The notes beneath the pieces were generated by a model, which saw only the letters and a program-made list of their open reading frames with translations, was not told the DNA's origin and made no database searches. From a bacterium (GTDB lineage Bacteria > JACRDZ01 > JAQUKH01): 54,379 nt of DNA. The position numbers were made by a program, and so were the translations under genes. This document shows positions 1 through 54,379 of the stretch, piece by piece. The DNA lies in NCBI GenBank assembly GCA_040754625.1, contig JBFMCF010000011.1, positions 1 to 54,379 of the forward strand. The letters are read 5' to 3'. How positions within the stretch are numbered: position 1 is the stretch's first letter; the number at the start of each line of letters is the position of its first letter.

Positions 1-97
1 ACAATATGATGATTATTATACCTCAAAATTTTCTTAAAAACAGGGGGGAGCATTTAAAAAGTTGATTTTTATCGATAATGATAAGGAATTTTAATAA

Positions 98-121
98 AAT
101 GTCAAAGAGATTTTTGACATT
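98..121. promoter_or_regulatory. Perfect inverted repeat upstream of the first gene
   Basis: Arms AATGTCAAA and TTTGACATT (9 bp each) are separated by 6 bases. The repeat ends 26 bases before the start codon at 148 and just upstream of the AAGGAG ribosome site at about 135-140. This placement suits an operator or a leader hairpin. No U-run follows, so a terminator for an upstream gene is less likely. Confidence 0.35.
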
Positions 122-147
122 ACGTAACAGCATAAGGAGAAAAATTT

Positions 148-801
148 ATGAAAAAAATTAATTTTATATCAATATTTCTATTTGTTTTTTCTTTCATTAA
201 TCTTACTCAAATCATAAAGGCCAGTTCAATCAGCGGAAAAATATATTCCACAAACAATTACGCATTAAAAGGGATAAAAGTCGAATTAAGAAATTATTCT
301 GCAAAAGATGTAAAAAATCAGTTCTTCTGGGAAGGAAAAGCCAAGCTGGACAATACGTACAGCAACAGCAACGGAGAATATGAATTCAACTACCTTCCGG
401 ACGGTGATTATTATCTAACAATTGAATTCCCCCAAAAAATGGAAAAAGTATATGAGTATGTCCAAAAACCGGCGGCGCCCATAAAACTTACCCAGAAACA
501 AAATATAAAAGATGCGGATTTTGAAATGAAACAAACCCTTGCTATAATCTCAGGGAGAATATACAAAAGGAATGCCGTAACTCCATACCCCAACGTGTCC
601 CTGGAACTGTCCTGTAACGGCAAAACATATTATTCCACTGTCACTGATGAAAAAGGCGAATATATGTTTGTATCTGAGCCTTCGGCAGGGCAATGGCAAA
701 TAATCATCAAAGATATAAACAAAACTATAACACTCCCTTTAAATTTGGATTTAAGCAAAGCCGATACTTTTGAAAATGTGAATATTAACAGTACAGAATA
801 A
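148..801 (+). CDS. Secreted protein with two carboxypeptidase-regulatory-like (CnaB-type) domains
   Basis: A 217-residue protein with a clear N-terminal signal peptide (charged start, hydrophobic residues about 6-20, then KASS). The mature part contains two copies of the beta-sandwich opening SGxIY: one at about 29 (SSISGKIYS...GIKVEL) and one at about 133 (IISGRIYK...VSLELS), each followed by a GEYxF-type strand (GEYEFNYLPDGDYYL, GEYMFVSEPSAG). This is the CarboxypepD_reg/CnaB-like fold used in exported proteins as a binding or spacer module; no catalytic domain is present. Start chosen at 148 because of AAGGAG at ideal spacing. It converges on the ChaN-like gene, leaving one base between the stops. 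Partner and exact role unknown. Confidence 0.75.
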   Translation: MKKINFISIFLFVFSFINLTQIIKASSISGKIYSTNNYALKGIKVELRNYSAKDVKNQFFWEGKAKLDNTYSNSNGEYEFNYLPDGDYYLTIEFPQKMEKVYEYVQKPAAPIKLTQKQNIKDADFEMKQTLAIISGRIYKRNAVTPYPNVSLELSCNGKTYYSTVTDEKGEYMFVSEPSAGQWQIIIKDINKTITLPLNLDLSKADTFENVNINSTE

Positions 802-802
802 A

Positions 803-2014
803 TTAATGAGGTTCAGGGGAAGTGATAGTCAGAATTATATCGATTTTCAATGTTTCTCCGCCTCTTAAAATTTCTAATACAGCATGGTTGCCTGGTTTTT
901 CTTTATCCAATAAATAAATTAAATCAGAGACCTCCGTCAGATCCTCATCATTGTACATTGAAACAATATCTCCAGCCAGAATGCCTGATTTTTCTGCAAG
1001 GCTTTCAGGAAGGATGCTTTTCACAACAATTTTACCCTGCGTGTCATCTGTCATTATCCCTAAACGAATTTTTTCCTTATCCAAATCAGTATAGTTTACC
1101 ATCCAGAAGAAATCCGCTGCCGGAATATTTAAATCCGGCAGATCAACATCCATTAACTTGTCTTTTTTATCCTCAGGAATAGATACTTCCCTGGGAATAA
1201 TAATTTTATATGGGAGAGGCATTTTCCGAAAGGCCCGGCGGGGGATACCAAACCCATACTTTACATGGTTACCGCCTGCCAGGACAACAATTTTCATCCC
1301 GTTATTCCGCGTCAAAAAATCAACAAGTGTTTTAGCCATAATTTCATCCCACATAGCCTGAATTTGAATAAATGTGTCCAACCCTCTTCCCGTACTGCCG
1401 TGCCCGGAAAAATAAGATTTCATATAACTTATATAATAAGGGTCGTTCATATCTATATCAGGAATGTCTTCGCGGTATTTTTCTCTTGTTATGTCAATAC
1501 CGCTTATTTTCATGTCTTTTAAAATTTCACGGGGAACATTAAGGCCGATAAGGGGTAATTTTTTTTCTTTAATAAAATTAAAAATATCAGCATAGTATTT
1601 ATAATTTATTCCCCATGTAGAATACCAGTTTGTCTGTCTGATAAATTCCTTTTCCGTAAGCTCCCCCATCGACCATTTATCCAATATCTTTTGATAAGAT
1701 TTAGGAAACATTTCCACTCCCACGGAAAGATTATCCGGATACAGTTCATGCAATTTTTTAATAACTTCCAGTTGGACATGATGAGCTTCAATATTATCAT
1801 GCGTTTCTCCGATATAAATAATCCGCGAATCTTTAATAATATCAATCATATTTTCCACGCTGATTACAAAACCTGTCTGGATATGTATAATATCCCCAGC
1901 TTTTAAATTAACCGCCAAATCAGAATAAGATAAAGGCAATTTTGTTTTCTTTAAACAACCGTTAAGAGAGAAAAACAAAAACAAAACTGCAAAAAATTTG
2001 AAATATTTTCGCAT
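803..2014 (-). CDS. ChaN-family lipoprotein with C-terminal PDZ domain
   Basis: 403 residues. Lipobox ending SLNGC puts the lipid-modified cysteine at residue 20, so it is probably membrane anchored outside the cytoplasm. Residues about 55-290 match the ChaN/DUF399 family: IGETHDN at 68-74, HHVQL, then VGVEMF, and a GGNHVKYGFGIP segment near 247. ChaN proteins bind haem as dimers and are linked to iron supply; whether this one does is inference. Residues about 315-400 form a PDZ domain (KSGILAGDIVSMYN, then LEILRGGE), which usually binds C-terminal peptides. The ChaN-PDZ pairing recurs in other bacteria. It is divergently placed from purN, with a 138-base spacer. Confidence 0.85.
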   Translation of the reverse strand: MRKYFKFFAVLFLFFSLNGCLKKTKLPLSYSDLAVNLKAGDIIHIQTGFVISVENMIDIIKDSRIIYIGETHDNIEAHHVQLEVIKKLHELYPDNLSVGVEMFPKSYQKILDKWSMGELTEKEFIRQTNWYSTWGINYKYYADIFNFIKEKKLPLIGLNVPREILKDMKISGIDITREKYREDIPDIDMNDPYYISYMKSYFSGHGSTGRGLDTFIQIQAMWDEIMAKTLVDFLTRNNGMKIVVLAGGNHVKYGFGIPRRAFRKMPLPYKIIIPREVSIPEDKKDKLMDVDLPDLNIPAADFFWMVNYTDLDKEKIRLGIMTDDTQGKIVVKSILPESLAEKSGILAGDIVSMYNDEDLTEVSDLIYLLDKEKPGNHAVLEILRGGETLKIDIILTITSPEPH

Positions 2015-2077
2015 AATTTCTCCGGTTTTTTATGTATTAATGCTGTGCGCGGCTAATTTTAAGATATGGGCTTAAAG

Positions 2078-2105
2078 TTGCACAAGATGTTATATATTAT
2101 ATATG
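2078..2105 (+). promoter_or_regulatory. Possible sigma70-type promoter for purN
   Basis: TTGCAC at 2078-2083, 16-base spacer, TATATG at 2100-2105, lying 48 bases upstream of the purN start. The surrounding sequence is very AT-rich (TATATATTATATATG), so chance matches are easy; weak call. Confidence 0.3.
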
Positions 2106-2152
2106 CTTTTTGTAAAAAAAATGTAACTTTTTTAAACAATTTTTAAAAGTTT

Positions 2153-2992
2153 ATGATAAAATATGTAGTTATGTCTATTCAACTTATATACACACCCCGT
2201 AAAAACCTGCCAATGCGGGTGGCAGGGTTTATGTCCGGCTCAGGGACTAACTTAATAAAAATTATTGAATGGACGAAACAACTTGAGACAGAAAAAGGTA
2301 AATCTCCATATGAAATTAGTGTGATATTCACAGATAATAAAAAAAGCAATGCCGGACAGATATCAGAAAAATTTAATATTCCGCTGGAGATATTTGACAT
2401 CCTTGATTATTATAAATTAAAAGGACATTCTGATAAAAAAGATTTATCTCTTCGCTCAGGATTTGACAGTGAAATAGTAAAAATTTTAGAAAAATATAAA
2501 ATAGATTTAATCGCATTGGCCGGATACATGAGCATAGTCACTAAACCGCTTTTAGATAAATACAACGGGAAAATAATAAACGTTCACCCCGCAGATTTGT
2601 CTATTAAAACAGGCAATAAAAGAAAATACACAGGAGCCCACGCGGTCCACGACGCAATATTGGCGGGAGAAAAAGAGCTTCATTCTACCACGCATATCGT
2701 AAGAGATAAGGTTGATTATGGTGAAATTCTTTTGATTTCCGAAGGAATTTCTGTTACTATACCGGATAAATTGTATATTATGGATTTAGACAAATCAAAA
2801 GAAAAAAGCCTGCTTCAGGAAATAATTGATAAGCACCAGGATAGGCTTAAAAAAAATGGAGACTGGAAAATTTTTCCGCTGACTCTGCAATATATCGCTG
2901 AAGGCCGTTTTGCCATTGACACAAAAGGCAATGTATATTTTAATAATGAACTTTGTAAAGATAATCACAGGCTATCTAAGGAGTCAATATGA
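2153..2992 (+). CDS. purN: Phosphoribosylglycinamide formyltransferase (GART)
   Basis: Transfers a formyl group from 10-formyl-THF to GAR in purine synthesis. The family signature is present: MRVAGFMSGSGTNL at 21-34 (phosphate-binding loop) and the catalytic trio Asn143, His145 (INVHPADL) and Asp188 (DKVDYGEIL), corresponding to Asn106/His108/Asp144 of E. coli PurN. At 279 residues it is longer than the usual 190-215: there are 20 extra residues before the fold, insertions after the N-loop and after NVHPADLS, and a C-terminal tail of about 50 residues. No good ribosome site precedes any of the three Met candidates (2153, 2171, 2213), so the start could be as late as 2213. Stop overlaps the start of the DUF2723 gene by 4 bases (ATGA), implying coupled translation. 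Confidence 0.85.
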   Translation: MIKYVVMSIQLIYTPRKNLPMRVAGFMSGSGTNLIKIIEWTKQLETEKGKSPYEISVIFTDNKKSNAGQISEKFNIPLEIFDILDYYKLKGHSDKKDLSLRSGFDSEIVKILEKYKIDLIALAGYMSIVTKPLLDKYNGKIINVHPADLSIKTGNKRKYTGAHAVHDAILAGEKELHSTTHIVRDKVDYGEILLISEGISVTIPDKLYIMDLDKSKEKSLLQEIIDKHQDRLKKNGDWKIFPLTLQYIAEGRFAIDTKGNVYFNNELCKDNHRLSKESI

Positions 2993-4983
2993 TTTTATCA
3001 AACGAACAAAATAAAACTTATCTTGCCGCTATCTTTGTTTTTATAATAACCCTGGGGATTTACCTAAAAACACTAAATCCTTCTATCTGGTGGGAAGACA
3101 GCGGAGAATTAACCACTTCTCCATATACACTCGGGATTACACACCCGCCTGGTTACCCGCTTTTCACTTTTGTTACAAAGGCGGTTATAACTCTTATTCC
3201 TGTAAGCAATATCGGTTTCAGGGGGAATATGGCAAACGCTTACTGGGGCGCATTATCCGCCGTCCTTATTTTTTTCATAGTTTTAAAAATTGAAAAAAAA
3301 CTTATTGAAATAAACAAGACAGACCCGAAAATTTTGTTTGGCGGGTATCTCCCGGCTATTGCATCCGCTATTTTGGCTTCTACCGCCGGTATGATATGGT
3401 TATATTCAATCACATCAGAGGAATATACCCTGAATTTATTCTTTATGATGCTGGTTACTTTTCTTTTCCTCTTATGGGAAGAAAAAAGAGATATAAGATA
3501 TATGTTTTGTGCGTCTTTTATCTATGGCATGAGTTTTGCCCATCATCAGCAGGCAGTTTTGTTTTTTATACCTCTCTTATATTTTGCGGCAGTTACAGAC
3601 TTTAAGAATGTTTTTGCATGGAAAAATTTTATTATCATCCTGTTTCTTTCTGTTCTGGGATTCAGCGCTTATTTGTATATGCCGATACGGTCCGGCCAAC
3701 ACCCATTTTTAAACTGGGGAATACCTTACACATGGGAAGGATTTAAATTTTCCATTAAGAGGGACCAATATGGGCCGCTCCAGCAGATGCGGGAAATAAA
3801 AACATGGATTGAACAAATAAACAGAGTAGGATTTATTGAACAATTTAATGTTTATATTTTCATCTTTGTTTTTTTAGGGTTATACCGGATGCTTAGGAAA
3901 AATTTAAAATATACTGTATTTCTTTCATTGGCCACCCTTTGCAGCAGTTTATTATTTATTTTCCTCGTAAACCCTCCTTCTCCCGGTCATATGGTCCATT
4001 TAATGCGTAAATTTCTTCTCCCTTTTTATGCCCTTTCCGCCATATGGATAATCTTTGGGCTATGTTTTATATTAGAAAAAATTCACTTTTTAATAAATAC
4101 AATTAAGCCTGTCAGCCAAAAAATTTGGGCGTTTACATTACTTCCTTTTTTGCTTTTTCCTGCAAGCAACCTGGCCTTACAGTATAAAACCTATGATTAT
4201 CATAAAAGCTATTTTACCTACGATTTTGTTTATAATATGGCCAATACGCTTGAAAAAGACAGTGTTGTCTGGGGATTTCTCTCTAATGACACTTTTAACT
4301 GGTGGTTTTATAATTACGCCGAAGGCCGCAGGTTAGACATCGTAAACATCCATCAAAGAATGATAACATTGCCATGGTATTTTCAGCAGACAAAAGATAA
4401 TTATCCACATGTAGTTATGCGTCATAACGAATTTCTGGATTGGTATCTGGTACAGGATTTAATATACCGTTCGGTAGTTTTTACAAGAGATTTTATGGCA
4501 GATAATCCTAACCGGAACTATTATTATACTTATTTCAGTAAAGACTACCTTCCAAAACGGTATGCTTTAGTTCCGAAAGGAATCCTATTCCGTGATTTGG
4601 GCGTGCCAAACAACAATCCGGTAATCGACGAAAAAGTATGGTTAAATTACCGTTATAGGGGGTTAAACCTGGATCATGCCACAAGATGTGACAGGGACAA
4701 TGAGATTCTACATTTTGTTATTAATTCACATTCATATCTCGCCCAGAAATATATGCAGGAGGATAAATATGAATTGGCGATATATCAATTTCAGATACTA
4801 TCCCGTATCGACCCGTCTTCACCATATTTCCGCTATTCGCTGGGGTACGCTTATTCTAAAGTCAATAAAATAGATTCAGCCGCAAGAGAATTCAAAAAAT
4901 TTCTGGAATCAGCTCCGCCCAATTCTCCTGAAGCCATCAATGTAAAGAAATGGTTTATTGCGGTCCAGCCGCGTGTTATTTAA
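2989..4983 (+). CDS. DUF2723 family polytopic membrane glycosyltransferase with C-terminal TPR
   Basis: 664 residues with about ten membrane segments. The N-terminal luminal/periplasmic loop carries the DUF2723 hallmark WWEDSGELTTSPYTLGI followed by HPPGYP (residues 34-57), including the Asp/Glu pair (D37, E40) expected for GT-C-fold transferases that use polyprenyl-phosphate sugars. The last ~80 residues (LAQKYMQEDKYELAIYQF...PYFRYSLGYAYSKVNKIDSAAREFKKFLE) read as two TPR units. AAGGAG lies just before the start, inside the end of purN. DUF2723 proteins are proposed protein O-mannosyltransferase relatives; substrate unknown here. Confidence 0.85.
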   Translation: MILSNEQNKTYLAAIFVFIITLGIYLKTLNPSIWWEDSGELTTSPYTLGITHPPGYPLFTFVTKAVITLIPVSNIGFRGNMANAYWGALSAVLIFFIVLKIEKKLIEINKTDPKILFGGYLPAIASAILASTAGMIWLYSITSEEYTLNLFFMMLVTFLFLLWEEKRDIRYMFCASFIYGMSFAHHQQAVLFFIPLLYFAAVTDFKNVFAWKNFIIILFLSVLGFSAYLYMPIRSGQHPFLNWGIPYTWEGFKFSIKRDQYGPLQQMREIKTWIEQINRVGFIEQFNVYIFIFVFLGLYRMLRKNLKYTVFLSLATLCSSLLFIFLVNPPSPGHMVHLMRKFLLPFYALSAIWIIFGLCFILEKIHFLINTIKPVSQKIWAFTLLPFLLFPASNLALQYKTYDYHKSYFTYDFVYNMANTLEKDSVVWGFLSNDTFNWWFYNYAEGRRLDIVNIHQRMITLPWYFQQTKDNYPHVVMRHNEFLDWYLVQDLIYRSVVFTRDFMADNPNRNYYYTYFSKDYLPKRYALVPKGILFRDLGVPNNNPVIDEKVWLNYRYRGLNLDHATRCDRDNEILHFVINSHSYLAQKYMQEDKYELAIYQFQILSRIDPSSPYFRYSLGYAYSKVNKIDSAAREFKKFLESAPPNSPEAINVKKWFIAVQPRVI

Positions 4984-5843
4984 ATGAGGGGCCGGGGTTC
5001 TGCCGGCCCTTCAAATATTTTATAAATAAAATTGCCTGAATAATAACACCCGGCAGCAGTAATGATCCCGGCGGCAACATCAATAACATAATGGAACCTG
5101 CAATAAACAGTGGCAATTGCAAGTAAAATAACGTCAATTAAAAAATAAAGGGACAGCCTGCGGTTATACTTAAAAGAAAAAAAAGTGACTATTAAAGCTA
5201 CAGCCACATGAGAACTTGGGAATGCCGCCCCGGGTTTTTCAGCATAGGCATAAATAAAATTCATTAAAGGCACAAATATAAATCCTTTCATTTTGGGGAA
5301 ATCCCATATCAAGGGTCCCACAACCGGCAGGAAAATATAAATCAAATAACAAAAATAAAATGTGAAACTTACTGTAAAAATAAAATGCTGAAACTTTTTA
5401 ATATCTTTAAAATAAAGAATCAGTCCAAGAACCGGGATTAAAAGATAATAGCTGAAATAAAAAAAATGAAAAATTTCTTTCAGCCATATATAAGGAAACT
5501 TTTCAGAAAACCATAAGCTTGGCTGTGATTTAAAAATAGCAAATTCAATATTTTGAAATAACGGATCTAAATATTCCTTAAAAAAAATATGATTCAAACG
5601 GCTGGTTTCTTCATATAAAAACGTATAAAGAACCGGCGGATACCAAAAACGCAAAAATCTGATAATTTTATTATTCTGTTTTTTATCAAATAAATAAATT
5701 AATAAAAATATCCCCGCGATAATAAAAAGATGGATTAAAACAAATGCAGCCCCGCCGGGCACACTGGGAAAAAAAAGAAGTATTATTAATAAAACTGTTA
5801 TTATATAACCTAAAGTAAATTTATCGGTTAAATTTAATCGCAT
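4980..5843 (-). CDS. PAP2-superfamily membrane phosphatase / lipid phosphotransferase
   Basis: 287 residues from the chosen start at 5843 (MRLNLTDKF). The reading frame stays open to 5909, but those 22 extra residues (Phe/Leu/Val-rich) translate a low-complexity AACTGAAAAACTAAAAAC repeat and are unlikely to be real. About six to seven membrane helices. PAP2 motif 2 is AFPSSH (209-212 with this start) and motif 3 is CRFHYVID (about 248-255), with the essential His and Asp; motif 1 (KxxxxxxRP) is not obvious, as in the PAP2_3 group that includes inositol-phosphorylceramide synthases. Reaction likely at the membrane on a lipid phosphate. Last gene of the run lipocalin-hydrolase-7036 gene-SDR-PAP2; its stop overlaps the convergent DUF2723 stop by 4 bases. 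Confidence 0.8.
   Translation of the reverse strand: MRLNLTDKFTLGYIITVLLIILLFFPSVPGGAAFVLIHLFIIAGIFLLIYLFDKKQNNKIIRFLRFWYPPVLYTFLYEETSRLNHIFFKEYLDPLFQNIEFAIFKSQPSLWFSEKFPYIWLKEIFHFFYFSYYLLIPVLGLILYFKDIKKFQHFIFTVSFTFYFCYLIYIFLPVVGPLIWDFPKMKGFIFVPLMNFIYAYAEKPGAAFPSSHVAVALIVTFFSFKYNRRLSLYFLIDVILLAIATVYCRFHYVIDVAAGIITAAGCYYSGNFIYKIFEGPAEPRPLI
4988..5009. terminator. GC-rich hairpin between convergent genes
   Basis: GGGCCGG (4989-4995) pairs with CCGGCCC (5003-5009) around a 7-base loop, inside the 3' end of the PAP2 gene and 6 bases past the DUF2723 stop. Downstream on plus is TTCAAATATTTT, a poor U-run. It could serve plus-strand transcription as a terminator. Confidence 0.4.
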
Positions 5844-5970
5844 ATCTTTAAAAACTACAATAAGAAACTGAAAAACTAAAAACTTAAAAACCAAAATACT
5901 AAATAGCAAAAAAATATTCCTGTGTATTTATGTTTTTCAGTTTTTTAGTTCTTTGGTCCTTAGTTTTTTA

Positions 5971-6963
5971 TTAAAGCCATCCATTTTCTCTATACCACCT
6001 TATAGTCTCTTTCACTCCGGTTTTTAACTCATATTCCGGTGTAAAACCAAGTTTCTTTAATTTATCTATTGAGCAGACCCATCCTTTTTGTGAAATTTCC
6101 AAGAATTTCTGCCTGTTTAAAAATGTGGCTTTCCCAAATAATTCTGTTGTAAATTCTGAAATAAAAGCGATGAAATAAAGCAAAAAATCCGGAATAAAAA
6201 AAGGTATTGTCTTCTTATTTAACGCTTTTTTGATTTCCGTAAGAATCTCTTTTAATTTATAGACAGTCCCGTCTGAAATGAAAAAAGTTTCTCCTTCTGC
6301 TTCTTTACTCTCCATAATAAAAAGAACAGCTTTAACCAGATCTTCTACAAAAATTACGCTGATTTCCATTTCCATATTGCCCACAAAGGGCATTATTCCG
6401 CTGTTAATCAGTTTAAAATATGTATAAATTCCCCTGTCCCCGGGACCGTAAACGGCAGTCGGGCGGATAATTGTTATCGGAATCTCGCGGGAAAACTTTT
6501 TTAATTCTTCTTCACCGGCAAGCTTACTCTGCCCATAGAAACTTATGGCGTTGGGGATGTCTGCCTCTTTCCTGGGATTTTGTATGGTCCCCGGTCCGGA
6601 AGCGGCAAGACTGCTTATATAAACAAATCTTTTTATTTTATCCTTGAAAACCGCGCAGGTTTCGATAAGATTTCTCGTCCCTTCCGCATTGACTGAAAAA
6701 AAATCTTCTCTGTTCCTTCCTTTTAACACACCAGCACAATGAATTATATACCCGGGAAAATCACCTTTAAATGAACCAAAGGCATCAACTAACGAGGATT
6801 TATTATCAACTGAACCATAAACGTAAGAAACAGGCAAATGTGAAAGAAAGCTGAGATTGCTTGTTTTTCTCACCAAACAACTAACTTCGTAATTCTTTTT
6901 AAGCAGTTCTTCAACTATTCTGCTCCCGATAAATCCATTTGCACCCGTAACTAAAACTTTCAT
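5971..6963 (-). CDS. NAD(P)-dependent epimerase/dehydratase (extended SDR)
   Basis: 330 residues. Rossmann nucleotide site TGANGFIG at 6-13, then VISS-like strand YISSLAASGPG (116-125) and catalytic YGQSK (Tyr143, Lys147). The substrate half (FISDGTVYKLKEI, FLIPDFLLYF region) resembles 3-beta-HSD/CerR-like members acting on lipids more than nucleotide-sugar epimerases, but that is a judgement from pattern only. Between a PAP2 gene and a putative membrane hydrolase. With the SPT-like enzyme and GNAT protein at 18-21 kb it is a candidate for 3-ketosphinganine/ceramide reduction (see findings). Confidence 0.8.
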   Translation of the reverse strand: MKVLVTGANGFIGSRIVEELLKKNYEVSCLVRKTSNLSFLSHLPVSYVYGSVDNKSSLVDAFGSFKGDFPGYIIHCAGVLKGRNREDFFSVNAEGTRNLIETCAVFKDKIKRFVYISSLAASGPGTIQNPRKEADIPNAISFYGQSKLAGEEELKKFSREIPITIIRPTAVYGPGDRGIYTYFKLINSGIMPFVGNMEMEISVIFVEDLVKAVLFIMESKEAEGETFFISDGTVYKLKEILTEIKKALNKKTIPFFIPDFLLYFIAFISEFTTELFGKATFLNRQKFLEISQKGWVCSIDKLKKLGFTPEYELKTGVKETIRWYRENGWL

Positions 6964-7035
6964 AATTTAAGGATTATATCATATAATAAAAACCCTTTCA
7001 GCCTAAACAAATTATTTTTCAAATTGATGTTATTT

Positions 7036-7824
7036 TTATAGTCCTAAATTGGTTAATATTTCCACCCTTGCCTTATAAACTTTTTCACTATAAGTTTCAC
7101 CGGTTCCCCTGCCTGTTTTATCCATGCTGTCAATCCCTGCCGCAATTTCTTCCCATTTATTAAAAGTTTCACTGATATCATATGATATATTTTGTTCTTT
7201 CAAAACTTTCCAGTACCAGCCATTCACATAATTTTCGAGATGAGTTAAAAAACCACCCGGGTTCCATGTTTTAATTATTCTATCTATTTCACCCCTGTTT
7301 ATTTCCCCGGCCTCAAATCTCAATAAAAACCTTTCTCTTAAACCGTCTAATAATATATCATAATTAATAGACCCGTCCGCCGTCTTTTCCCCATTAAAAT
7401 TGATTTTTCCCGTCCGGCTGTTTTTTTCTTCCCAAACCAAATTGGACTTTATGTCTATACTTTTATATAAAGGGTGGCTTACTTCAAAAGACATGTGAAA
7501 GTATGGATCCGGTAAATATAATCTGCTTCTGTGAATACGCGTATATTTTGGAATTTTATATTGTCCTTTTTCTCCTGTAATCACAGATACCGAATAACAA
7601 GGCATTAATCCTTTGATTGAACTTTTCCACCACACCGCCGTAATAACTGCATCTTTTACAGGTTTTCCGTCAACCGAATTTATAATCCGGCCGGTGAAAA
7701 CAGGAGTTTGATAAACCATTTTTAAAGTCTGGATAATAACAAAAATTACAAATATTATAAATCCTGCAATTTTTACTTTTTTTAACGTGGTCCTTTGAAG
7801 ATAAAAATTTTCTTGATACTTCAT
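7036..7824 (-). CDS. Membrane-anchored protein with carboxypeptidase-regulatory-like domain
   Basis: 262 residues. One membrane helix (about residues 19-38, IAGFIIFVIFVIIQTLKMV) with the rest outside. Right after it, TGRIINSVDGKPVKDAVITAVWW (46-68) opens a CarboxypepD_reg-like beta-sandwich, as in the gene at 148. The C-terminal half (YVNGWYWKVLKEQNISYDIS, KWEEIAAGIDSM) is helical and not recognised. Starts three bases after the preceding hydrolase gene ends, so the two are surely cotranscribed. Function unknown. Confidence 0.65.
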   Translation of the reverse strand: MKYQENFYLQRTTLKKVKIAGFIIFVIFVIIQTLKMVYQTPVFTGRIINSVDGKPVKDAVITAVWWKSSIKGLMPCYSVSVITGEKGQYKIPKYTRIHRSRLYLPDPYFHMSFEVSHPLYKSIDIKSNLVWEEKNSRTGKINFNGEKTADGSINYDILLDGLRERFLLRFEAGEINRGEIDRIIKTWNPGGFLTHLENYVNGWYWKVLKEQNISYDISETFNKWEEIAAGIDSMDKTGRGTGETYSEKVYKARVEILTNLGL

Positions 7825-7827
7825 AAA

Positions 7828-8247
7828 TTACAAATCAGTTTTTGAAGGTATTATAAAAGCTTTTTCCCGGCGCCACAGAAATGAATAAAGCCATTTAATG
7901 TATGGTTTATTAAAATGGTCCAGTAATATATGCTGTCCAAAACCGATAAGCGTCCCTGTTATCCATAAATTCCAGCCTGTCAGCCATGCAGTCATTAATA
8001 AAATAAACAGCAGTTCCCAGCTGTGAAGGCATATATATGTTTTCACATTCAGCTTTTCACTATATATGTGCAAAAATTCTTTCAAATCGAACCTGAAATT
8101 AAACTCGATAAGGTAATCAATAAAATGGTCAATATCAATTAAGATGCCGGATAAAAAAGACACAAACGTAAAAATCCACGATTTAAAAACCATATGCAGT
8201 ATGCCTGAAATAAAAGCGGAGAAAGCGATATGGTATTTTATTTTCAT
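7828..8247 (-). CDS. YdjM-like (DUF457-type) putative membrane-bound metal-dependent hydrolase
   Basis: 139 residues, three to four membrane helices. Conserved polar residues sit where this family has them: H7 near the start (KIKYHIAFSAF), DIDHFIDY at about 38-45, LHSWEL at about 74-79 and GQHILLDHF at about 104-112. These His/Asp clusters are the presumed metal ligands. The family is poorly characterised (YdjM is LexA-regulated in E. coli); substrate unknown. 30 bases downstream of the lipocalin gene. Confidence 0.65.
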   Translation of the reverse strand: MKIKYHIAFSAFISGILHMVFKSWIFTFVSFLSGILIDIDHFIDYLIEFNFRFDLKEFLHIYSEKLNVKTYICLHSWELLFILLMTAWLTGWNLWITGTLIGFGQHILLDHFNKPYIKWLYSFLWRREKAFIIPSKTDL

Positions 8248-8277
8248 AATATATTATCCCGTCCGGCCCAGAGAAAA

Positions 8278-8820
8278 TTATTTAAAATATCCCCGTTTGA
8301 ATACAATGTCCTGGTCAACGATTACACACTTATCAACATCGAAATCCAGGTTTCTTGCTACGTCGATCAATTCATTTGCCCGGTCTATACTCAAGGCCAT
8401 ATCCCGTGCCAATATCCAAAAATAAGATTTGTTATTCCCGCATACCAGCGCATATGAATAATTTTCTTTATCCAGAAAAATTATATTATATCCCGTATAA
8501 AATGGCCAGCTAAAAGATACTTTCAACCTGCCGGTACCGGGGCTTGAAACGAAATACGCTTTTCCCTTTACCGAAACCCATTTTTTTGTATCAATATTAA
8601 ACCCGTTGTTTACTATATCTATTCCCCCGTCTTTCCTGAGCGTGTATGTTGCGGATACATTTGTCAACCCTTTTTCAAACTTGTTGTCTAAACGTATTAT
8701 TTCATACCATGTTCCTGTAAACTTATTAATATCAAAACCATCAACCGCCTTTAAATCTCCAGGGATGCCCACACATCCGGCTGAAAATAAAAATAATCCA
8801 AGAAATATAAGTTTTTTCAT
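8278..8820 (-). CDS. blc: Bacterial lipocalin lipoprotein
   Basis: 180 residues, lipobox FLFSAGC (Cys16). The lipocalin signature follows: VDGFDINKFTGTWYEI, then RLDNKFEKGL, and the C-terminal block YFWILARDMALS. Blc proteins sit on the outer membrane and bind lysophospholipids or fatty acids; a role in membrane maintenance fits the lipid-related neighbours. Start supported by AAGGAG (CAAAAGGAGATATAAAATG) and a TATAAT box about 20 bases further upstream. First gene of the minus-strand run ending at the PAP2 gene. Confidence 0.9.
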   Translation of the reverse strand: MKKLIFLGLFLFSAGCVGIPGDLKAVDGFDINKFTGTWYEIIRLDNKFEKGLTNVSATYTLRKDGGIDIVNNGFNIDTKKWVSVKGKAYFVSSPGTGRLKVSFSWPFYTGYNIIFLDKENYSYALVCGNNKSYFWILARDMALSIDRANELIDVARNLDFDVDKCVIVDQDIVFKRGYFK

Positions 8821-8967
8821 TTTATATCTCCTTTTGTTTAAAATTATAACAAATTTAGTGATCTGTTACATAAATTTTTAATAATTCATGGGAAAACAAT
8901 TTATTATATTGATTAAATAATAATATTATGGTATAGGTTAATTTAAAACATAAACGGCTGTTTAAAA

Positions 8968-9848
8968 ATGGGATTATTAACAAAAGGCGCTGCAAATTCC
9001 AAAGAGAATCCGCCGGATATTTTATTAGATATAATTTTGTTTTTTGCCACGATTGTCCTGGCGTGGTTCGAAAAATGGGCGGTTAAAGATATCCTGTGGA
9101 GTTTATGGATTTCAAGTCTCATTCTGGGGTATAGCTATATTATTACCTCAATTATCTCCGCTCTTTTAAGAGGCAGTCCAGCATTTTTTTATAATGAAGA
9201 AAAATCCGCCCGGCTTCCCCTGGAGTTTCAGACCATATTAATGAATATTTTTGTTTTATTTGCTGTATTTATGTTTTTCCGCTGGTCATTATTATTCAAA
9301 ATGATGCTTATTATTGGTCTGCCGGGTTTTATACTGGCCATTGGGGTAATTTTGCGCGATATTAAGAAATGGGACTTTATCCCGGATACAAACAACCTGC
9401 CGGTTCGTATTATTATGCTGCTCCCTATAAGTCTATTTTTGCTTGGATTTTTTACACTCCACTTTTTAGGATTTCATTTTGTCCACAGTATTTTTTTAAA
9501 CGGCTTTTTCCCTTTGGTCCAGGATAATCCTTTTGGCAAAACGCCCAAAGGGACAATGGTGTTATTTGGGGACTTAACTGTTTTATCAATCAAAAACTAC
9601 TGGCCTTTTATTGTGCTAAGCGCTTTGTCAAGGACAGAATTTATCTCGCCGCCTTCCGTAACCCTGAAGGCCCGTCTGCGATGTTCAAGCCTTATATCAA
9701 TGTCATCAGAATGCATTTTATGATTTTTATTATCGGCATTTTAGGCATGCTGGGGCTGAAATCTTTCATTATATATATCACTTTGTTTTTATATTTCTTT
9801 CCTTTAAGCCATTTTATAACAGAGTTTAAAAATAAACCGTTAGACTAA
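8968..9848 (+). pseudogene. DUF6498-like membrane protein gene, frameshifted near its 3' end
   Basis: The first frame (from 8968) encodes about 220 residues of a polytopic membrane protein: helices near 18-36, 46-66, 88-130, 140-165, then HFLGFHFVHSIFLNGFFP and YWPFIVLSALS. From about 9630 that frame becomes low quality (SRTEFISPPSVTLKARLRCSS) and stops at 9723, while another frame picks up AAFRNPEGPSAMFKPY, then VIRMHFMIFIIGILGM, and runs to a TAA at 9846-9848. The second part matches what DUF6498 relatives carry at this point (an RMH motif then a final helix pair). So one indel between about 9620 and 9650 splits an otherwise intact gene. Either a genuine recent mutation or a sequencing/assembly error. 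Confidence 0.7.
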
Positions 9849-9860
9849 ACCGGTTTTTTT
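9834..9860 (+). terminator. Rho-independent terminator for the DUF6498-like gene
   Basis: AAACCG (9834-9839) pairs with CGGTTT (9851-9856), followed by a continuing T-run (TTTTTTT to 9860). The hairpin spans the shifted-frame stop codon at 9846-9848, which supports that stop as the natural gene end. Short stem, hence moderate confidence. Confidence 0.45.
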
Positions 9861-12800
9861 ACGGTTCTAAAACGGTGAACCCATTGCGCAGAACGGCCTG
9901 CTCATGCCTGGAATTTAGAATTTTTATATTATATTTCCCCTGGGATATTCCGGCAGGAACAGGGACGCTCAGATTATGATAATCGATAAAATTAACAGGC
10001 CCTGCGGTTATTTCCGCCTTAAACCTGTGTATAATCTCAAGCCCAAAGTCCGAATCGGCGATATACGCATAATCTCCCGCGATTTTTACCGCCGCGATAT
10101 GTCCTGAAGTATCAACACCTCCGGCAGGCAAAGGATATCCGGGGTCAGAAATATCAACAATTTTTAAACCGTCCCGCCCTGCCGCAATATACATGTAGTT
10201 TCCCTCAACAAAAATATCCAGGATATTCCCCTGCATTTTAAAACTTGAGGATATTTCCGGATGGCCGGGGCTTTTGACATTTATTACTGTAAATCCCTCC
10301 GCAAAATCCGCGGCATAAACATAATTTTCTGAAACGTAAACCCGGCGCACATCGCCCTTTGTTCCTGCACGGCCCATTATAAACGGTTTTTTAGGGTCGC
10401 TTATATCAACTATAAACAGCCCCGGTTTTCCCGCGGCAATATAAGCATAGAGGCCTGACACATAAACATCGTAAGCGGTCCCGATTGTATCCAGAGAACT
10501 TGCAATCACAAACTCACGAGGGTCACTGACATCGATAATATTTAATCCCCCGTCGCCGGCCGCATAAACAAAATTATCGGAAGCATGTATATCATTAACC
10601 GTGCCCGGCAAATCAATGATTCCTGTCATAACAGGATGGGAAGGATCCAGAATATTTATTATATCAATACCGCCGGATTTGTCTGCAAGGTAAATATAAC
10701 TGTCCATGATGCAAACATCCGCCGCGTCGCCGGGGACCAAGATATTTCCCGCTATTACCGGGCCGGAAGGGTCGCTTATATCTATTATTTCAAGACCCTC
10801 TTTTCCATCGGCAACATACGCATAATTTCCGGAAACACAGAGGCCCGAAGCCTGACCCGGGGTTGAAACACTGCCTGAGATGCTGGAATTAATGGGGCTT
10901 GTTATATTTATTATCTCAAGGCCTGATTTCCCGGCGGCCGCGTACACGTATTCATCTGCCACAAACAGGGCTTTTACTTCATCCGGGGTCGTTTCTCTGC
11001 CTTTTAATAAACGCGGCTGGGAGAAATCAAACAGGCTTATCACCTGCATGCCCGAGAACTTATCAGCAACATAAACGTAACCGCCCGACACGTAAATTCC
11101 CTTATCATAACGCCCTGAGGCATAAGTCCTCATCGCGTATCCGGGCGTGTCAATATTTTTTGTCATGACAGGGTGATCAGGATCATCCACATTTATTATA
11201 TCCACACCGGTCCTGCCAACGGCCGCGTAAACAAAATTGCTGTCAAAAAAAACACCAACCGCCCAATCGGAAGTTTTTAGACTGTTTGAAATAACGGGAT
11301 GCGAAGGGTCGGATATATTTACAATTGAAAGGCCCATCCAGCTATCCGCCACATAAGCGTAACTGCCGGAAACATAAACATCGCTCGCGTGACCGGGGGT
11401 ATCGATGCTTCCGGCTATGCGGGGGGCCGCCGGGTCAAATATATCGATGATCTGAAGGCCCGCGTTACGGCAGGCGACATAAGCATAGTTTCCCGAGACA
11501 TCGATACCTGAAGCATTGCCCGGAATTTTGACATTGCCGGTAAGATAAGGTTTTGAGGGGTCAACAATATTTATATTTACTATATGCAATCCGCTGTTTT
11601 TAGCGGAAACATACGCGTAACTGCCTTTAACATGGACATCCTGCGCAATATCGGAAAAGTTTATATTCCCGGATATCACAGGCCTCACCTTGTCCCGGAT
11701 ATTTATTATCTCAAGGCCTGAACTGCCGTCAGCAAGATAGGCGTAATCGCCTGCAATAAATATACCCTGGGTATCACCGGGAGTATCGACACTGCCCGAG
11801 ATGTAAGGCCCTCCCGTGCTAAAATAGACCCTGCACGTTGAATCAAAATTCTCGCCGTTGATGGTTATTGTGGCGGAAGCAGCACCGTTTGCCGGAATAA
11901 CCGATTTAATCACAGGCGGGGCGGCGTAAGACAGCCCTTTTAAAAAAATCAAAAACAGAAATAAAAACTTTTGTATAATTGAAACAATGGTGGACGCTGC
12001 TCCGGGTTTTGACAAGCGTCTTGCGTTGTCCTGCATTCTTAAAAGCTTATCTTTATCGTCCAGTAATTTATCTATTTTATAAGTTATTGTCGGAAAGTTA
12101 TTACACCTTATCGCGACTCCCTCCTCCAGAAAATGGTCAGTGTTTCGCGTTTCCTGCCCGGGAATGGGATTTACAATAACAAGCGCCAATCCCCTCGCCA
12201 GTGCTTCGGACGATGTCAAACCTCCCGCCTTTCCCACAAGAATATCAGAGGCCGCCATAAAAATATCCATTTCTTTTGTAAACCCTATAATTTTCATTGG
12301 ATGACTGGAATTTTTTGATTTCAAAAGTTTGTTTTCGAGGTTTTTGTTCTTTCCGCAGATTACAATAATCTGAACAGGATTCTTTACATTCTGGACAGAT
12401 GAAACCAGTGATTCCACAGGCCCGACCCCGAAGCCTCCCGCGGAAACCAGTATCGTTGTCCTGTCAGGATTTAAACCGAGTTTTGACCGGGTATCTTTTT
12501 TCGATTTTTCAACGGAAAAAACAGGGTCAATCGGAATACCTGTAATATGAATCCTTTCTTCCGGGACACCTAAAGCTTTGAGATATTCCTTGGTTTCTTC
12601 GATGGCAACAAAATACCAGTCAATGTCACGGAATATCCATGTCGCGTGCGCGTCGAAATCCGTAATTACTATCCCGATTTTTGAATTTATAATCCCCTTT
12701 TTTCTTAGATGAAGAAGAATTACAGGGGGCAGGAAATGCGTGCAGATTATAATATCCGGATTTTCATTCTTTATTAATTTTATCAAAGGCGTGCTGTTAA

Positions 12801-13107
12801 GTTTATCCAGCGCCAACCTTCGTTTAAAAAATTTTCCGGGCTTGTCCAGTTTATTATAAATCCAGCCCAGTAAATCCGGACCTTTATTCATAAGCTCAAC
12901 ATATAAATCCGAATAAAGCCTCTTGAAAACCGGATTGGTATACTGTAAAACCTCAATGTGCCTCGCATTGATACCTTTACCGGCAAACGCGGATACAAGC
13001 GCGTCCGCCGCCCTTAGATGCCCGGCACCTGCGGCGGCTGAGAGAATCATTATTGAATTTTTGCCTGATGGATATCCTTTGATTCTGTTTAACATGCCTT
13101 CTTTCAT
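9859..13107 (-). CDS. GT28/MGDG-synthase-like glycosyltransferase fused to a TIG domain and 14 LVIVD repeats
   Basis: 1082 residues. Residues 17-375 are a cytoplasmic diacylglycerol glycosyltransferase of the MGDG synthase/UgtP type: GAGHLRAADAL (27-37), THFLPPVILL, TDFDAHATW (149-157), GGFGVGP (224-230), and the UDP-sugar site GKAGGLTSSEAL (292-303) with PIPGQE. Immediately after comes a hydrophobic segment (about 372-392, IVSIIQKFLFLFLIFLKG then LSYAAPP) that looks like a signal peptide, a TIG-like domain (about 398-434) and fourteen LVIVD repeats (each around GxYAYVAxGxxGLxIIDISDPxxP, about 436-1045), the number needed for two seven-bladed propellers. Two genes' worth of protein in one uninterrupted frame. 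Probable topology: catalytic half inside, propeller outside. Confidence 0.85.
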   Translation of the reverse strand: MKEGMLNRIKGYPSGKNSIMILSAAAGAGHLRAADALVSAFAGKGINARHIEVLQYTNPVFKRLYSDLYVELMNKGPDLLGWIYNKLDKPGKFFKRRLALDKLNSTPLIKLIKNENPDIIICTHFLPPVILLHLRKKGIINSKIGIVITDFDAHATWIFRDIDWYFVAIEETKEYLKALGVPEERIHITGIPIDPVFSVEKSKKDTRSKLGLNPDRTTILVSAGGFGVGPVESLVSSVQNVKNPVQIIVICGKNKNLENKLLKSKNSSHPMKIIGFTKEMDIFMAASDILVGKAGGLTSSEALARGLALVIVNPIPGQETRNTDHFLEEGVAIRCNNFPTITYKIDKLLDDKDKLLRMQDNARRLSKPGAASTIVSIIQKFLFLFLIFLKGLSYAAPPVIKSVIPANGAASATITINGENFDSTCRVYFSTGGPYISGSVDTPGDTQGIFIAGDYAYLADGSSGLEIINIRDKVRPVISGNINFSDIAQDVHVKGSYAYVSAKNSGLHIVNINIVDPSKPYLTGNVKIPGNASGIDVSGNYAYVACRNAGLQIIDIFDPAAPRIAGSIDTPGHASDVYVSGSYAYVADSWMGLSIVNISDPSHPVISNSLKTSDWAVGVFFDSNFVYAAVGRTGVDIINVDDPDHPVMTKNIDTPGYAMRTYASGRYDKGIYVSGGYVYVADKFSGMQVISLFDFSQPRLLKGRETTPDEVKALFVADEYVYAAAGKSGLEIINITSPINSSISGSVSTPGQASGLCVSGNYAYVADGKEGLEIIDISDPSGPVIAGNILVPGDAADVCIMDSYIYLADKSGGIDIINILDPSHPVMTGIIDLPGTVNDIHASDNFVYAAGDGGLNIIDVSDPREFVIASSLDTIGTAYDVYVSGLYAYIAAGKPGLFIVDISDPKKPFIMGRAGTKGDVRRVYVSENYVYAADFAEGFTVINVKSPGHPEISSSFKMQGNILDIFVEGNYMYIAAGRDGLKIVDISDPGYPLPAGGVDTSGHIAAVKIAGDYAYIADSDFGLEIIHRFKAEITAGPVNFIDYHNLSVPVPAGISQGKYNIKILNSRHEQAVLRNGFTVLEP

Positions 13108-13136
13108 TTTATAGTGTAAATTTTATCAATATTTTT

Positions 13137-13736
13137 CTACTTTATCCCCGTCTTCTTTTTTATTTCTTCAACATCCGCTTCTTTTATAAATTTAACAATA
13201 TTCCCCCATATCTCATGAAATCCGAAATCGCCTTTGGTCATTTCCTCGATTGCCTCATCTTTCGTCCAGCCAAGGGCCGCAATCCTATACATCGCAACCA
13301 TAAGCCCCGTCCTGTCCGCACCATGCTGGCAGTGGACAAAAACCGGCGTTTTTGTTTTATCAGTTACAATCTTTAAAAATTTTACAACCTCTTTTTCTTC
13401 CGGATGCCATGCTTTTACATAAAGATGTTCTCCTTTAATGTCAGTGGTCCCTATTTCATCCTTATCCGAATGAAATGACCGCAGATTAATAACAGTCTTA
13501 ATTCCCATCTTTTCTAATTCCCTAATTCCTTCAGAGGTCGGCTGGGCCCCTCTGTATAATTCATCCGTAACTTTGAAAAAATTAGGCAGTCCCGCTTTCT
13601 CAACAGGTATTGCCCAATGTTTTGCTTGAAAAATTTTATTGGAAGTCCCTTCTGATTCAGCATACAAAAATCTATACAAGGATATAAAACTGACCATTTG
13701 AAAAACAACCAGCAGTCTGAGGATATGATTCTTCAT
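13137..13736 (-). CDS. Exported dual-specificity / tyrosine phosphatase-like protein
   Basis: 199 residues from the start at 13736, chosen because AAAGGAG lies 7-8 bases before that ATG; an upstream Met at 13775 lacks one. A hydrophobic N-terminus (ILRLLVVFQMVSFISLYRFLYA) indicates export. The catalytic P-loop HCQHGADRTG has the nucleophilic Cys and the Arg of CX5R phosphatases; an upstream GIKTVINLR strand and a later DEAIEEMTKGDFGFH helix fit the DSP fold. Members act on phosphotyrosine, phosphoinositides or other phosphates; a periplasmic location makes a lipid or sugar phosphate plausible. It ends 29 bases before the GT28-LVIVD gene and is probably cotranscribed with it. Confidence 0.8.
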   Translation of the reverse strand: MKNHILRLLVVFQMVSFISLYRFLYAESEGTSNKIFQAKHWAIPVEKAGLPNFFKVTDELYRGAQPTSEGIRELEKMGIKTVINLRSFHSDKDEIGTTDIKGEHLYVKAWHPEEKEVVKFLKIVTDKTKTPVFVHCQHGADRTGLMVAMYRIAALGWTKDEAIEEMTKGDFGFHEIWGNIVKFIKEADVEEIKKKTGIK

Positions 13737-13758
13737 TACCTGCTCCTTTGAAATAACT

Positions 13759-13792
13759 GTATTATAACAATTCAATAAGTTAATATAAAGAA
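13759..13792 (-). repeat. 34-bp sequence shared with 18229-18262, probably a promoter copy
   Basis: TATTATAACAATT, one variable base, AATAAGTT, one variable base, ATATAAAGAAA is repeated in the same orientation 4.47 kb away with two mismatches. On minus it holds a TATAAT box (13761-13766) 24 bases upstream of the phosphatase start; the other copy is 25 bases upstream of the gene at 17981-18205. So it is most simply a duplicated promoter, but the pair also brackets the accessory patch between them. Confidence 0.6.
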
Positions 13793-13889
13793 ATTTTTGA
13801 TTCCTCTTCCTATGATCAATCTATATAAAAATTATGCTTGCAAAGTTTGATTTAATATAATAGCATATATTGAGATCAAAGGAGAAAAT

Positions 13890-14124
13890 TTGAAAAGAGT
13901 ACGCATCGATAACGAGGTTTCCAGCGCATTGAAAAACAAGGCGAAAGAAAAATAATTCTTTTATGCTGGAGGTCATAAAAGAAGCCTTGGGTCTAAAGAA
14001 AAAAAGAAGTATTGTACATACCGACCTGGATCATCTGGCCGGCACATGGAGTGAGAAAAATTTTAAAGATTTCAAAAATAAAACTCATGATTTTGAGGCC
14101 ATCGACAAAGATATGTGGAAATAA
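13890..14124 (+). pseudogene. VapB-type antitoxin gene with a poly-A frameshift
   Basis: A TTG start at 13890 with AAAGGAG at 13878-13884 gives KRVRIDNEVSSALKNKAKEK and a stop at 13953-13955. One base out of frame, NNSFMLEVIKEALGLKKK, then HTDLDHLAGTWSEKNF and a tail ending KDMWK run to TAA at 14122-14124. The LDHLAGTWSE block is typical of a VapB-like antitoxin family that precedes PIN-domain VapC toxins. Removing one A from the A5 run at 13948-13952 restores a single frame of about 77 residues. No vapC follows; the next sequence is an ATPase stub on the other strand. Confidence 0.65.
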
Positions 14125-14196
14125 TCGAAATAATGGTCTCTGCTGACCCTTGTTTAGACAAGCGGCGGCCATTTGCCCTGTTAAAAATCTGGAGGT

Positions 14197-14391
14197 TGAA
14201 ATTATTCGAATATTGTCTTTTATAAAATCAACATTTTGTTCATTTATAACCTGCTCACTGTCTCTTAAATAATAAATATGTGTTTTATAACCATCAACAT
14301 CCTTAAGGAAATGGCAGAATTTCAGGAGATGAGATGCTATCATATTTTCAAACCTAATATTTTCGTCTTTAATCTCTGACCAATCCAGCAT
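14197..14391 (-). pseudogene. Fragment of an AAA ATPase, DUF4143 region
   Basis: The segment MLDWSEIKDENIRFEN, then ASHLLKFCHFLKDVDGYK and IYYLRDSEQ is the conserved C-terminal part of the AAA_14/DUF4143 ATPase family (normally xRFENxVASHLLK...ELRYLRDxEGREVDF). The ATPase domain is missing and the C-terminal nuclease-like strand degenerates after about residue 65, although the frame stays open to 13993. It overlaps the last 23 bases of the HEAT gene. A decayed remnant. Confidence 0.6.
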
Positions 14392-17383
14392 TTTTATTCT
14401 GAATATTATCCAGAGCCTTTTTTACTTCCTGTTTAACATCGATCTCCTCATCGCCTTTTAAGACATTTTCAAGAGGTTCTACTGCGGCAGTATCGCCCAT
14501 TTTACCCAAAGCACACGCGGCTCCGACGCGAGCGTAACTGTAGCCATCTTTCAGAGTAATAAATAAGGGCTTCAATGCTGGTTTGCCTATCCTGCTTAAA
14601 ACATCCGTTAACTTAAACCAGACATCGCTTCGATAGCTGTATTTCAACGCCCAGATACAGGAATCAATCGACGGTTCGCCTATTTTGACTAAGGTATTCA
14701 CAGCCGCGTTTTGAATATTACTATTTGAGTCTTTATACAATAGAAGAATCAGCCTCTTCGCCACCGGCGCGCCGAGGTTAGCACATTTATCCCATTCCTG
14801 TTTTGCAATAAGATATATTACCTTTTCTTCTTCGTTTGAGGCTGACCATTTCAATTTATCCAGAGTTTCAGCCGCGGCTTTTCTGATTAAAGCATCCTTG
14901 TCCAAAAGTAAATCAATCAAAGGTTTTTCCGCCGGTTTGCCAAAATTTACGCATTTGTCCCATTCATGTTTTGCGATATGGTAAAAATTTTTCTCTTCTT
15001 CTTTTTCCAGTTTATAATTTAGTTTTTCCAGAGATTCCGCCACGCCTTTGCGTATTTTCCAGTCTTCGTCTCGAAGCGCTGAAACCAGTGGCTTTACCGC
15101 GGGGCCGCCTATCTTCACGCAGCTATCCCATTTTTCTTTTCCGATATAGCAAAATGCTTTTTCTTCTGGTTCAATCCAGATAACCTCTTCCAGTATAGTC
15201 GATGCTACTTTATGGGATTTTGTATTTTGCAATTCGGAAATTAATATTTTCCCACATCTGAATGAAGACAAGGCTTGAATAGCTGTATTCCGCACATCAG
15301 GGATATCATCTTCTAATAAATTAATAATGAGTTTGACTGAACGACAATCCCCTATACGGCCTAAGCTATACGCTGTTATCCTTTTCACATGGGCTTCTTT
15401 ATCCCCCAACGTAAGAATCAATGGTTCAACTGCCGTACTGTCTTTAATTATTCCTAAAGAAGCCGCCGCGTTTGAGCGAATAAGCCAATCTTCATTTTTT
15501 AAGGCATTTATTAATGGCTCCACTGCTAATTTACCCATCCCACCAAGAGTTTCAACCGCATCTACACGAATCTCCCTGTTTTTATCTTTAAGTTTTGGAA
15601 TTATTATCTTTATATATTCCTTATCCCCTCCAGCCTTTATTTTTTTCAGTGCCCTTACAGCCTCTTTCTGCCCAGTAAATTTAGTAAGCGGTTTTATTGC
15701 TCTTTTATCTCCTATTCTTCCTAATGTTATTATTGCATTTTCTTGAATTTTATTAGCTTCTTTGTTCTGAAGTGCAGTAATAAGAGGTTTTACTGCGGGT
15801 TTACCGATATTTACCAATGTATTTATAACAACTTCTCTCTCAATATATCCCCAGTTGAATTCTCGCCAAAGATAAATAAGCCGCTCTACTGCAGGAGTGC
15901 CAATTTCTACACATTTGTCCCATTCTTGTTTGGCAATATAATAAGAAACCTTTTCTGAATCATTTGCTGGTATCCAACCTAATCTACTTAAAGCCTCTGC
16001 CGATGCTTTTCTAACCCTTTCATCATTATATTCAAGTTTTTCAACAAGCGGCTTCACTGATCTTTTATCCGGTATTCCACCCAGAACATCCGCCGATTTA
16101 GAAAGTGCTATTGGGGAGTTACTTGTCTTAAATAATTTCAGTACCGGAACTATTGCTGGTTCACCAATTTTAGTCAATGAGTCTATCTCGTCACGAGGTA
16201 TACTATTTGAAAGCAAAGAAACAAGTGGCTTAGATACTGGTGATTTAATATTACCTAATGCTTCAACTGAAATTTTTCGAATCTCTCGGTCAGGATCTTC
16301 GGTCTTTTCAATTATTGGTTCAATAGCTCTTTCGTCGCCTATTTTCCCCAAGGATGTCACAGCGCCTTTACGAACGCTAATATCATTATCTTTCAATGCC
16401 TCAATAAGCGGAACCAAAGCACGTTCGCCTATTTTGACGCACATGTCCCAATCCTTTTTTGCTATGTAATACGATATTTCTTCATCTTCAGTAGATGGCT
16501 TCCATTTCGCTCTTCCAAGGGTTTTCGCCGCTAATTCTCTTATACTGCTATTCTTGTCTTTAAGTAAGGGGATAACTCCCTTGCTTGGCGGGTCGTCTAT
16601 TTTAAGTAAAACATCCGAGTTAGAGCTAAGTATCAGCTCTTCGGGCACAGTTTCTTTTATCTTGTTCAAGGACGTGACCACTTCATTCCTGACATCCTCT
16701 TCTTTGTGTTTCAATAAAGGAATAAGCGGTTTAACTGCCTTGGTATCTTTTATCTCACCCAAGGCGTAAACTGCTTCACAAAGGACATCCGTGTCATTAC
16801 TGCCGAGCTGGGAAATAAGGGGTTCAACCGCCTGGCTATCTTTTAACTTACCAAGCGAATAGATTACGCTGATTTTCAAATCAGTATCTTCGGATTTTAA
16901 CAGTGTAATTAACGTTTTAACTGGTTTTTTATCCCCTATCTCGCCAAGGGCATCGATTGATTTTATGCGTATTTCCTTATTATTATTTTTATTCTTTGCT
17001 TCTTTCATTAAAAAAGATACTGCTTTTTCATCTTTAATTTTTCCAAGAGAAATTAGTATTTCTCTTCGAGATCTTAAATCATCTTTTTCTCTTTTATAGA
17101 ATTTGATTAGATTTTGCGTTACACTTTTGTCTCCTATTTCACCCAAAGCTTCTATAACTTTACACCGGACAAAAGCATGTTTATCATTGAGAGTTTCTAA
17201 AAGCAATGGGATAACTTTAATGTTTTTTGTTTTCCCGAGTTCCTCTATAAACTTGCTTCTTACATGCCAATCTTCATTTTTTAATTGTTCAAATCCTTCA
17301 TAAGTAGTAGTTTGAGGTTCGCGTAATTTTACACAATTTAAAGAAAGACAAAAAATTGCTATTATTAATATTATTTTTTTCAT
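14369..17383 (-). CDS. HEAT-repeat lipoprotein with five internal 'YIAK-EWDKCV' units
   Basis: 1004 residues from the start at 17383, chosen because GAGGA sits 8 bases before it; an alternative Met at 17404 lacks one and would overlap the upstream gene. Signal peptide with lipobox SLNC. The rest is an array of PBS-lyase-type HEAT repeats (pattern ALGxIGDxxAVxPLIxxLKDxDxxVRxxA). Interspersed are five copies of an unusual module: SYYIAKKDWDMCVKIG, SYYIAKQEWDKCVEIG, CYIGKEKWDSCVKIG, FYHIAKHEWDKCVNFG and YLIAKQEWDKCANLG, each leading into a HEAT unit. HEAT solenoids are binding scaffolds; target unknown. Follows the nucleotidyltransferase gene after 17 bases. Confidence 0.85.
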   Translation of the reverse strand: MKKIILIIAIFCLSLNCVKLREPQTTTYEGFEQLKNEDWHVRSKFIEELGKTKNIKVIPLLLETLNDKHAFVRCKVIEALGEIGDKSVTQNLIKFYKREKDDLRSRREILISLGKIKDEKAVSFLMKEAKNKNNNKEIRIKSIDALGEIGDKKPVKTLITLLKSEDTDLKISVIYSLGKLKDSQAVEPLISQLGSNDTDVLCEAVYALGEIKDTKAVKPLIPLLKHKEEDVRNEVVTSLNKIKETVPEELILSSNSDVLLKIDDPPSKGVIPLLKDKNSSIRELAAKTLGRAKWKPSTEDEEISYYIAKKDWDMCVKIGERALVPLIEALKDNDISVRKGAVTSLGKIGDERAIEPIIEKTEDPDREIRKISVEALGNIKSPVSKPLVSLLSNSIPRDEIDSLTKIGEPAIVPVLKLFKTSNSPIALSKSADVLGGIPDKRSVKPLVEKLEYNDERVRKASAEALSRLGWIPANDSEKVSYYIAKQEWDKCVEIGTPAVERLIYLWREFNWGYIEREVVINTLVNIGKPAVKPLITALQNKEANKIQENAIITLGRIGDKRAIKPLTKFTGQKEAVRALKKIKAGGDKEYIKIIIPKLKDKNREIRVDAVETLGGMGKLAVEPLINALKNEDWLIRSNAAASLGIIKDSTAVEPLILTLGDKEAHVKRITAYSLGRIGDCRSVKLIINLLEDDIPDVRNTAIQALSSFRCGKILISELQNTKSHKVASTILEEVIWIEPEEKAFCYIGKEKWDSCVKIGGPAVKPLVSALRDEDWKIRKGVAESLEKLNYKLEKEEEKNFYHIAKHEWDKCVNFGKPAEKPLIDLLLDKDALIRKAAAETLDKLKWSASNEEEKVIYLIAKQEWDKCANLGAPVAKRLILLLYKDSNSNIQNAAVNTLVKIGEPSIDSCIWALKYSYRSDVWFKLTDVLSRIGKPALKPLFITLKDGYSYARVGAACALGKMGDTAAVEPLENVLKGDEEIDVKQEVKKALDNIQNKNAGLVRD

Positions 17384-17400
17384 ATAATTTTCCTCATTTT

Positions 17401-17988
17401 TCACTGCCGTAGGCCTCTTTTTAGAATTTTTTCCAAATCATCTGATATTTCTGGCATTTCCAAAACAGATGAGAATTCCCTGACCCATTTGCGGATCCGT
17501 TTTAAATCGAGTTTCGGATTGGCGCCCAGTATTGATTCAATATCTATAAGATCCTTCGGGCGGTGAGCGATTGCCTTCATAATTATCAGGTTTTCCGGAG
17601 ATGGAAGGGGAAGAGAAAAATTCCCTATTTTCATTAATACAGCATTTTCAATGGCTTCGTGTTCAAACGGCAAAAATCCAATTGAAATATCTATATCAAT
17701 ACTGGTTCCTCTGTGTTTCATTAATATTACATTTGTCTTTTTTGTGAATTCGATGACATTTTTGATGCGGGGAATAAATCCATATTTCTCGCCTTTTTCA
17801 ATGAATTTATTTAGTAAATTGGGATTGATAATTATAACACTATCAATATCTTGTGTTGTACGGGGTCGTCCAAGGATAGAAGATGCTATACCGCCAATTA
17901 TTATACCTTTAATGTTTTCTGATTTTAACCATTTAATAAAATCTCTCAAGACCGGGAAAGGTAAATCTGTTCTTATTTTTTTAGGCAT
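17401..17988 (-). CDS. Nucleotidyltransferase (AbiEii/MNT-like)
   Basis: 195 residues. The N-terminal half has the minimal nucleotidyltransferase core: IIIGGIASSILGRPRTTQDIDSV, with the GG helix and the DxD metal pair in TQDID, and a later acidic strand (SIDIDISIG). C-terminal helices (SPENLIIMKAIAHRPKDLIDIE) are those seen in AbiEii/DUF6036-type proteins. Such enzymes act as toxins that transfer nucleotides to tRNA or proteins, or as orphan NTases. It overlaps the small upstream gene by 8 bases, the usual arrangement for a two-gene toxin-antitoxin or antitoxin-like unit. Confidence 0.75.
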   Translation of the reverse strand: MPKKIRTDLPFPVLRDFIKWLKSENIKGIIIGGIASSILGRPRTTQDIDSVIIINPNLLNKFIEKGEKYGFIPRIKNVIEFTKKTNVILMKHRGTSIDIDISIGFLPFEHEAIENAVLMKIGNFSLPLPSPENLIIMKAIAHRPKDLIDIESILGANPKLDLKRIRKWVREFSSVLEMPEISDDLEKILKRGLRQ

Positions 17989-18205
17989 GATATAACTTTT
18001 TAAGTTTTATCCATCGTTTTCTTACTGCAAGCTCTTCTGATTTTAGGGTCTCAATCCATCCAAAATCTTTTGCCCATTTCATAAGTATTTTTAACTGATG
18101 CAATTTTTTAAGAGGAGAAAGTTTTTGCGGCTCTTTTCTCTGAATTTCATTAACTATTCTCCACCGATTTTTGAACTCTAAAGCTTTTTCTTTTGAAATT
18201 TTCAT
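17981..18205 (-). CDS. Small basic helical protein paired with the nucleotidyltransferase
   Basis: 74 residues, rich in Lys/Arg/Glu, predicted all-helical (KALEFKNRWRIVNEIQRKEP, KLHQLKILMKWAKDFGW). AGAAGGAT precedes the ATG. It overlaps the nucleotidyltransferase by 8 bases, and small genes of this type recur just upstream of AbiEii-like NTases, where they may act as antitoxin or specificity partner. No domain recognised; role inferred from context only. Confidence 0.6.
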   Translation of the reverse strand: MKISKEKALEFKNRWRIVNEIQRKEPQKLSPLKKLHQLKILMKWAKDFGWIETLKSEELAVRKRWIKLKKLYHA

Positions 18206-18228
18206 TATTCTATCCTTCTGAAATTATC

Positions 18229-18262
18229 TTATTATAACAATTTAATAAGTTTATATAAAGAA
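18229..18262 (-). repeat. Second copy of the 34-bp promoter-like repeat
   Basis: Matches 13759-13792 with two mismatches. The minus-strand TATAAT (18231-18236) lies 25 bases before the start codon at 18205, the same geometry as in the other copy. Confidence 0.6.
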
Positions 18263-18312
18263 ATATTTTTGAATTTGCTTATGTTCTGCTACGCTATGGC
18301 CAGTAATAAATT

Positions 18313-19428
18313 TCACAGTTTTTTATCGTAAACTCGGTAGGTCTTGTAAGGGTCGGAGCCCATGCGGACGAGGATTTTGTTCATCATTTCATTGCTTTCT
18401 AATATCCATGAATATTCTACCTTTTTATAACCGTTTTTCACGGCATTTTTGAAACCAGTGTTATAAAGCAAAACGTCTATGCCCCAGTGACGGTATTCCT
18501 TCACCACGCCCATTGTTAAAACCCTCAAGGCATTTATTTTTCTTTTTTCAAGAAGCAGTTTAATCAAACCGAAAGGAAGAAGCCTCCCCTTTATTTTTTT
18601 CAGGGCAATGTTCAAATCGGGAAGCGCGAGAAAAAATGCCACTGGTTTACCGTCGATTTCCGCGAATAAAATCATATTTTTATCCATTATCATCTTAAAA
18701 TCATTCGCGGTCTTAGTAAATTCCTTATCGGTCATCGGCACAAAACCCCAGTTTTCTTCCCATGCGGAAGAGTATACTTTTTTGATTATTTCTACATCCT
18801 GCCAAAATTTTCTGGTATTAATCGGCCTTACAATTACATTTCTTCTTTTCATTAACCTTTCAGAAACTTTTTTAATATATTCAGGGATATCGCTAAACTC
18901 AAAGAAATATGCGAATAAATCCATCTCTTTTTTAAAACCGGAAGCTTCCAGGAAGTCAGCGTAATAGGGAGGATTGTAAGACATCATTAAAACAGGCGGG
19001 GAATCATATCCTTTCACCAGGAGCCCGCATTCCTCATTTGTTGAAAAATTCATCGGCCCGCGGGCGATATCCATCCCTTTTGATTTAAGCCATAAAGAGG
19101 CTTTTGACAATAATTTTTCCGCGACCGCGTAATCTTTTTCGCATTCAAAAAAACCGAAAAAACCAACCTTGTCTTTGTAAAAATTATTATGATTAAAGTT
19201 AATATGCGCTGAAATACGGCCAACCGGTTCTCTGCCTTTAAAAGCCAGGAAAAGTTTTATTTCCGCGTGCTCATAAAAAGGATTTTTTTTAGGATTAAAG
19301 AATTCCTCGCGTTCAATCAAAAGCGGAGGCACCCAATTAGGGTCATTCTTGTAAAGTTCGTAAGGAAAGCGGATAAATATATGTAAATCTTTCTTTGATT
19401 CAACTTCTTTGATCGTAATTTCAGACAT
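18313..19428 (-). CDS. GNAT-fold N-acyltransferase, candidate bacterial ceramide synthase
   Basis: 371 residues, about twice a simple GNAT domain. Conserved family blocks: NDPNWVPPLL (30-39), FFNPKKNPFYEHAE, VGFFGFFEC, RGPMNFSTNEECGLLV (about 122-137), MMSYNPPYYADF, and in the second half LTMGVVKEYRHWGIDVLLY, which has the acyl-CoA site pattern of GNATs. It lies 46 bases downstream of the serine palmitoyltransferase-like gene on the same strand. Bacterial ceramide synthase (bCerS, described in Caulobacter) is a GNAT-family protein encoded near spt; whether this sequence belongs to that exact subfamily I cannot test. A general N-acyltransferase is the safe call. Confidence 0.7.
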   Translation of the reverse strand: MSEITIKEVESKKDLHIFIRFPYELYKNDPNWVPPLLIEREEFFNPKKNPFYEHAEIKLFLAFKGREPVGRISAHINFNHNNFYKDKVGFFGFFECEKDYAVAEKLLSKASLWLKSKGMDIARGPMNFSTNEECGLLVKGYDSPPVLMMSYNPPYYADFLEASGFKKEMDLFAYFFEFSDIPEYIKKVSERLMKRRNVIVRPINTRKFWQDVEIIKKVYSSAWEENWGFVPMTDKEFTKTANDFKMIMDKNMILFAEIDGKPVAFFLALPDLNIALKKIKGRLLPFGLIKLLLEKRKINALRVLTMGVVKEYRHWGIDVLLYNTGFKNAVKNGYKKVEYSWILESNEMMNKILVRMGSDPYKTYRVYDKKL

Positions 19429-19445
19429 AAATTTTATACCGAAAA

Positions 19446-19474
19446 ACTAAAAAACTGAAGAATGATTTCAGTTT
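19446..19474 (-). terminator. Hairpin between spt-like gene and GNAT gene
   Basis: On minus, AAAACTGAA and TTCAGTTTT form a 9-bp stem with a short loop, followed by TTAGTTTTTC. It directly abuts the stop of the spt-like gene. It would limit but need not block readthrough into the GNAT gene. Related ACTGAAAAACTAAAA low-complexity sequence also occurs near 5865-5960. Confidence 0.45.
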
Positions 19475-20665
19475 TTAGATTATTTTCAGCTCTCTCGCCA
19501 CCTTTTTAATTTTTGACAGCGCAAAATCAATTTGAACATTAGTATGGGTGGCCATCAAACTAAGCCTTATAATACAAGCGCCCTCAGAAACCGCCGGCGG
19601 GACCGCGGGATTCACAAAAATACCTTCATCCTGAAGCATCTTGCACATTTTAAAACATGTAATACTGTCGCCGACATATACGGGAATGACAGGGGTTTCG
19701 CTCCTTCCGACATTCAATCCCAAATCTTTTGTTCCATTCAGCATTCTTTTGGTATTTTGCCATAATTTTTCAATCCTCTCAGGTTCGCGCTTCATTACAT
19801 GTAACGCCGCGCTCACCGACGCCACATTAGCGGGCGGCATACTTGCGCTAAAAATCAATTCCCGCGAATGGTGCTTTAAATAATGGATTGTGTCTTTATC
19901 AGAGGCAATAAAACCTCCCAGTGAAGCCAAAGATTTGCTAAATGTGCCCATAATTAAGTAAACTTTTTCCGTCAAATTAAAATGAGAGGCAGTGCCTGCG
20001 CCATTTTTGCCTAAAACGCCAATTGAATGGGCATCGTCAAGCATTATCGAGGCGTTATATTTCTCCGCCGCGTCAACAATCCCGGGAAGGGCAACTATAT
20101 CGCCTTCCATACTGAATATACCGTCGGTAACAACCAATTTGCTTTTATCAGCGGGAATACTTTTTAAAACACGGCCAAGGTCATCTATGTCATTATGCTC
20201 ATATTTCAAAGTCTTCCCGAAGCTCAGGCGGCATCCGTCAACAATACTCGCGTGGTTATATTTATCCGCAATAATATACTCATTACGGCCGATTAATCCT
20301 GAAAGAGTACCAAGGTTTACCTGGAACCCGGTTGAAAATAAAAGAGACGCCTCTTTCCCGACAAAATCGGCTAATTCTTCTTCCAGCTGGACGTGGATGT
20401 CAAGCGTGCCGTTTAAAAACCTCGAGCCGGCACAACCTGTCCCATATTTTTCAACCGCGTCTAATGACGCCTTTTTAACCTCAGGGTGAGTGTTAAGGCC
20501 AAGATAACTGTTGGACCCGAACATGAGAATTTTCTTGCCGCCTATTATGACTTCTGTATCTAACCCGGATTCAATCTCGCGGAAATAGGGATAAAGCCCC
20601 ATAGCCTGCACCTTCTTTGCAAGTTCAAATTTTCTTACTTTTTCGAGAATATGGTTATTTTTCAT
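19475..20665 (-). CDS. spt: PLP-dependent alpha-oxoamine synthase, probably serine palmitoyltransferase
   Basis: 396 residues, normal for the KBL/AONS/SPT family, which condenses an amino acid with an acyl-CoA. PLP lysine Lys244 in GTFSKSLASLGGF; DDAHSIG at 210-216; HASIVDG at 138-144; SNSYLGL at 51-57; YGTGCAGSRFLNGTLDIH at 74-91. The combination LYPYFREIES near residue 24, GTGCAGSRFLNGTL and TFSKSLASLGG is that of bacterial serine palmitoyltransferases; AONS and KBL normally have TLGKA at the lysine. I therefore prefer SPT (L-serine + palmitoyl-CoA to 3-ketosphinganine) over BioF; no biotin genes are nearby. 40 bases downstream of ecfT. Confidence 0.75.
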   Translation of the reverse strand: MKNNHILEKVRKFELAKKVQAMGLYPYFREIESGLDTEVIIGGKKILMFGSNSYLGLNTHPEVKKASLDAVEKYGTGCAGSRFLNGTLDIHVQLEEELADFVGKEASLLFSTGFQVNLGTLSGLIGRNEYIIADKYNHASIVDGCRLSFGKTLKYEHNDIDDLGRVLKSIPADKSKLVVTDGIFSMEGDIVALPGIVDAAEKYNASIMLDDAHSIGVLGKNGAGTASHFNLTEKVYLIMGTFSKSLASLGGFIASDKDTIHYLKHHSRELIFSASMPPANVASVSAALHVMKREPERIEKLWQNTKRMLNGTKDLGLNVGRSETPVIPVYVGDSITCFKMCKMLQDEGIFVNPAVPPAVSEGACIIRLSLMATHTNVQIDFALSKIKKVARELKII

Positions 20666-20704
20666 AAAAATCCTTTACAATAAACTCAGAGTTTACAACA
20701 AAAT

Positions 20705-21451
20705 CTATTGAAAGTCAAATATTATAAAAAAACAAAGAAAAACCAGGATTAATAAAAAGATATAATCAAAACCCTTGAAACCGGTTTTTAAATAATATGT
20801 CCGGTTTCCCCTCCTGCCGAATCCCCTTGATTCCAATGCGACAGCTAATTGGTCGGTATTTCTAATAGCCAGGAGGAATATAGGGACAAGAAGCGGCACA
20901 TGTTTTTTTGCCCTATGCCATATACTGCCGCTGTCCAAATCCAATCCCCGCGATTTCTGGGCTTCAATAACAGACGCACCTGTCCCGATAAAAGTAGGGA
21001 CGAGCCTCAACGCTGTGGATAAAACAAAACTAGCCGAATACGGGACCTTGAGTTTAACCAATCCCATGGAGATTTCTTCAATACTTGCCGCTGAAAGAAA
21101 AAATATTCCAGACGCGGTCATTCCAACCAGTTTAATACCCCTCAGAAAACCGAAAATCGCGCCTTCTTTTGTTGCTCCCAAAATTTTTTCTGTATTCGCA
21201 GGATAAAAAAAAGCCCAGCTTACCATGGAGAAAATAAAAATACCGCTTAAAATAAATTTTAGTTTTATAATATTATAAAACATTTTTGACATTAACCCGA
21301 AAATAACAATAAAAGAAAATACAATCAATACCTTATAAAAATTATCCGCTTTTAAAATAAGGATAAAACTTGCGACAAGAATTATTATTTTTGTTCTCGG
21401 GTCAAGTTTATGTATAACTGTGTCTTTTTCTTCATATAGATAAACATTCAT
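20705..21451 (-). CDS. ecfT: ECF transporter transmembrane protein EcfT
   Basis: 248 residues, about five to six helices. The two coupling-helix signatures of the CbiQ/EcfT family are present: AQKSRGLD and ALESRGFG (the X-R-G motifs that dock into the ATPases). It scaffolds the energy-coupling factor transporter, passing ATPase movement to the S component. Overlaps the upstream fused ATPase gene by 20 bases. Confidence 0.9.
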   Translation of the reverse strand: MNVYLYEEKDTVIHKLDPRTKIIILVASFILILKADNFYKVLIVFSFIVIFGLMSKMFYNIIKLKFILSGIFIFSMVSWAFFYPANTEKILGATKEGAIFGFLRGIKLVGMTASGIFFLSAASIEEISMGLVKLKVPYSASFVLSTALRLVPTFIGTGASVIEAQKSRGLDLDSGSIWHRAKKHVPLLVPIFLLAIRNTDQLAVALESRGFGRRGNRTYYLKTGFKGFDYIFLLILVFLCFFIIFDFQ

Positions 21452-23117
21452 AGCAGTTTGTAAATTCCTCTATATTCAATAACGTTGAGCCTAATTGGCC
21501 GCTTAATTTAACAAGCGGTGGAAGTTTAATCGAAGAATCCTTCAGTTTTTTTTCTTTGTTTAAAACCTCCCTTGTAATACCGTCTTCTATTATCCTGCCA
21601 TTGTTCATGATAATCAGACGGCTGGCGTATTCTGCCGCGACCCAGACCGCGTGAGTCACTATTATAATTGTGTATCCTTCCCGGTTAAGCTTTTCAATAA
21701 GTGACATAAGGCCCCTTATTTCCAGGTAATCTAACCCCGTCGTGGGTTCGTCTAAAATAATGACCCCCGGCCTGCTTGCCAATACCGACGCAACTGCGAG
21801 CCTCTGCCTTTGTCCTTTGGTTAAACTGAATGGGTCCAGACCGCGAAACTTTGCGAGATTTACGGCATCCAATGCCTCTTCCACTCTTTCATTAATTTCT
21901 CTTTTGCTTAAACCCAAAAGTTGGGGCCCGAAACTAACCTCATCCTCAACAGTATGGCAAAAAATCTGGTTATCAGGGTTCTGGAAAACATAACCCACCT
22001 TCTGACCCAAAGCAGCAAGCCTTTCTTCCCGGGTATCCCTGCCAAAAATTTTTACCTTTCCCTTCGACGGCTTGTTTAACCCGTTAAAATGTTTGATAAG
22101 GCTGGTTTTTCCGCTTCCATTCGCACCGAGTATCCCGATAAAATCACCCTGATAAATATCAAGATTTACATCCCGTAAAATTTCTTTGCCCGGGGTATAT
22201 GAAAAATACAAGTCTTCAACCTCTAAAACTTTTTGGGCCGTATTTTTAATCTTTCTGTCTTTTTCACAAACCTTTAAATATTTTTTAACGTTTATTTTCC
22301 CCATGGTGCTATATATATTATAAATTTCATCTGTATTTAAAAAATCTTTCACGGGAAAATTAAATTTATTATTCAATTCAATCAATTGGGGCTGTTTAAT
22401 ACCGTTTTTATTCATCAATCCAGTGTTTTTTAAAATATCCAGAGACGGGCCGATTGCAGTTATTTCCCCTTTATTTAAAACAATTATTTTGTCCACCTGT
22501 AAAACCTCTTCACTCTCGTGTTCCACCATACAGAAGGTCATTTTTTTATTCCCGAAAAATTTTTTGGCAAGGGCAAATATTTCTTCTTTTCCCTGTGGAT
22601 CCAAATCAGTAGTCGGTTCATCAAGACAAAGAATTTTAGGGCCAAGGGCCAGTACTGACCCTATACATAACCTCTGTTTCTCACCGCCCGATAAAGCAAG
22701 GGGATTTCTCTTTTCAAACCCTTTTAACCCGACAGTTTCCAAAGATCTTTTAACGCGTGAATTTATCTCCTCCCACGGCAAACCTAGATTTTCCGGGCCG
22801 AAAGCTATTTCCAGGTCAACGCGGGTGGAAAATATCTGTGTTTCAAAATCCTGAAATACAAGCCCCGCATGGAATGAAAGTTCTTTGACAGACAGATCCA
22901 GCGTGTTTTTCCCGTCAATAAAAACATCCCCTTTAAATCCGCCTTTAATCAAATGAGGGATTACCCCGTTAAAAGTTTTGAGAAGTGTGGATTTACCAGC
23001 GCCGTCCTGGCCCATAATTACCACAAATTCGCCCGGTAAAATCTCAAAAGAAATATTATTCAGTACTTTTTGCGGATTGGATGAATAAGAAAATGAGAGG
23101 TTTTTTATATTAACCAC
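21432..23117 (-). CDS. ECF transporter ATPase with two fused ATP-binding domains
   Basis: 561 residues: two CbiO-type ABC domains in one chain, doing the job of separate EcfA and EcfA'. Domain 1 (about 1-240): Walker A GQDGAGKST, signature LSGGEKQRL, Walker B ILCLDEPTTDLD, switch His in VEHES. Domain 2 (about 290-550): Walker A GANGSGKTS, signature LTKGQRQRL, Walker B VIILDEPTTGLD, switch His in VTHAV. Both sites look intact. Start is GTG at 23117, 9 bases after the S-component stop, with AGAGGG before it. The fused form is common in archaea and some bacteria. Confidence 0.9.
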   Translation of the reverse strand: MVNIKNLSFSYSSNPQKVLNNISFEILPGEFVVIMGQDGAGKSTLLKTFNGVIPHLIKGGFKGDVFIDGKNTLDLSVKELSFHAGLVFQDFETQIFSTRVDLEIAFGPENLGLPWEEINSRVKRSLETVGLKGFEKRNPLALSGGEKQRLCIGSVLALGPKILCLDEPTTDLDPQGKEEIFALAKKFFGNKKMTFCMVEHESEEVLQVDKIIVLNKGEITAIGPSLDILKNTGLMNKNGIKQPQLIELNNKFNFPVKDFLNTDEIYNIYSTMGKINVKKYLKVCEKDRKIKNTAQKVLEVEDLYFSYTPGKEILRDVNLDIYQGDFIGILGANGSGKTSLIKHFNGLNKPSKGKVKIFGRDTREERLAALGQKVGYVFQNPDNQIFCHTVEDEVSFGPQLLGLSKREINERVEEALDAVNLAKFRGLDPFSLTKGQRQRLAVASVLASRPGVIILDEPTTGLDYLEIRGLMSLIEKLNREGYTIIIVTHAVWVAAEYASRLIIMNNGRIIEDGITREVLNKEKKLKDSSIKLPPLVKLSGQLGSTLLNIEEFTNCYECLSI

Positions 23118-23126
23118 TTAACCCTC

Positions 23127-23912
23127 TTACAACAAAACACATCCAATTAGAAATACAATAATAAAAGGCGCAGTCCCTAAAACTACAGTTGTTCCCGCGG
23201 TCCCGGCACCAAATTGGAAAGGAATTGCATGGTATAAGTTGACTGATAAAAGAATGCCTAAAATCAGGCCTGCTAATCCGCCTGTCCAAATTAGAATCGC
23301 ACCAATAATATTTTTGGGGCGATGCTCTATTTTCACACCCATAATATCCGTCCAGAGTAAATTCCATTTTTTTACTCTCGGAAAAAGAAATTTCAAAAGA
23401 AACGGCCCCAAAATTCCGGCGGCGAGAAAATTATTTACCGATATAATCGCGCCGAGCGTGGCAAAAGGCAAAAGGCCCATAAGTTCCAACCCCCATGCAA
23501 TTATAAGCGCGCATATAACAGCGGAGATGAGACAAATCAATTCTAATTCAATTACCTGCCTTATTGAACCCATGGACGGTTCTTCTTTACTCGAAAAAAT
23601 CCCCATTTTTCCCCATAATTTATAGGGAACAAACGCAAAGAAAAAGTTCCCGAAAAAACCAAATAAGCTGCCCGCGCTTAATGTTCCAAAAAAATCGCCT
23701 ATTAAATTTCCGAATGCCGCTCCCCACGCGGCCGCCGGTCCGAAAAGAACGCCAAAAACCACAGGAATAACATTCGCCGGGCGAATTTCCGTGAATCCCG
23801 GGATAAGAGGTATTCCTTTGAAAGGGATTAATACCGCGGCAAAAATAGCCGCAGTAAGGGCTGAAAGAACAATCATCCTGGTGTGTTTCCACATTTCAAA
23901 AACTTCCCGCAC
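23127..23912 (-). CDS. ECF transporter substrate-binding (S) component
   Basis: 261 residues, six or more helices. Start is GTG at 23912 with AGGAGG five bases before. The segment TEIRPANVIPVVFGVLFGPA then WGAAFGNLIGDFFG (about 41-75) resembles the QueT-like/uncharacterised S-component group that binds small vitamins or precursors. It contains the N-terminal Ala-rich helix typical of S components for contact with EcfT. No riboswitch fits in the 15-base gap upstream, so the substrate cannot be inferred from regulation. Together with the fused ATPase and EcfT it makes a dedicated group I ECF importer. Confidence 0.7.
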   Translation of the reverse strand: MREVFEMWKHTRMIVLSALTAAIFAAVLIPFKGIPLIPGFTEIRPANVIPVVFGVLFGPAAAWGAAFGNLIGDFFGTLSAGSLFGFFGNFFFAFVPYKLWGKMGIFSSKEEPSMGSIRQVIELELICLISAVICALIIAWGLELMGLLPFATLGAIISVNNFLAAGILGPFLLKFLFPRVKKWNLLWTDIMGVKIEHRPKNIIGAILIWTGGLAGLILGILLSVNLYHAIPFQFGAGTAGTTVVLGTAPFIIVFLIGCVLL

Positions 23913-23927
23913 AAAAATCCTCCTTGT

Positions 23928-24476
23928 TTATTTTTTATTATTATTTTCCAGATATTGTTCTAATAAAACACCCGGGAAAACTTTTTCGATGTCTGTATTA
24001 AACACGAATGCCGGAACAATCCAAATATTTTTAGAGGTATAATAACAATCTATACTGCAGAAGACAGGCCCCTTTTCAAATTGAAGGACTATATAAATCT
24101 TTTTATACCATTGTGCCAATTTTAGAATATTAATAAATTTATGGCTCAATAACTTGCCATAGTATTTTTCAACCCGTTTTAATCTTTCTAATTCTTCAGT
24201 TGAACTGCGGTCTCCCTCTAACGCGCTCCCTTTCAATATAGATTCCACAAAGGCCTCTGCACCCTGTTCCCTGTAAAGCTGGAGGCTGTCGGATATAATT
24301 GACGGGACCAGTGAATAATCCTCCTGGATAACCGGGGCTTCTTCTTTTTTTATCTCTTCTTTTTCACTCCTGACTTCCTGAGATACAGCGGATGTGTCTC
24401 CTTTTCCATCTTCGGCACAGGCTGAATCAGGTAACAATAAAATAAAAACCAAAGGGCATAAATATAAAAATTTCAT
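23928..24476 (-). CDS. Secreted protein of unknown function
   Basis: 182 residues. Signal peptide (FLYLCPLVFILLLPDSACA), an acidic low-complexity linker (about 22-50, KEEIKKEEAPVI), then a compact domain (QLYREQGAEAFVESILKGSA; RVEKYYGKLLSHKFINI; KIYIVLQFEKGPVFCSIDCYYTSKNIW). AAGGAGGTG precedes the ATG, which overlaps the stop of the 1612-residue gene by 4 bases. I do not recognise the domain. Context suggests coupled expression with the giant protein upstream and the ECF importer downstream. Confidence 0.65.
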   Translation of the reverse strand: MKFLYLCPLVFILLLPDSACAEDGKGDTSAVSQEVRSEKEEIKKEEAPVIQEDYSLVPSIISDSLQLYREQGAEAFVESILKGSALEGDRSSTEELERLKRVEKYYGKLLSHKFINILKLAQWYKKIYIVLQFEKGPVFCSIDCYYTSKNIWIVPAFVFNTDIEKVFPGVLLEQYLENNNKK

Positions 24477-27400
24477 AACACCTCCTTCCGCCTCAACTGC
24501 CTGTAATTATTCAGCAATTCCCAGCTGATTTCCATTCCGAATAATCTGACATTTTTATTAATAAACAATACACATTTTTTTGTAAATTCATTCAGCTCTT
24601 TTGTCCCGGAAATTTTTGCCTGGTAAGAAATAATTCCTTTCAACGCCGACAGCCTGATTTTTTCCTTTGTAATTTCATAGGCGTCCCGTATAAGGGCGAA
24701 ATGATTCGGAGATAGTTCAAGTTCATTCCCGACCTTAATACAATCGTTAAAAATAAATTCCAGCCTTTTCAACAAATATTTGGATTCGGAAAGAATATTT
24801 TTATTGTCCTTGCGGAACAAATTAATACCGGTTATCTTTTTCAGACTGATGTTCACTATATCATCTTTGATTTCTTCTTTTATTTTAAGAAACTCGCTTT
24901 TAAACTGTTCCTGGTAATCATATGTATTATACGGACACTGCTTGATTTTGAATATCTCTTTTGTGAAATAATTCTCCAGCGCACGCAGGCTTTTAATACG
25001 TTTCATCTTCACAAGCATCCCGCTGATGTCCACTATCGGATAAAAAGAAATCTTGACCGCGCCGTTCACAAAACCATATTTAAACCTGATACCCTGCGAG
25101 ACATTCCCCTTTAATATTTTTTTAATTAAAATATTATCAATAATCTCAGTATAAGAAATGTCCTTCATTGCCTTATTTATAAAATCATAATGGCAGTCCA
25201 CCTGCTTGCTTAACCCAAAAAAACTGATATAGGTGGATTTCTTTTTCTGCACAACTTTTCTTCTATAATCAATTGCTTTTAAGCCAAAAAGGATTATTTT
25301 TAATTGTGTCTCAGGGTCCAATGTTTTAGTCGAACGTTCCAACAGCCAAAATTTCGATTTTTCTCTTTTATCCAGAAATGCATACAATAGATATTTCTGG
25401 GCCTTCTCCGGCATTTTTTCAAACTCATTATATATTCCAATAGCATTTTGCATTTGTTTTGTGAAAGGGTTTATTCCAACGCTGTGAAATGACTGTTTAT
25501 ACAGCAGAAATTTTATAAAAGATACCATTTGTTTGTTGAACTCGGGCAGGCCATTTTCATTAAAAGAAATTTCTTTCTGGAACTTTCTATAAAATTCCAA
25601 AACAATATCATAATAAATATTATATGCTCCTCTAAATGCAAATAAACGTTCTAAAACATAAGCCTCTCTCCCAAAACGTTCTATCTCACTCTCATCAGCA
25701 CTCTTCATCCCGCCCTTGTCAGTTTCATCCGCGGTTGAAACGGGTTTATTAATTACCTCCAGAGCCCTCCTGCCCTTGTCAAAAATATAATCCATCAGGA
25801 TTCCCATGGAAGTTTTTTCTTTTTTAATAATAGAAAGGCCTTTCCTGTAAAAAGAAAAAAATCTTTCCATTAAATCATAAGTCATCAATCCCTCATAAAC
25901 AGAAGACGCTATTAAAATACACAATAATGTGTTAGCTGTAAAAAGGGTCTCTGCGCCGGTTTTCTCCGTTATTTCCGCCATATCCTTGTCTTTTGGCGAA
26001 AAAAGCTCTTCAATTGATTCGAGGGGATATTCACTTTTAATAATCTGCCCTAATTTCCCCATCTGGCCTATAAAAAAAAGGGCCAGTTTTTCAGTGTTTT
26101 TGTCCACCAGATTTTCGAGTATTTTCTCTCTTTTTAATGCTTCAACTCCCGCCTCAGGATATACAACAAAATCAATTTGCTTGTGGTATTTTTTAAATAA
26201 TGACGGGACCTTGCCTATATTAAAAAATAAGATACTCACAATCATCGCCCTCTTGACCCCGGGATACATGGCCAGGCTGTCATACATATCTTCAAGCTGT
26301 GTAAGCTGCTTTTCAGAAACTTCGATACTGATGGGTGTTTTCTCGCCAAAATCCTCCTGGGCAATACGGTTAAACACGGTTTTATCCTGGAATTCACTTT
26401 TGGTTTTTGTATCCACTGCCTGGAATTTTTTTGCTATTCTTATTATATATTCGTTCACCGTTTCAATATGCTCTTTACGGACACTTTTGATATTTCTCAT
26501 TTCCAAAAATTCATTTAAAACTATTTCCAAAACCTTCGGGCAGAATTTTGACATCAGAGAAATATTATCGCCAATCTCTTTCGGGCTAAAAATTTCATGT
26601 ATAAACAATTTTCTGATATCCTCTATTACTGCCTCTATTAATTTAACCCTTTTCTCCAGACTGAAAATCTTTTGCAAACCGGATTTTTCACTGTATAACC
26701 GCTTTATTTCTCCCCTGTAAGCAAGCGGGTATTTCTGGATAACATTTGCACAATTTTCAAGTTTCAACAGGTAATTTACATTTCTAAAGCTCACTTCTTT
26801 ATTCCTGAAAATTTCCATTAAGCTATCCAATTCTTCAATGGTCTTATGTATATTACTATACCTAAATTCAAGATAATCGGTTTTCTCGTTCAACCTGAGC
26901 TCCAGGCCCGTGTCAAAAATAATAACGTCTTCTCTCGCCAAAAGTTTCGATTTTACATCTTCTAAAAAAGTAAAATCAAGAGTTTCAATATTTATTGATT
27001 CCAGATTACTCTCAATCTCCCTGATTTTTTCTTTGTATTCCTTATTGCTCTCGTTAAGAAACATGGGATTGAAATCAATAAAGTTATTTTTTGCGACATG
27101 ACAGGCAATCCACAGGAGTTTAAAACCGGCACGGGCGGAAAGAAACGGGAAAATGCGGCCTGTCCCGTGAAGTTCAAATTTTTCAAATAAATTCCTGTAA
27201 AAAAACGGCCTTTCAAAACTTATTTCGTTGTAATATTTATCCTTGAATTCCCTGGCAATTTTAATCAATTCCCGTGTTTCGCGGTACTCGCGTATCATCT
27301 CACGGTTATAGCCCGCGATTGCCTCAATCTCAAAATCATTTTTTTTCTCCAGTTCTTTCATTAAAATAGGATCTATCCTTAGAATTTCATAAATCCTTAA

Positions 27401-29311
27401 AAGCCTCCTGAGGGCCATCCAGAATGTCCCTCCCATATTCGTTATTTTTTCTTCCATTATCGATTCCCATGTTATTCCCGGATTATAAATAACATCACTC
27501 GCTTCCCTCCTGAGCTTGGAAAATCTTTCAAATTTTTTCGCTGGCATCAATCCGCCGGTGCCGGCGGCGAATTCCGCTATGCTTTTTAAATAATCCCTTT
27601 TAATCAATTCAAATCCCTGCTTGGGCGGAATAAAATAATTTTCCATCACAAAGCGGTATTCTTCCATAATCCTTTTTAAAAGAATCAGTTCTTTATCATT
27701 TGATATTTTTCTTTTATCGAGAATTTTTTTAAGATAATCCATAGATTCCTGGGACACAGATTTTTTGATATCCGGGTGGATCCTTTTTTCAACTATATCC
27801 AAAAGCAATGCGAGTTGTCTCGCCGAGAATTCCTTTCCTATTACCAGCACCTTGTCGGTGATCGGGTTCAGCGCGGTCCCCGGCAGTTTTCCTGAAACAA
27901 CTCCGGACATCGCGCTGTGACCTGTTATAATCAGTATTATTTCTTCTATTTCTTCTTTCGTGAAATTAAAAAGCGCAAAAACATGCAGGTTATCCAAAAG
28001 AGGGTTCCTAAGATTATTCTGGTATTTTAAAGGGTTGATAACACGTTCTATTTGTTTTATCTGGCCCATTTTTTCGATGAGAGAAACCATTGAATGAAAA
28101 AATCTCTCTTTCTTGTCCCTCATATCGGTGCATATGATTTCCAGTTCATCGCGCTGTATTTTTGTAATGCCTTTTAAATACCCGTTATCTTTTCCTTCAA
28201 TTAAATCCTTTAAAATCATTAAAACATCTGCCAGGTAAGTAAATGAATTTTTATAACTTGACACAAGGGAAAAAGGGACGCCGGGCAGATTCAGGCTGTA
28301 TAATCTTTCCTCAATCGCCGATACATCCAGTTTACTTCCTGCCCGTTCCCCAAAATATAACTGAAAATTTGAATAATCCTCTTTGATTCTTTCATTTATT
28401 TTTTGAATTTTGACGGAAACAGATGACATTTCAATCCTCTTAAAAAACGGCTGTGCCAGCTGCCACCACCCTATTTTTTCTATACATTCATAAAAATTTT
28501 GCATTTTCTTTGCGTTAAAACTCTTCCCGTCAATACTTAAGGCAATTATCCTGCCTTCCGGTTTAAGAAAATGATATAAAATATAAAATATATTTTTTAA
28601 AAGGTACTCTTCGTTTTCTTTTTCGCCAGCGCTTTCCGCCGTTAATTCCTTTTCTTTCGAAGACGGAACCATATCTTTAAAGAGGCCGAAAACCGCGCGG
28701 TCAGCAAAATAAAACATATCCATTCTGTTCTCTAATGAAAGGTTTTCATGTAAACTAACAGTAATAAATTTTATATGCGGGAAAAGATGGTTTAAAGACT
28801 GAATAAGCAGGCTGTCCTGTTGTTCTAAAGTCCCAATTTGGATTAATTTTTCCGGTTTTGGGAAATATTTTTTTATGGCCTCAACTAAAATTTCTTTTTC
28901 ATAGCGGACATCACGGACCAAATCAGCCGCTAAATATCCCGGGATAATATAATAAATTTTATTGTCCTGTGATACAACTTTTAAAAGGGTCTTTCTTAAA
29001 ACCTCGTTTTTTTCTCTCGCGGAGATTTTTGGATTGTCAATATTTATGAAAATATTGTATTCAGATTCATTGATTTCACTTAAAACGCCGAACTCCGTTC
29101 CCCCCCCCCATGGGTCCCTGCCGAATTTATTCTGGAGTAAAAAATCAAGGTCAGGAAATATTTCTTTTAAAATACAATATGGATTGGATTTCGAAACAAC
29201 CGCCCCGTAAGGCACATAAGATTCGTCTATTTTAAACTTTCTAAAATCTTTCCGGGTAATTATTTCTATATTTTCTTTCTTACTATCCGTTGCGCAGACC
29301 GTTTTTGCCAT
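24473..29311 (-). CDS. 1612-residue protein of unknown function, possible methyltransferase-like and degenerate HD-like segments
   Basis: Cytoplasmic by composition: no signal peptide or membrane helices. Start at 29311 has AGAAGG 8-9 bases upstream. Residues about 150-290 have a possible Rossmann/methyltransferase look (PEKLIQIGTLEQQDSLLIQ, FPHIKFITVSLHE, then FYILYHFLKPEGRIIALSIDG). Residues about 1005-1060 (AMIVSILFFNIGKVPSLFKKYHK, YPEAGVEALK) resemble an HD phosphohydrolase whose metal His-Asp has become Asn-Ile. The rest is helical with no recognisable motif. Codons 68-71 (W-G-G-G) contain an uninterrupted run of ten G (29100-29109), a candidate slippage site. Lead gene of a minus-strand run into the ECF genes. 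Confidence 0.6.
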   Translation of the reverse strand: MAKTVCATDSKKENIEIITRKDFRKFKIDESYVPYGAVVSKSNPYCILKEIFPDLDFLLQNKFGRDPWGGGTEFGVLSEINESEYNIFINIDNPKISAREKNEVLRKTLLKVVSQDNKIYYIIPGYLAADLVRDVRYEKEILVEAIKKYFPKPEKLIQIGTLEQQDSLLIQSLNHLFPHIKFITVSLHENLSLENRMDMFYFADRAVFGLFKDMVPSSKEKELTAESAGEKENEEYLLKNIFYILYHFLKPEGRIIALSIDGKSFNAKKMQNFYECIEKIGWWQLAQPFFKRIEMSSVSVKIQKINERIKEDYSNFQLYFGERAGSKLDVSAIEERLYSLNLPGVPFSLVSSYKNSFTYLADVLMILKDLIEGKDNGYLKGITKIQRDELEIICTDMRDKKERFFHSMVSLIEKMGQIKQIERVINPLKYQNNLRNPLLDNLHVFALFNFTKEEIEEIILIITGHSAMSGVVSGKLPGTALNPITDKVLVIGKEFSARQLALLLDIVEKRIHPDIKKSVSQESMDYLKKILDKRKISNDKELILLKRIMEEYRFVMENYFIPPKQGFELIKRDYLKSIAEFAAGTGGLMPAKKFERFSKLRREASDVIYNPGITWESIMEEKITNMGGTFWMALRRLLRIYEILRIDPILMKELEKKNDFEIEAIAGYNREMIREYRETRELIKIAREFKDKYYNEISFERPFFYRNLFEKFELHGTGRIFPFLSARAGFKLLWIACHVAKNNFIDFNPMFLNESNKEYKEKIREIESNLESINIETLDFTFLEDVKSKLLAREDVIIFDTGLELRLNEKTDYLEFRYSNIHKTIEELDSLMEIFRNKEVSFRNVNYLLKLENCANVIQKYPLAYRGEIKRLYSEKSGLQKIFSLEKRVKLIEAVIEDIRKLFIHEIFSPKEIGDNISLMSKFCPKVLEIVLNEFLEMRNIKSVRKEHIETVNEYIIRIAKKFQAVDTKTKSEFQDKTVFNRIAQEDFGEKTPISIEVSEKQLTQLEDMYDSLAMYPGVKRAMIVSILFFNIGKVPSLFKKYHKQIDFVVYPEAGVEALKREKILENLVDKNTEKLALFFIGQMGKLGQIIKSEYPLESIEELFSPKDKDMAEITEKTGAETLFTANTLLCILIASSVYEGLMTYDLMERFFSFYRKGLSIIKKEKTSMGILMDYIFDKGRRALEVINKPVSTADETDKGGMKSADESEIERFGREAYVLERLFAFRGAYNIYYDIVLEFYRKFQKEISFNENGLPEFNKQMVSFIKFLLYKQSFHSVGINPFTKQMQNAIGIYNEFEKMPEKAQKYLLYAFLDKREKSKFWLLERSTKTLDPETQLKIILFGLKAIDYRRKVVQKKKSTYISFFGLSKQVDCHYDFINKAMKDISYTEIIDNILIKKILKGNVSQGIRFKYGFVNGAVKISFYPIVDISGMLVKMKRIKSLRALENYFTKEIFKIKQCPYNTYDYQEQFKSEFLKIKEEIKDDIVNISLKKITGINLFRKDNKNILSESKYLLKRLEFIFNDCIKVGNELELSPNHFALIRDAYEITKEKIRLSALKGIISYQAKISGTKELNEFTKKCVLFINKNVRLFGMEISWELLNNYRQLRRKEVL
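29100..29109 (-). repeat. Homopolymer tract G10 inside the 1612-residue gene
   Basis: Ten C on plus (ten G on the coding strand) at codons 68-71, only about 200 bases after the start codon. Such tracts are mutational hot spots; a one-base change would truncate the protein to under 100 residues. It stands out in an AT-rich genome. Confidence 0.8.
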
Positions 29312-29467
29312 AATATTTACCTTCTAATGCCTACTTATAATACTACTTTTACCATTTTTGGCAAGAAAAAAATGATAGTGTTCTGTTAAGTTAATTTTTA
29401 GCAGAGTTATGAGATCTATTAATAATTGTACTAAACAGTTCCGATCAAAAATTTTTAAAAATTTGTA

Positions 29468-29495
29468 TTGAATTATTTCGATTTGGTTTTATAAT
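29468..29495 (+). promoter_or_regulatory. Probable promoter for the parA gene
   Basis: TTGAAT (29468-29473), 16-base spacer, TATAAT (29490-29495) in the 273-base divergent spacer between the 1612-residue gene and parA. The predicted leader is about 80 bases. No other structure is evident in this spacer. Confidence 0.45.
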
Positions 29496-29584
29496 ATCAC
29501 TGATTGAATTTTTATTCTTGTTTTACGTAAAGTTTCTTTTCCTAAAACCGATACAATCTATTCAGAGAAAAACAGAAAGTAAAA

Positions 29585-30550
29585 ATGAGAATAATCGCTA
29601 TTGCCAACCAAAAAGGCGGGTGCGGGAAAACTACCACCGCGATAAATTTGTCCGCGAACCTTTCTGAAGAAAACAGGAAGGTCCTTCTTATTGATATGGA
29701 TCCACAGGGCCACGCCTCCATTGGATTGAATATCCGCACCGAGGAACTTAAAAAGACCATGTTTGACTTGCTTGTCAGCGACCGCCGCAACCCTGTCTCG
29801 CTGGATGAAATAGCAATACCTATAAATGAAAACCTTGATATCGCCCCATCAAACATCACCTTAAGCGCCGTTGAACAGGTTTTAAGCGGCATCCCGGGCA
29901 GGGACAATAAACTTCTTATTAAAATCAACTCAATGAAAAAGTCTTATGACTATATTATCATAGACTGCCCTCCGAATATCGGGATCCTCACATTTAACGC
30001 ACTTCGCGCATGCAGGGAAGTAGTTGTCCCGATTGAGGCAAGCTTTTTCTCGCTTCACGGGCTTGGAAAGCTTTTTGAGACTATCGAACTCTTCAAAGAG
30101 ACATTGAACCATGAAATCTTTATCCGGGCGCTGCCCACGATTTATGATAAAAGAACAAGGTTCTCAAAAGAAGTTTTGGAGGAAATACAAAAATATTTCA
30201 AAGAAAACACGCTGAAAACAATAATCCATATAAACGTAAAATTAAAGGAGGCCGCGAGTTACGGTATCCCCGTGAATAAATACGACAGGCACTCCAAAGG
30301 ATATTTTGATTACAGCCGCCTTGCAGAAGAAATTATTGCCATGGAAGAGTTCAGGTTCCTTAATTATTATAAAGAAATGCCGGTTTCCGATGAACAAAGG
30401 GAATCCAGGCCGGCTATATCCGACTTTTTAACAGAGGATTTTAAAAAAGAAAGAATCCCGGCTGAGGGAAAGACTGATAACAGAATGCGCCTGGTAGAAA
30501 CAGTAAATACAGATACTGCTGTTTACAATTCGGTCTCGATAAAAAAATAA
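29585..30550 (+). CDS. parA: ParA/Soj-family ATPase
   Basis: 321 residues. Deviant Walker A KGGCGKTTT (11-19) with the signature first lysine, Walker A' LLIDMDPQGHAS (about 37-48), Walker B-region YIIIDCPPNIG (about 117-127). ParA ATPases form nucleotide-dependent dimers on DNA and position chromosomes, plasmids or large complexes. The last ~50 residues (ESRPAISDFLTEDFKKER) extend beyond the usual family length of about 255-265. No ParB gene or obvious parS site is adjacent; instead a P-loop-less relative follows 24 bases later. May act in cargo positioning rather than chromosome segregation. Confidence 0.9.
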   Translation: MRIIAIANQKGGCGKTTTAINLSANLSEENRKVLLIDMDPQGHASIGLNIRTEELKKTMFDLLVSDRRNPVSLDEIAIPINENLDIAPSNITLSAVEQVLSGIPGRDNKLLIKINSMKKSYDYIIIDCPPNIGILTFNALRACREVVVPIEASFFSLHGLGKLFETIELFKETLNHEIFIRALPTIYDKRTRFSKEVLEEIQKYFKENTLKTIIHINVKLKEAASYGIPVNKYDRHSKGYFDYSRLAEEIIAMEEFRFLNYYKEMPVSDEQRESRPAISDFLTEDFKKERIPAEGKTDNRMRLVETVNTDTAVYNSVSIKK

Positions 30551-30574
30551 GCACCTTTCCTAAAATGACAGGCT

Positions 30575-31522
30575 ATGTGTTCTTTCTTGCTGAAATTGAA
30601 TATGTTAAAAGAAAATCCGGTACAAAGGTTTAATGATATTAAAGGAAACAGAAAATTAGGGAGAGGACTGGCTGAAGTATCCAATGTCTTCCAGTCAAAA
30701 AAATTCCCCGCCTTCTCACCAAAAGAAAATGTTATTTTAAATAATATTTTCATTACAGGCATAACAAATAACCTCACCCGTCCTTTTTTCACAAGTTATC
30801 TCACAATAGAATTGGCAAAACTCAGGCATAAAATCCTGCTTTTAGACGCGGAATGCCTGGATTACACGCCGACATCCCTCCTGACTAATCTCGAGACAAA
30901 ACCCCTTACCGCTTCATTCTATCACAGTTTATTCCCAAACAAACAAAATGGTTTTTTAACCCAGCAGGTGTTTTTTGACCCTGACTATTCGTTTAATCTC
31001 ATTTCGTTAAAATTCAAAGATAAAAGTTTTTCCAACTGGAAAAAATTTAATGAATACTTCCACCCTCAAAAAAATAATCCGGAATTTTTAAAAACCACGG
31101 AATTGATTATTATTTCTTCATGTCATGACTGGCTGCTGAAAGAATTAAACGAGAACAATTTTTTTACCCCGCTGGAAAACATAATAGTTTTGACCGCTAT
31201 TACACGGGATGAAATTATTTCCACCTATACCCTGATAAAAAATATTTTCAATAAATTTTCCGACCAGAAAATCGGTCTTGTGATTTACGGGACTGAAAAA
31301 GAAGAAACCGCGCATCTTGCCTATCAAAAGATACAGGAAACAGTTAATAAACATTTAAATAAATCTATTTATTATTTTGGTTCCATACCTCACACGGATG
31401 AAATCTATGAAACCTTAATGGCACATAAACCCGCTATCCTCAATAAAGAATCCTCAAATTTATATTACCCCATTTCAGCCTGTGCCCAGAGGATTATGAA
31501 AACCATCAGGGTGAGTGATTGA
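30575..31522 (+). CDS. Degenerate ParA/MinD-like protein lacking the P-loop
   Basis: 315 residues as drawn; a later Met at residue 10 (30602) is equally plausible since neither has a clear ribosome site. LGRGLAEVSNVF near residue 30 resembles the N-terminal tag of some MinD-like proteins. NIFITGITNNLTRPFFTSYL occupies the position of strand 1 and the P-loop, but the GGxGKT residues are absent. KLRHKILLLDAECLDYTPTSLL matches the Walker A' strand that follows, and ELIIISSCHDWLL matches the Walker B strand. So the fold is probably kept and ATP binding lost. It follows parA on the same strand and may be its regulatory partner. Confidence 0.6.
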   Translation: MCSFLLKLNMLKENPVQRFNDIKGNRKLGRGLAEVSNVFQSKKFPAFSPKENVILNNIFITGITNNLTRPFFTSYLTIELAKLRHKILLLDAECLDYTPTSLLTNLETKPLTASFYHSLFPNKQNGFLTQQVFFDPDYSFNLISLKFKDKSFSNWKKFNEYFHPQKNNPEFLKTTELIIISSCHDWLLKELNENNFFTPLENIIVLTAITRDEIISTYTLIKNIFNKFSDQKIGLVIYGTEKEETAHLAYQKIQETVNKHLNKSIYYFGSIPHTDEIYETLMAHKPAILNKESSNLYYPISACAQRIMKTIRVSD

Positions 31523-31633
31523 ATATAAAAGCACTTCTGAAAATAATTTAATATCACATTGCAATATTAACAAACTTATTATAAAATAGCTTTCAGGCAA
31601 AATTGTTAATTCAAATTTTAACGGGAGACAATA

Positions 31634-32320
31634 ATGAAAAACATAAGCAAAAACTTTTCGCTCTTTTTATTCGGCATTCTTTTTCTTACCGGATGTTTTA
31701 ACCATACCATTCCGACTGTAAAAAGGCTGGAAAAAGGAGAAAAAATGTGGGGTGCGTCTGTAGGTTTTCCGTTTCTCTCAAGCCAACCTGCCGAAATAGA
31801 AGAAAATCCGGCAAACCCGGTTAAAGAATTCAGCTGGTCATTCTGGTATGGTTATGGAGTCAGCGAAGATTTGGATTATTATCTATATCTTGGCGAATTA
31901 GGGGGAGCAGGTATTTTATTTAATAATGAAGTCCGGGAATCCAGTGTTTCATCCGTGGTTCTAAATTACGGAATTGGTACAGTTAACGGCATTTATGGAT
32001 TCAGGCCGAGAATCGGTATAAATTACAGCGACGGGAAAGACCTGGTAAAAAAACAAGCCGGTTTTTTGACAGGAATCGCTTATGACATAAGCGGAGAAAA
32101 TCCCGAACTTATAGGTGATTATGAAATATACGGCGGTTTTGACCAAAAGAAAGAAAAACATTTCTATTTTGGGCGCTTAGGAGTGCAAAAAGTCAATAAA
32201 TTCTCCTATAAATTTTCTGAAGCTTCCAAATGGGGCCCGCAATTCCTGTCATACAGGGAGTGGGCAAAAACACCATATCATCTGAACATAGAAGCCGGTA
32301 TCGGGTCGATTAAAAAATAA
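31634..32320 (+). CDS. Putative lipoprotein, beta-rich
   Basis: 228 residues, lipobox FLTGC (Cys21). The remainder alternates Gly/aromatic strands (WSFWYGYGVSEDLDYYLYLG, GIYGFRPRIGINY, YEIYGGFDQKKEKHFYFGRLGVQKV), the look of an outer-membrane-associated beta-sheet protein of the porin-like lipoprotein kind. Start supported by CGGGAGAC six bases upstream. Stop shares one base with the start of the U32 gene (TAATG), so they are translationally coupled. Function unknown. Confidence 0.65.
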   Translation: MKNISKNFSLFLFGILFLTGCFNHTIPTVKRLEKGEKMWGASVGFPFLSSQPAEIEENPANPVKEFSWSFWYGYGVSEDLDYYLYLGELGGAGILFNNEVRESSVSSVVLNYGIGTVNGIYGFRPRIGINYSDGKDLVKKQAGFLTGIAYDISGENPELIGDYEIYGGFDQKKEKHFYFGRLGVQKVNKFSYKFSEASKWGPQFLSYREWAKTPYHLNIEAGIGSIKK

Positions 32321-34116
32321 TGAAAATCGAACTTCTCGCACCCGCGAAAAACGCGGAAACAGGCATCGCCGCCGTTAATTGCGGTGCGGACGCGGTATAT
32401 ATCAGCGCGGAACAATTCGGCGCGCGTGAAGACGCGGGAAACAGCCTGCCTGATATAGAAAAGCTTATAATTCACGCCCATAAATTTTATTCCCGCGTAT
32501 ACATCGCTTTAAACACGATCTTGCGTGACGATAAACTGCCCGATGCGCAGAAATTAATCAATGACCTGTATTTATTAAACGCTGACGCCTTGATAATTCA
32601 GGATTTCGGGCTTCTCGAACTGGAGCTTCCCCCTTTTCCGCTCATCGCAAGCACTCAGATGAATAACGACTCTCTTGAAAAAATATTATTTCTTGAGAAA
32701 GTTGGTTTTAAGAGAGTCATTCTTCCGAGAGAAATGTCTCTTGAAGAAATAAAAATAATCCGCGATAAAACAAAAATAGAACTTGAATGTTTCATCCACG
32801 GGTCGCTTTGCGTAAGTTACAGCGGCCAGTGCTATTTAAGCTGCGCGAACGGAGGAAGAAGCGCAAACAGGGGACAATGCGCTCAACCCTGCCGCCAGAA
32901 ATATTCTCTCTGTGATAAAGACGGGAAAACTATTATTAAGGACAGGCACCTCCTTTCCCTTAAGGACTTAAACCGATCCGAACACCTGAGAGATTTGATC
33001 GATGCCGGAGTCACATCTTTTAAAATTGAAGGCCGGTTAAAAGACCTGCCTTATGTGGTAAATATAGTAAGTTTCTACCGCAAAAAACTTGACGAAATAA
33101 TAGGGAGTAAAAATATTTCACAAAGTTCATCAGGAAAAACCTCATTTGATTTTATCCCGGATCCCGATAAAACATTCAACCGCGGATACACGGATTACGG
33201 CATGGACGGAAACAAAAAAGACATGGCTTCGATCTATACCCCGAAATCTATCGGAGAAAAAATCGGAACCGTCGAAAAAGTTCATAATTATTTATTTACG
33301 ATATCGGAAGAACATGGTCTCGCGAACGGCGATGGAATATGTTTTTTTGACGCGGACCAAAACCTCAAAGGCACTAACATAAATAAAGCTGAACAGGGAA
33401 AGATCTATCCTGATAAAATGCACGGTATTAAAGAAGGCCTTGTCATTTACAGGAATTACGACCGGATATTCATAAAAACGCTGGAACGGGCGCCTTACAA
33501 ACGGAAAATTTCCATTTCTTTTACTCTGGAAGAAACTTCGGGTGGATTTAAACTGAAAGCTTTGGATGAAGACGGAAATACAGGTATATTTTCCATCCCG
33601 GCAGAAAAAATAAAGGCCGAGAAAAAAGAATTGGCCGACTCTGCCATAAAAAATCAGCTTCTGAAATTAAATGACACAATATTTTCCTGCGAAAACATAA
33701 CGATAAACTTAAAAGAAACTTACTTCATCCCCCTTTCATTGCTGAATCAATTAAGGAGGGAAACAATTACAAATTTATTGGAAACAAGAGAGAAAAACCG
33801 GCCGAAGCAAACAGTCAAAATTCTGGTTAATGATATTCCCTACCCCGTGGAAAATATTAATTACCTCGGAAATGTCCTGAATAAAAAGGCGGAAGCGTTT
33901 TATGAGCGCCACGGCGCAAAAGTTACAGAAATGGCCGCGGAATCCGGTCTTGATATGAGCGGACGAATGGTTATGGCCGCAAAATACTGTATTAAAAAAG
34001 AATTTGATTTATGCGGCAAAAATAAAGACGACTTATTCCTGATCGGAGAAGACGGGAAAAAATATCTTCTTAAATTCGATTGCGAAAAATGCCGTATGGA
34101 AATATTTTACCCTTAA
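32320..34116 (+). CDS. rlhA: U32-family protein, probably 23S rRNA hydroxylation enzyme RlhA
   Basis: 598 residues. N-terminus is the U32 core: ELLAPAKNAETGIAAVNCGADAVYI..FGAR, then DALIIQDFGLLE, ASTQMNNDS, LPREMSLEEI. The cysteine cluster expected of the U32 family follows: CFIHGSLCVSYSGQCYLS, then GGRSANRGQCAQPCRQKY (about 157-190), and IEGRLKDLPYV. RlhA/YdcP makes 5-hydroxycytidine in 23S rRNA; related TrhP/UbiU proteins hydroxylate tRNA or quinones and share the Fe-S cysteines. The length and ASTQ motif favour RlhA, but the subfamily is not certain. 'Peptidase U32' is a legacy name. Confidence 0.8.
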   Translation: MKIELLAPAKNAETGIAAVNCGADAVYISAEQFGAREDAGNSLPDIEKLIIHAHKFYSRVYIALNTILRDDKLPDAQKLINDLYLLNADALIIQDFGLLELELPPFPLIASTQMNNDSLEKILFLEKVGFKRVILPREMSLEEIKIIRDKTKIELECFIHGSLCVSYSGQCYLSCANGGRSANRGQCAQPCRQKYSLCDKDGKTIIKDRHLLSLKDLNRSEHLRDLIDAGVTSFKIEGRLKDLPYVVNIVSFYRKKLDEIIGSKNISQSSSGKTSFDFIPDPDKTFNRGYTDYGMDGNKKDMASIYTPKSIGEKIGTVEKVHNYLFTISEEHGLANGDGICFFDADQNLKGTNINKAEQGKIYPDKMHGIKEGLVIYRNYDRIFIKTLERAPYKRKISISFTLEETSGGFKLKALDEDGNTGIFSIPAEKIKAEKKELADSAIKNQLLKLNDTIFSCENITINLKETYFIPLSLLNQLRRETITNLLETREKNRPKQTVKILVNDIPYPVENINYLGNVLNKKAEAFYERHGAKVTEMAAESGLDMSGRMVMAAKYCIKKEFDLCGKNKDDLFLIGEDGKKYLLKFDCEKCRMEIFYP

Positions 34117-34267
34117 GGTTATATGCATTTGAGATTTTCAGACCGGCTCAATGCGGAGCTGAGTCGTTTCGTTCAATGAATTATTAAGCAATTAATTTAT
34201 TTTTATATAATTTTTTAATTTCTTTGTCGATGAAATATTCGTCCCTCTTCTTCAGTGCAGCGCATGG

Positions 34268-34519
34268 TTAGGCCAGTTTATTATATTCTTCGTGAGTACC
34301 AATCCAATACCAGAGAAGTCCTTTTTCTATTTCAACGGCCATAGCTCGGTATCTATTTCCAATACGTACCGACCAATGTTTACCGACTTTTTTTAAATGC
34401 AGGGATGGATATTCAGAATTATTTTTAAGAATTTCAAAATTTTTATCGGCGAGCCGCTGAATCGATGAGGGTAATTTATTGTAGCAGTTCCAAAAGTCCG
34501 GGCTTGCGAAATGCTTCAT
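34268..34519 (-). CDS. RelE/ParE-superfamily toxin
   Basis: 83 residues. The compact RelE-type pattern is visible: FWNCYNKLPSSIQRLADKNFEIL (helices 1-2), HLKKVGKHWSVRIGNRYRAMAVE (strands with conserved Arg residues) and a C-terminal WYWIGTHEEYNKL, where the His/Glu sits at the usual catalytic end. RelE-type toxins cleave mRNA at the ribosome; ParE-type ones poison gyrase. The start overlaps the antitoxin stop by 4 bases (ATGA). A complete TA pair with its own promoter. Confidence 0.8.
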   Translation of the reverse strand: MKHFASPDFWNCYNKLPSSIQRLADKNFEILKNNSEYPSLHLKKVGKHWSVRIGNRYRAMAVEIEKGLLWYWIGTHEEYNKLA

Positions 34520-34716
34520 AATTCTTTACACTTTCCGGCACGATAACTTTCGGTCGCTTTTTCTGCTATTTTATCTAATTTCCCTGACTTGGCATCATAT
34601 TCAAACTCTTCATCCCATTTCTCCGCTTCGAATTTGTCAAGCCATTCCCGCAAGGTCATAAATTCGTCTTTATGTAATTTTGAAATTGCTTTTTCTATTT
34701 CTTTAACAGTAGTCAT
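34516..34716 (-). CDS. Antitoxin of the RelE/ParE pair
   Basis: 66 residues, acidic: VKEIEKAISKLHKDEFMTLREWL, then KFEAEKWDEEFEYDAKSGKLDKIAEKA and RAGKCKEL. The end pattern DAKSGKLDKIAEKA is common in small antitoxins preceding ParE/RelE toxins; the WDEEFEYD segment is the likely toxin-wrapping part. GGAGG sits about 7 bases before the ATG. Confidence 0.8.
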   Translation of the reverse strand: MTTVKEIEKAISKLHKDEFMTLREWLDKFEAEKWDEEFEYDAKSGKLDKIAEKATESYRAGKCKEL

Positions 34717-34753
34717 TTTAAACCTCCAAACCTATCTTTTATTCCCGGTGAAA

Positions 34754-34782
34754 ATTTTATCAAAAAAATCGTCATTTGACAA
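34754..34782 (-). promoter_or_regulatory. Promoter of the toxin-antitoxin pair
   Basis: On minus: TTGTCA (34782-34777), 17-base spacer, TAAAAT (34759-34754). The leader to the antitoxin ATG at 34716 is about 30 bases and contains GGAGG. TA antitoxins usually autoregulate here; no clear operator palindrome is visible. Confidence 0.55.
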
Positions 34783-34888
34783 ATAAAAATCAAGATATGA
34801 AATAAAGCAGGAAGCGACTCCCTATGCACATTCTGCACCACCATCCCCTAAGTATCTTCCTAAGTATCTTCTAAGCGTCCAGTTATTT

Positions 34889-34950
34889 GAGCCATCGGGA
34901 AGTTTTTTTCCCGAAGGCTCATCCTGAATGAGCTTTAGCGAATGAAGGAT
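34889..34950. repeat. Intergenic palindromic element (REP-like) downstream of phoU
   Basis: Two adjacent foldbacks: a hairpin at 34889-34920 (GAGCC and CGGGAA pairing with TTCCCG and GGCTC, T-rich loop) and an imperfect palindrome at 34921-34950 (ATCCTGAATGAGC against GCGAATGAAGGAT). CATCCTGAATGAGCTTTAGCG-type sequences are familiar as dispersed intergenic repeats in many environmental genomes. Just upstream (34848-34872) is a short tandem duplication of CCTAAGTATCTT. Confidence 0.6.
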
Positions 34951-34984
34951 CTGAGTGGTCGAAACATCCCGACCCCTCATCTAT

Positions 34985-35647
34985 TTATTGGTTCTCCATA
35001 TGATGCCTGATGTCCTTGCCCAAAACCATGAAAATCACGTCTTCCGCGATGTTGGTGGCGTGGTCGGCAATCCTTTCAAGGTTGCGGGAAATAAGAATAA
35101 AATCAAGCGAAGATAAAACCATTGATGTGTCGTTACGCATTAATTCCTTCAAGTCGTTAAATATTTTGGATTTCAAGTTATCCACTTTATCGTCCGTAAG
35201 CACAACCGCTCTCGCGATTTCCACGTCACGGTTTATAAACGCCTTAAGGCTGTCATGGAGCATCTTTTGCGAGATATTCGCCATATTATCCATATCAGGC
35301 ATGGATTTTAAGTCGGAAATTTCATGCAGTTTTATGCTGTTCTCTGCTATATTAACAGCCTGGTCTCCGATCCTCTCAAGGTCGCTGTTTATTTTCACCG
35401 CGGCCATGATAAACCTCAGGTCAATGGCGATCGGCTGCCTTAACGCTATTACGCGAAGGCACATTTCATCTATTTCAATGTGAAGTTTATTGACCTCTTT
35501 TTCTTTCTGATATACGGCATCTATAAAATTTTCCTTTTTCTTTTTAAGCGAGGCCACGGCAAGATCAATCATTGAACCCGCTATATCACCCATGTATAGT
35601 ATTTTCTCTTTCAGTTCTTTAAGTTCCTCTTCAAAATAACGTTCCAT
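34985..35647 (-). CDS. phoU: Phosphate transport/regulation protein PhoU
   Basis: 220 residues, two three-helix PhoU domains. Metal-binding E/D-rich helices are present in both halves: DLRFIMAAVKINSDLERIGDQAVNIAE (about 76-102) and SLDFILISRNLERIADHATNIAE (about 182-204). PhoU damps Pst uptake and signals phosphate sufficiency to a PhoR-type kinase. Final gene of the nine-gene pst unit. No phoR/phoB homologue is in this window. Confidence 0.93.
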   Translation of the reverse strand: MERYFEEELKELKEKILYMGDIAGSMIDLAVASLKKKKENFIDAVYQKEKEVNKLHIEIDEMCLRVIALRQPIAIDLRFIMAAVKINSDLERIGDQAVNIAENSIKLHEISDLKSMPDMDNMANISQKMLHDSLKAFINRDVEIARAVVLTDDKVDNLKSKIFNDLKELMRNDTSMVLSSLDFILISRNLERIADHATNIAEDVIFMVLGKDIRHHMENQ

Positions 35648-35669
35648 TTTTTATCTCCCTATATTAATT

Positions 35670-35723
35670 GTAGGGGCTTGATTTATCAAGCCCTCTTTTG
35701 GGTTCGATAAATCGAACCCCTAC
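35670..35723. repeat. Double-hairpin REP-like element between pstB1 and phoU
   Basis: Outer arms GTAGGGG and CCCCTAC enclose two near-perfect hairpins: GGGCTTGAT-TT-ATCAAGCCC and GGTTCGAT-AA-ATCGAACC. A second copy is at 39144-39191. The whole can fold into a cruciform or three-way structure. It ends five bases after the pstB1 stop codon. Confidence 0.8.
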
Positions 35724-35727
35724 ATTT

Positions 35728-36483
35728 TTAACCAAACCTTCCTGTTATATAATCCTCCGTCCTTTTGTCCTTAGGGGCCGTGAAAATCCTGTTTGTGTCA
35801 TCAAACTCAACCAGTTCTCCCAAAAGCAAAAATCCGGAATAATCCGAAACCCTCGCGGCCTGCTGCATATTGTGGGTGACAATCACAATAGTATAATCCT
35901 TTTTAAGGTTATTCATCAACTCTTCAATCTTCATAGTGGCAATGGGGTCCAATGTCGAACACGGCTCATCCATTAAAATGACCTCGGGCTCGATAATTAT
36001 AAGCCTCGCGATACACAATTTTTGCCTTTGATCCAGTGATAAATCCAGGGCAGGGCTGTGCAATTTATCTTTTACGTCATCCCAAAGCCACGCGTCTCTT
36101 AAACATTTTTCAATTTTATCATCCCGGACGGATTTCTGCCCGATATTATGCACCCTTAATCCGTACGTCAGATTTTCATAAATGCTTAACGGAAACGGAT
36201 TGGGATGCTGGAAAACCATGCCAATTTTTTTGCGCAATTCCGTCAAGCCGATATTGTCCTGGTAAATGTCTTTTTTGTCCAAAAGAATTTTCCCTGAAAT
36301 TTTTACGCCGTCAATTATATCATTCATCCTGTTTAACGTCCGTAAAAGAGTGGATTTCCCGCAGCCTGAAGGCCCTATCAGGGCGGTAATCCGGTTCTCC
36401 GCGATTTCCATGTCAATATTTTTCAGGGCGTGGAATTCTCCATACCATAGAGACAAATCTTTTGTCTGCATCCGAATGTCCAT
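35728..36483 (-). CDS. pstB: Phosphate ABC transporter ATPase with degenerate signature (PstB1)
   Basis: 251 residues. Walker [10 protein letters not shown] (37-45), Q-loop Gln92 (VFQHPNPFP), Walker B ILMDEP with Glu173, switch His204 ([13 protein letters not shown]) are all standard PstB. The ABC signature is not: where PstB has [13 protein letters not shown] this protein has [13 protein letters not shown] (148-160), losing both glycines. It lies 208 bases downstream of a second, complementary PstB (36692-37444). Likely partner in an asymmetric ATPase dimer for the PstC1/PstA1 permease. Confidence 0.9.
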
Positions 36484-36547
36484 AATTATTCCTTTAAACC
36501 AAAAACAAAATTTAAACAGGTAAATCCTTCAGCATTTAGGATTCAGC

Positions 36548-36667
36548 AAATTGTCAAGCCGCCTGAAAGACAAGGCCGCAGTCGATTTTTACGATACAGG
36601 CATACTTCCTGTATGCCGAGGAGAAAAATCGACGAGAACGCCGTATTTCAGGATGGATTGGCAATTT
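36548..36667. repeat. 120-bp imperfect palindrome (MITE- or REP-like) between two pstB genes
   Basis: Nested inverted arms: AAATTG.CAA..CC..CCTGAAA at 36548-36568 against its complement at 36646-36667; GTCGATTTTT (36581-36590) against AAAAATCGAC (36624-36633); GGCATAC (36599-36605) against GTATGCC (36611-36617). No coding potential. It separates pstB2 from pstB1 within one transcription unit, so the mRNA would carry a long hairpin here. Confidence 0.75.
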
Positions 36668-36691
36668 TGTATTGAAACGTGCAAAAGTAAA

Positions 36692-37444
36692 TCAGCCGAA
36701 CCTTCCCGTTATATAATCATCCGTTCTCTTGTCCTTCGGCACAGTAAAAACCTGTTTGCTTTCACCATATTCTATCAATTCACCCATCAGGAGAAACGCC
36801 ACTTTATCCGCGACGCGCGCGGCCTGCTTTGTGTTATTCGTTACTATTATTATCGTGTATTTTTCCTTCAATCTGAGCATTGCCTCTTCGATCTTCGCTG
36901 TCGAGATCGGATCAAGGCTTGAACATGGTTCATCCAAAAGAATTATCTCCGGCTGCAGCGCGAGCGTTCTTGCTATACACAATCTCTGTTTCTGGCCGCC
37001 CGACAAAGACAGTGCCGACTGGTTAAGCCGGTCTTTGACTTCGTCCCACAAAAACGCCTGCCTCAAACTATGTTCCACCAATTCATCCAGTTTTTTCCTG
37101 TAAACTATCCCGGCAAGCCTCGGCCCGTAGATAATATTTTCATAAATCGATCTCGGCAGCGGCACAGGCTGGGCGAAAACCATCCCCACCCTGCGCCTCA
37201 GATCAGAAACATTCGTATCTTCCGAATATATATCTTTGTCGTCGATATAGACATCGCCTTCTTTTCGCGTGTTATAAGTGGCGTCCTCCAGTCTGTTTAT
37301 CAGCCTTAAAAGTGTTGTCTTCCCGCTTCCCGCCGGCCCGATTATGGCAAGGATCTCATTTTTTGACACTTCAATATTTACTGAATTTAAAACCTTCCTG
37401 TCTTCAAAATAAAAATTCAGATTTTTTATAAGGATTTTGGCCAT
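36692..37444 (-). CDS. pstB: Phosphate ABC transporter ATPase with altered Q- and H-loops (PstB2)
   Basis: 250 residues. Walker A GPAGSGKTT (36-44), perfect signature LSGGQKQRL (147-155) and Walker B ILLDEP with Glu172. The Q-loop reads VFAQPVPLP (Ala91 where Gln is expected) and the switch-region reads VTNNTKQAARVAD (Asn203 in place of the switch His). These changes affect the ATP site built on this subunit's Walker motifs, the same composite site that would receive the degenerate signature of PstB1. Starts one base after pstA1 ends. Confidence 0.9.
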   Translation of the reverse strand: MAKILIKNLNFYFEDRKVLNSVNIEVSKNEILAIIGPAGSGKTTLLRLINRLEDATYNTRKEGDVYIDDKDIYSEDTNVSDLRRRVGMVFAQPVPLPRSIYENIIYGPRLAGIVYRKKLDELVEHSLRQAFLWDEVKDRLNQSALSLSGGQKQRLCIARTLALQPEIILLDEPCSSLDPISTAKIEEAMLRLKEKYTIIIVTNNTKQAARVADKVAFLLMGELIEYGESKQVFTVPKDKRTDDYITGRFG

Positions 37445-38287
37445 TTATTTTCCTTCGATCCTTCTGATAAAACGGTGCATGATCCAGTATGACAAGAAAT
37501 TAATCAATCCTATTGAAATTATAAGAACACTGGCCGTAGCGTACGCGTTTTTTAATGAAATACCTTCTCTTGAAAGAATATAAAAATGCACAGACATCGT
37601 CCTAACTGAATCGAACAGGGAACTCGGCAGGCGAAGAGATGAACCGGCCGTGAATATTACCGCGGCCGTTTCCCCGACACACCGGCCGACACTTAATATT
37701 ATCCCTGTCAAAATTCCCGGCAGCGCCTGCGGGATAACAATGAAAACTATTGTCTGCCATTTAGTCCCTCCAAGCGAATAACTCACCTCTCGCAGAGATT
37801 TTGGAACAGCTTTAATCGCTTCTTCGCTCGTCCTTATAATAGTCGGCAGGACCATAATCGACAGCGTCAGGCCGCCTGAAATAATCGACCAGCCCATTTT
37901 AAGTTTGATAACAAAAAGCACAAAACCGAACAATCCAAACACAATGGAAGGAATGCCAGCGAGGCAGTCAGCCCCGAAACGTATCATCTGAGTAACCCTG
38001 TTTTCCCTGGTATACTCAGTCAAGTAAACCGCCGTCCCGATTCCCAGCGGCCCCGCTATAAAAACCGCCGCGAGGGTAAGCAGTATGGTCCCGGCGATGA
38101 TAGGAAAAATCCCTCCCTCCCTGCCCATACTTCTGGGAAATTCCATAAAAAATTCTTTTGACAAACCGCCGATGCCGTTCTTTAAAATAAAGCCGACAAT
38201 ATAAAAAAGGAGAAAAACCGTGAAAATAGCGAATATCCATAAAAAAAACTTCACTATTTTTTCTATTATATTGTGGTTTACGCTCAT
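37445..38287 (-). CDS. pstA: Phosphate ABC transporter permease PstA1
   Basis: 280 residues, six helices. Family marks: GIGTAVYLTEYTRENR, LAGIPSIVFGLFGFVLF, SGGLTLSIMVLPTIIRTSEEAIKAVPKSLREVSYSLGGTKWQT (the EAA loop that docks to PstB) and GRCVGETAAVIFTAGSS. Forms the channel with PstC1, overlapping its gene by 4 bases. Confidence 0.93.
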   Translation of the reverse strand: MSVNHNIIEKIVKFFLWIFAIFTVFLLFYIVGFILKNGIGGLSKEFFMEFPRSMGREGGIFPIIAGTILLTLAAVFIAGPLGIGTAVYLTEYTRENRVTQMIRFGADCLAGIPSIVFGLFGFVLFVIKLKMGWSIISGGLTLSIMVLPTIIRTSEEAIKAVPKSLREVSYSLGGTKWQTIVFIVIPQALPGILTGIILSVGRCVGETAAVIFTAGSSLRLPSSLFDSVRTMSVHFYILSREGISLKNAYATASVLIISIGLINFLSYWIMHRFIRRIEGK

Positions 38288-39132
38288 CTCCTGACTTTCC
38301 TCTTCGTAAAAATATAGGCCGCCACATTCAATATCATGATTATCACAAATAAAACCATACCCGTTCCGAACAAGGCCTCGCGATGCATGCCTGTCGCGTA
38401 GCCCAATTCCAGGGCGATATTTGAGGTCAATGTCCTGACAGGTTCAAGAACCGAATACGGGATCCGGACGGCGTTGCCGCTTACCATAATGACCGCCATT
38501 GTTTCGCCGACCGCGCGCCCCATCCCCAGGATAACGCTCGCGATTATGCCGGATTTCGCCGCGGGAATAATGACCATATAAACCGACTGCCATCTTGTCG
38601 CCCCCAATGCCAGCGACCCTTCAAGATAGGATTTAGGCACCGCTTGTATGGCATCCAGGGAAATACTTATAACCGTGGGAAGGATCATTATCGCGAGAAC
38701 CATGCTTCCCGCGAGGACCGAAAGCCCCGGGCCCCCCAGATATTCCCGGATCAGCGGCGCGAGAATCACAACACCAATGAAACCATATACCACGGACGGG
38801 ATCCCCGCGAGAAGTTCTATCGCGGGTTTTAATATTCTTGCTATTTTTTTAGGGCAGAATTCCGCGAGAAAAATACTGACAAAAAGGCTTAACGGCACAC
38901 CAATGACAAGGGCCCCTATCGTGACCCACATCGACCCTATGATCATGCTGAACAATCCGAATTGTTTCTGGCCCGGCGCCCATTCAGGCGAAAAAATGAA
39001 TTTGCCAAACCCTATCTTAAGAAATATGCCCATACCCTCCTTGAAGATAAACACAGTTATCAATCCAAGTGAAAATAAGGCGGAACACGCGATTAATAAA
39101 AATATTTTTTCAATCGATTTTTCCCTGTTCAT
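38284..39132 (-). CDS. pstC: Phosphate ABC transporter permease PstC1
   Basis: 282 residues, six helices. VPLSLFVSIFLAEFCP, LAGIPSVVYGFIGVVIL, the EAA loop LPTVISISLDAIQAVPKSYLEGSLALGATRWQS and GMGRAVGETMAVIMVSGNA are standard PstC features. Located just after a REP-like element and pstS1. Confidence 0.93.
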   Translation of the reverse strand: MNREKSIEKIFLLIACSALFSLGLITVFIFKEGMGIFLKIGFGKFIFSPEWAPGQKQFGLFSMIIGSMWVTIGALVIGVPLSLFVSIFLAEFCPKKIARILKPAIELLAGIPSVVYGFIGVVILAPLIREYLGGPGLSVLAGSMVLAIMILPTVISISLDAIQAVPKSYLEGSLALGATRWQSVYMVIIPAAKSGIIASVILGMGRAVGETMAVIMVSGNAVRIPYSVLEPVRTLTSNIALELGYATGMHREALFGTGMVLFVIIMILNVAAYIFTKRKVRR

Positions 39133-39143
39133 GATATTTATTC

Positions 39144-39191
39144 GTAGGGGCTTGATTTATCAAGCCCGGGTTCGATAAATCGAATCCCTAC
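39144..39191. repeat. Double-hairpin REP-like element between pstS1 and pstC1
   Basis: Second copy of the 35670-35723 element: GTAGGGGCTTGATTTATCAAGCCC joined directly to GGGTTCGATAAATCGAATCCCTAC. Its right end supplies the TAG stop codon of pstS1 (39188-39190 on minus), so the element has invaded exactly at the 3' end of the gene. Confidence 0.8.
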
Positions 39192-39991
39192 ATTAAATGT
39201 TTTACCGCGATTAATCCTTCCTTCTCCATAAATTCCTGGCCCTCATCCGACAGGACAAAATCCACAAAATCCTTAGCGTCCTTTTTTAACTCTCCGGTAT
39301 AAACAAAAAGGAACGGCCGCATAAAATTATATTTTTTTTCTTTCACAGCCGCCCTGTCGGGCAAAATCCCGTCAATTTTTATCGCCTTCACATCCTTGTC
39401 CACAAGCCCTAAAGAAATATACGCGACCGACCATGGGTCCGCTTTTACGATTTCCCTGACTGATCCATTGGAATCCTGGACCATACAGGCGTTTGATATT
39501 GGAATTTCTTTCATCACCAGTTCCTGGAACGCGCCGCGTGTACCTGAACCGTCCTCGCGGGTAATCGCGTTAATCTCCTTGTCTTCCCCGCCCAGTTCCT
39601 TCCAGTTTAAAATTTTACGGCTGAAAATTTTTCTGATATCTTCAAGCGAGATATTTTCAATTTTATTCCGCGGGTTGAGTATCACGATAACGGCATCGTA
39701 GGCTATCGGAACAATTTTAAGTTCTTTTTCCTCTTCAGCGCTTAAATGCCTTGAGGACATCCCGATATCGGCTGTTCCGCATAACGCAGACTGGATCCCG
39801 GCGCTGGATCCGCCCCCCTGGACATTGATTTCAACCGTTTTGTGTTTCTGAGAATAGGCCTCTTCCAAACCCTCCACAAAAGGCTGGACGGAGGTGGATC
39901 CGGCTATTACCAGGGCCTTGCCGGCGCCGCCTTTATCGCAGGAAATAAATGGCAGGACAAAAAGAATTATATAAAAATATTTCTTCAACAT
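39188..39991 (-). CDS. pstS: Phosphate-binding lipoprotein PstS1
   Basis: 267 residues from the start at 39991, giving a normal lipoprotein leader (MLKKYFYIILFVLPFISC). The frame is open to 40123, but that part runs back through the end of pstB3. Binding-protein marks: IAGSTSVQPFVEGLEE, VQGGGSSAGIQSALCGTADIGMSSR, TREDGSGTRGAFQELVM. A consensus promoter ends 7 bases before the ATG and no Shine-Dalgarno is visible, so the message may be leaderless. The stop codon lies inside the REP-like element at 39144-39191. Confidence 0.88.
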   Translation of the reverse strand: MLKKYFYIILFVLPFISCDKGGAGKALVIAGSTSVQPFVEGLEEAYSQKHKTVEINVQGGGSSAGIQSALCGTADIGMSSRHLSAEEEKELKIVPIAYDAVIVILNPRNKIENISLEDIRKIFSRKILNWKELGGEDKEINAITREDGSGTRGAFQELVMKEIPISNACMVQDSNGSVREIVKADPWSVAYISLGLVDKDVKAIKIDGILPDRAAVKEKKYNFMRPFLFVYTGELKKDAKDFVDFVLSDEGQEFMEKEGLIAVKHLM

Positions 39992-39998
39992 TTTGAGG

Positions 39999-40027
39999 AT
40001 TATACCATTTAAGTTACAAGGTGTCAA
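39999..40027 (-). promoter_or_regulatory. Near-perfect sigma70 promoter directly upstream of pstS1
   Basis: On minus: TTGACA (40027-40022), 17-base spacer, TATAAT (40004-39999). Both hexamers are exact consensus. Only seven bases separate the -10 from the ATG at 39991, predicting transcription start at or next to the start codon. It lets pstS1 be made independently of the upstream Pho-box promoter. Confidence 0.75.
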
Positions 40028-40031
40028 AACC

Positions 40032-40790
40032 TTACCCAAATCTTCCTGTGATATACGCCTCGGTTTTTTTATCTTTGGGATTTGTAAATATTTCCCGGGT
40101 TTTGCCGAATTCAACCAACTCACCTAAGAGAAAAAACGCCGTCCAATCGGAAACACGGGCCGCCTGCTGCATATTATGAGTAACTATCACAATTGTATAA
40201 TTTTGTTTCAGGTGAAGAATCAATTCTTCTATTTTTGTGGTGGAAATGGGATCAAGCGCCGAACACGGCTCATCAAACAGGATGACCTCCGGCTTGACCG
40301 CAAGGGCCCTCGCGATACAAAGCCTTTGCTGCTGCCCTCCCGAAAGGCTCATGCCGGGAGCTTTAAGCTTATCCTTAACTTCATCCCACAGTGCCGCTCT
40401 TTTCAGGGATTCTTCCACAATTTCATCCAGATAAGATTTTTTGCTGATACCGTTTAATTTTAAGCCGACAGAAACATTTCCATAGATGGAAAGCGCGGGA
40501 AACGGGGTAGGTTTTTGAAAAACCATCCCGACTTTTTGCCGAAGCTCAATCGGATCGACATCCCGGTCATAAATATTTTTATCATCAAGCAGGACCTCAC
40601 CATTGACGCTGGTATCCGGTATAACCTCATGCATCCTGTTTAAACAGCGTATAAAAGTGGATTTGCCGCATCCTGAAGGGCCTATAATCGCGGTGGCAAC
40701 TCTTTCCTCGATGTTCATGTTTATATTTTTTACAGCATGAACTTTGCCAAAATAGGCATTCAGATTTTTAGTTATTATTTTGTTTGTCAT
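40032..40790 (-). CDS. pstB: Phosphate ABC transporter ATPase PstB3 (canonical)
   Basis: 252 residues with all motifs intact: [10 protein letters not shown]-loop [34 protein letters not shown] and [13 protein letters not shown]. Follows pstA2 after 50 bases and so probably powers the PstC2/PstA2 permease as a homodimer. Contrast with the altered PstB1/PstB2 pair downstream. Confidence 0.94.
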
Positions 40791-40840
40791 ATTCTCCTCA
40801 ACCGTTTAAACAGTTTAAACAGTTCAAACGGTTTAAACCG

Positions 40841-41692
40841 CTATTTATATTTCTGCCTTGTAACAATCCTGCTTGTTAAACTTATCACAAAAGTCAATCC
40901 AATAAGCACAAGCGCCCCCGCCCATGCCTGCCTCTGCCAGTCATCAAAAGGAGAGATAGCGTAAACAAATATCTGCAAAGGAAGCGCGGCTATCGGCTGT
41001 GTCACTCCCTGGTGCCAGAACCTGTTCCCGAAAGCGGTAAATAAAAGCGGGGCCGTCTCTCCGAAAATCCGGGCAACGGACAGCATTATCCCTGTAATTA
41101 TGCCAGGCATCGCCGTACTCAGAATTATTCTTATAGTGGTTTTAAACCGGTTTATTCCAAGCGCCAGAGATGCCTCGCGCAAATCATGCGGAACCATCCG
41201 GGCAGATTCTTCCGTGGTTCGCATTATTGTGGGTATCATTATCACTCCCAAAGCGAACGCGCCGCTTAGCGCTGAAAAACTTTTTAAAGGCCGGACCAAA
41301 AGAGAGTATGCAAAAATGCCGATAACAATGGAAGGCACCCCGCTTAACACATCCGCCGAAAATCTGATTAAAATCCCAAGTTTTTTTGTACTGAATTCCG
41401 AAAGGTATAATCCTCCCAACACTCCTGCCGGTATCGCCCATAGAGACGCCATACCTGTTAATATCAGGCTTCCAATAATGGCATTAGCCATTCCCCCTCC
41501 CGGCTCTCCAGCGGGTTTTGGAAGCTGTGTGAAAAAATCAATATTTATGCTCGCGATTCCCTTTGAAATAACATAGACAAAAATACTGATTAATGGAACT
41601 AAAACAATCAGAGCGCAGAAAATTGTAAGCGCCCTCATTGCCTTATCCGTTATTTTTCTTTTTAAATAATTTTTCATTTTTACTTTTACCAC
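40841..41692 (-). CDS. pstA: Phosphate ABC transporter permease PstA2
   Basis: 283 residues. GGLYLSEFSTKKLG, LSGVPSIVIGIFAYSLLV, the EAA loop IPTIMRTTEESARMVPHDLREASLALGINRFKT and ARIFGETAPLLFTAFGN identify PstA. Second permease half of the pstC2A2B3 set; 12 bases separate it from pstC2. Confidence 0.93.
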   Translation of the reverse strand: MVKVKMKNYLKRKITDKAMRALTIFCALIVLVPLISIFVYVISKGIASINIDFFTQLPKPAGEPGGGMANAIIGSLILTGMASLWAIPAGVLGGLYLSEFSTKKLGILIRFSADVLSGVPSIVIGIFAYSLLVRPLKSFSALSGAFALGVIMIPTIMRTTEESARMVPHDLREASLALGINRFKTTIRIILSTAMPGIITGIMLSVARIFGETAPLLFTAFGNRFWHQGVTQPIAALPLQIFVYAISPFDDWQRQAWAGALVLIGLTFVISLTSRIVTRQKYK

Positions 41693-41704
41693 CCCTGAAT
41701 CCCC

Positions 41705-42631
41705 TCATTGCCAACTTGCTTTATTTGTTGTGGACCATACTAAAAACCGCGCGATAATATTTAAAAATAATGTCAGAACAAAAAGAATCAGCCCTATTTC
41801 CATCAATGTGGACACATACAAATCGCTCGTCGCTTCAGTAAACTCATTCGCGATTACTGAAGACATTGTGGCTGCCGGAGCAAACAGGGAAAGAGAAATT
41901 TCCGGACGGTTTCCTATAAGCATAGTAACAGCCATAGTCTCACCAAGAGCGCGTCCCAGCCCCAATATCACCGCGCCAAGTACCCCGTTTCTGCTGTATT
42001 TCAGCACGGCTAATTTTATTGTTTCCCATCTTGTCGCGCCAAGCGCCAGCGCCGCTTCGCGCTGTGAATGCGGCACCGCCATAAATATGTCCCTTGAAAC
42101 AGATGAAATGGTAGGGATAATCATGATACTCAGGATAATTCCCGCGGCCATCATTCCCACGCCATAAATGTCCCCCCGGAAAAAAGGCAGAAATCCAAAA
42201 TATTTTTCGAAAAACGGTTGTATTGTTTCCCTTAAGAGCGGCACCAGCACAAAAATCCCCCATAAACCATAGATCACGCTGGGAATCGCCGCCAGCAGTT
42301 CAACCAGGAAACTCAAAGGCTGTCGTATTTTAGAAGGCGCGAGTTCGGAAAGAAAAATAGCGGTCCCTAAAGAAATCGGCACCGCTATGATTAAAGCGAG
42401 AAAAGAAGACACAAGGGTCCCCCAGATAAATGTCAGCGCCCCGAAATCTTCCTGGACAGGGTCCCACTTTGAATTAAACAAAAATGGAAGCTGGAATTTT
42501 TTAACCGCGGGAAGCGACTCTTTTATCAATATAAAGAATATGAGAATGGCAAAAGCGGCCACGGAAAAAGCCAAAACCGCGGAGAAATTTTTAAATAGAA
42601 AATCGGTTAACCTCGTTCTTTTCACGGCCAT
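41705..42631 (-). CDS. pstC: Phosphate ABC transporter permease PstC2
   Basis: 308 residues, six helices. VPISLGTAIFLSELAPSKIR, LLAAIPSVIYGLWGIFVLVPLL, IPTISSVSRDIFMAVPHSQREAALALGATRWET and GLGRALGETMAVTMLIGN are PstC features. The ATG at 42631 is only one base after the -10 (TATACT) of the Pho-box promoter. The GTG at codon 3 (42625) lies seven bases after that -10, the same distance as the pstS1 start from its -10, so translation may begin at GTG on a leaderless message. First gene of the nine-gene pst/phoU unit. Confidence 0.92.
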   Translation of the reverse strand: MAVKRTRLTDFLFKNFSAVLAFSVAAFAILIFFILIKESLPAVKKFQLPFLFNSKWDPVQEDFGALTFIWGTLVSSFLALIIAVPISLGTAIFLSELAPSKIRQPLSFLVELLAAIPSVIYGLWGIFVLVPLLRETIQPFFEKYFGFLPFFRGDIYGVGMMAAGIILSIMIIPTISSVSRDIFMAVPHSQREAALALGATRWETIKLAVLKYSRNGVLGAVILGLGRALGETMAVTMLIGNRPEISLSLFAPAATMSSVIANEFTEATSDLYVSTLMEIGLILFVLTLFLNIIARFLVWSTTNKASWQ

Positions 42632-42632
42632 G

Positions 42633-42686
42633 AGTATAACAAAAATATGTCAAGGAATTGTGAAGGGAATGTGAATTTTGTGTGAA
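42633..42686 (-). promoter_or_regulatory. Pho-box promoter of the pst operon: four 11-bp-spaced repeats plus -10
   Basis: On minus, in order: TTCACA (42686-42681), TTCACA (42675-42670), TTCACA (42664-42659), TTGACA (42653-42648), each 11 bp from the next, then 9 bases and TATACT (42638-42633). Hexamers repeated at exactly 11 bp, replacing the -35 region, are the known binding pattern of PhoB/PhoP response regulators (B. subtilis TTAACA-N5 repeats). Confidence 0.8.
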
Positions 42687-42785
42687 GTTTTTATGCGGGG
42701 GCAGTCAACACATCAAGCAATCTTTTTCATTTTTCCTTTAGAATAAGGATTTTTTATTTGAATTGATTTGGCCTATTTTCTGAAT

Positions 42786-43028
42786 TTATTTTACTGCTAA
42801 AGAAACTTCTGTTTCTTCGCCGGTTGATTCATTTACTACAAGCAATTTACCTTTATCTTCCCTTCGCAATTGCTCATTAGCATTTAATAATTCTATACCA
42901 TAAATTGTGCCATCCGGCGCCAAATCAATATTCAATTCATCACTAATTTTTATAGTTTGAGCCTCTATTGATTTCTCATACAAACGCAAATAGGCTATAT
43001 TGTATTTCGGATCATATGTCAATTTCAT
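42786..43028 (-). CDS. DUF2283 family protein
   Basis: 80 residues. LTYDPKYNIAYLRLYEKS, then IDLAPDGTIYGIELLNAN is the DUF2283 pattern (xYDxexDxLYIxL...xxDxxGxIxGIEIL). The C-terminal part (EETEVSLAVK) is an extension. It follows a DUF4258 gene after 22 bases. DUF4258/DUF2283 pairs are widespread and behave in genome context like toxin-antitoxin systems; direct proof is lacking for this one. Confidence 0.75.
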   Translation of the reverse strand: MKLTYDPKYNIAYLRLYEKSIEAQTIKISDELNIDLAPDGTIYGIELLNANEQLRREDKGKLLVVNESTGEETEVSLAVK

Positions 43029-43050
43029 CTATTTTCTGCCTCCTTCCATT

Positions 43051-43299
43051 TCAAAAATAGCGTGTTATTATTGTAATTACCAGCCAATCAATTTTTTCTT
43101 TTTCCGCATAAACCTCAACCTGTTTTGTCAAATAATGTTTGCCCTGCCATAATCCATTGAAATCAAAATTACGTCTAAATCCCGTACGTCCGAATTTTGC
43201 GGGAAACATTTCGCCTTTCTCAACAGTAGCAATAATTTCCTGTTCAGTTGCACCTCGTTCTTTCAATCGTTCCCGCGCATGCGGATGAAATCTTATCAT
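43051..43299 (-). CDS. DUF4258 family protein (toxin-like)
   Basis: 82 residues. HPHARERLKERGATEQEIIATVEKGEMFP at the N-terminus and KQVEVYAEKEKIDWLVITIITRYF at the C-terminus fit DUF4258, a RelE-superfamily-like fold. Start has AGGA about 10 bases upstream and a strong promoter at 43342-43369. The pair sits between the two phosphate transcription units, so it may be an insertion. Confidence 0.75.
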   Translation of the reverse strand: MIRFHPHARERLKERGATEQEIIATVEKGEMFPAKFGRTGFRRNFDFNGLWQGKHYLTKQVEVYAEKEKIDWLVITIITRYF

Positions 43300-43341
43300 A
43301 AATTAATCCTGTGAAATAAACCATTTATTGGTATTTATTGT

Positions 43342-43369
43342 AGTATATCAAATTCGGGCGGATTGTCAA
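43342..43369 (-). promoter_or_regulatory. Promoter of the DUF4258/DUF2283 pair
   Basis: On minus: TTGACA (43369-43364), 16-base spacer, TATACT (43347-43342). The predicted leader to the ATG at 43299 is about 36 bases. The remaining part of the 309-base gap (43370-43506) holds short open stretches without a family match. Confidence 0.6.
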
Positions 43370-43506
43370 TTTTTAACCACCTAAAAATTTCGGATTCCTT
43401 CCCTGATTTTAAATCTATCGAAAGGCCATTCGCTGTAATTTTGTCTTTCATCATGATAATTATATTCCAATATATCCTGAAGTTGGATAAAAAGAAATGA
43501 ACTCAA

Positions 43507-43537
43507 CAAAAAAAAGGCCCCGATAAAATCGGAGCCC
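43507..43537 (-). terminator. Rho-independent terminator of the psiE-porin-pstS2 unit
   Basis: On minus: GGGCTCCGAT, loop TTT, ATCGGGGCC, then eight T. The stem is nine pairs with one mismatch. It lies 71 bases past the pstS2 stop, closing that unit and isolating it from the DUF4258/DUF2283 promoter. Confidence 0.8.
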
Positions 43538-43608
43538 TTGAATTTCATAAAAGGGAATCGGGCCGTGGCATTTTAATATTACATACCCGGCCCTGGAGGA
43601 AGTATTCC

Positions 43609-44655
43609 CTATCTTACCTGTATTTCACTGATTTTTTTCTCGATCTTTTTTACAAGGCTGTCCGGCAATGGGGCATATAACAACTCCGGCGCGTATTTCT
43701 GGCCGTCTGTCACCGCCCAATTTAAAAATCTGACTATTTTTTCACCTTTGGCCTTGTCATTCTGATTTTTGTAAACAAGTATCCATGTTAATCCGGCAAC
43801 GGGATAAGCGTCTTTTCCCGGAGGATTAACCAGTGAAACCCTGAAATCAGACGGCATTGTATCAACCTTCGCGTCCAGGGCCCTTGTAACGCTCTCTAAA
43901 CTGGGAGTAATAAAATTCCCCGCCGAGTTTTTAATGTCGCCGTATGGAAGTTTGTTTTTTACCGCGTAAGCCAGCTCCACATAACCTATGCTTCCCGGTG
44001 TCTGTTTAACAAGGCCCGTCACTCCTTCATTGCCTTTTCCGCCCAGACCAACCGGCCAATTGATAGAAGTACCTTTTCCAACTTTGGACTTCCATACACC
44101 TGAGATCTCCGAAAGATAATCGACAAAAATATATGTTGTGCCGCTGCCGTCCGAACGATGGACCACGACAATTTTTTTATCAGGAAGATTTACGCCGGGA
44201 TTGTCCCGCGCAATCTTCTGGTCATTCCATTTTTTGATCTTTCCCATAAAAATATCGGCAACCACATCCGGGCTGAATCGTAGGGGCGAATGATTATTCG
44301 CCCTTACATCCGGCAGATTGTAGGTTAGAACTACCGCTCCGGCCACCATAGGGATATGAAACATTTCACCTCCGGCCTTATTGAGCTGTTCATCGGTCAT
44401 AGGGCCGTCTGTCGCTCCGAAATCCACGGTTTTTTCAGTGATCTGCCTTATCCCGCCGCCGGAACCGATGGACTGGTAATTGAAATTCACCGTTTCGTCT
44501 ATCTTCGCGTATTCGTAAAACCATTTTGAATAAATCGGATATGGGAACGTGGCGCCCGCCCCGTTGATTAAAAGAAGCCTGACCGCTAAAACGTTCGTCA
44601 TTCCTATATACAATAAAGTTAGACCGGTTATTAAGATACAAAATATTTTTCCCAT
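43609..44655 (-). CDS. pstS: Phosphate-binding protein PstS2 carrying an in-frame palindromic insert
   Basis: 348 residues from the start at 44655, which has AGGAGG six bases upstream. Signal peptide, then LLINGAGATFPYPIYSKW, YQSIGSGGGIRQI, VDFGATDGPM, GKIKKWNDQKIARDNPG, VVHRSDGSGTTYIF and KVGKGTSINWPVGLGGKGN, all classic high-affinity PstS contacts. Between TYNLPDV and LRFSPDVV, where relatives have one or two residues, lies the extra peptide RANNHSP (about residues 118-124), encoded by a 28-bp palindrome (44280-44307). The loop should lie at the surface. Third gene of the Pho-box unit with psiE and the porin. Confidence 0.92.
   Translation of the reverse strand: MGKIFCILITGLTLLYIGMTNVLAVRLLLINGAGATFPYPIYSKWFYEYAKIDETVNFNYQSIGSGGGIRQITEKTVDFGATDGPMTDEQLNKAGGEMFHIPMVAGAVVLTYNLPDVRANNHSPLRFSPDVVADIFMGKIKKWNDQKIARDNPGVNLPDKKIVVVHRSDGSGTTYIFVDYLSEISGVWKSKVGKGTSINWPVGLGGKGNEGVTGLVKQTPGSIGYVELAYAVKNKLPYGDIKNSAGNFITPSLESVTRALDAKVDTMPSDFRVSLVNPPGKDAYPVAGLTWILVYKNQNDKAKGEKIVRFLNWAVTDGQKYAPELLYAPLPDSLVKKIEKKISEIQVR
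44280..44307. repeat. REP-like palindrome inserted in the pstS2 coding sequence
   Basis: GTAGGGGCGAAT, loop GATT, ATTCGCCCTTAC. The GTAGGGG end is shared with the intergenic elements at 35670 and 39144. It adds about seven residues in frame to PstS2. Confidence 0.7.
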
Positions 44656-44761
44656 ATTTCCTCCTATCATAAATTAAAATTGTGGTGCCATCATGCAACC
44701 ATCAAATTTTGTGCGAAGCACACATTAATTTTGCATTTTACATTTTGAATTTTGAATTTCT

Positions 44762-45970
44762 TCAAAATTTCACCTGCGCCTGGACTAATAATTCATCATA
44801 ACCTTCTTTGCCGGCGTCATCTTTTCTCATCCGGTCATTAACCATCAATTTGACATAATCATTTATGAACCAGTTTACTCCTATGGTCGTAATTTTTTGC
44901 TTATCATTGTCTTTATCTGTATCAGCATCATATGTCTCATATTTAACCACAGGCTGTATAGCCGCTTTGCCTTCTAAGGAAATTTTGTAAGCCAAAAGCG
45001 CGTAATAACCTTTACCGGAAATGTCGGTTTTACTTGCAAGTTCATAATCTTTCTTCTGCGTAATATATTCGCCCTGGATCTTCACGCTTTTATCTTCATA
45101 TTTCACAAGAGCGCCTGAGCGAGTTCGTTTATATGGGTCGTATGTGGATGTCTTTTTAAACATTCCTGTTTTTGAGTCAGCGGATGTAGTGCTGTATGTG
45201 TCCGTTTGCTGCATCTCACTGCCAGTCATATAACTGCCGCCTATACTCAATCCCGGTAAAACATTGACAACCACTCTTCCGGCGGCATCTTTTCCTTCAT
45301 TATCTTCAGACGCGTTAGGGCCCGCGCCATTGAATATCCCGGCCCCGTAATTAACCATTTTATTCAATACAGTTCCATCCAGCATCAATCCTCGGTCCCT
45401 TTCCTGCGAAAGGCTTGTTACCGGCAGAGACCGTTCGACGGTTTCGATGGATGAACTGGAAGTTATAAATTCCTCTGAAAAAGGTATTTTAAACTGCCCT
45501 AATGTTATATTAGCGTAATTATTCAAGGTGTATTTAAGAAAGGCGTCGTTTAAAATTTTACCGTCTGTCTTGCTCGCGTCTATTTCCGCTTTAAAATTCG
45601 TATCATCGGCCAATTTGCCCGCAAGCGCCAAAGTAACAGACTTGACACGAAACTCATCATTCTTACCGGGTTTTTCAAAACGTTCAAACCGGCTCTGCAC
45701 ATAACCGCTTATTTTTACGTCTCCTTTGCCGATTTTCACGTAAAAAGGCCCTTTCTCTTTCGCCTCCTTATCTTTTTCCTCTTTTTCCAGTTTTTTTGCC
45801 GCGTCAATATTATTCTGTGTCTCAGTCCTTACCTCCTGAGATTCAGCCGCGTTCAAATAACCCTTCTCAACCAGTTTGTTCAAAAGAACGTCCGTCTCAC
45901 CCGCCCGCGAATTCCCAATCGCAAAAAACGTGAACACCAATAACCCCGCTAACAACTTTTTCATCTCCAT
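44762..45970 (-). CDS. Phosphate-selective porin (OprP/OprO family)
   Basis: 402 residues. Signal peptide to about residue 23, a helical linker (about 25-75: LLNKLVEKGYLNAAESQEV, then KEEKDKEAKEKG, probably coiled coil), and a beta-barrel from about residue 80 (VKISGYVQSRFERFE; FKAEIDASKTDG; LGQFKIPFSEEFITSSSSIETVERS; RGLMLDGTVL). The GQFKxPFSxE block is the porin O/P hallmark. These trimers pass phosphate or polyphosphate across the outer membrane. AGGAGG before the ATG. Between psiE and pstS2 in one unit, giving outer-membrane entry and periplasmic capture together. Confidence 0.9.
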   Translation of the reverse strand: MEMKKLLAGLLVFTFFAIGNSRAGETDVLLNKLVEKGYLNAAESQEVRTETQNNIDAAKKLEKEEKDKEAKEKGPFYVKIGKGDVKISGYVQSRFERFEKPGKNDEFRVKSVTLALAGKLADDTNFKAEIDASKTDGKILNDAFLKYTLNNYANITLGQFKIPFSEEFITSSSSIETVERSLPVTSLSQERDRGLMLDGTVLNKMVNYGAGIFNGAGPNASEDNEGKDAAGRVVVNVLPGLSIGGSYMTGSEMQQTDTYSTTSADSKTGMFKKTSTYDPYKRTRSGALVKYEDKSVKIQGEYITQKKDYELASKTDISGKGYYALLAYKISLEGKAAIQPVVKYETYDADTDKDNDKQKITTIGVNWFINDYVKLMVNDRMRKDDAGKEGYDELLVQAQVKF

Positions 45971-46020
45971 CTTTTATTCCTCCTTTTTGTTTTTATGCGC
46001 GATTTTTGCGTATATTTTTC

Positions 46021-46467
46021 TTATTCCATTTCCTTGTTGCTTGGAGAATACTTCACGGTAAATATCCTCATTACACACAGCACAAACACAATACCCAGCA
46101 TCATCCCCATCTTGAATGGTTCAAACTCCCTGAATAAATACCCGATCATTTCCGTAAGCACGATTACAATCACCGTGTCTATTATAAAACTTATCTTTAC
46201 CCTGCCTTCGGAAAAATAAACCAGGATGGTTTTATAAATTTCAAGAAGCGCGAGTATCGTTAAAACATCCAGTAATATTCCATGCAGCGCGTGTTCCATT
46301 TCCTTGTTAAACAAAAACCGTAAATGAAAAGCTGTGATTATAACACCAGCCAGCATACTCGCGAGCGTTATAAGAATTAACAGCCTCAATATCCAATTGG
46401 CTATTTTTTCATAACCTTCCGCGGAAATCAATTCCGCCGGCACATTTCTTAATACTTCTGTTTTCAT
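46021..46467 (-). CDS. psiE: PsiE family phosphate-starvation-inducible membrane protein
   Basis: 148 residues from the start at 46467, chosen for AAGGAG about 8 bases before it; a GTG at 46503 lacks one. Four membrane helices (ILRLLILITLASMLAGVIITA; GILLDVLTILALLEIY; FIIDTVIVIVLTEMIGYLF; MGMMLGIVFVLCVMRIF) with the LEIYKTILVYF and PsiE-type ILRxxxxVLTxEMI pattern. Biochemical role unknown; in E. coli it responds to PhoB. Here it leads the second Pho-box unit. Confidence 0.85.
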   Translation of the reverse strand: MKTEVLRNVPAELISAEGYEKIANWILRLLILITLASMLAGVIITAFHLRFLFNKEMEHALHGILLDVLTILALLEIYKTILVYFSEGRVKISFIIDTVIVIVLTEMIGYLFREFEPFKMGMMLGIVFVLCVMRIFTVKYSPSNKEME

Positions 46468-46533
46468 AAAAACGTCTCCTTTTTCCGCCGTTGTCTGCGG
46501 CACTTTTTATTTTTTCTATTTTAATTAATGAAG

Positions 46534-46587
46534 ATTATAAATTAGACGTGTGACGGGAAAAGGGAGAATTTGTGAATTTTGTGTGAA
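46534..46587 (-). promoter_or_regulatory. Pho-box promoter of the psiE-porin-pstS2 unit
   Basis: On minus: TTCACA (46587-46582), TTCACA (46576-46571), a degenerate third position (TCCCTT), GTCACA (46554-46549), all on an 11-bp grid, then 9 bases and TATAAT (46539-46534). Grid and -10 distance are identical to the promoter at 42633-42686, and the first 12 bases after the repeats' start (TTCACACAAAATTCACA) are the same. The rest of the gap up to 46786 holds a possible gene tail on minus (HPIIEGNDKKGLKILQAMG then stop, about 46671-46730) and nothing else recognised. Confidence 0.75.
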
Positions 46588-46786
46588 GATTTTTTGAGGA
46601 AAAAAATTGGGTAAGATTTACCGCCTTTTCCGTTAGCATAATAATCAGTGAAATACTTTTTTTATTTTACCCCATTGCTTGTAATATTTTTAATCCTTTC
46701 TTATCGTTTCCTTCTATTATAGGGTGATTTATTTGTCGGACTCAGAGAAATATTTTCCTCACTTGCTTTTGTATATATTGCATTAG

Positions 46787-47170
46787 GTAACCATATCAAA
46801 TAGCAAATCAAGTATAGTTATTTACAACTCATCTTATGCAAAAACGCGGCAAACAAATGATATTATGCATGAATTATCTCATATCATAATTGGACATAAA
46901 CCACAAACAACACACTATTCTCAAGATACTGGCATTTTGCTTCGACAATATGATAAAAACCAAGAAGATGAGGCTGATTGTTTGGCATCTATTCTTATAT
47001 ATCCAAAAGATGTATTAATGAAAATTAAGTTTTCAGACACTCCTCTGAATTTAGCATCCAAATCATTCGGTGGTAGCCAAAAACTTCTGGAAATGCGTTT
47101 AGATACTTCGGGAGTTAATATTATTTACAATCGGACCAGAAATAAATCTATCACGGCCAAATTAACTTAA
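46787..47170 (+). pseudogene. N-truncated ImmA/IrrE-type metallopeptidase
   Basis: In-frame sequence starts after a TAG at 46784-46786 and immediately shows the middle of an ImmA domain: KSSIVIYNSSYAKTRQTNDI, then zinc site MHELSHIIIGH (Met at 46865) and DEADCLASILIYPKDVL, followed by a C-terminal KLLEMRLDTSGV helix. The N-terminal third, usually with an XRE-type helix-turn-helix or at least the first helices of the peptidase, is absent. Translation from the Met at 46865 would yield 101 residues lacking part of the fold. Probably a remnant. Confidence 0.65.
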
Positions 47171-47231
47171 TATTGTAAATATCGAGAGGATTTTTATCGC
47201 TGAATTTTTTAAATGTTCATATTTATAAATA

Positions 47232-48713
47232 TTACTTCCCTTTCTCCCCCAAATCCTCTGCTATCTCCTGTAATTGTTCCAATGCGGCCTGCAAGTCTTC
47301 AACTAATTCATTGGCTAAAACATCCGGCCCGGGAAGATTATCAACATCTTCAAGGCTTTCGTCCTTTATCCAGAAAATGTCCAGATTCACTTTGTCTCTT
47401 TTAAGTATCTCATCAATTCCAAAGCACCTCCATCTGCCGCCGGGATTCTTTTTTGAAAAAGTTTCCCTTCGGTCAAACCGGTTTTCTGGGCTATAACAAT
47501 TAACAAAATCGCTAAGGTCTGATTCTTTAAGCGTGTTTTCTTTCAAAGTGAAATGCATGTTTGTTCTTAAATCGTATATCCATACTTTTTTTGTTGAATA
47601 ATCTTTTGACGCCTCTTTTTTATCAAAGAAAAGAACATTGGCCTTAACGCCCTGCGCATAAAAAATACCTGTGGGCAGTCTTAAAATCGTATGGAGGTCG
47701 CACGATTGCAGGAGTTTTTTTCTTATTGTTTCACCCGCGCCGCCTTCAAACAATACATTATCAGGCAAAACTATCGCGGCTTTCCCGTTTATTTTAAGGA
47801 TGCTTCTCACATGCTGTAAAAAATTAAGCTGTTTGTTGGATGTCTGCGCCCAGAAATCATCCCTTAATACAGTCAGGGACTGGGCCACAGTCTTTCCTTC
47901 TTCTGTAATGATTTTTTCTGATGACTTTTTACCAAAAGGCGGATTAGTCAACACCATGTCATATATAGCCCCGGGATTTTTTCTCAGAGAATCATCAGAG
48001 CTTATTGGTGTTTCCTCTCCGTTTACGCCATGCAGGTAAAGATTCATTACACATAAACGGGCGGCCAAAGGAACAATCTCATTTCCAGTAAACGTATTAT
48101 GCTTTAATTCGTGTTTCTGATCTTTGTTCATTTTACTATGCGCCACAATATAGTTATAAGCTGATAGCAAGAACCCTCCTGTCCCACACGCAGGGTCATG
48201 TATCTTCATACCAGTCATAGGCTGCATAACTTTTACAATAGCATTTATTAACGGCCTTGGAGTAAAATACTGTCCGGCTCCGCCCTTAACGTCAGCGGCA
48301 TTCTTTTCAAGTAAACCTTCATAAGCATTACCCTTAACATCCACCTCTAAATTTAACCATTCTTCTTTATCAATAAGGTCTGCAATGAGCTTCCGAAGTT
48401 TTGCCGGGTCTTGGATCTTGTTTTGCGCTTTTCTGAAAATAACGCCGATAATGCCTTCCTCTTTTCCAAGTTCCGTAAGCAGTTTCATATAATGCGCCTC
48501 AAGTTCCGCGCCGTCTTTTTCAATCAAGGACAGCCAGTTATACTCTTTTGGAATATCTGATTTTTTCTTTAACAGCTTAACCCTCTCATCATCCATCTTT
48601 AAAAAAAGAAGAAAGGTTAACTGCTCAACATAATCCCCATACGATAAACCGTCATCCCGCAAAATATCGCAGTAATTCCATAACTTGCTTACTAATTGTT
48701 TAGAGTCACTCAT
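47232..48713 (-). CDS. hsdM: Type I restriction-modification DNA methyltransferase subunit HsdM
   Basis: 493 residues. N-terminal HsdM helical domain (LWNYCDILRDDGLSYGDYVEQL), then the N6-adenine methylase: AdoMet site DPACGTGG (173-180), GQYFTP (147-152), catalytic NPPF (257-260). It should methylate adenine only when complexed with a specificity subunit. Its start overlaps the natural stop of the AlbA_2 gene by 4 bases. No hsdS or hsdR lies anywhere in the window; downstream is an ImmA remnant. Confidence 0.93.
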   Translation of the reverse strand: MSDSKQLVSKLWNYCDILRDDGLSYGDYVEQLTFLLFLKMDDERVKLLKKKSDIPKEYNWLSLIEKDGAELEAHYMKLLTELGKEEGIIGVIFRKAQNKIQDPAKLRKLIADLIDKEEWLNLEVDVKGNAYEGLLEKNAADVKGGAGQYFTPRPLINAIVKVMQPMTGMKIHDPACGTGGFLLSAYNYIVAHSKMNKDQKHELKHNTFTGNEIVPLAARLCVMNLYLHGVNGEETPISSDDSLRKNPGAIYDMVLTNPPFGKKSSEKIITEEGKTVAQSLTVLRDDFWAQTSNKQLNFLQHVRSILKINGKAAIVLPDNVLFEGGAGETIRKKLLQSCDLHTILRLPTGIFYAQGVKANVLFFDKKEASKDYSTKKVWIYDLRTNMHFTLKENTLKESDLSDFVNCYSPENRFDRRETFSKKNPGGRWRCFGIDEILKRDKVNLDIFWIKDESLEDVDNLPGPDVLANELVEDLQAALEQLQEIAEDLGEKGK

Positions 48714-50145
48714 TTTTTATCTCTTCCTTCCGGTAAGCTCAGGACAAGCCAATGCCCGCCTTTATCAGGGCCAACTCTCTTGATGAGACCTTTTTCTTTG
48801 AGTTTGTTTATATTATAATCCACAGCTTTTTTAGTCAGATTTCCTTCTTGTTGCAATATTTTTTTACTTATAGCAGGATTTTTAAGGATATACTCTATAA
48901 TGGTTTGCTGTATTACCGATATTTTTTCTACCCCCTGTTCTACCCCCCTGTTCTACCCCCTGTTCTACCCCCTGCTTCCTATCCAAATAAAACATAATCT
49001 TATAATAATCGAAATCACCTTCAACTTTCGGCTTCCTTTTGTAATAAGATGTCCAACCATTGAACATCTTATGAAAACCTGAACCAATATTTTCGGAAAG
49101 TTTTATAGTCCTGAAAAATCCTTGCAATAGTACTGTTCCTCGGCATTGAAAATTCTTCTTTCAGGATATACTTTACATCTTTCGGTAACGCGCCGGGATT
49201 AAAAAACTCTATTCTGTCGGAAAGAATACGTATTCGTGGTTTTGCGTTGGAAAAATAATCCGTATGCATAAGCAGGTTAACAAGCGCTTCGCGAATAGCT
49301 ATAACCTGAGGCTGGTTTTCATCGCGGGAAAAACCTTTAAGCTTAAAAGGAACATTGATATGCCTCAATAATTTCTCAAGTATCGAGAAATAGTATTCAT
49401 ATAAATTTTTCTGGACAGGCATCCGGTAATCATACCTGTTTTGAGCGTCGGCAAAAGAAGTCCCCATGACTTCAAGATATTCGACCCTGAAATCCGAGAC
49501 AGTCCTGTTTACGATTTCTTCCGTTCCGAAAACAAGCGCCCCGCCCGCTGTTACCCTGCCGTCAATAATAACCCGCATAAGTTCAAGCATCCGCTCAGCG
49601 GAAACTTCATTGTAGCGATGCTCAGGCTCTATGGATTTTAAGAAGGTTCTGTACCTTTTAACGGTTTCTTTATCGAGGTCTTTAAAAGTATATTTAGTGG
49701 GCTCTTCGTCTTTTTTATCAAAGGAAGAGTTCCGGTATAGCGCGTCTATCTCTTCTTTTGTCGCTCTCTGGTCTCCGCTTCCTGTTCTGATAAACGTGTT
49801 TGAAAGGGAGTTAAAATATACCGGTTTGTCCTTTGGATAAACGGAAAGGATATTAAACGCAAGCACGCTTTTGCCTTCAATGGAATATTTTTTTGCTTCG
49901 ACTTTAATTTTCCTGTTAAATTTATCACTCCTTAAGGCAGTAAGAAAATCCTGCTCTATTTTTTCAGGGTTATCAATACCCGTCACTGAATATTCCTTCC
50001 CTTTCTTTGACACCCCAAAGATCAACCAACCGCCCGCGGTATTACAGAACGCGCTTACCGTTTCCCACGAGTTTTTCGGCACGGCGGATTTAGCCTCCTT
50101 CACCTCAAAATCCTGCCATTTATTAATCAGTTCTTGTTTTTTCAT
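48710..50145 (-). pseudogene. Schlafen AlbA_2 / HATPase-type ATP-binding regulator, broken by two frameshifts
   Basis: Start at 50145 (MKKQELINKWQDFEVKEAK). Residues 1-120 form an AlbA_2 domain (FCNTAGGWLIFGVSKKGKEY), followed by the putative ATP-binding part (IREALVNLLMHTDYFS, IRILSDRIEFFNPGALP). Frame 1 ends at 49069, but the family's next block, FRTIKLSENIGSGFHKMFNGW, is in another frame; removing one T from the T5 run near 49105-49110 joins them. A second break is in a 12-bp tandem repeat (CAGGGGGTAGAA, GVEQ): one copy has six G instead of five. Corrected, the protein continues as KISVIQQTIIEYILKNPAI, then a winged helix and GGHWLV, ending at 48710. Confidence 0.75.
48914..48975. repeat. 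12-bp tandem repeat encoding GVEQ, with one slipped copy
   Basis: Minus-strand unit CAGGGGGTAGAA is present about four times; the third-read copy has G6 instead of G5. The copy at about 52758-52800 has the same repeat with GVEK/GVEQ units. Variable repeat number or G-count would switch the C-terminal helix-turn-helix in and out of frame. Confidence 0.7.
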
Positions 50146-50152
50146 ATATATT

Positions 50153-50647
50153 TTACACACTGGAACCAAGGACAAAACGAGCCCGTTCGTGCCGAAGCAT
50201 TTCATATGGCGTCATAAACTTAATTTTAAGACTGATACAAACATTTGGAATTCCTATTTTCTTAGTCGAATTATACGCTTTTTCATGTGTGACAACAGTA
50301 TGCCCATGGGCTAAAGCATGAGATACCAAGTAGTAATCAGCTACCTGTAGAAAGGTATTTACAGCAACAGGTTCATATTTTTGGCTTGATGCCCATGCGC
50401 TGACTGAACTAAGCGCGGGCAATATTGTCGCGTCAGGTCTAAGGAAAAATTCCGGGCCTCTCTTAGCCGCCCAATCAGAAAGTTCATCCACGCCGGCATT
50501 TATCTCATCGCCAACTTTTTCAATACTAAAAACTCGCTTAGCTGTATTATTTGTTATCAGCCAATCCCAAAATGCCGGACAAAAATCAAGGCCATAATGG
50601 AGATTTTTTGCCTGGATAAAAACATTTGCATCAAGTAAATATACCAT
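50153..50647 (-). CDS. DUF4411 family PIN-like protein
   Basis: 164 residues. MVYLLDANVFIQAKN carries the first PIN acidic residue (Asp6); SIEKVGDEI supplies the conserved Glu, and QVADYYLVSHALAHGHTVVTHE the later Asp residues and His-Glu. PIN domains are Mg-dependent RNases and the usual toxins of VapC-like modules. DUF4411 genes typically come right after an XRE-ImmA gene, as here, with a one-base overlap. Likely toxin or nuclease partner of that protein. Confidence 0.8.
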   Translation of the reverse strand: MVYLLDANVFIQAKNLHYGLDFCPAFWDWLITNNTAKRVFSIEKVGDEINAGVDELSDWAAKRGPEFFLRPDATILPALSSVSAWASSQKYEPVAVNTFLQVADYYLVSHALAHGHTVVTHEKAYNSTKKIGIPNVCISLKIKFMTPYEMLRHERARFVLGSSV

Positions 50648-51804
50648 TAGACTACTCCCAGCGTATACCCGAGATCCCGGAAAGTTTCAAGCTTTGAAAA
50701 TCCAAGCATACGAAACGCGTCACGATAAAGGGTTTGCCCCTCAAGCGTACTGGCAACAAGCGCTCTGGCAAAACGCTTGCTAAGCCGCGCGCCCTGTGTC
50801 AGGTAAAAATCGCCCCCTGATCCTGTAGAAATTTCCTGGAGGCGCTCTACCTCTTCATTATAGGCCTTCCAGAATTGCTCTTTTTTGAGGCCGCCCGCAT
50901 CGAAAATTCTCCGTAAAATAACCAATGTGCTGACTTTGAAACGACGGGCCAGGCGATTGGCCTCTTCAGACAATGGTTTATTTTTTTGATACTCGTCCCG
51001 CATAACAGCCAGAGGCACTAAAAGTTCAGCGGCAACCTGATTGCACCAACGCTCAATCTCGTTTCCAGTTACATCACTGACCTGAGAATCAGAAAGAGCG
51101 GATTGTCCGAGCCAGATATGGGCTAACTCATGCGCGAGAGTAAACATCTGGGCCGATTTTGTATCCGACCCGTTTATAAATATAAGTGGAGATAAATTGT
51201 CAACCAAGGCAAAACCCCGAAATTCGTCTACATCAAGCTTTCGCCAATTGTTATTTCCAACCACACCATTTACCATAACGAGAATCCCCAGGTCATCAGC
51301 TTGGGCAATAAAGCTCCGCAACGCGTCCGTCCAGGTTCTCATTTTGCGGCGTTCTTCAATATCAAATCCAAGTGTTTGACGAATTCGCATTGCAGATTTT
51401 TCAACATTATCTGAAGTCGCGGCAGAATTGACAAATTGCAGAGGCTTTTCACCTGAAATTCGCATAAAATCACGATACCATTCCTGCCTTTGCTGACAAA
51501 TATAAATGGTATCCAGAAGATTGGGGCTTGGATGGCCATACTTTTTGTTACCGACTGTCCGAAAATCAGGAATCGGAACTTTCTCAACTGGAGGCTCCTG
51601 AAGGAAAAGAAATCCAATTGGGGTGTATGTAGCTTTAGCAAAACGCTCCAATTGCTTGAGAGTCGGGTTTGCTTTACCGCTGCTCCAAAGCTCAAATTTT
51701 GGAAACTTATCATATATGTTTTTTAGGCTTTTCCCTGAACGTTTACAAGCCCAATCCAACATTTCCGGTTTTACTGTCACGCGGTTCATCTGCATATTTT
51801 TCAT
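50647..51804 (-). CDS. XRE-type helix-turn-helix protein with ImmA/IrrE metallopeptidase domain
   Basis: 385 residues. N-terminal HTH (about 7-60: PEMLDWACKRSGKSLKNIYDKFP, then GKANPTLKQLERFAKAT), then an ImmA/IrrE zinc peptidase with HELAHIWLG (about 225-233) and ERWCNQVAAELLVP. Met4 or Met6 could be the start; no clear ribosome site. Such proteins cleave or bind repressors and form a two-gene unit with DUF4411 PIN proteins in many defence islands. Overlaps the PIN gene by one base. Confidence 0.85.
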   Translation of the reverse strand: MKNMQMNRVTVKPEMLDWACKRSGKSLKNIYDKFPKFELWSSGKANPTLKQLERFAKATYTPIGFLFLQEPPVEKVPIPDFRTVGNKKYGHPSPNLLDTIYICQQRQEWYRDFMRISGEKPLQFVNSAATSDNVEKSAMRIRQTLGFDIEERRKMRTWTDALRSFIAQADDLGILVMVNGVVGNNNWRKLDVDEFRGFALVDNLSPLIFINGSDTKSAQMFTLAHELAHIWLGQSALSDSQVSDVTGNEIERWCNQVAAELLVPLAVMRDEYQKNKPLSEEANRLARRFKVSTLVILRRIFDAGGLKKEQFWKAYNEEVERLQEISTGSGGDFYLTQGARLSKRFARALVASTLEGQTLYRDAFRMLGFSKLETFRDLGYTLGVV

Positions 51805-51964
51805 ATTATTCCAAATTATCTAAAAAAATAATCTTTAAAAATCCACTCCAACAACTATCACTGCCTTAAATTATACCAACAATTATCTTAGGAGGTTAAA
51901 GCTTTTTATTCTGAAAGTTATTATCGAATGGAAGAGGTCAGTTCTTTATTTTGGTTTGGTTCCT

Positions 51965-52501
51965 TCATCTTCCACCGCTTTCCACATAATTTCGTAAAAT
52001 TTCATCCTTTTGTATTACCGCTTTCACATAAATGCATAACCTGTTGTATTCAGATTCCAGCTCCGGACAACTTTCCCAAATTTCATTGCTGTCGATTACT
52101 CTCTGTATTTTGCTGCCCAAAACATCTACTCCCGCCCAATTTTTAAGAATATCGGGATTAAGTAATATCCACGCGAAAAATCCTTCCCGGTATTTTTTCT
52201 CCGGATTCGAAATAAAATCCCAGGTTTTGTCAATATAATCATGATCAATCCATGCCATTTGTTCCTCAGCCCTGGCTCCACCCTTTTCCTTTCTTAATAT
52301 TTCAGTTAATTCTTTTATGCAGGAAGGAAAAGGCTCTGACATATTCCATTTTTCCCCGAAAGCTTGATACCAATCATGATTTATAATCCTATGTTTTCGT
52401 CCCAAAATTTTAGAAGGTTCATCTTTCTTCTTATGAATATCAAAATAAGGCCTTCCATAAACGATCAAATCTATTACTGCGTGAACCCAGCAGTTAGGCA
52501 T
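51965..52501 (-). CDS. Conserved-looking protein of unknown function, His/Trp-rich
   Basis: 178 residues, acidic to neutral. Starts MPNCWVHAVIDLIVYGRPYF, then HKKKDEP, LGRKHRIINHDWYQAFGEKW, WIDHDYIDKTWDFISNPEKKYREGFFAW. The spaced His residues (7, 23, 36, 41 and the DHD) suggest a metal site, somewhat like alpha-helical zinc phospholipase C-type or HD-like hydrolases, but I do not recognise the family. It stands alone between the AlbA_2 tail remnant and the XRE-ImmA gene, about 160 bases from the latter. Confidence 0.55.
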   Translation of the reverse strand: MPNCWVHAVIDLIVYGRPYFDIHKKKDEPSKILGRKHRIINHDWYQAFGEKWNMSEPFPSCIKELTEILRKEKGGARAEEQMAWIDHDYIDKTWDFISNPEKKYREGFFAWILLNPDILKNWAGVDVLGSKIQRVIDSNEIWESCPELESEYNRLCIYVKAVIQKDEILRNYVESGGR

Positions 52502-52568
52502 TAGATGTTTCCTTTCAAAATTGCATATTTATAACTCCTAAAAAAGATTTTGATATATTCATATTAAG

Positions 52569-52849
52569 CTATTTCGCAATCCAATGCCCGCCTTTATCAG
52601 GGCCAACTCTCTTGATGAGACCTTTTTCTTTGAGTTTATTTATATTATAATCCACAGCTTTTTTAGTCAGATTTCCTTCTTGTTGCAATATTTTTTTACT
52701 TATAGCGGGATTTTTAAGGATATACTCTATAATGGTTTGCTGTATTACCGATATTTTTTCTACCCCCTGTTCTACCCCCTTTTCTACTCCCTGCTTTCTA
52801 TCCAGATAAAATGTTATCTTTAGTAATCGAAATCCCCTTCCACAATCAA
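52569..52849 (-). pseudogene. Duplicated 3' tail of the AlbA_2 ATP-binding gene
   Basis: Plus bases 52581-52846 repeat 48749-49022 almost base for base over the first ~200 bp. Minus-strand reading gives VEGDFDY, a one-base deletion, then KITFYLDRKQGVEKGVEQGV, then EKISVIQQ and the same winged helix ending GGHWIAK and TAG at 52569-52571. The 5' part of the gene is missing: the tail abuts the stop codon of the DUF1016 gene. Same strand and same orientation as the larger copy. Confidence 0.75.
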
Positions 52850-52850
52850 T

Positions 52851-53864
52851 TTATGTCATATTGTTTGCGTGCTGTTTAATTTCTTTTTTCAACTCAATGA
52901 GCAATTGTTTTTCTGTAGGCAGGTATAATTGATATTGACTTGCCAGAATCGTCTTATTTCGTTCAGGCAATGAAAACTTTACAACAGCGTCATTTTTGTC
53001 GGCGCAAAGTAAAATACCAATCGTGGGATTTTCCTCAGGACGCTTCTCCATGCGGTCATAGTAGTTCACATACATTTGAAGCTGGCCTAAATCCTGATGA
53101 GTAAGTTTTTGCGTTTTGATTTCAATGACCACAAAACACCGCAATAATCGGTTGTAAAAAAGCAAATCCACAAAGAATTCATCGCCGTCGATATGTATGC
53201 GTTTTTGACGGGCTACAAAGGCAAAACCATTACCCAATTCAAGTAAAAACTCCTGGAGATTGGTAATAATAGCAGATTCAAGGTCTTTTTCATAGTATTC
53301 CGCTTTATGCTTCAAGCCGAGAAATTCTAAAAACATAGGGTCTTTTATGATTTCTTGCGGCTCTTCAGGCATCTTCTCTTTGCGAGCTACAGCTAAAACT
53401 TTTTCTTTATTGTTACTTAACAACAATCGCTCATACAGCCCTGAGTTTATCTGTCTCTCCAATTCCCTGCCGGTCCAATTATTATTAACCGCTTCGAGCA
53501 AATAGTATTCTCTTTTATCCTGATTCCCAATACGTAATAAAAGCCGATATTGGCTCCAGTTCAATTGCGAACGCAGTGCGTTCGCAATTGGATAAGTTCT
53601 GTAAAATTGCCTGCTGATTTCCAGAATTCTTACTGAAAACCCGCTTCCATATTCCGGTTCAAGTTCTCCAGCCAGATTCCTGGTAAGATAATCACCATAA
53701 CCAGCCCGCTCTTTGCCCTGCTGTTCTTCTTCAAATATTCTTTTCCCGATATGCCAGTACATTAATACACGCTGGAAGTCCACATTGCGAATGGCCGCCA
53801 CGCGTGATTGGTTTATGATTTCTTTGATTTCAGAGATAAAATTTTTACGCATCATTTTGCTCAT
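52851..53864 (-). CDS. DUF1016 (YhcG-type) PDDEXK nuclease domain protein
   Basis: 337 residues. N-terminal helical DUF1016_N (VLMYWHIGKRIFEEEQQGKERAGYG; LEISRQFYRTYP; LNWSQYRLLLRI) and a C-terminal PDDEXK nuclease: FFVDLLFYNRLLRCFVVIEIKTQ has the catalytic Asp and the ExK. Proteins of this family recur in type I restriction loci and other defence islands; their substrate is not settled. Length is normal (about 330-350). A 29-bp palindrome in the coding sequence at 53562-53590 does not alter expected spacing. Confidence 0.85.
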   Translation of the reverse strand: MSKMMRKNFISEIKEIINQSRVAAIRNVDFQRVLMYWHIGKRIFEEEQQGKERAGYGDYLTRNLAGELEPEYGSGFSVRILEISRQFYRTYPIANALRSQLNWSQYRLLLRIGNQDKREYYLLEAVNNNWTGRELERQINSGLYERLLLSNNKEKVLAVARKEKMPEEPQEIIKDPMFLEFLGLKHKAEYYEKDLESAIITNLQEFLLELGNGFAFVARQKRIHIDGDEFFVDLLFYNRLLRCFVVIEIKTQKLTHQDLGQLQMYVNYYDRMEKRPEENPTIGILLCADKNDAVVKFSLPERNKTILASQYQLYLPTEKQLLIELKKEIKQHANNMT

Positions 53865-53891
53865 TTTTCATTCCATTTTGACATTATCCAT

Positions 53892-54257
53892 TTAAACTAA
53901 TTGAATAGTCTTTTTATAGGCTTCAATTCCTGGGATATCATCATAACGTTCAGATAGTTTTTCCCTTAAACCAAAAAGACGTTTATTTGCTGTATCAACT
54001 AACTGCCCATAAGTAGTAATTCTAACTTTCCCAACTTCAATATCCTGACTATTTTTTGAAGTCTGAACTGGTTGAACTTTTTCTGAAAATTGCTCTCCAA
54101 CAATAAAAGCGTATATATATGGATTGCCTATAATACTACCGCAACCAGCAAAATCCTCTATATAACCAATAGCTTGGTCTCTTTCTTTTCTCGATATTTT
54201 TGAACCGCCCCTTTTTAATTCAATTAATAATATTTTATTAATTGTATCTAAACTAGC
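53892..54257 (-). pseudogene. C-terminal fragment of a gene with a nuclease-like ELK motif
   Basis: An open stretch too unusual to be chance: ASLDTINKILLIELKRGG, ISRKERDQAIGYIEDFAGCG, YIYAFIVGEQFSEKVQP, then RITTYGQLVDTANKRLF and LREKLSERYDDIPGIEAY, ending TAA at 53892-53894. LIELKRGG..ISRKERDQA resembles the nuclease-like tail of some HSP90/HATPase-type ATP-binding proteins. An in-frame TAG (54258-54260) lies immediately upstream and the sequence beyond it is unrelated, so the gene is cut there, perhaps by a mobile element. Confidence 0.55.
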
Positions 54258-54379
54258 CTAAGTTCCGCAGTTTTAAAATCAAGCTTCTTATTTTTCAAGG
54301 GGTTGCGGGTTTTACCCCCTCAAATTCTGCACTACATTTTGTATAAAAACCGGACGATTAGGGATCTTTATTCCCAGCC
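54258..54379. other. Right-edge sequence, possible end of an insertion sequence
   Basis: Plus strand CCTAAGTTCCGCAGTTTTAA, then a GGGGTT..ACCCCC foldback near 54299-54328. The abrupt break with the truncated gene and the CTAAGTTCCGCAG edge, which I associate loosely with IS4/IS1634-type ends, suggest an IS boundary. No transposase is visible because the window ends. Confidence 0.25.

Follow-up and report, generated by a model that had tools for sequence, protein, structure and literature searches.

An open reading frame that joins a UgtP/MGDG-synthase-type glycosyltransferase to a TIG/LVIVD propeller protein and probably reflects a recent gene fusion

Introduction

The propeller of the kinase PknD from Mycobacterium tuberculosis is of the six-bladed NHL type. 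One account of this protein describes a cytoplasmic kinase, a membrane segment and an extracytoplasmic beta-propeller in a single chain (PMC3601408). In bacterial sphingolipid synthesis, the genes for serine palmitoyltransferase (Spt), bacterial ceramide synthase (bCerS) and CerR are often clustered, and in Caulobacter Spt and bCerS are cytoplasmic and CerR is periplasmic, as described in two accounts (PMC11334938; PMC11087976). Here we analyze a DNA stretch of 54,379 nucleotides from an uncultured bacterium of groundwater type (the window; contig JBFMCF010000011.1, assembly GCA_040754625.1), for which an earlier note, made from the letters alone, had proposed that a glycolipid synthase is fused to exported LVIVD repeats.

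Results

On the minus strand, which the earlier note had left unstated, the gene forms one open frame with an ATG start that encodes 1082 amino acids and contains no internal stop, and the layout given there (GT28, then a signal-like helix, TIG and LVIVD, with no stop between them) holds (Table 1). The antisense frame on the plus strand was considered as coding sequence and ruled out, as it has many stops. The GC content is 42% for the glycosyltransferase part and 46% for the propeller part and exceeds that of most neighbours, two genes of the window having 43% and 45%.

Table 1. Positions of the fused gene, its parts and the features around it in the window.
Feature	Position	Strand	Basis
Fused gene, 1082 codons + stop	9859..13107	-	open frame
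Residues 1-379, UgtP/MGDG-synthase-type GT28 glycosyltransferase, complete to natural end	11971..13107	-	Pfam, relatives
Residues 380-395, signal-peptide-like segment KFLFLFLIFLKGLSYA	11923..11970	-	hydropathy, predicted signal peptidase site after A395
Residues 398-435, TIG/IPT domain first half	11803..11916	-	Pfam
Residues ~449-1027, 14 LVIVD repeats, beta-propeller fold (predicted)	10027..11763	-	Pfam, motif scan, model
Residues ~1030-1082, split TIG domain second half	9862..10020	-	joined-halves profile score
Variable segment holding the fusion, 10.5 kb	7783..18307	.	~1.4 kb of two other genes instead in G001
Exported PTP/DSP-type phosphatase, directly upstream of the fusion	13137..13775	-	Pfam
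Serine palmitoyltransferase, conserved flank	19475..20665	-	NCBIfam, 629 bits vs cut-off 640
371-aa protein beside Spt, conserved flank, no family match	18313..19428	-	collinearity
NAD epimerase/dehydratase-family protein, conserved flank	5971..6963	-	Pfam

An intact GT28 domain had been claimed for residues 1-375, and both Pfam domains lie above their cut-offs, MGDG_synth (PF06925) at residues 30-193 with 89.9 bits (cut-off 25) and the GT28 C-terminal domain at residues 219-371 with 39.3 bits (cut-off 22), the transferase being complete through residue 379. The motifs GAGH, GGLTSSEALA and NPIPGQE are all retained. The best NCBIfam model is UgtP diglucosyl-diacylglycerol synthase (PRK13609.1) with 237.8 bits and, as this score is below the equivalog cut-off of 500, the transferase should be considered a family-level relative and not an equivalog. 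The closest solved structures found by phmmer are the processive diacylglycerol glucosyltransferase 9wde and the plant MGD1 4wyi. The transferase of the fused gene is the sole complete member of its subfamily in the window genome (G000). A second copy, 61% identical, is present on contig C83 of this genome as a remnant of 68 codons, in a region (L028, 6207-9632) where it adjoins a C92 peptidase gene and a gene pair that we take to resemble AbiE; a relative of this C92 peptidase adjoins the transferase in genome G288.

For the TIG domain at residues 398-435, Pfam gave 24.4 bits (cut-off 20.9), and the LVIVD repeats (PF08309) in tandem reached 362.7 bits. Fourteen repeats had been counted before and the same number was obtained in a motif scan, with starts at residues 455, 497, 541, 583, 625, 677, 720, 762, 804, 846, 887, 929, 971 and 1013, ten stretches being individually significant in Pfam. 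An AlphaFold model of residues 438-733 (seven repeats), for which residues 733-1028 of the same protein were the only other row of the alignment, is closed and all-beta (pLDDT 88.2, pTM 0.89) and matches WD40-type propellers, with TM values by query length of up to 0.80 (WDR55) among the matches listed. The full-length AlphaFold model, obtained from an alignment of three rows, had a pLDDT of 44.6 and was left out of the fold search. A period of seven was not seen in the similarity between repeats. Of the two seven-bladed propellers proposed earlier, the model of residues 438-733 supports one unit, and a closed pair, with repeats that show no period of seven and a poor full-length model, is a putative arrangement.

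The first half of the TIG domain alone scored 26.6 bits over profile positions 1-39 and the second half alone (residues ~1030-1082) had no profile match. When both halves were joined, the score was 34.9 bits over profile positions 1-72, and joined halves from three related LVIVD proteins (G000, G001) scored 36.1, 40.2 and 38.4 bits. Nine controls in which the second halves were shuffled or reversed gave 24.7-27.7 bits. As the joined halves outscore both the first half and the controls, the repeats are placed within the TIG domain, and by these profile scores a split TIG domain with inserted propellers is the design of the window protein and of the LVIVD proteins of G000 C27, G000 C68 and G001. 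The TIG domain noted earlier is thus present after the signal, but it does not merely precede the repeats. As far as they were scanned, the more distant LVIVD proteins L015, L018 and L023 gave no match to a simple TIG pattern.

A search for the same architecture in relatives, which had been suggested earlier, covered 386 genomes, on which the result depends, as widening it by phylum brought only 2, 4 and 2 genomes. Matches to the transferase at 1e-20 were found in 55 of the 386, and an open frame with the transferase and more than 655 amino acids in one of these 55, which is the genome of the window. None of six other long transferase frames (G288, G204, G063, G269, G197, G221) has a propeller, their surplus length stemming from reading frame further upstream or from a short tail peculiar to each. 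The fused order was found in none of the other 54 transferase-bearing genomes, and in the window alone does the transferase continue beyond a normal end. A first scan of genome contigs with the whole fused protein as query gave no match, and close relatives in viral contigs were not detected by the patterns used.

In the relatives, the two halves are separate proteins. Genome G003, listed in the phylum of the window and the one genome of its taxonomic order, has the transferase alone, with 380 amino acids, 64% identity and a stop at the end; the transferase is also alone in G288 (60% identical) and in an Acidobacteria record (L065). The LVIVD protein stands alone in G001, a genome of the same genus, where it has 703 amino acids and shows 46% identity over the aligned length to residues 375-1082 of the window protein. 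It has its own methionine and signal, as the earlier note had expected of LVIVD proteins as separate exported proteins. Within positions 894-4316 of L032 (contig C51), the G001 LVIVD gene is located directly downstream of a gene for a protein with a VTT(DedA) and a PAP2 domain, which again is the setting of a lipid-phosphate enzyme. Genes for the transferase and the LVIVD protein were adjacent in no relative examined and, therefore, the neighbour state that would precede a fusion was not seen there.

Three separate transferases end with IVSIVLQKEKNNEK, IVSIILQQRA and IVSIVLEDTGRC, each followed by a stop, and in the window protein IVSIIQK is followed by FLFLF. The transferase half of the window protein stops where the separate transferases stop and then enters the signal core directly. 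A junction close to a normal transferase end and a normal secreted start had been described, and it is located more precisely at the natural transferase end and inside the signal peptide. At the DNA level, G003 reads TTACAAAAGGAAAAA and the window ATACAAAAGTTTTTA, and the LVIVD paralog on contig C27 begins with TTGAAAAAGGTTTTTG. The start of this C27 paralog and the transferase end (ACAAAAG) share an AAAAG micro-homology, which would be enough for a deletion. Separate genes in relatives are what would be expected from a recent fusion and are not counted as refuting it. Two separate, non-adjacent genes in relatives, the position of the junction and the lack of any sign of a broken assembly support the gene fusion suggested earlier. 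From these sequences, we take the gene to be a real, lineage-specific fusion in frame, probably of recent date and probably produced by a small deletion.

The hydrophobic segment consists of K380, a core of nine residues (FLFLFLIFL), K390 and GLSYA-APP, and the signal-peptide-like helix ending in LSYAAPP that had been described before was recovered at residues 380-395. The peak 19-residue hydropathy window of the whole protein is at residues 371-389, and the poor full-length model draws a single helix over residues 370-395. According to the -3/-1 rule, a signal peptidase site is presumably located after A395 (SYA-AP). In the window protein, the LVIVD half lacks an N-terminal signal on a separate protein, its signal-like segment being internal. 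From codon 359 up to the TIG domain there is neither an ATG nor a GTG, and a well-placed Shine-Dalgarno sequence is missing at the less common candidate starts TTG365, ATT374 and ATA378. The order of enzyme, lysine, short hydrophobic core, SYA-AP and exported module predicts an N-in/C-out insertion, and the combination of a short core with a good SYA-AP site favours cleavage after A395 over an uncut tether. The segment is therefore likely cleavable, and enzyme and propeller may part after export; the physical tie of glycolipid synthesis to an extracytoplasmic sensor, as proposed earlier, is a conjecture. To the complete reading, comprising a recent lineage-specific deletion fusion, N-in/C-out insertion and a cut after A395 that yields two products, we would give about an even chance of being correct.

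If the segment remained uncut, the product would be a type II membrane protein in which a cytoplasmic transferase is attached to a periplasmic propeller, whose role would be to sense or retain a ligand of the envelope or to place the enzyme. The helix over residues 370-395 in the low-confidence model might cross the membrane as a whole, the tail IVSII of the transferase lengthens the hydrophobic stretch, and the account of PknD provides a precedent for linking an enzyme in the cytoplasm to a propeller outside the cell (PMC3601408). However, nine residues between K380 and K390 are short for a membrane anchor, SYA-AP is a good signal peptidase site, and the propeller is a free exported protein in relatives, so that an uncut protein seems unlikely, but is a serious contender.

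The flanks of the variable segment carry genes of a lipid pathway. The serine palmitoyltransferase matches solved bacterial enzymes with an E value of 1e-148, its neighbour of 371 amino acids is, by resemblance, our candidate for bCerS, and the NAD epimerase-family protein is, also by resemblance, our candidate for CerR. The Spt locus that flanks the variable segment is collinear in G001 and its probable function is sphingolipid synthesis. As the fusion is located between Spt and the CerR-like gene, a sphingolipid acceptor is possible, and from the locus it is equally possible that the transferase uses a sphingolipid and not diacylglycerol. A membrane-spanning glycolipid synthase with an outside double propeller in a sphingolipid locus, in which glycosphingolipid synthesis would react to an outside ligand of the propeller or be directed to it, is in our view rather unlikely. 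In G288 (L066), the same phosphatase gene that lies upstream of the fusion precedes the transferase gene, behind an ABC exporter (Pfam ABC_membrane, ABC_tran) that we take to resemble MsbA. A conserved PTP-GT operon was considered and rejected, because the pair is present only in the window and in G288, the phosphatase is encoded elsewhere in G003 and G001, and L065 gave no match. Outside the variable segment, positions 24473-29311 encode a protein of 1612 amino acids that matches nothing in Pfam at 1e-5 or in NCBIfam at 1e-3.

Within the variable segment, positions 14369-17404 encode a HEAT-repeat protein of 1011 amino acids with a lipoprotein-like start, and a gene for a DUF6036/AbiEii-type nucleotidyltransferase (17401-17988) lies directly upstream of it. 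On the plus strand, positions 13905-14121 hold the frameshifted remnant of a ribbon-helix-helix-type antitoxin (67% over 63 residues when compared to the intact L081 gene), indicating gene decay within the variable segment. With decayed genes around it, the fusion could be a functionless accident, that is, read-through of a decaying or transitional locus in which export or enzyme was lost and no function was selected. The segment differs between same-genus genomes and, besides the antitoxin remnant, the second transferase copy is cut to 68 codons. But neither half of the fusion has a frameshift, a stop or a large deletion, and its transferase has intact motifs and is the only complete one of the subfamily in the genome, which renders an accident improbable.

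With regard to the assembly, a 141-base stretch spanning the junction is present in a single copy in the window genome, so that there is no repeat to invite a false join, and G001 contig C4 runs collinear with the window over positions 2127-7782 and 18308-22840 at 72-79% DNA identity, indicating that the contig is right on either side. Taken together, unique junction and collinear flanks make a misassembly unlikely. In a draft genome of 138 contigs and at a junction full of short homopolymers, one could suspect that two real neighbour genes were joined through the loss of a stop or an error of one base, and one extra base in the CAAAAG run would place a TTG further upstream in the reading frame of the signal. 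But the A run is just four long and transferase homology and signal core share one frame and abut directly, so that we regard such an artefact as very improbable.

Discussion

We propose that the ancestral pair would have been a UgtP/MGDG-synthase-family gene followed by one that encodes an exported propeller protein of the TIG/LVIVD type, and that a small deletion would have joined them in frame by eliminating the stop codon of the former, the spacer and the start of the latter. A single chain would be made in the cytoplasm, where the transferase would fold, and the internal signal would enter the Sec/SRP route in N-in/C-out orientation, with K380 inside and the propellers being exported. Signal peptidase would then most likely cleave after A395, leaving the transferase with a membrane tail and releasing the propeller into the periplasm. 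Such processing would mean a co-translational 1:1 supply of both proteins, whose function we infer.

If real, the fusion would be a clean natural case of how the merging of two genes can turn a signal peptide into an internal segment for membrane spanning or processing and join a cytoplasmic lipid enzyme to an exported protein. It raises the questions whether export and cleavage still take place when an internal signal follows a folded enzyme of 380 residues, and whether the glycosylation of lipids could be coupled to a ligand outside the cell. In a poorly known phylum, LVIVD repeats within a split TIG domain and the proximity to sphingolipid genes offer further leads. In the LVIVD literature covered, which included few subscription papers, no title or opening of an abstract mentioned a fusion to a glycosyltransferase.

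The window enzyme resembles UgtP/YpfP and plant MGDG synthase in its full catalytic domain, its glycine-rich N-terminal loop and the GGLTSSEALA/NPIPGQE region, but, in contrast to them, it runs on into an export signal and propellers. With LVIVD-repeat surface proteins (PF08309), as far as they are described in PMC2447325, the window protein shares 42-residue repeats, 14 copies and export in relatives and, like in those proteins, the seven-repeat unit is a predicted WD40-like propeller. In contrast to them, the window repeats lack their own start, are inserted in a TIG domain and are joined to a cytoplasmic enzyme. Like PknD, the window protein would combine a cytoplasmic enzyme, a putative membrane segment and a presumed outside propeller in one chain, a likeness for which no homology is claimed; whereas PknD has a kinase and a full transmembrane helix, the window protein has a glycosyltransferase and a signal-peptide-like segment.

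Follow-up and report, generated by a model that had tools for sequence, protein, structure and literature searches.

Can two adjacent PstB proteins, each lacking part of the catalytic motifs of an ABC ATPase, together provide the two nucleotide binding domains (NBDs) of one phosphate importer? The question is raised by a tandem of pstB genes in a bacterial stretch of DNA of 54,379 nucleotides (in the following denoted as the window). The first gene, pstB_N, encodes an Asn-type PstB and the second, pstB_S, its partner (Table 1). Judging from their sequences, we consider it probable (about 0.85) that PstB_N and PstB_S form an obligate heterodimer on PstA/PstC in which one composite ATP site is canonical and the other degenerate.

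Table 1. Genes and diagnostic codons of the Pst cluster in the window.
Feature	Position	Strand	Remarks
pstB_N (Asn-type PstB)	36692..37444	-	250 aa; Ala91, Asn203, K206; PstB2 of the sequence-only reading
pstB_S (partner PstB)	35728..36483	-	251 aa; LSLDQ signature; PstB1 of the sequence-only reading
pstB_N Ala91 codon	37172..37174	-	Q-loop Gln to Ala
pstB_N Asn203 codon	36836..36838	-	switch His to Asn
pstB_S LSLDQ signature	36028..36042	-	residues 148-152; Asp151 at the second Gly position
pstA	37445..38287	-	permease, directly upstream of pstB_N
pstC	38284..39132	-	permease
pstS	about 39188..40027	-	phosphate-binding lipoprotein; start codon approximate
phoU	34985..35647	-	downstream of the pstB_N/pstB_S pair
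third pstB of the cluster	40032..40790	-	fully canonical; second Pst set; internal control
pstA2	40841-41692		second Pst set
pstC2	41705-42631		second Pst set

On the minus strand, the genes of the cluster are arranged in the order pstC2, pstA2, canonical pstB, pstS-pstC-pstA-pstB_N-pstB_S-phoU, placing the pair in a pstSCA-phoU operon setting. The same setting is typical of its relatives: the gene upstream of the N-type is pstA in 101 of the 103 testable relatives, and phoU is found downstream, within 1.5 kb of the pair, in 64 of 76. The two pstB genes of the window are separated by a spacer of 208 bp (36484-36691), the gap in relatives being typically about 15 bp. The spacer is single-copy in the genome and imperfectly palindromic by eye; a repeat-search tool found no inverted repeat within it. 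Two copies of a dispersed intergenic element of about 65-73 bp lie within the pst cluster (35655-35727 and 39134-39194), with three further genomic locations elsewhere, and an ORF of 83 aa with a ParE-like toxin domain is located near phoU (34268-34519, minus strand). The genome also contains a fourth PstB-like gene (L191, G000:C111), which belongs to the same separate subfamily as L187, L324 and L326. This subfamily is characterized by the Q-loop LSQ[RK]P, the signature LS[ILV]GQ and the Walker B motif VILGDEP or IILGDEP, with Q, second Gly and His all intact.

Both proteins of the tandem readily pass as PstB. Their scores against the curated PstB family TIGR00972 are 359.4 and 381.3 bits, above the curated cut-off of 343.2 bits, and the closest solved relative of the N-type is a PstB (E = 2.9e-101). 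Homology to a solved PstB at E about 1e-101 already fixes the PstB fold of the pair. The full catalytic motif set is present in neither subunit. PstB_N (Walker A GPAGSGKT, Q-loop VFAQP, signature LSGGQ at residues 147-151, Walker B LLDEP, switch loop VTNNTK) retains an intact LSGGQ and the Walker B Glu, although Ala replaces the Q-loop Gln and Asn the switch His. PstB_S retains Walker A, Q-loop, Walker B (LMDEP) and His (switch loop VTHNMQ), and deviates in its LSLDQ signature. Hence Q and H are missing in one subunit and the signature in the other. The residues, the numbering and the positions of both minus-strand ORFs are as the sequence-only reading had given them.

That reading had further assigned all three changes to one composite site, leaving the other canonical, and the same partition is found in a set of 119 N-type, 106 S-type and 140 canonical full-length proteins, in which the motifs lost and kept match one composite site exactly. 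N-types keep SGGQ in 119 of 119 proteins, and S-types have an intact A-loop, Walker A, Q and H in 106 of 106. The N-type Q-loop residue is A (111), S (4), D (3) or T (1) and never Gln, the switch residue is Asn throughout (119/119), and the fourth signature position of the S-type, in place of Gly, is E (91), D (13) or Y (2); these N-type Q/H columns and the S-type Gly4 column are partly defining or ascertained, the other columns being independent of how the proteins were collected. Beyond these, Gly4 of Walker A is replaced by N, S, K, R, Q or H in 90 of the 119 N-types, an additional damage that falls on the same degenerate site as the Q-loop, switch and signature changes. N-types also share a Lys three residues past the switch Asn (H+3) and, in 113 of 119, a D-loop Gly. 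All deviations are located on one composite site and the other is complete. Both subunits keep the Walker A Lys and the Walker B Asp/Glu without exception, including the catalytic Glu in 119 of 119 N-types; a loss of this Glu in the degenerate half, as is usual though not universal in exporters (PMC7544095), is not observed. The combinations of N-type Walker A residue and S-type signature residue (52 N-E, 8 G-D, 8 G-E) are suggestive but represent only 2-6 independent changes. In the permeases, the coupling-helix region of PstA tends to read VSLSLG in pair operons, for example in the window, and ASLALG in canonical permeases, the comparison drawing on a mixed set; the VSLSLG variant may match the altered Q-loop of PstB_N.

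We next consider whether either subunit occurs without the other. In a first set of 60 relatives, the same arrangement was found in the same genus (G001), the same phylum and two other phyla, and every solitary PstB that was read was canonical. When about 85,000 species genomes are scanned with a DNA pattern for the switch loop of Asn-types, at least 114 loci are detected. The matches listed, together with the first set of relatives, make up 118 Asn-types. Among these, 100 have a readable adjacent downstream partner, whose second signature Gly is Glu, Asp or Tyr in 100 of 100 cases (LSLEQ 43, LTLEQ 10, LPLDQ 9, and others), so that intact partner signatures, one outcome that would have spoken against the proposal, number zero. 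For 6 the partner signature lies beyond the contig end or is disrupted by a frameshift; 8 are too near a contig edge to tell. Three (L154, L156 and L157, all in Endomicrobia-related genomes) have a split tandem with a broken-signature partner elsewhere in the genome, in two of them beside phoU. The remaining one (L090, Spirochaeta) keeps Q and LSGGQ, clusters with canonical PstBs in the tree and is, by its residues, a point variant of an ordinary PstB with a lone His-to-Asn change. The suggestion that Asn-types often stand alone is thus rejected: among the matches listed only L090 truly does, and as it belongs to the canonical PstBs, the two subunits of the pair are always found together.

More than 15 named phyla contain the pair; among the carriers are Omnitrophota, Elusimicrobiota, Planctomycetota, Acidobacteriota/Aminicenantes, Verrucomicrobiota, Lentisphaerota, Spirochaetota, WOR-3 lineages, Ignavibacteriota and Myxococcota. 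In an independent sample of 386 family-spread genomes the Asn-type pattern matches 17 genomes and a reversed control pattern none; the broken-signature partner is adjacent in 16 of the 17 and unlinked in the 17th. Reciprocally, a search of the same genomes with an S-type profile (A2) finds the Asn-type in 19 of 19 genomes with a broken-signature PstB, a count that covers the broken-signature PstBs read, the lower-scoring PstBs having been read in part. Two Asn-types missed by the DNA pattern (G156 and G286) were recovered by this search. Among about 100 pairs no natural N-S fusion gene was seen. A very divergent version of the pair, likewise complementary, occurs in G042 (L186/L329) and G182 (L328), with N-like motifs VLPLP or VAPLP, LCLDEF, a D-loop IAVDP or IAIDP and LVTNLVQ, and a partner signature LQLEQ. 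G042 harbors an additional third degenerate PstB with LSNGQ, EQLDA and FVTNKRR.

Solitary PstBs further down the same ranking of the 386 genomes provide a control: Q, signature and His are intact in 80 of 80, and none of the 80 is part of a tandem. Chance and sequencing or assembly error are ruled out by the conservation across genomes and the absence of control-pattern matches. Nor does tandem duplication always bring such changes, since both copies are intact in the ordinary tandem pairs L303 and L314 as well as in E. faecalis; duplication alone does not produce the pattern. In the tree, the N-types form one clade (support 100) and the S-types another (support 94), and the divergent pair of G042 sorts into the same two clades. 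The mirror-tree correlation between N and S (r = 0.78) is what co-inheritance in one operon would produce in any case. Purifying selection on both genes is strong, with a dN/dS of about 0.03-0.04 between the window and G001 and of 0.03-0.09 overall, the unlinked split pair included.

These data bear on the view that the pair consists of decaying duplicates whose motif changes reflect drift or artefacts of metagenome assembly. Many of the source genomes are indeed metagenome-assembled, and a few partners are frameshifted or incomplete. Against this stand the low dN/dS values, changes that are near-invariant across phyla (Q-loop A 111/119, H+3 K 119/119, signature E/D 104/106) and the presence of the pair in the closed genome of Sorangium cellulosum So0157-2 (Myxococcota, L074). 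Pseudogene drift is ruled out by dN/dS together with motif invariance, and the view as a whole retains hardly any probability.

For the heterodimer we propose the following arrangement. PstB_N and PstB_S would be the two NBDs of one Pst importer, oriented head-to-tail on PstA/PstC. Site II, the canonical catalytic site, would consist of Walker A, Walker B, Q and H of PstB_S facing the LSGGQ of PstB_N. Site I would be degenerate, with Walker A, the Q-to-A and the H-to-N changes of PstB_N facing the L-x-x-E/D-Q signature of PstB_S. The acidic residue at the second signature Gly position resembles the G551D change of CFTR. By analogy with TAP, TM287/288 and Pdr5, Site I is most likely occupied by ATP that it hydrolyses little or not at all, and no Q-loop glutamine would relay its state to the membrane; Site II would hydrolyse one ATP in each transport cycle. 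In all, ATP is most likely burned at only one site. The likeness to asymmetric ABC heterodimers of the TAP or TM287/288 type, which the sequence-only reading had drawn, is supported by the motif pattern.

A heterodimer in which both sites hydrolyse is conceivable but unlikely. The motif changes would then retune rates or coupling, for example at the Q-loop contact with PstA. As the catalytic Glu is kept in the N-type, slow hydrolysis at Site I could still take place, and the invariant Lys of Walker A and Asp/Glu of Walker B in both subunits are in keeping with activity at both sites. Some H-loop Asn substitutions are functional in MRP1, where transport stayed close to wild type with an Asn in the H-loop of the canonical site (PMC7756269), so the His-to-Asn change alone need not disable a site. 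However, Site I lacks the Q-loop Gln and the switch His on one face and carries an acidic residue at the second signature Gly on the other, Walker A Gly4 is lost too in 76% of the N-types, and the analogous LNVEQ belongs to the degenerate site of Pdr5 (PMC7756269).

Alternatively, the two proteins might not pair at all, forming homodimers or pairing with the canonical PstB of another Pst set, such that one transports and the other signals via PhoU. A canonical PstB is also present in the genome of the window and in several others, the tandem canonical PstBs of E. faecalis have non-overlapping roles (PMC12096839), and in two Endomicrobia genomes pstB_S is located beside phoU and pstB_N beside pstSCA. 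Yet at the thresholds used no other PstB is found in G059 (99% complete), G041, G061, G062, G064 and G066, and any Pst activity in such genomes has to come from the pair. Since a homodimer of PstB_N or of PstB_S would be defective at both sites, one Pst transporter there would need to operate with such a dimer. A lack of pairing also fails to explain why the two co-occur strictly 1:1 and why their motifs are partitioned in a complementary way, and we regard it as quite improbable.

With an obligate heterodimer as the preferred reading, the annotation of both genes is to be corrected: as ordinary 'PstB' entries they mask that neither product likely works alone. A possible advantage is a matter of speculation; it might lie in ATP economy, that is, a lower ATP cost per phosphate for energy-limited anaerobes, or in an asymmetric docking face for PhoU. 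More broadly, and with less confidence than the heterodimer itself, we lean towards viewing the pair as an ancient Pst class of single origin, spread over many phyla, with an obligate asymmetric NBD pair that would spend one ATP per phosphate. It would be the first asymmetric two-gene NBD pair recognised in phosphate importers. Its degenerate site would retain the catalytic Glu but lack the Gln of the Q-loop, the His of the switch and the signature Gly on the opposite face. In the open literature, subscription journals and preprints aside, we came upon no Pst system described as having a degenerate site, and no paper on a PstSCAB cryo-EM structure. The pair version of Pst is widespread and apparently undescribed. 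Why many ABC transporters keep one impaired ATP site is a question studied almost entirely in exporters. In the pair, the same solution turns up in an importer that is simple, has its NBDs on separate subunits, transports a well-defined substrate and has canonical, symmetric sisters, some of them encoded in one cluster with it. Direct comparison can therefore address what the second site and PhoU contribute and how many ATPs each substrate costs.

Several known systems resemble the pair in part. Heterodimeric NBDs are known in Opp/Dpp (DppDF) and ECF systems. The canonical E. coli-type Pst (solved as 9k3s and 9k3x, with two PstB chains per entry) shares the operon, the TIGR00972 family, the transmembrane domains and PhoU, but has two identical intact NBDs, in contrast to the non-identical NBDs with complementary defects described here. 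The sequence-only reading had taken Pst importers to be homodimers. This is true of canonical Pst, but 'always' is too strong, because degenerate sites are known in RbsA and NupO and the B. subtilis transporter has been modelled as a PstBA/PstBB heterodimer (PMC11466899). The tandem PstB1/PstB2 of Firmicutes (E. faecalis; B. subtilis PstBA/PstBB) are likewise adjacent genes in a pst-phoU operon, and those of E. faecalis are intact (PMC12096839), unlike pstB_N and pstB_S. In the heterodimeric exporters TAP1/2, TM287/288 and BmrCD, and in Pdr5, the defects are likewise confined to one composite site, with an L-x-x-E-Q signature (LNVEQ) also in Pdr5 (PMC7756269). The pair differs from these in being a binding-protein-dependent importer that keeps the catalytic Glu in the degenerate half and has lost the Q-loop Gln. 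RbsA and NupO are, like the pair, importers with one degenerate ATP site (PMC11466899), but they are type II systems in which a single chain carries both NBDs and its second half lacks the Walker A Lys, whereas the pair consists of separate NBD genes, is part of Pst and has lost other residues. Degenerate sites are thus established in exporters and described in RbsA and NupO; their probable occurrence in Pst would be the new part.

Follow-up and report, generated by a model that had tools for sequence, protein, structure and literature searches.

A GTAG-type REP element translated in frame within a PstS-type gene of an uncultured bacterial lineage

GTAG is the recognition and guide tetranucleotide of TnpAREP (PMC8266576), and REPs of the GTAG superfamily carry it at the foot of a 6-13 bp hairpin. 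Di Nocera, De Gregorio and Rocco (2013; PMC3733652) catalogued GTAG REPs in frame in ORFs, palindromes of 20-40 nt that lie wholly within the coding sequence and are translated, in unrelated host proteins such as RNA helicases and tRNA synthetases. Quentin et al. (2018; PMC6006769) described REPs in frame inside tnpAREP itself, between the HuH and Y motifs, along with the "double foot" REPs of subclass 2.4, which have GTAG at one end and CTAC at the other (criterion GT[AG]G 5' and C[TC]AC 3'). The palindromic repeats of Rickettsia (RPE) are also translated in frame in conserved proteins. RPE-4/6 carry a CGTC tag, and no transposase association is reported for CGTC repeats (PMC3733652); other RPEs are longer, at 105-146 bp (review PMC2229807).

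We analyzed a 54,379-nt stretch of bacterial DNA (the window), in which a sequence-only reading had pointed to a palindrome at 44280-44307, in frame in PstS and read as VRANNHSPLR. Both the sequence and the intact ORF of 353 codons (43609-44670, minus strand) agree with that description. The features of the locus are as follows:
43609-44670, minus strand: pstS-type phosphate-binding protein gene, 353 aa (PBP_like_2, E 1.1e-38), which holds the REP
44280-44307, unstranded: GTAG-type REP, near "double foot" (GTAG foot, 8-bp stem, 4-nt loop, TTAC foot)
44280-44283, plus strand: GTAG foot, the TnpAREP recognition/guide tetranucleotide
44284-44291, plus strand: left stem arm, GGGCGAAT
44292-44295, plus strand: loop, GATT
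44296-44303, plus strand: right stem arm, ATTCGCCC
44304-44307, plus strand: second foot TTAC (CTAC with one substitution; reverse complement GTAA, 3/4)

The element, GTAGGGGCGAATGATTATTCGCCCTTAC, is a perfect 8-bp hairpin with GTAG/TTAC feet, laid out over its 28 nt as GTAGGGGCGAAT GATT ATTCGCCCTTAC. Its stem directly follows GTAG (44280-44303), as in the GTAG REP superfamily, and its TTAC end differs by one substitution from the CTAC of double-foot REPs. We classify it as a near "double-foot" GTAG REP, i.e. a non-autonomous miniature element. The coding strand is read through it as GTA AGG GCG AAT AAT CAT TCG CCC CTA C, and this length of nine codons plus one base encodes PstS residues 122-131 (V R A N N H S P L and the first base of R). 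An ordinary loop-length difference that is palindromic by chance was considered, as the net difference from relatives is only four residues; we rejected it and accord it a probability close to nil, since the genome has two further exact copies of the 24-nt core GTAGGGGCGAATGATTATTCGCCC, at C39:3767 and C62:3518 (one intergenic and one within an Lhr-type helicase gene), shuffling of the window gave 0 matches in 100 shuffles with 3 mismatches tolerated, and the RNA hairpin is stable at -13.8 kcal/mol (z -5.1 against shuffles of itself). The copy at C62:3518 is a perfect GTAG...CTAC element, and a variant of the core occurs at C78:6411.

The same family is present elsewhere in the window, where two intergenic doublets were found:
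35670-35723, unstranded: intergenic REP doublet, two hairpins with GTAG feet outermost
39144-39191, unstranded: second intergenic REP doublet
Both doublets have the sequence GTAGGGG in common with the pstS REP, just as had been claimed for nearby intergenic elements. Repeats of other kinds were also observed in the window. Two copies of about 203 nt (48745-49001 and 52577-52820; 99% identity), with a 58-nt repeat (88%) after them, begin just beside a type I restriction methylase-like gene (47232-48713). Several diverged repeats of 62-70 nt, often spaced near 126 nt, lie in one coding stretch at 10393-11760 that looks like a repeat protein. Three diverged ATPase-like segments (35804-35993, 36768-36957 and 40108-40297; 61-74% identical) are probably paralogous pstB-type genes, and near 39515-39946 lies the coding sequence of another, distant PstS-like protein.

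The REP census of the genome was built on the surroundings of its 91 GTAGGGGC sites (61 stretches, 437 kb including the window), and elements elsewhere without that octamer are missed by its counts. A hairpin was counted if the GTAG foot matched at least three of four bases and the stem was paired, and gene positions are ORF and codon-usage calls made in this analysis. The scan recovered 77 GTAG-foot hairpins, against 3 in a reversed-sequence control: 33 were intergenic, 23 touched or lay near gene edges, and 21 were internal to ORFs. With 90% of the sampled bases coding, this last share shows that REPs are not favoured in ORFs. The sampled copies are dispersed as singles and doublets, which fits the GTAG REP superfamily. 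Alignment of 34 distinct 28-mers shows no variation at the GG and CCC positions and compensated variation in the inner stem, a pattern that fits the published description of GTAG REPs. Paired cells amount to 98.5%, but since the scan itself required pairing, independent evidence comes only from the variety of pairs; double changes number 78, against 21 expected from shuffles. The pstS element belongs to this dispersed GTAG-REP family. Double-foot copies make up 8 of the 21 hairpins inside genes and 9 of the 56 elsewhere (P 0.06), an enrichment that is only suggestive.

Recurrence inside other ORFs, a check put forward by the sequence-only reading, was seen both in the 21 ORF-internal hairpins and in the exact core in the Lhr-type helicase, which is read AGANNHSPLP in the same frame as in pstS. 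Among genes with Pfam support, in-frame REPs also occur in valyl-tRNA synthetase (ValS), an FtsX-type permease, DnaX, a PyrK-type subunit, a NadD-type enzyme and a PdxA-type enzyme; tyrosyl-tRNA synthetase (TyrRS) has two copies, one close to the N-terminus, an M29-type peptidase ORF likewise has two, and a GH57 enzyme has a degenerate one. Relative to the nearest solved relatives, GH57 is longer by 9 residues exactly at the REP and the PyrK-type subunit by 5 residues at the REP. The best solved relatives of the NadD-type enzyme are much shorter at the REP, but loop length varies among NadD proteins and the excess of about 23 residues is larger than the REP, so this case was rejected as a clean insertion.

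The apparent frame bias, for which the sequence-only reading had proposed a test, needs no special mechanism. ORF-internal REPs were observed in phases with counts of 13, 8 and 0; the absent third phase has P 0.0002 and the difference between the two open phases P 0.38. A REP is readable in only two frames because GTAG places TAG in the third, and a strong frame preference was rejected on these grounds. The double-foot ORF copies with GAAT/GAAC (in PstS, Lhr, the FtsX-type and M29-type genes and TyrRS) all five use one frame, [VAT]xAN..PL, which is shared by the relic described below in the sister species.

The host protein appears to tolerate its insert, as had been proposed. The gene product is PstS-type (Pfam PBP_like_2), with PstS proteins as its best solved relatives. 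An AlphaFold model built with 25 sequences has a mean pLDDT of 90.5 and shows the PstS fold intact, with 8ods as the best fold match (TM 0.92 by target). Eight phosphate ligands, which we take to correspond to those of E. coli PstS (T, F, S, D, R, S, G, T), are all present as T41, F42, S70, D88, R172, S176, G177 and T178; in the alignment seven are invariant and T41 nearly so. In the model the REP block (121-130) connects a long strand to the helix that follows it through a short helix and a loop, with a mean pLDDT of 77 against 95-98 on both flanks. Its position, its length variation and this lower model confidence suggest that the REP-bearing loop is at the protein surface, and the REP peptide is most likely neutral in such an exposed loop.

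We aligned the loop across about 65 homologues and counted its length between VLTYNL and GK. It has 31 residues in the window species, 30 in the sister species JAQUKH01 (PstS 85% identical) and 26-29 in every homologue outside the genus. None of the homologues outside the genus carried the REP residues, so the case that would have spoken against an insertion, the same residues in distant PstS proteins without the palindrome, was not encountered in this set. The extra residues are confined to the genus as anticipated, but the net gain over typical relatives is about 4 residues (31 against 27; 12 nt), not 7-8 or 9. A clean 28-nt empty site was not found, relatives outside the genus differing by about 12 nt only. 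The gain of 12 nt falls short of the 28 nt of the element, which implies that the old loop was partly replaced or the element trimmed later: the insertion may have cost the old loop about 16 nt, immediately or subsequently, or part of the GTA and CTAC ends may have been there beforehand.

The sister pstS reads GTG TCG AAC AGC CGT TCG TCC TTA C at the loop and contains the 14-mer CGAACAGCCGTTCG, which has one further occurrence in both genomes together, inside the REP of the FtsX-type gene of the window genome; the sister pstS thus also holds a REP. Compared with the window copy, its core differs by two compensated base pairs (four positions) and has a 3-nt deletion. Its hairpin is weaker (-5.2 kcal/mol, z -1.9), and the in-register self-complementarity of the loop has P 0.004-0.007 against synonymous recoding. 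The simplest account is one insertion before the two species separated, which has stayed intact here and is decaying in the sister. Two independent REP insertions at one loop, or later conversion by another copy, would instead make this loop a recurrent REP target. The full compensation of the differing pairs would suit such events, as would the occurrence of each core elsewhere as a separate REP. In ValS, moreover, the loop that carries the REP in the window species lacks it in the sister, where another loop holds a different REP (GTAGGGGCGATTCATGAATCGCCC, translated as VGAIHESP); REP gain therefore continued after the split. The pstS loops agree, however, in position, in the flanking codons CGA TTC AGC CCG GAT and in the TTAC/CTAC end, for which a single insertion followed by change is simpler, and we consider the recurrent-target account possible but doubtful. 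For Lhr, no match was found in the sister genome, which leaves no sister comparison. The ValS loops (L169:3012-3090; sister L195) also hold short tandem stretches, ACGGAACACGAATCACGAA here and AAGTCACAAGTCACAAGTCAC in the sister, and so collect several kinds of repeat DNA.

A probable link to transposition is provided by the Y1_Tnp genes of the window genome, located on C76, C41, C136, C60 and C93, the last two with REPs inside the gene:
C60:22795-23280: Y1_Tnp gene with internal in-frame REP just after the MPNHxH motif
C93 (L175:2820-3572): Y1_Tnp gene with internal in-frame REP just after the MPNHxH motif
A survey of RAYT-type genes over 145 genomes (80 stretches) yielded 83 genes with both conserved parts. 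A GTAG REP hairpin lies in the loop after the HuH motif in 45 of these, from 22 genomes (L200-L275) and with the genes of the window genome among them, each with its own core, and 42 of the 45 can be read through in frame with no stop codon. Such a hairpin was seen in 0 of 166 adjacent segments from these genes, and codon-shuffled loops gave 0.2 hairpins on average. The survey independently reproduces the report on TnpAREP subclass 2.4 (PMC6006769) and extends it to uncultured lineages; the window-genome RAYTs resemble that subclass in their internal REPs after the HuH motif. A REP housed in the gene of its own transposase has to be compatible with translation, and this may explain why other genes tolerate the family. 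It is also conceivable, if unlikely, that the GAAT/GAAC double-foot subfamily has adapted to intragenic life, with REP turnover persisting at fixed permissive loops and the transposase-borne REP acting as a source of ready in-frame peptides.

Taken together, it is very likely that a near double-foot GTAG REP, probably spread by RAYT/TnpAREP, entered the PstS loop before the split of the two species and is most likely neutral there. The single-strand transposases of the same genome would probably have dispersed the REP copies, one of which would have landed in the loop that joins the TYNLP end of a strand to the helix LRFSPDVV, replacing about 16 nt of old loop and leaving a peptide that is presumably neutral. 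Survival of the REP in pstS would follow from the lack of a stop in the frame used, a net change that is a multiple of three, and the location of the loop, exposed and at a distance from the phosphate site. Alternatively, the hairpin could be kept for a role in pst operon mRNA or DNA (pausing, processing or stability), with the peptide as a by-product. Such a role would accord with the stability of the hairpin and with the ability of REPs to act as RNA elements (PMC3733652), but the sister copy has lost most of its stability while keeping the frame, and REPs of the family occur in many unrelated genes; we hold this explanation to be very improbable.

Compared with described systems, the pstS REP resembles the intragenic GTAG REPs (PMC3733652) in its tag, its size and its translation within an ORF, and differs from them in the organism. 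It differs from the double-foot REPs inside tnpAREP (PMC6006769) in its pstS location and in the single substitution of its second foot. The kinship with Rickettsia RPE suggested by the sequence-only reading is not supported: the tag is GTAG rather than CGTC (PMC3733652), the other RPEs are much longer, the lineage is different, and the sister genome is an environmental MAG; the element belongs with the GTAG REPs associated with RAYT/TnpAREP. That reading also knew of no precedent in PstS. No PstS example was found in the main texts of PMC3733652 and PMC6006769, although in-frame REPs in genes are already published there. An in-frame translated REP is not novel, and the pstS case is a solid new example of a described phenomenon. 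Within a single genus of an uncultured lineage it joins three known observations: GTAG REPs as such, their in-frame presence in housekeeping proteins, and their in-frame presence in the transposase. The sister species supplies before-and-after comparisons (PstS, ValS). It also carries a warning that lineage-specific peptides in metagenome-assembled bacteria, such as VGAGxKPAxT and ANNHSPL, may be translated REPs and not functional inserts.
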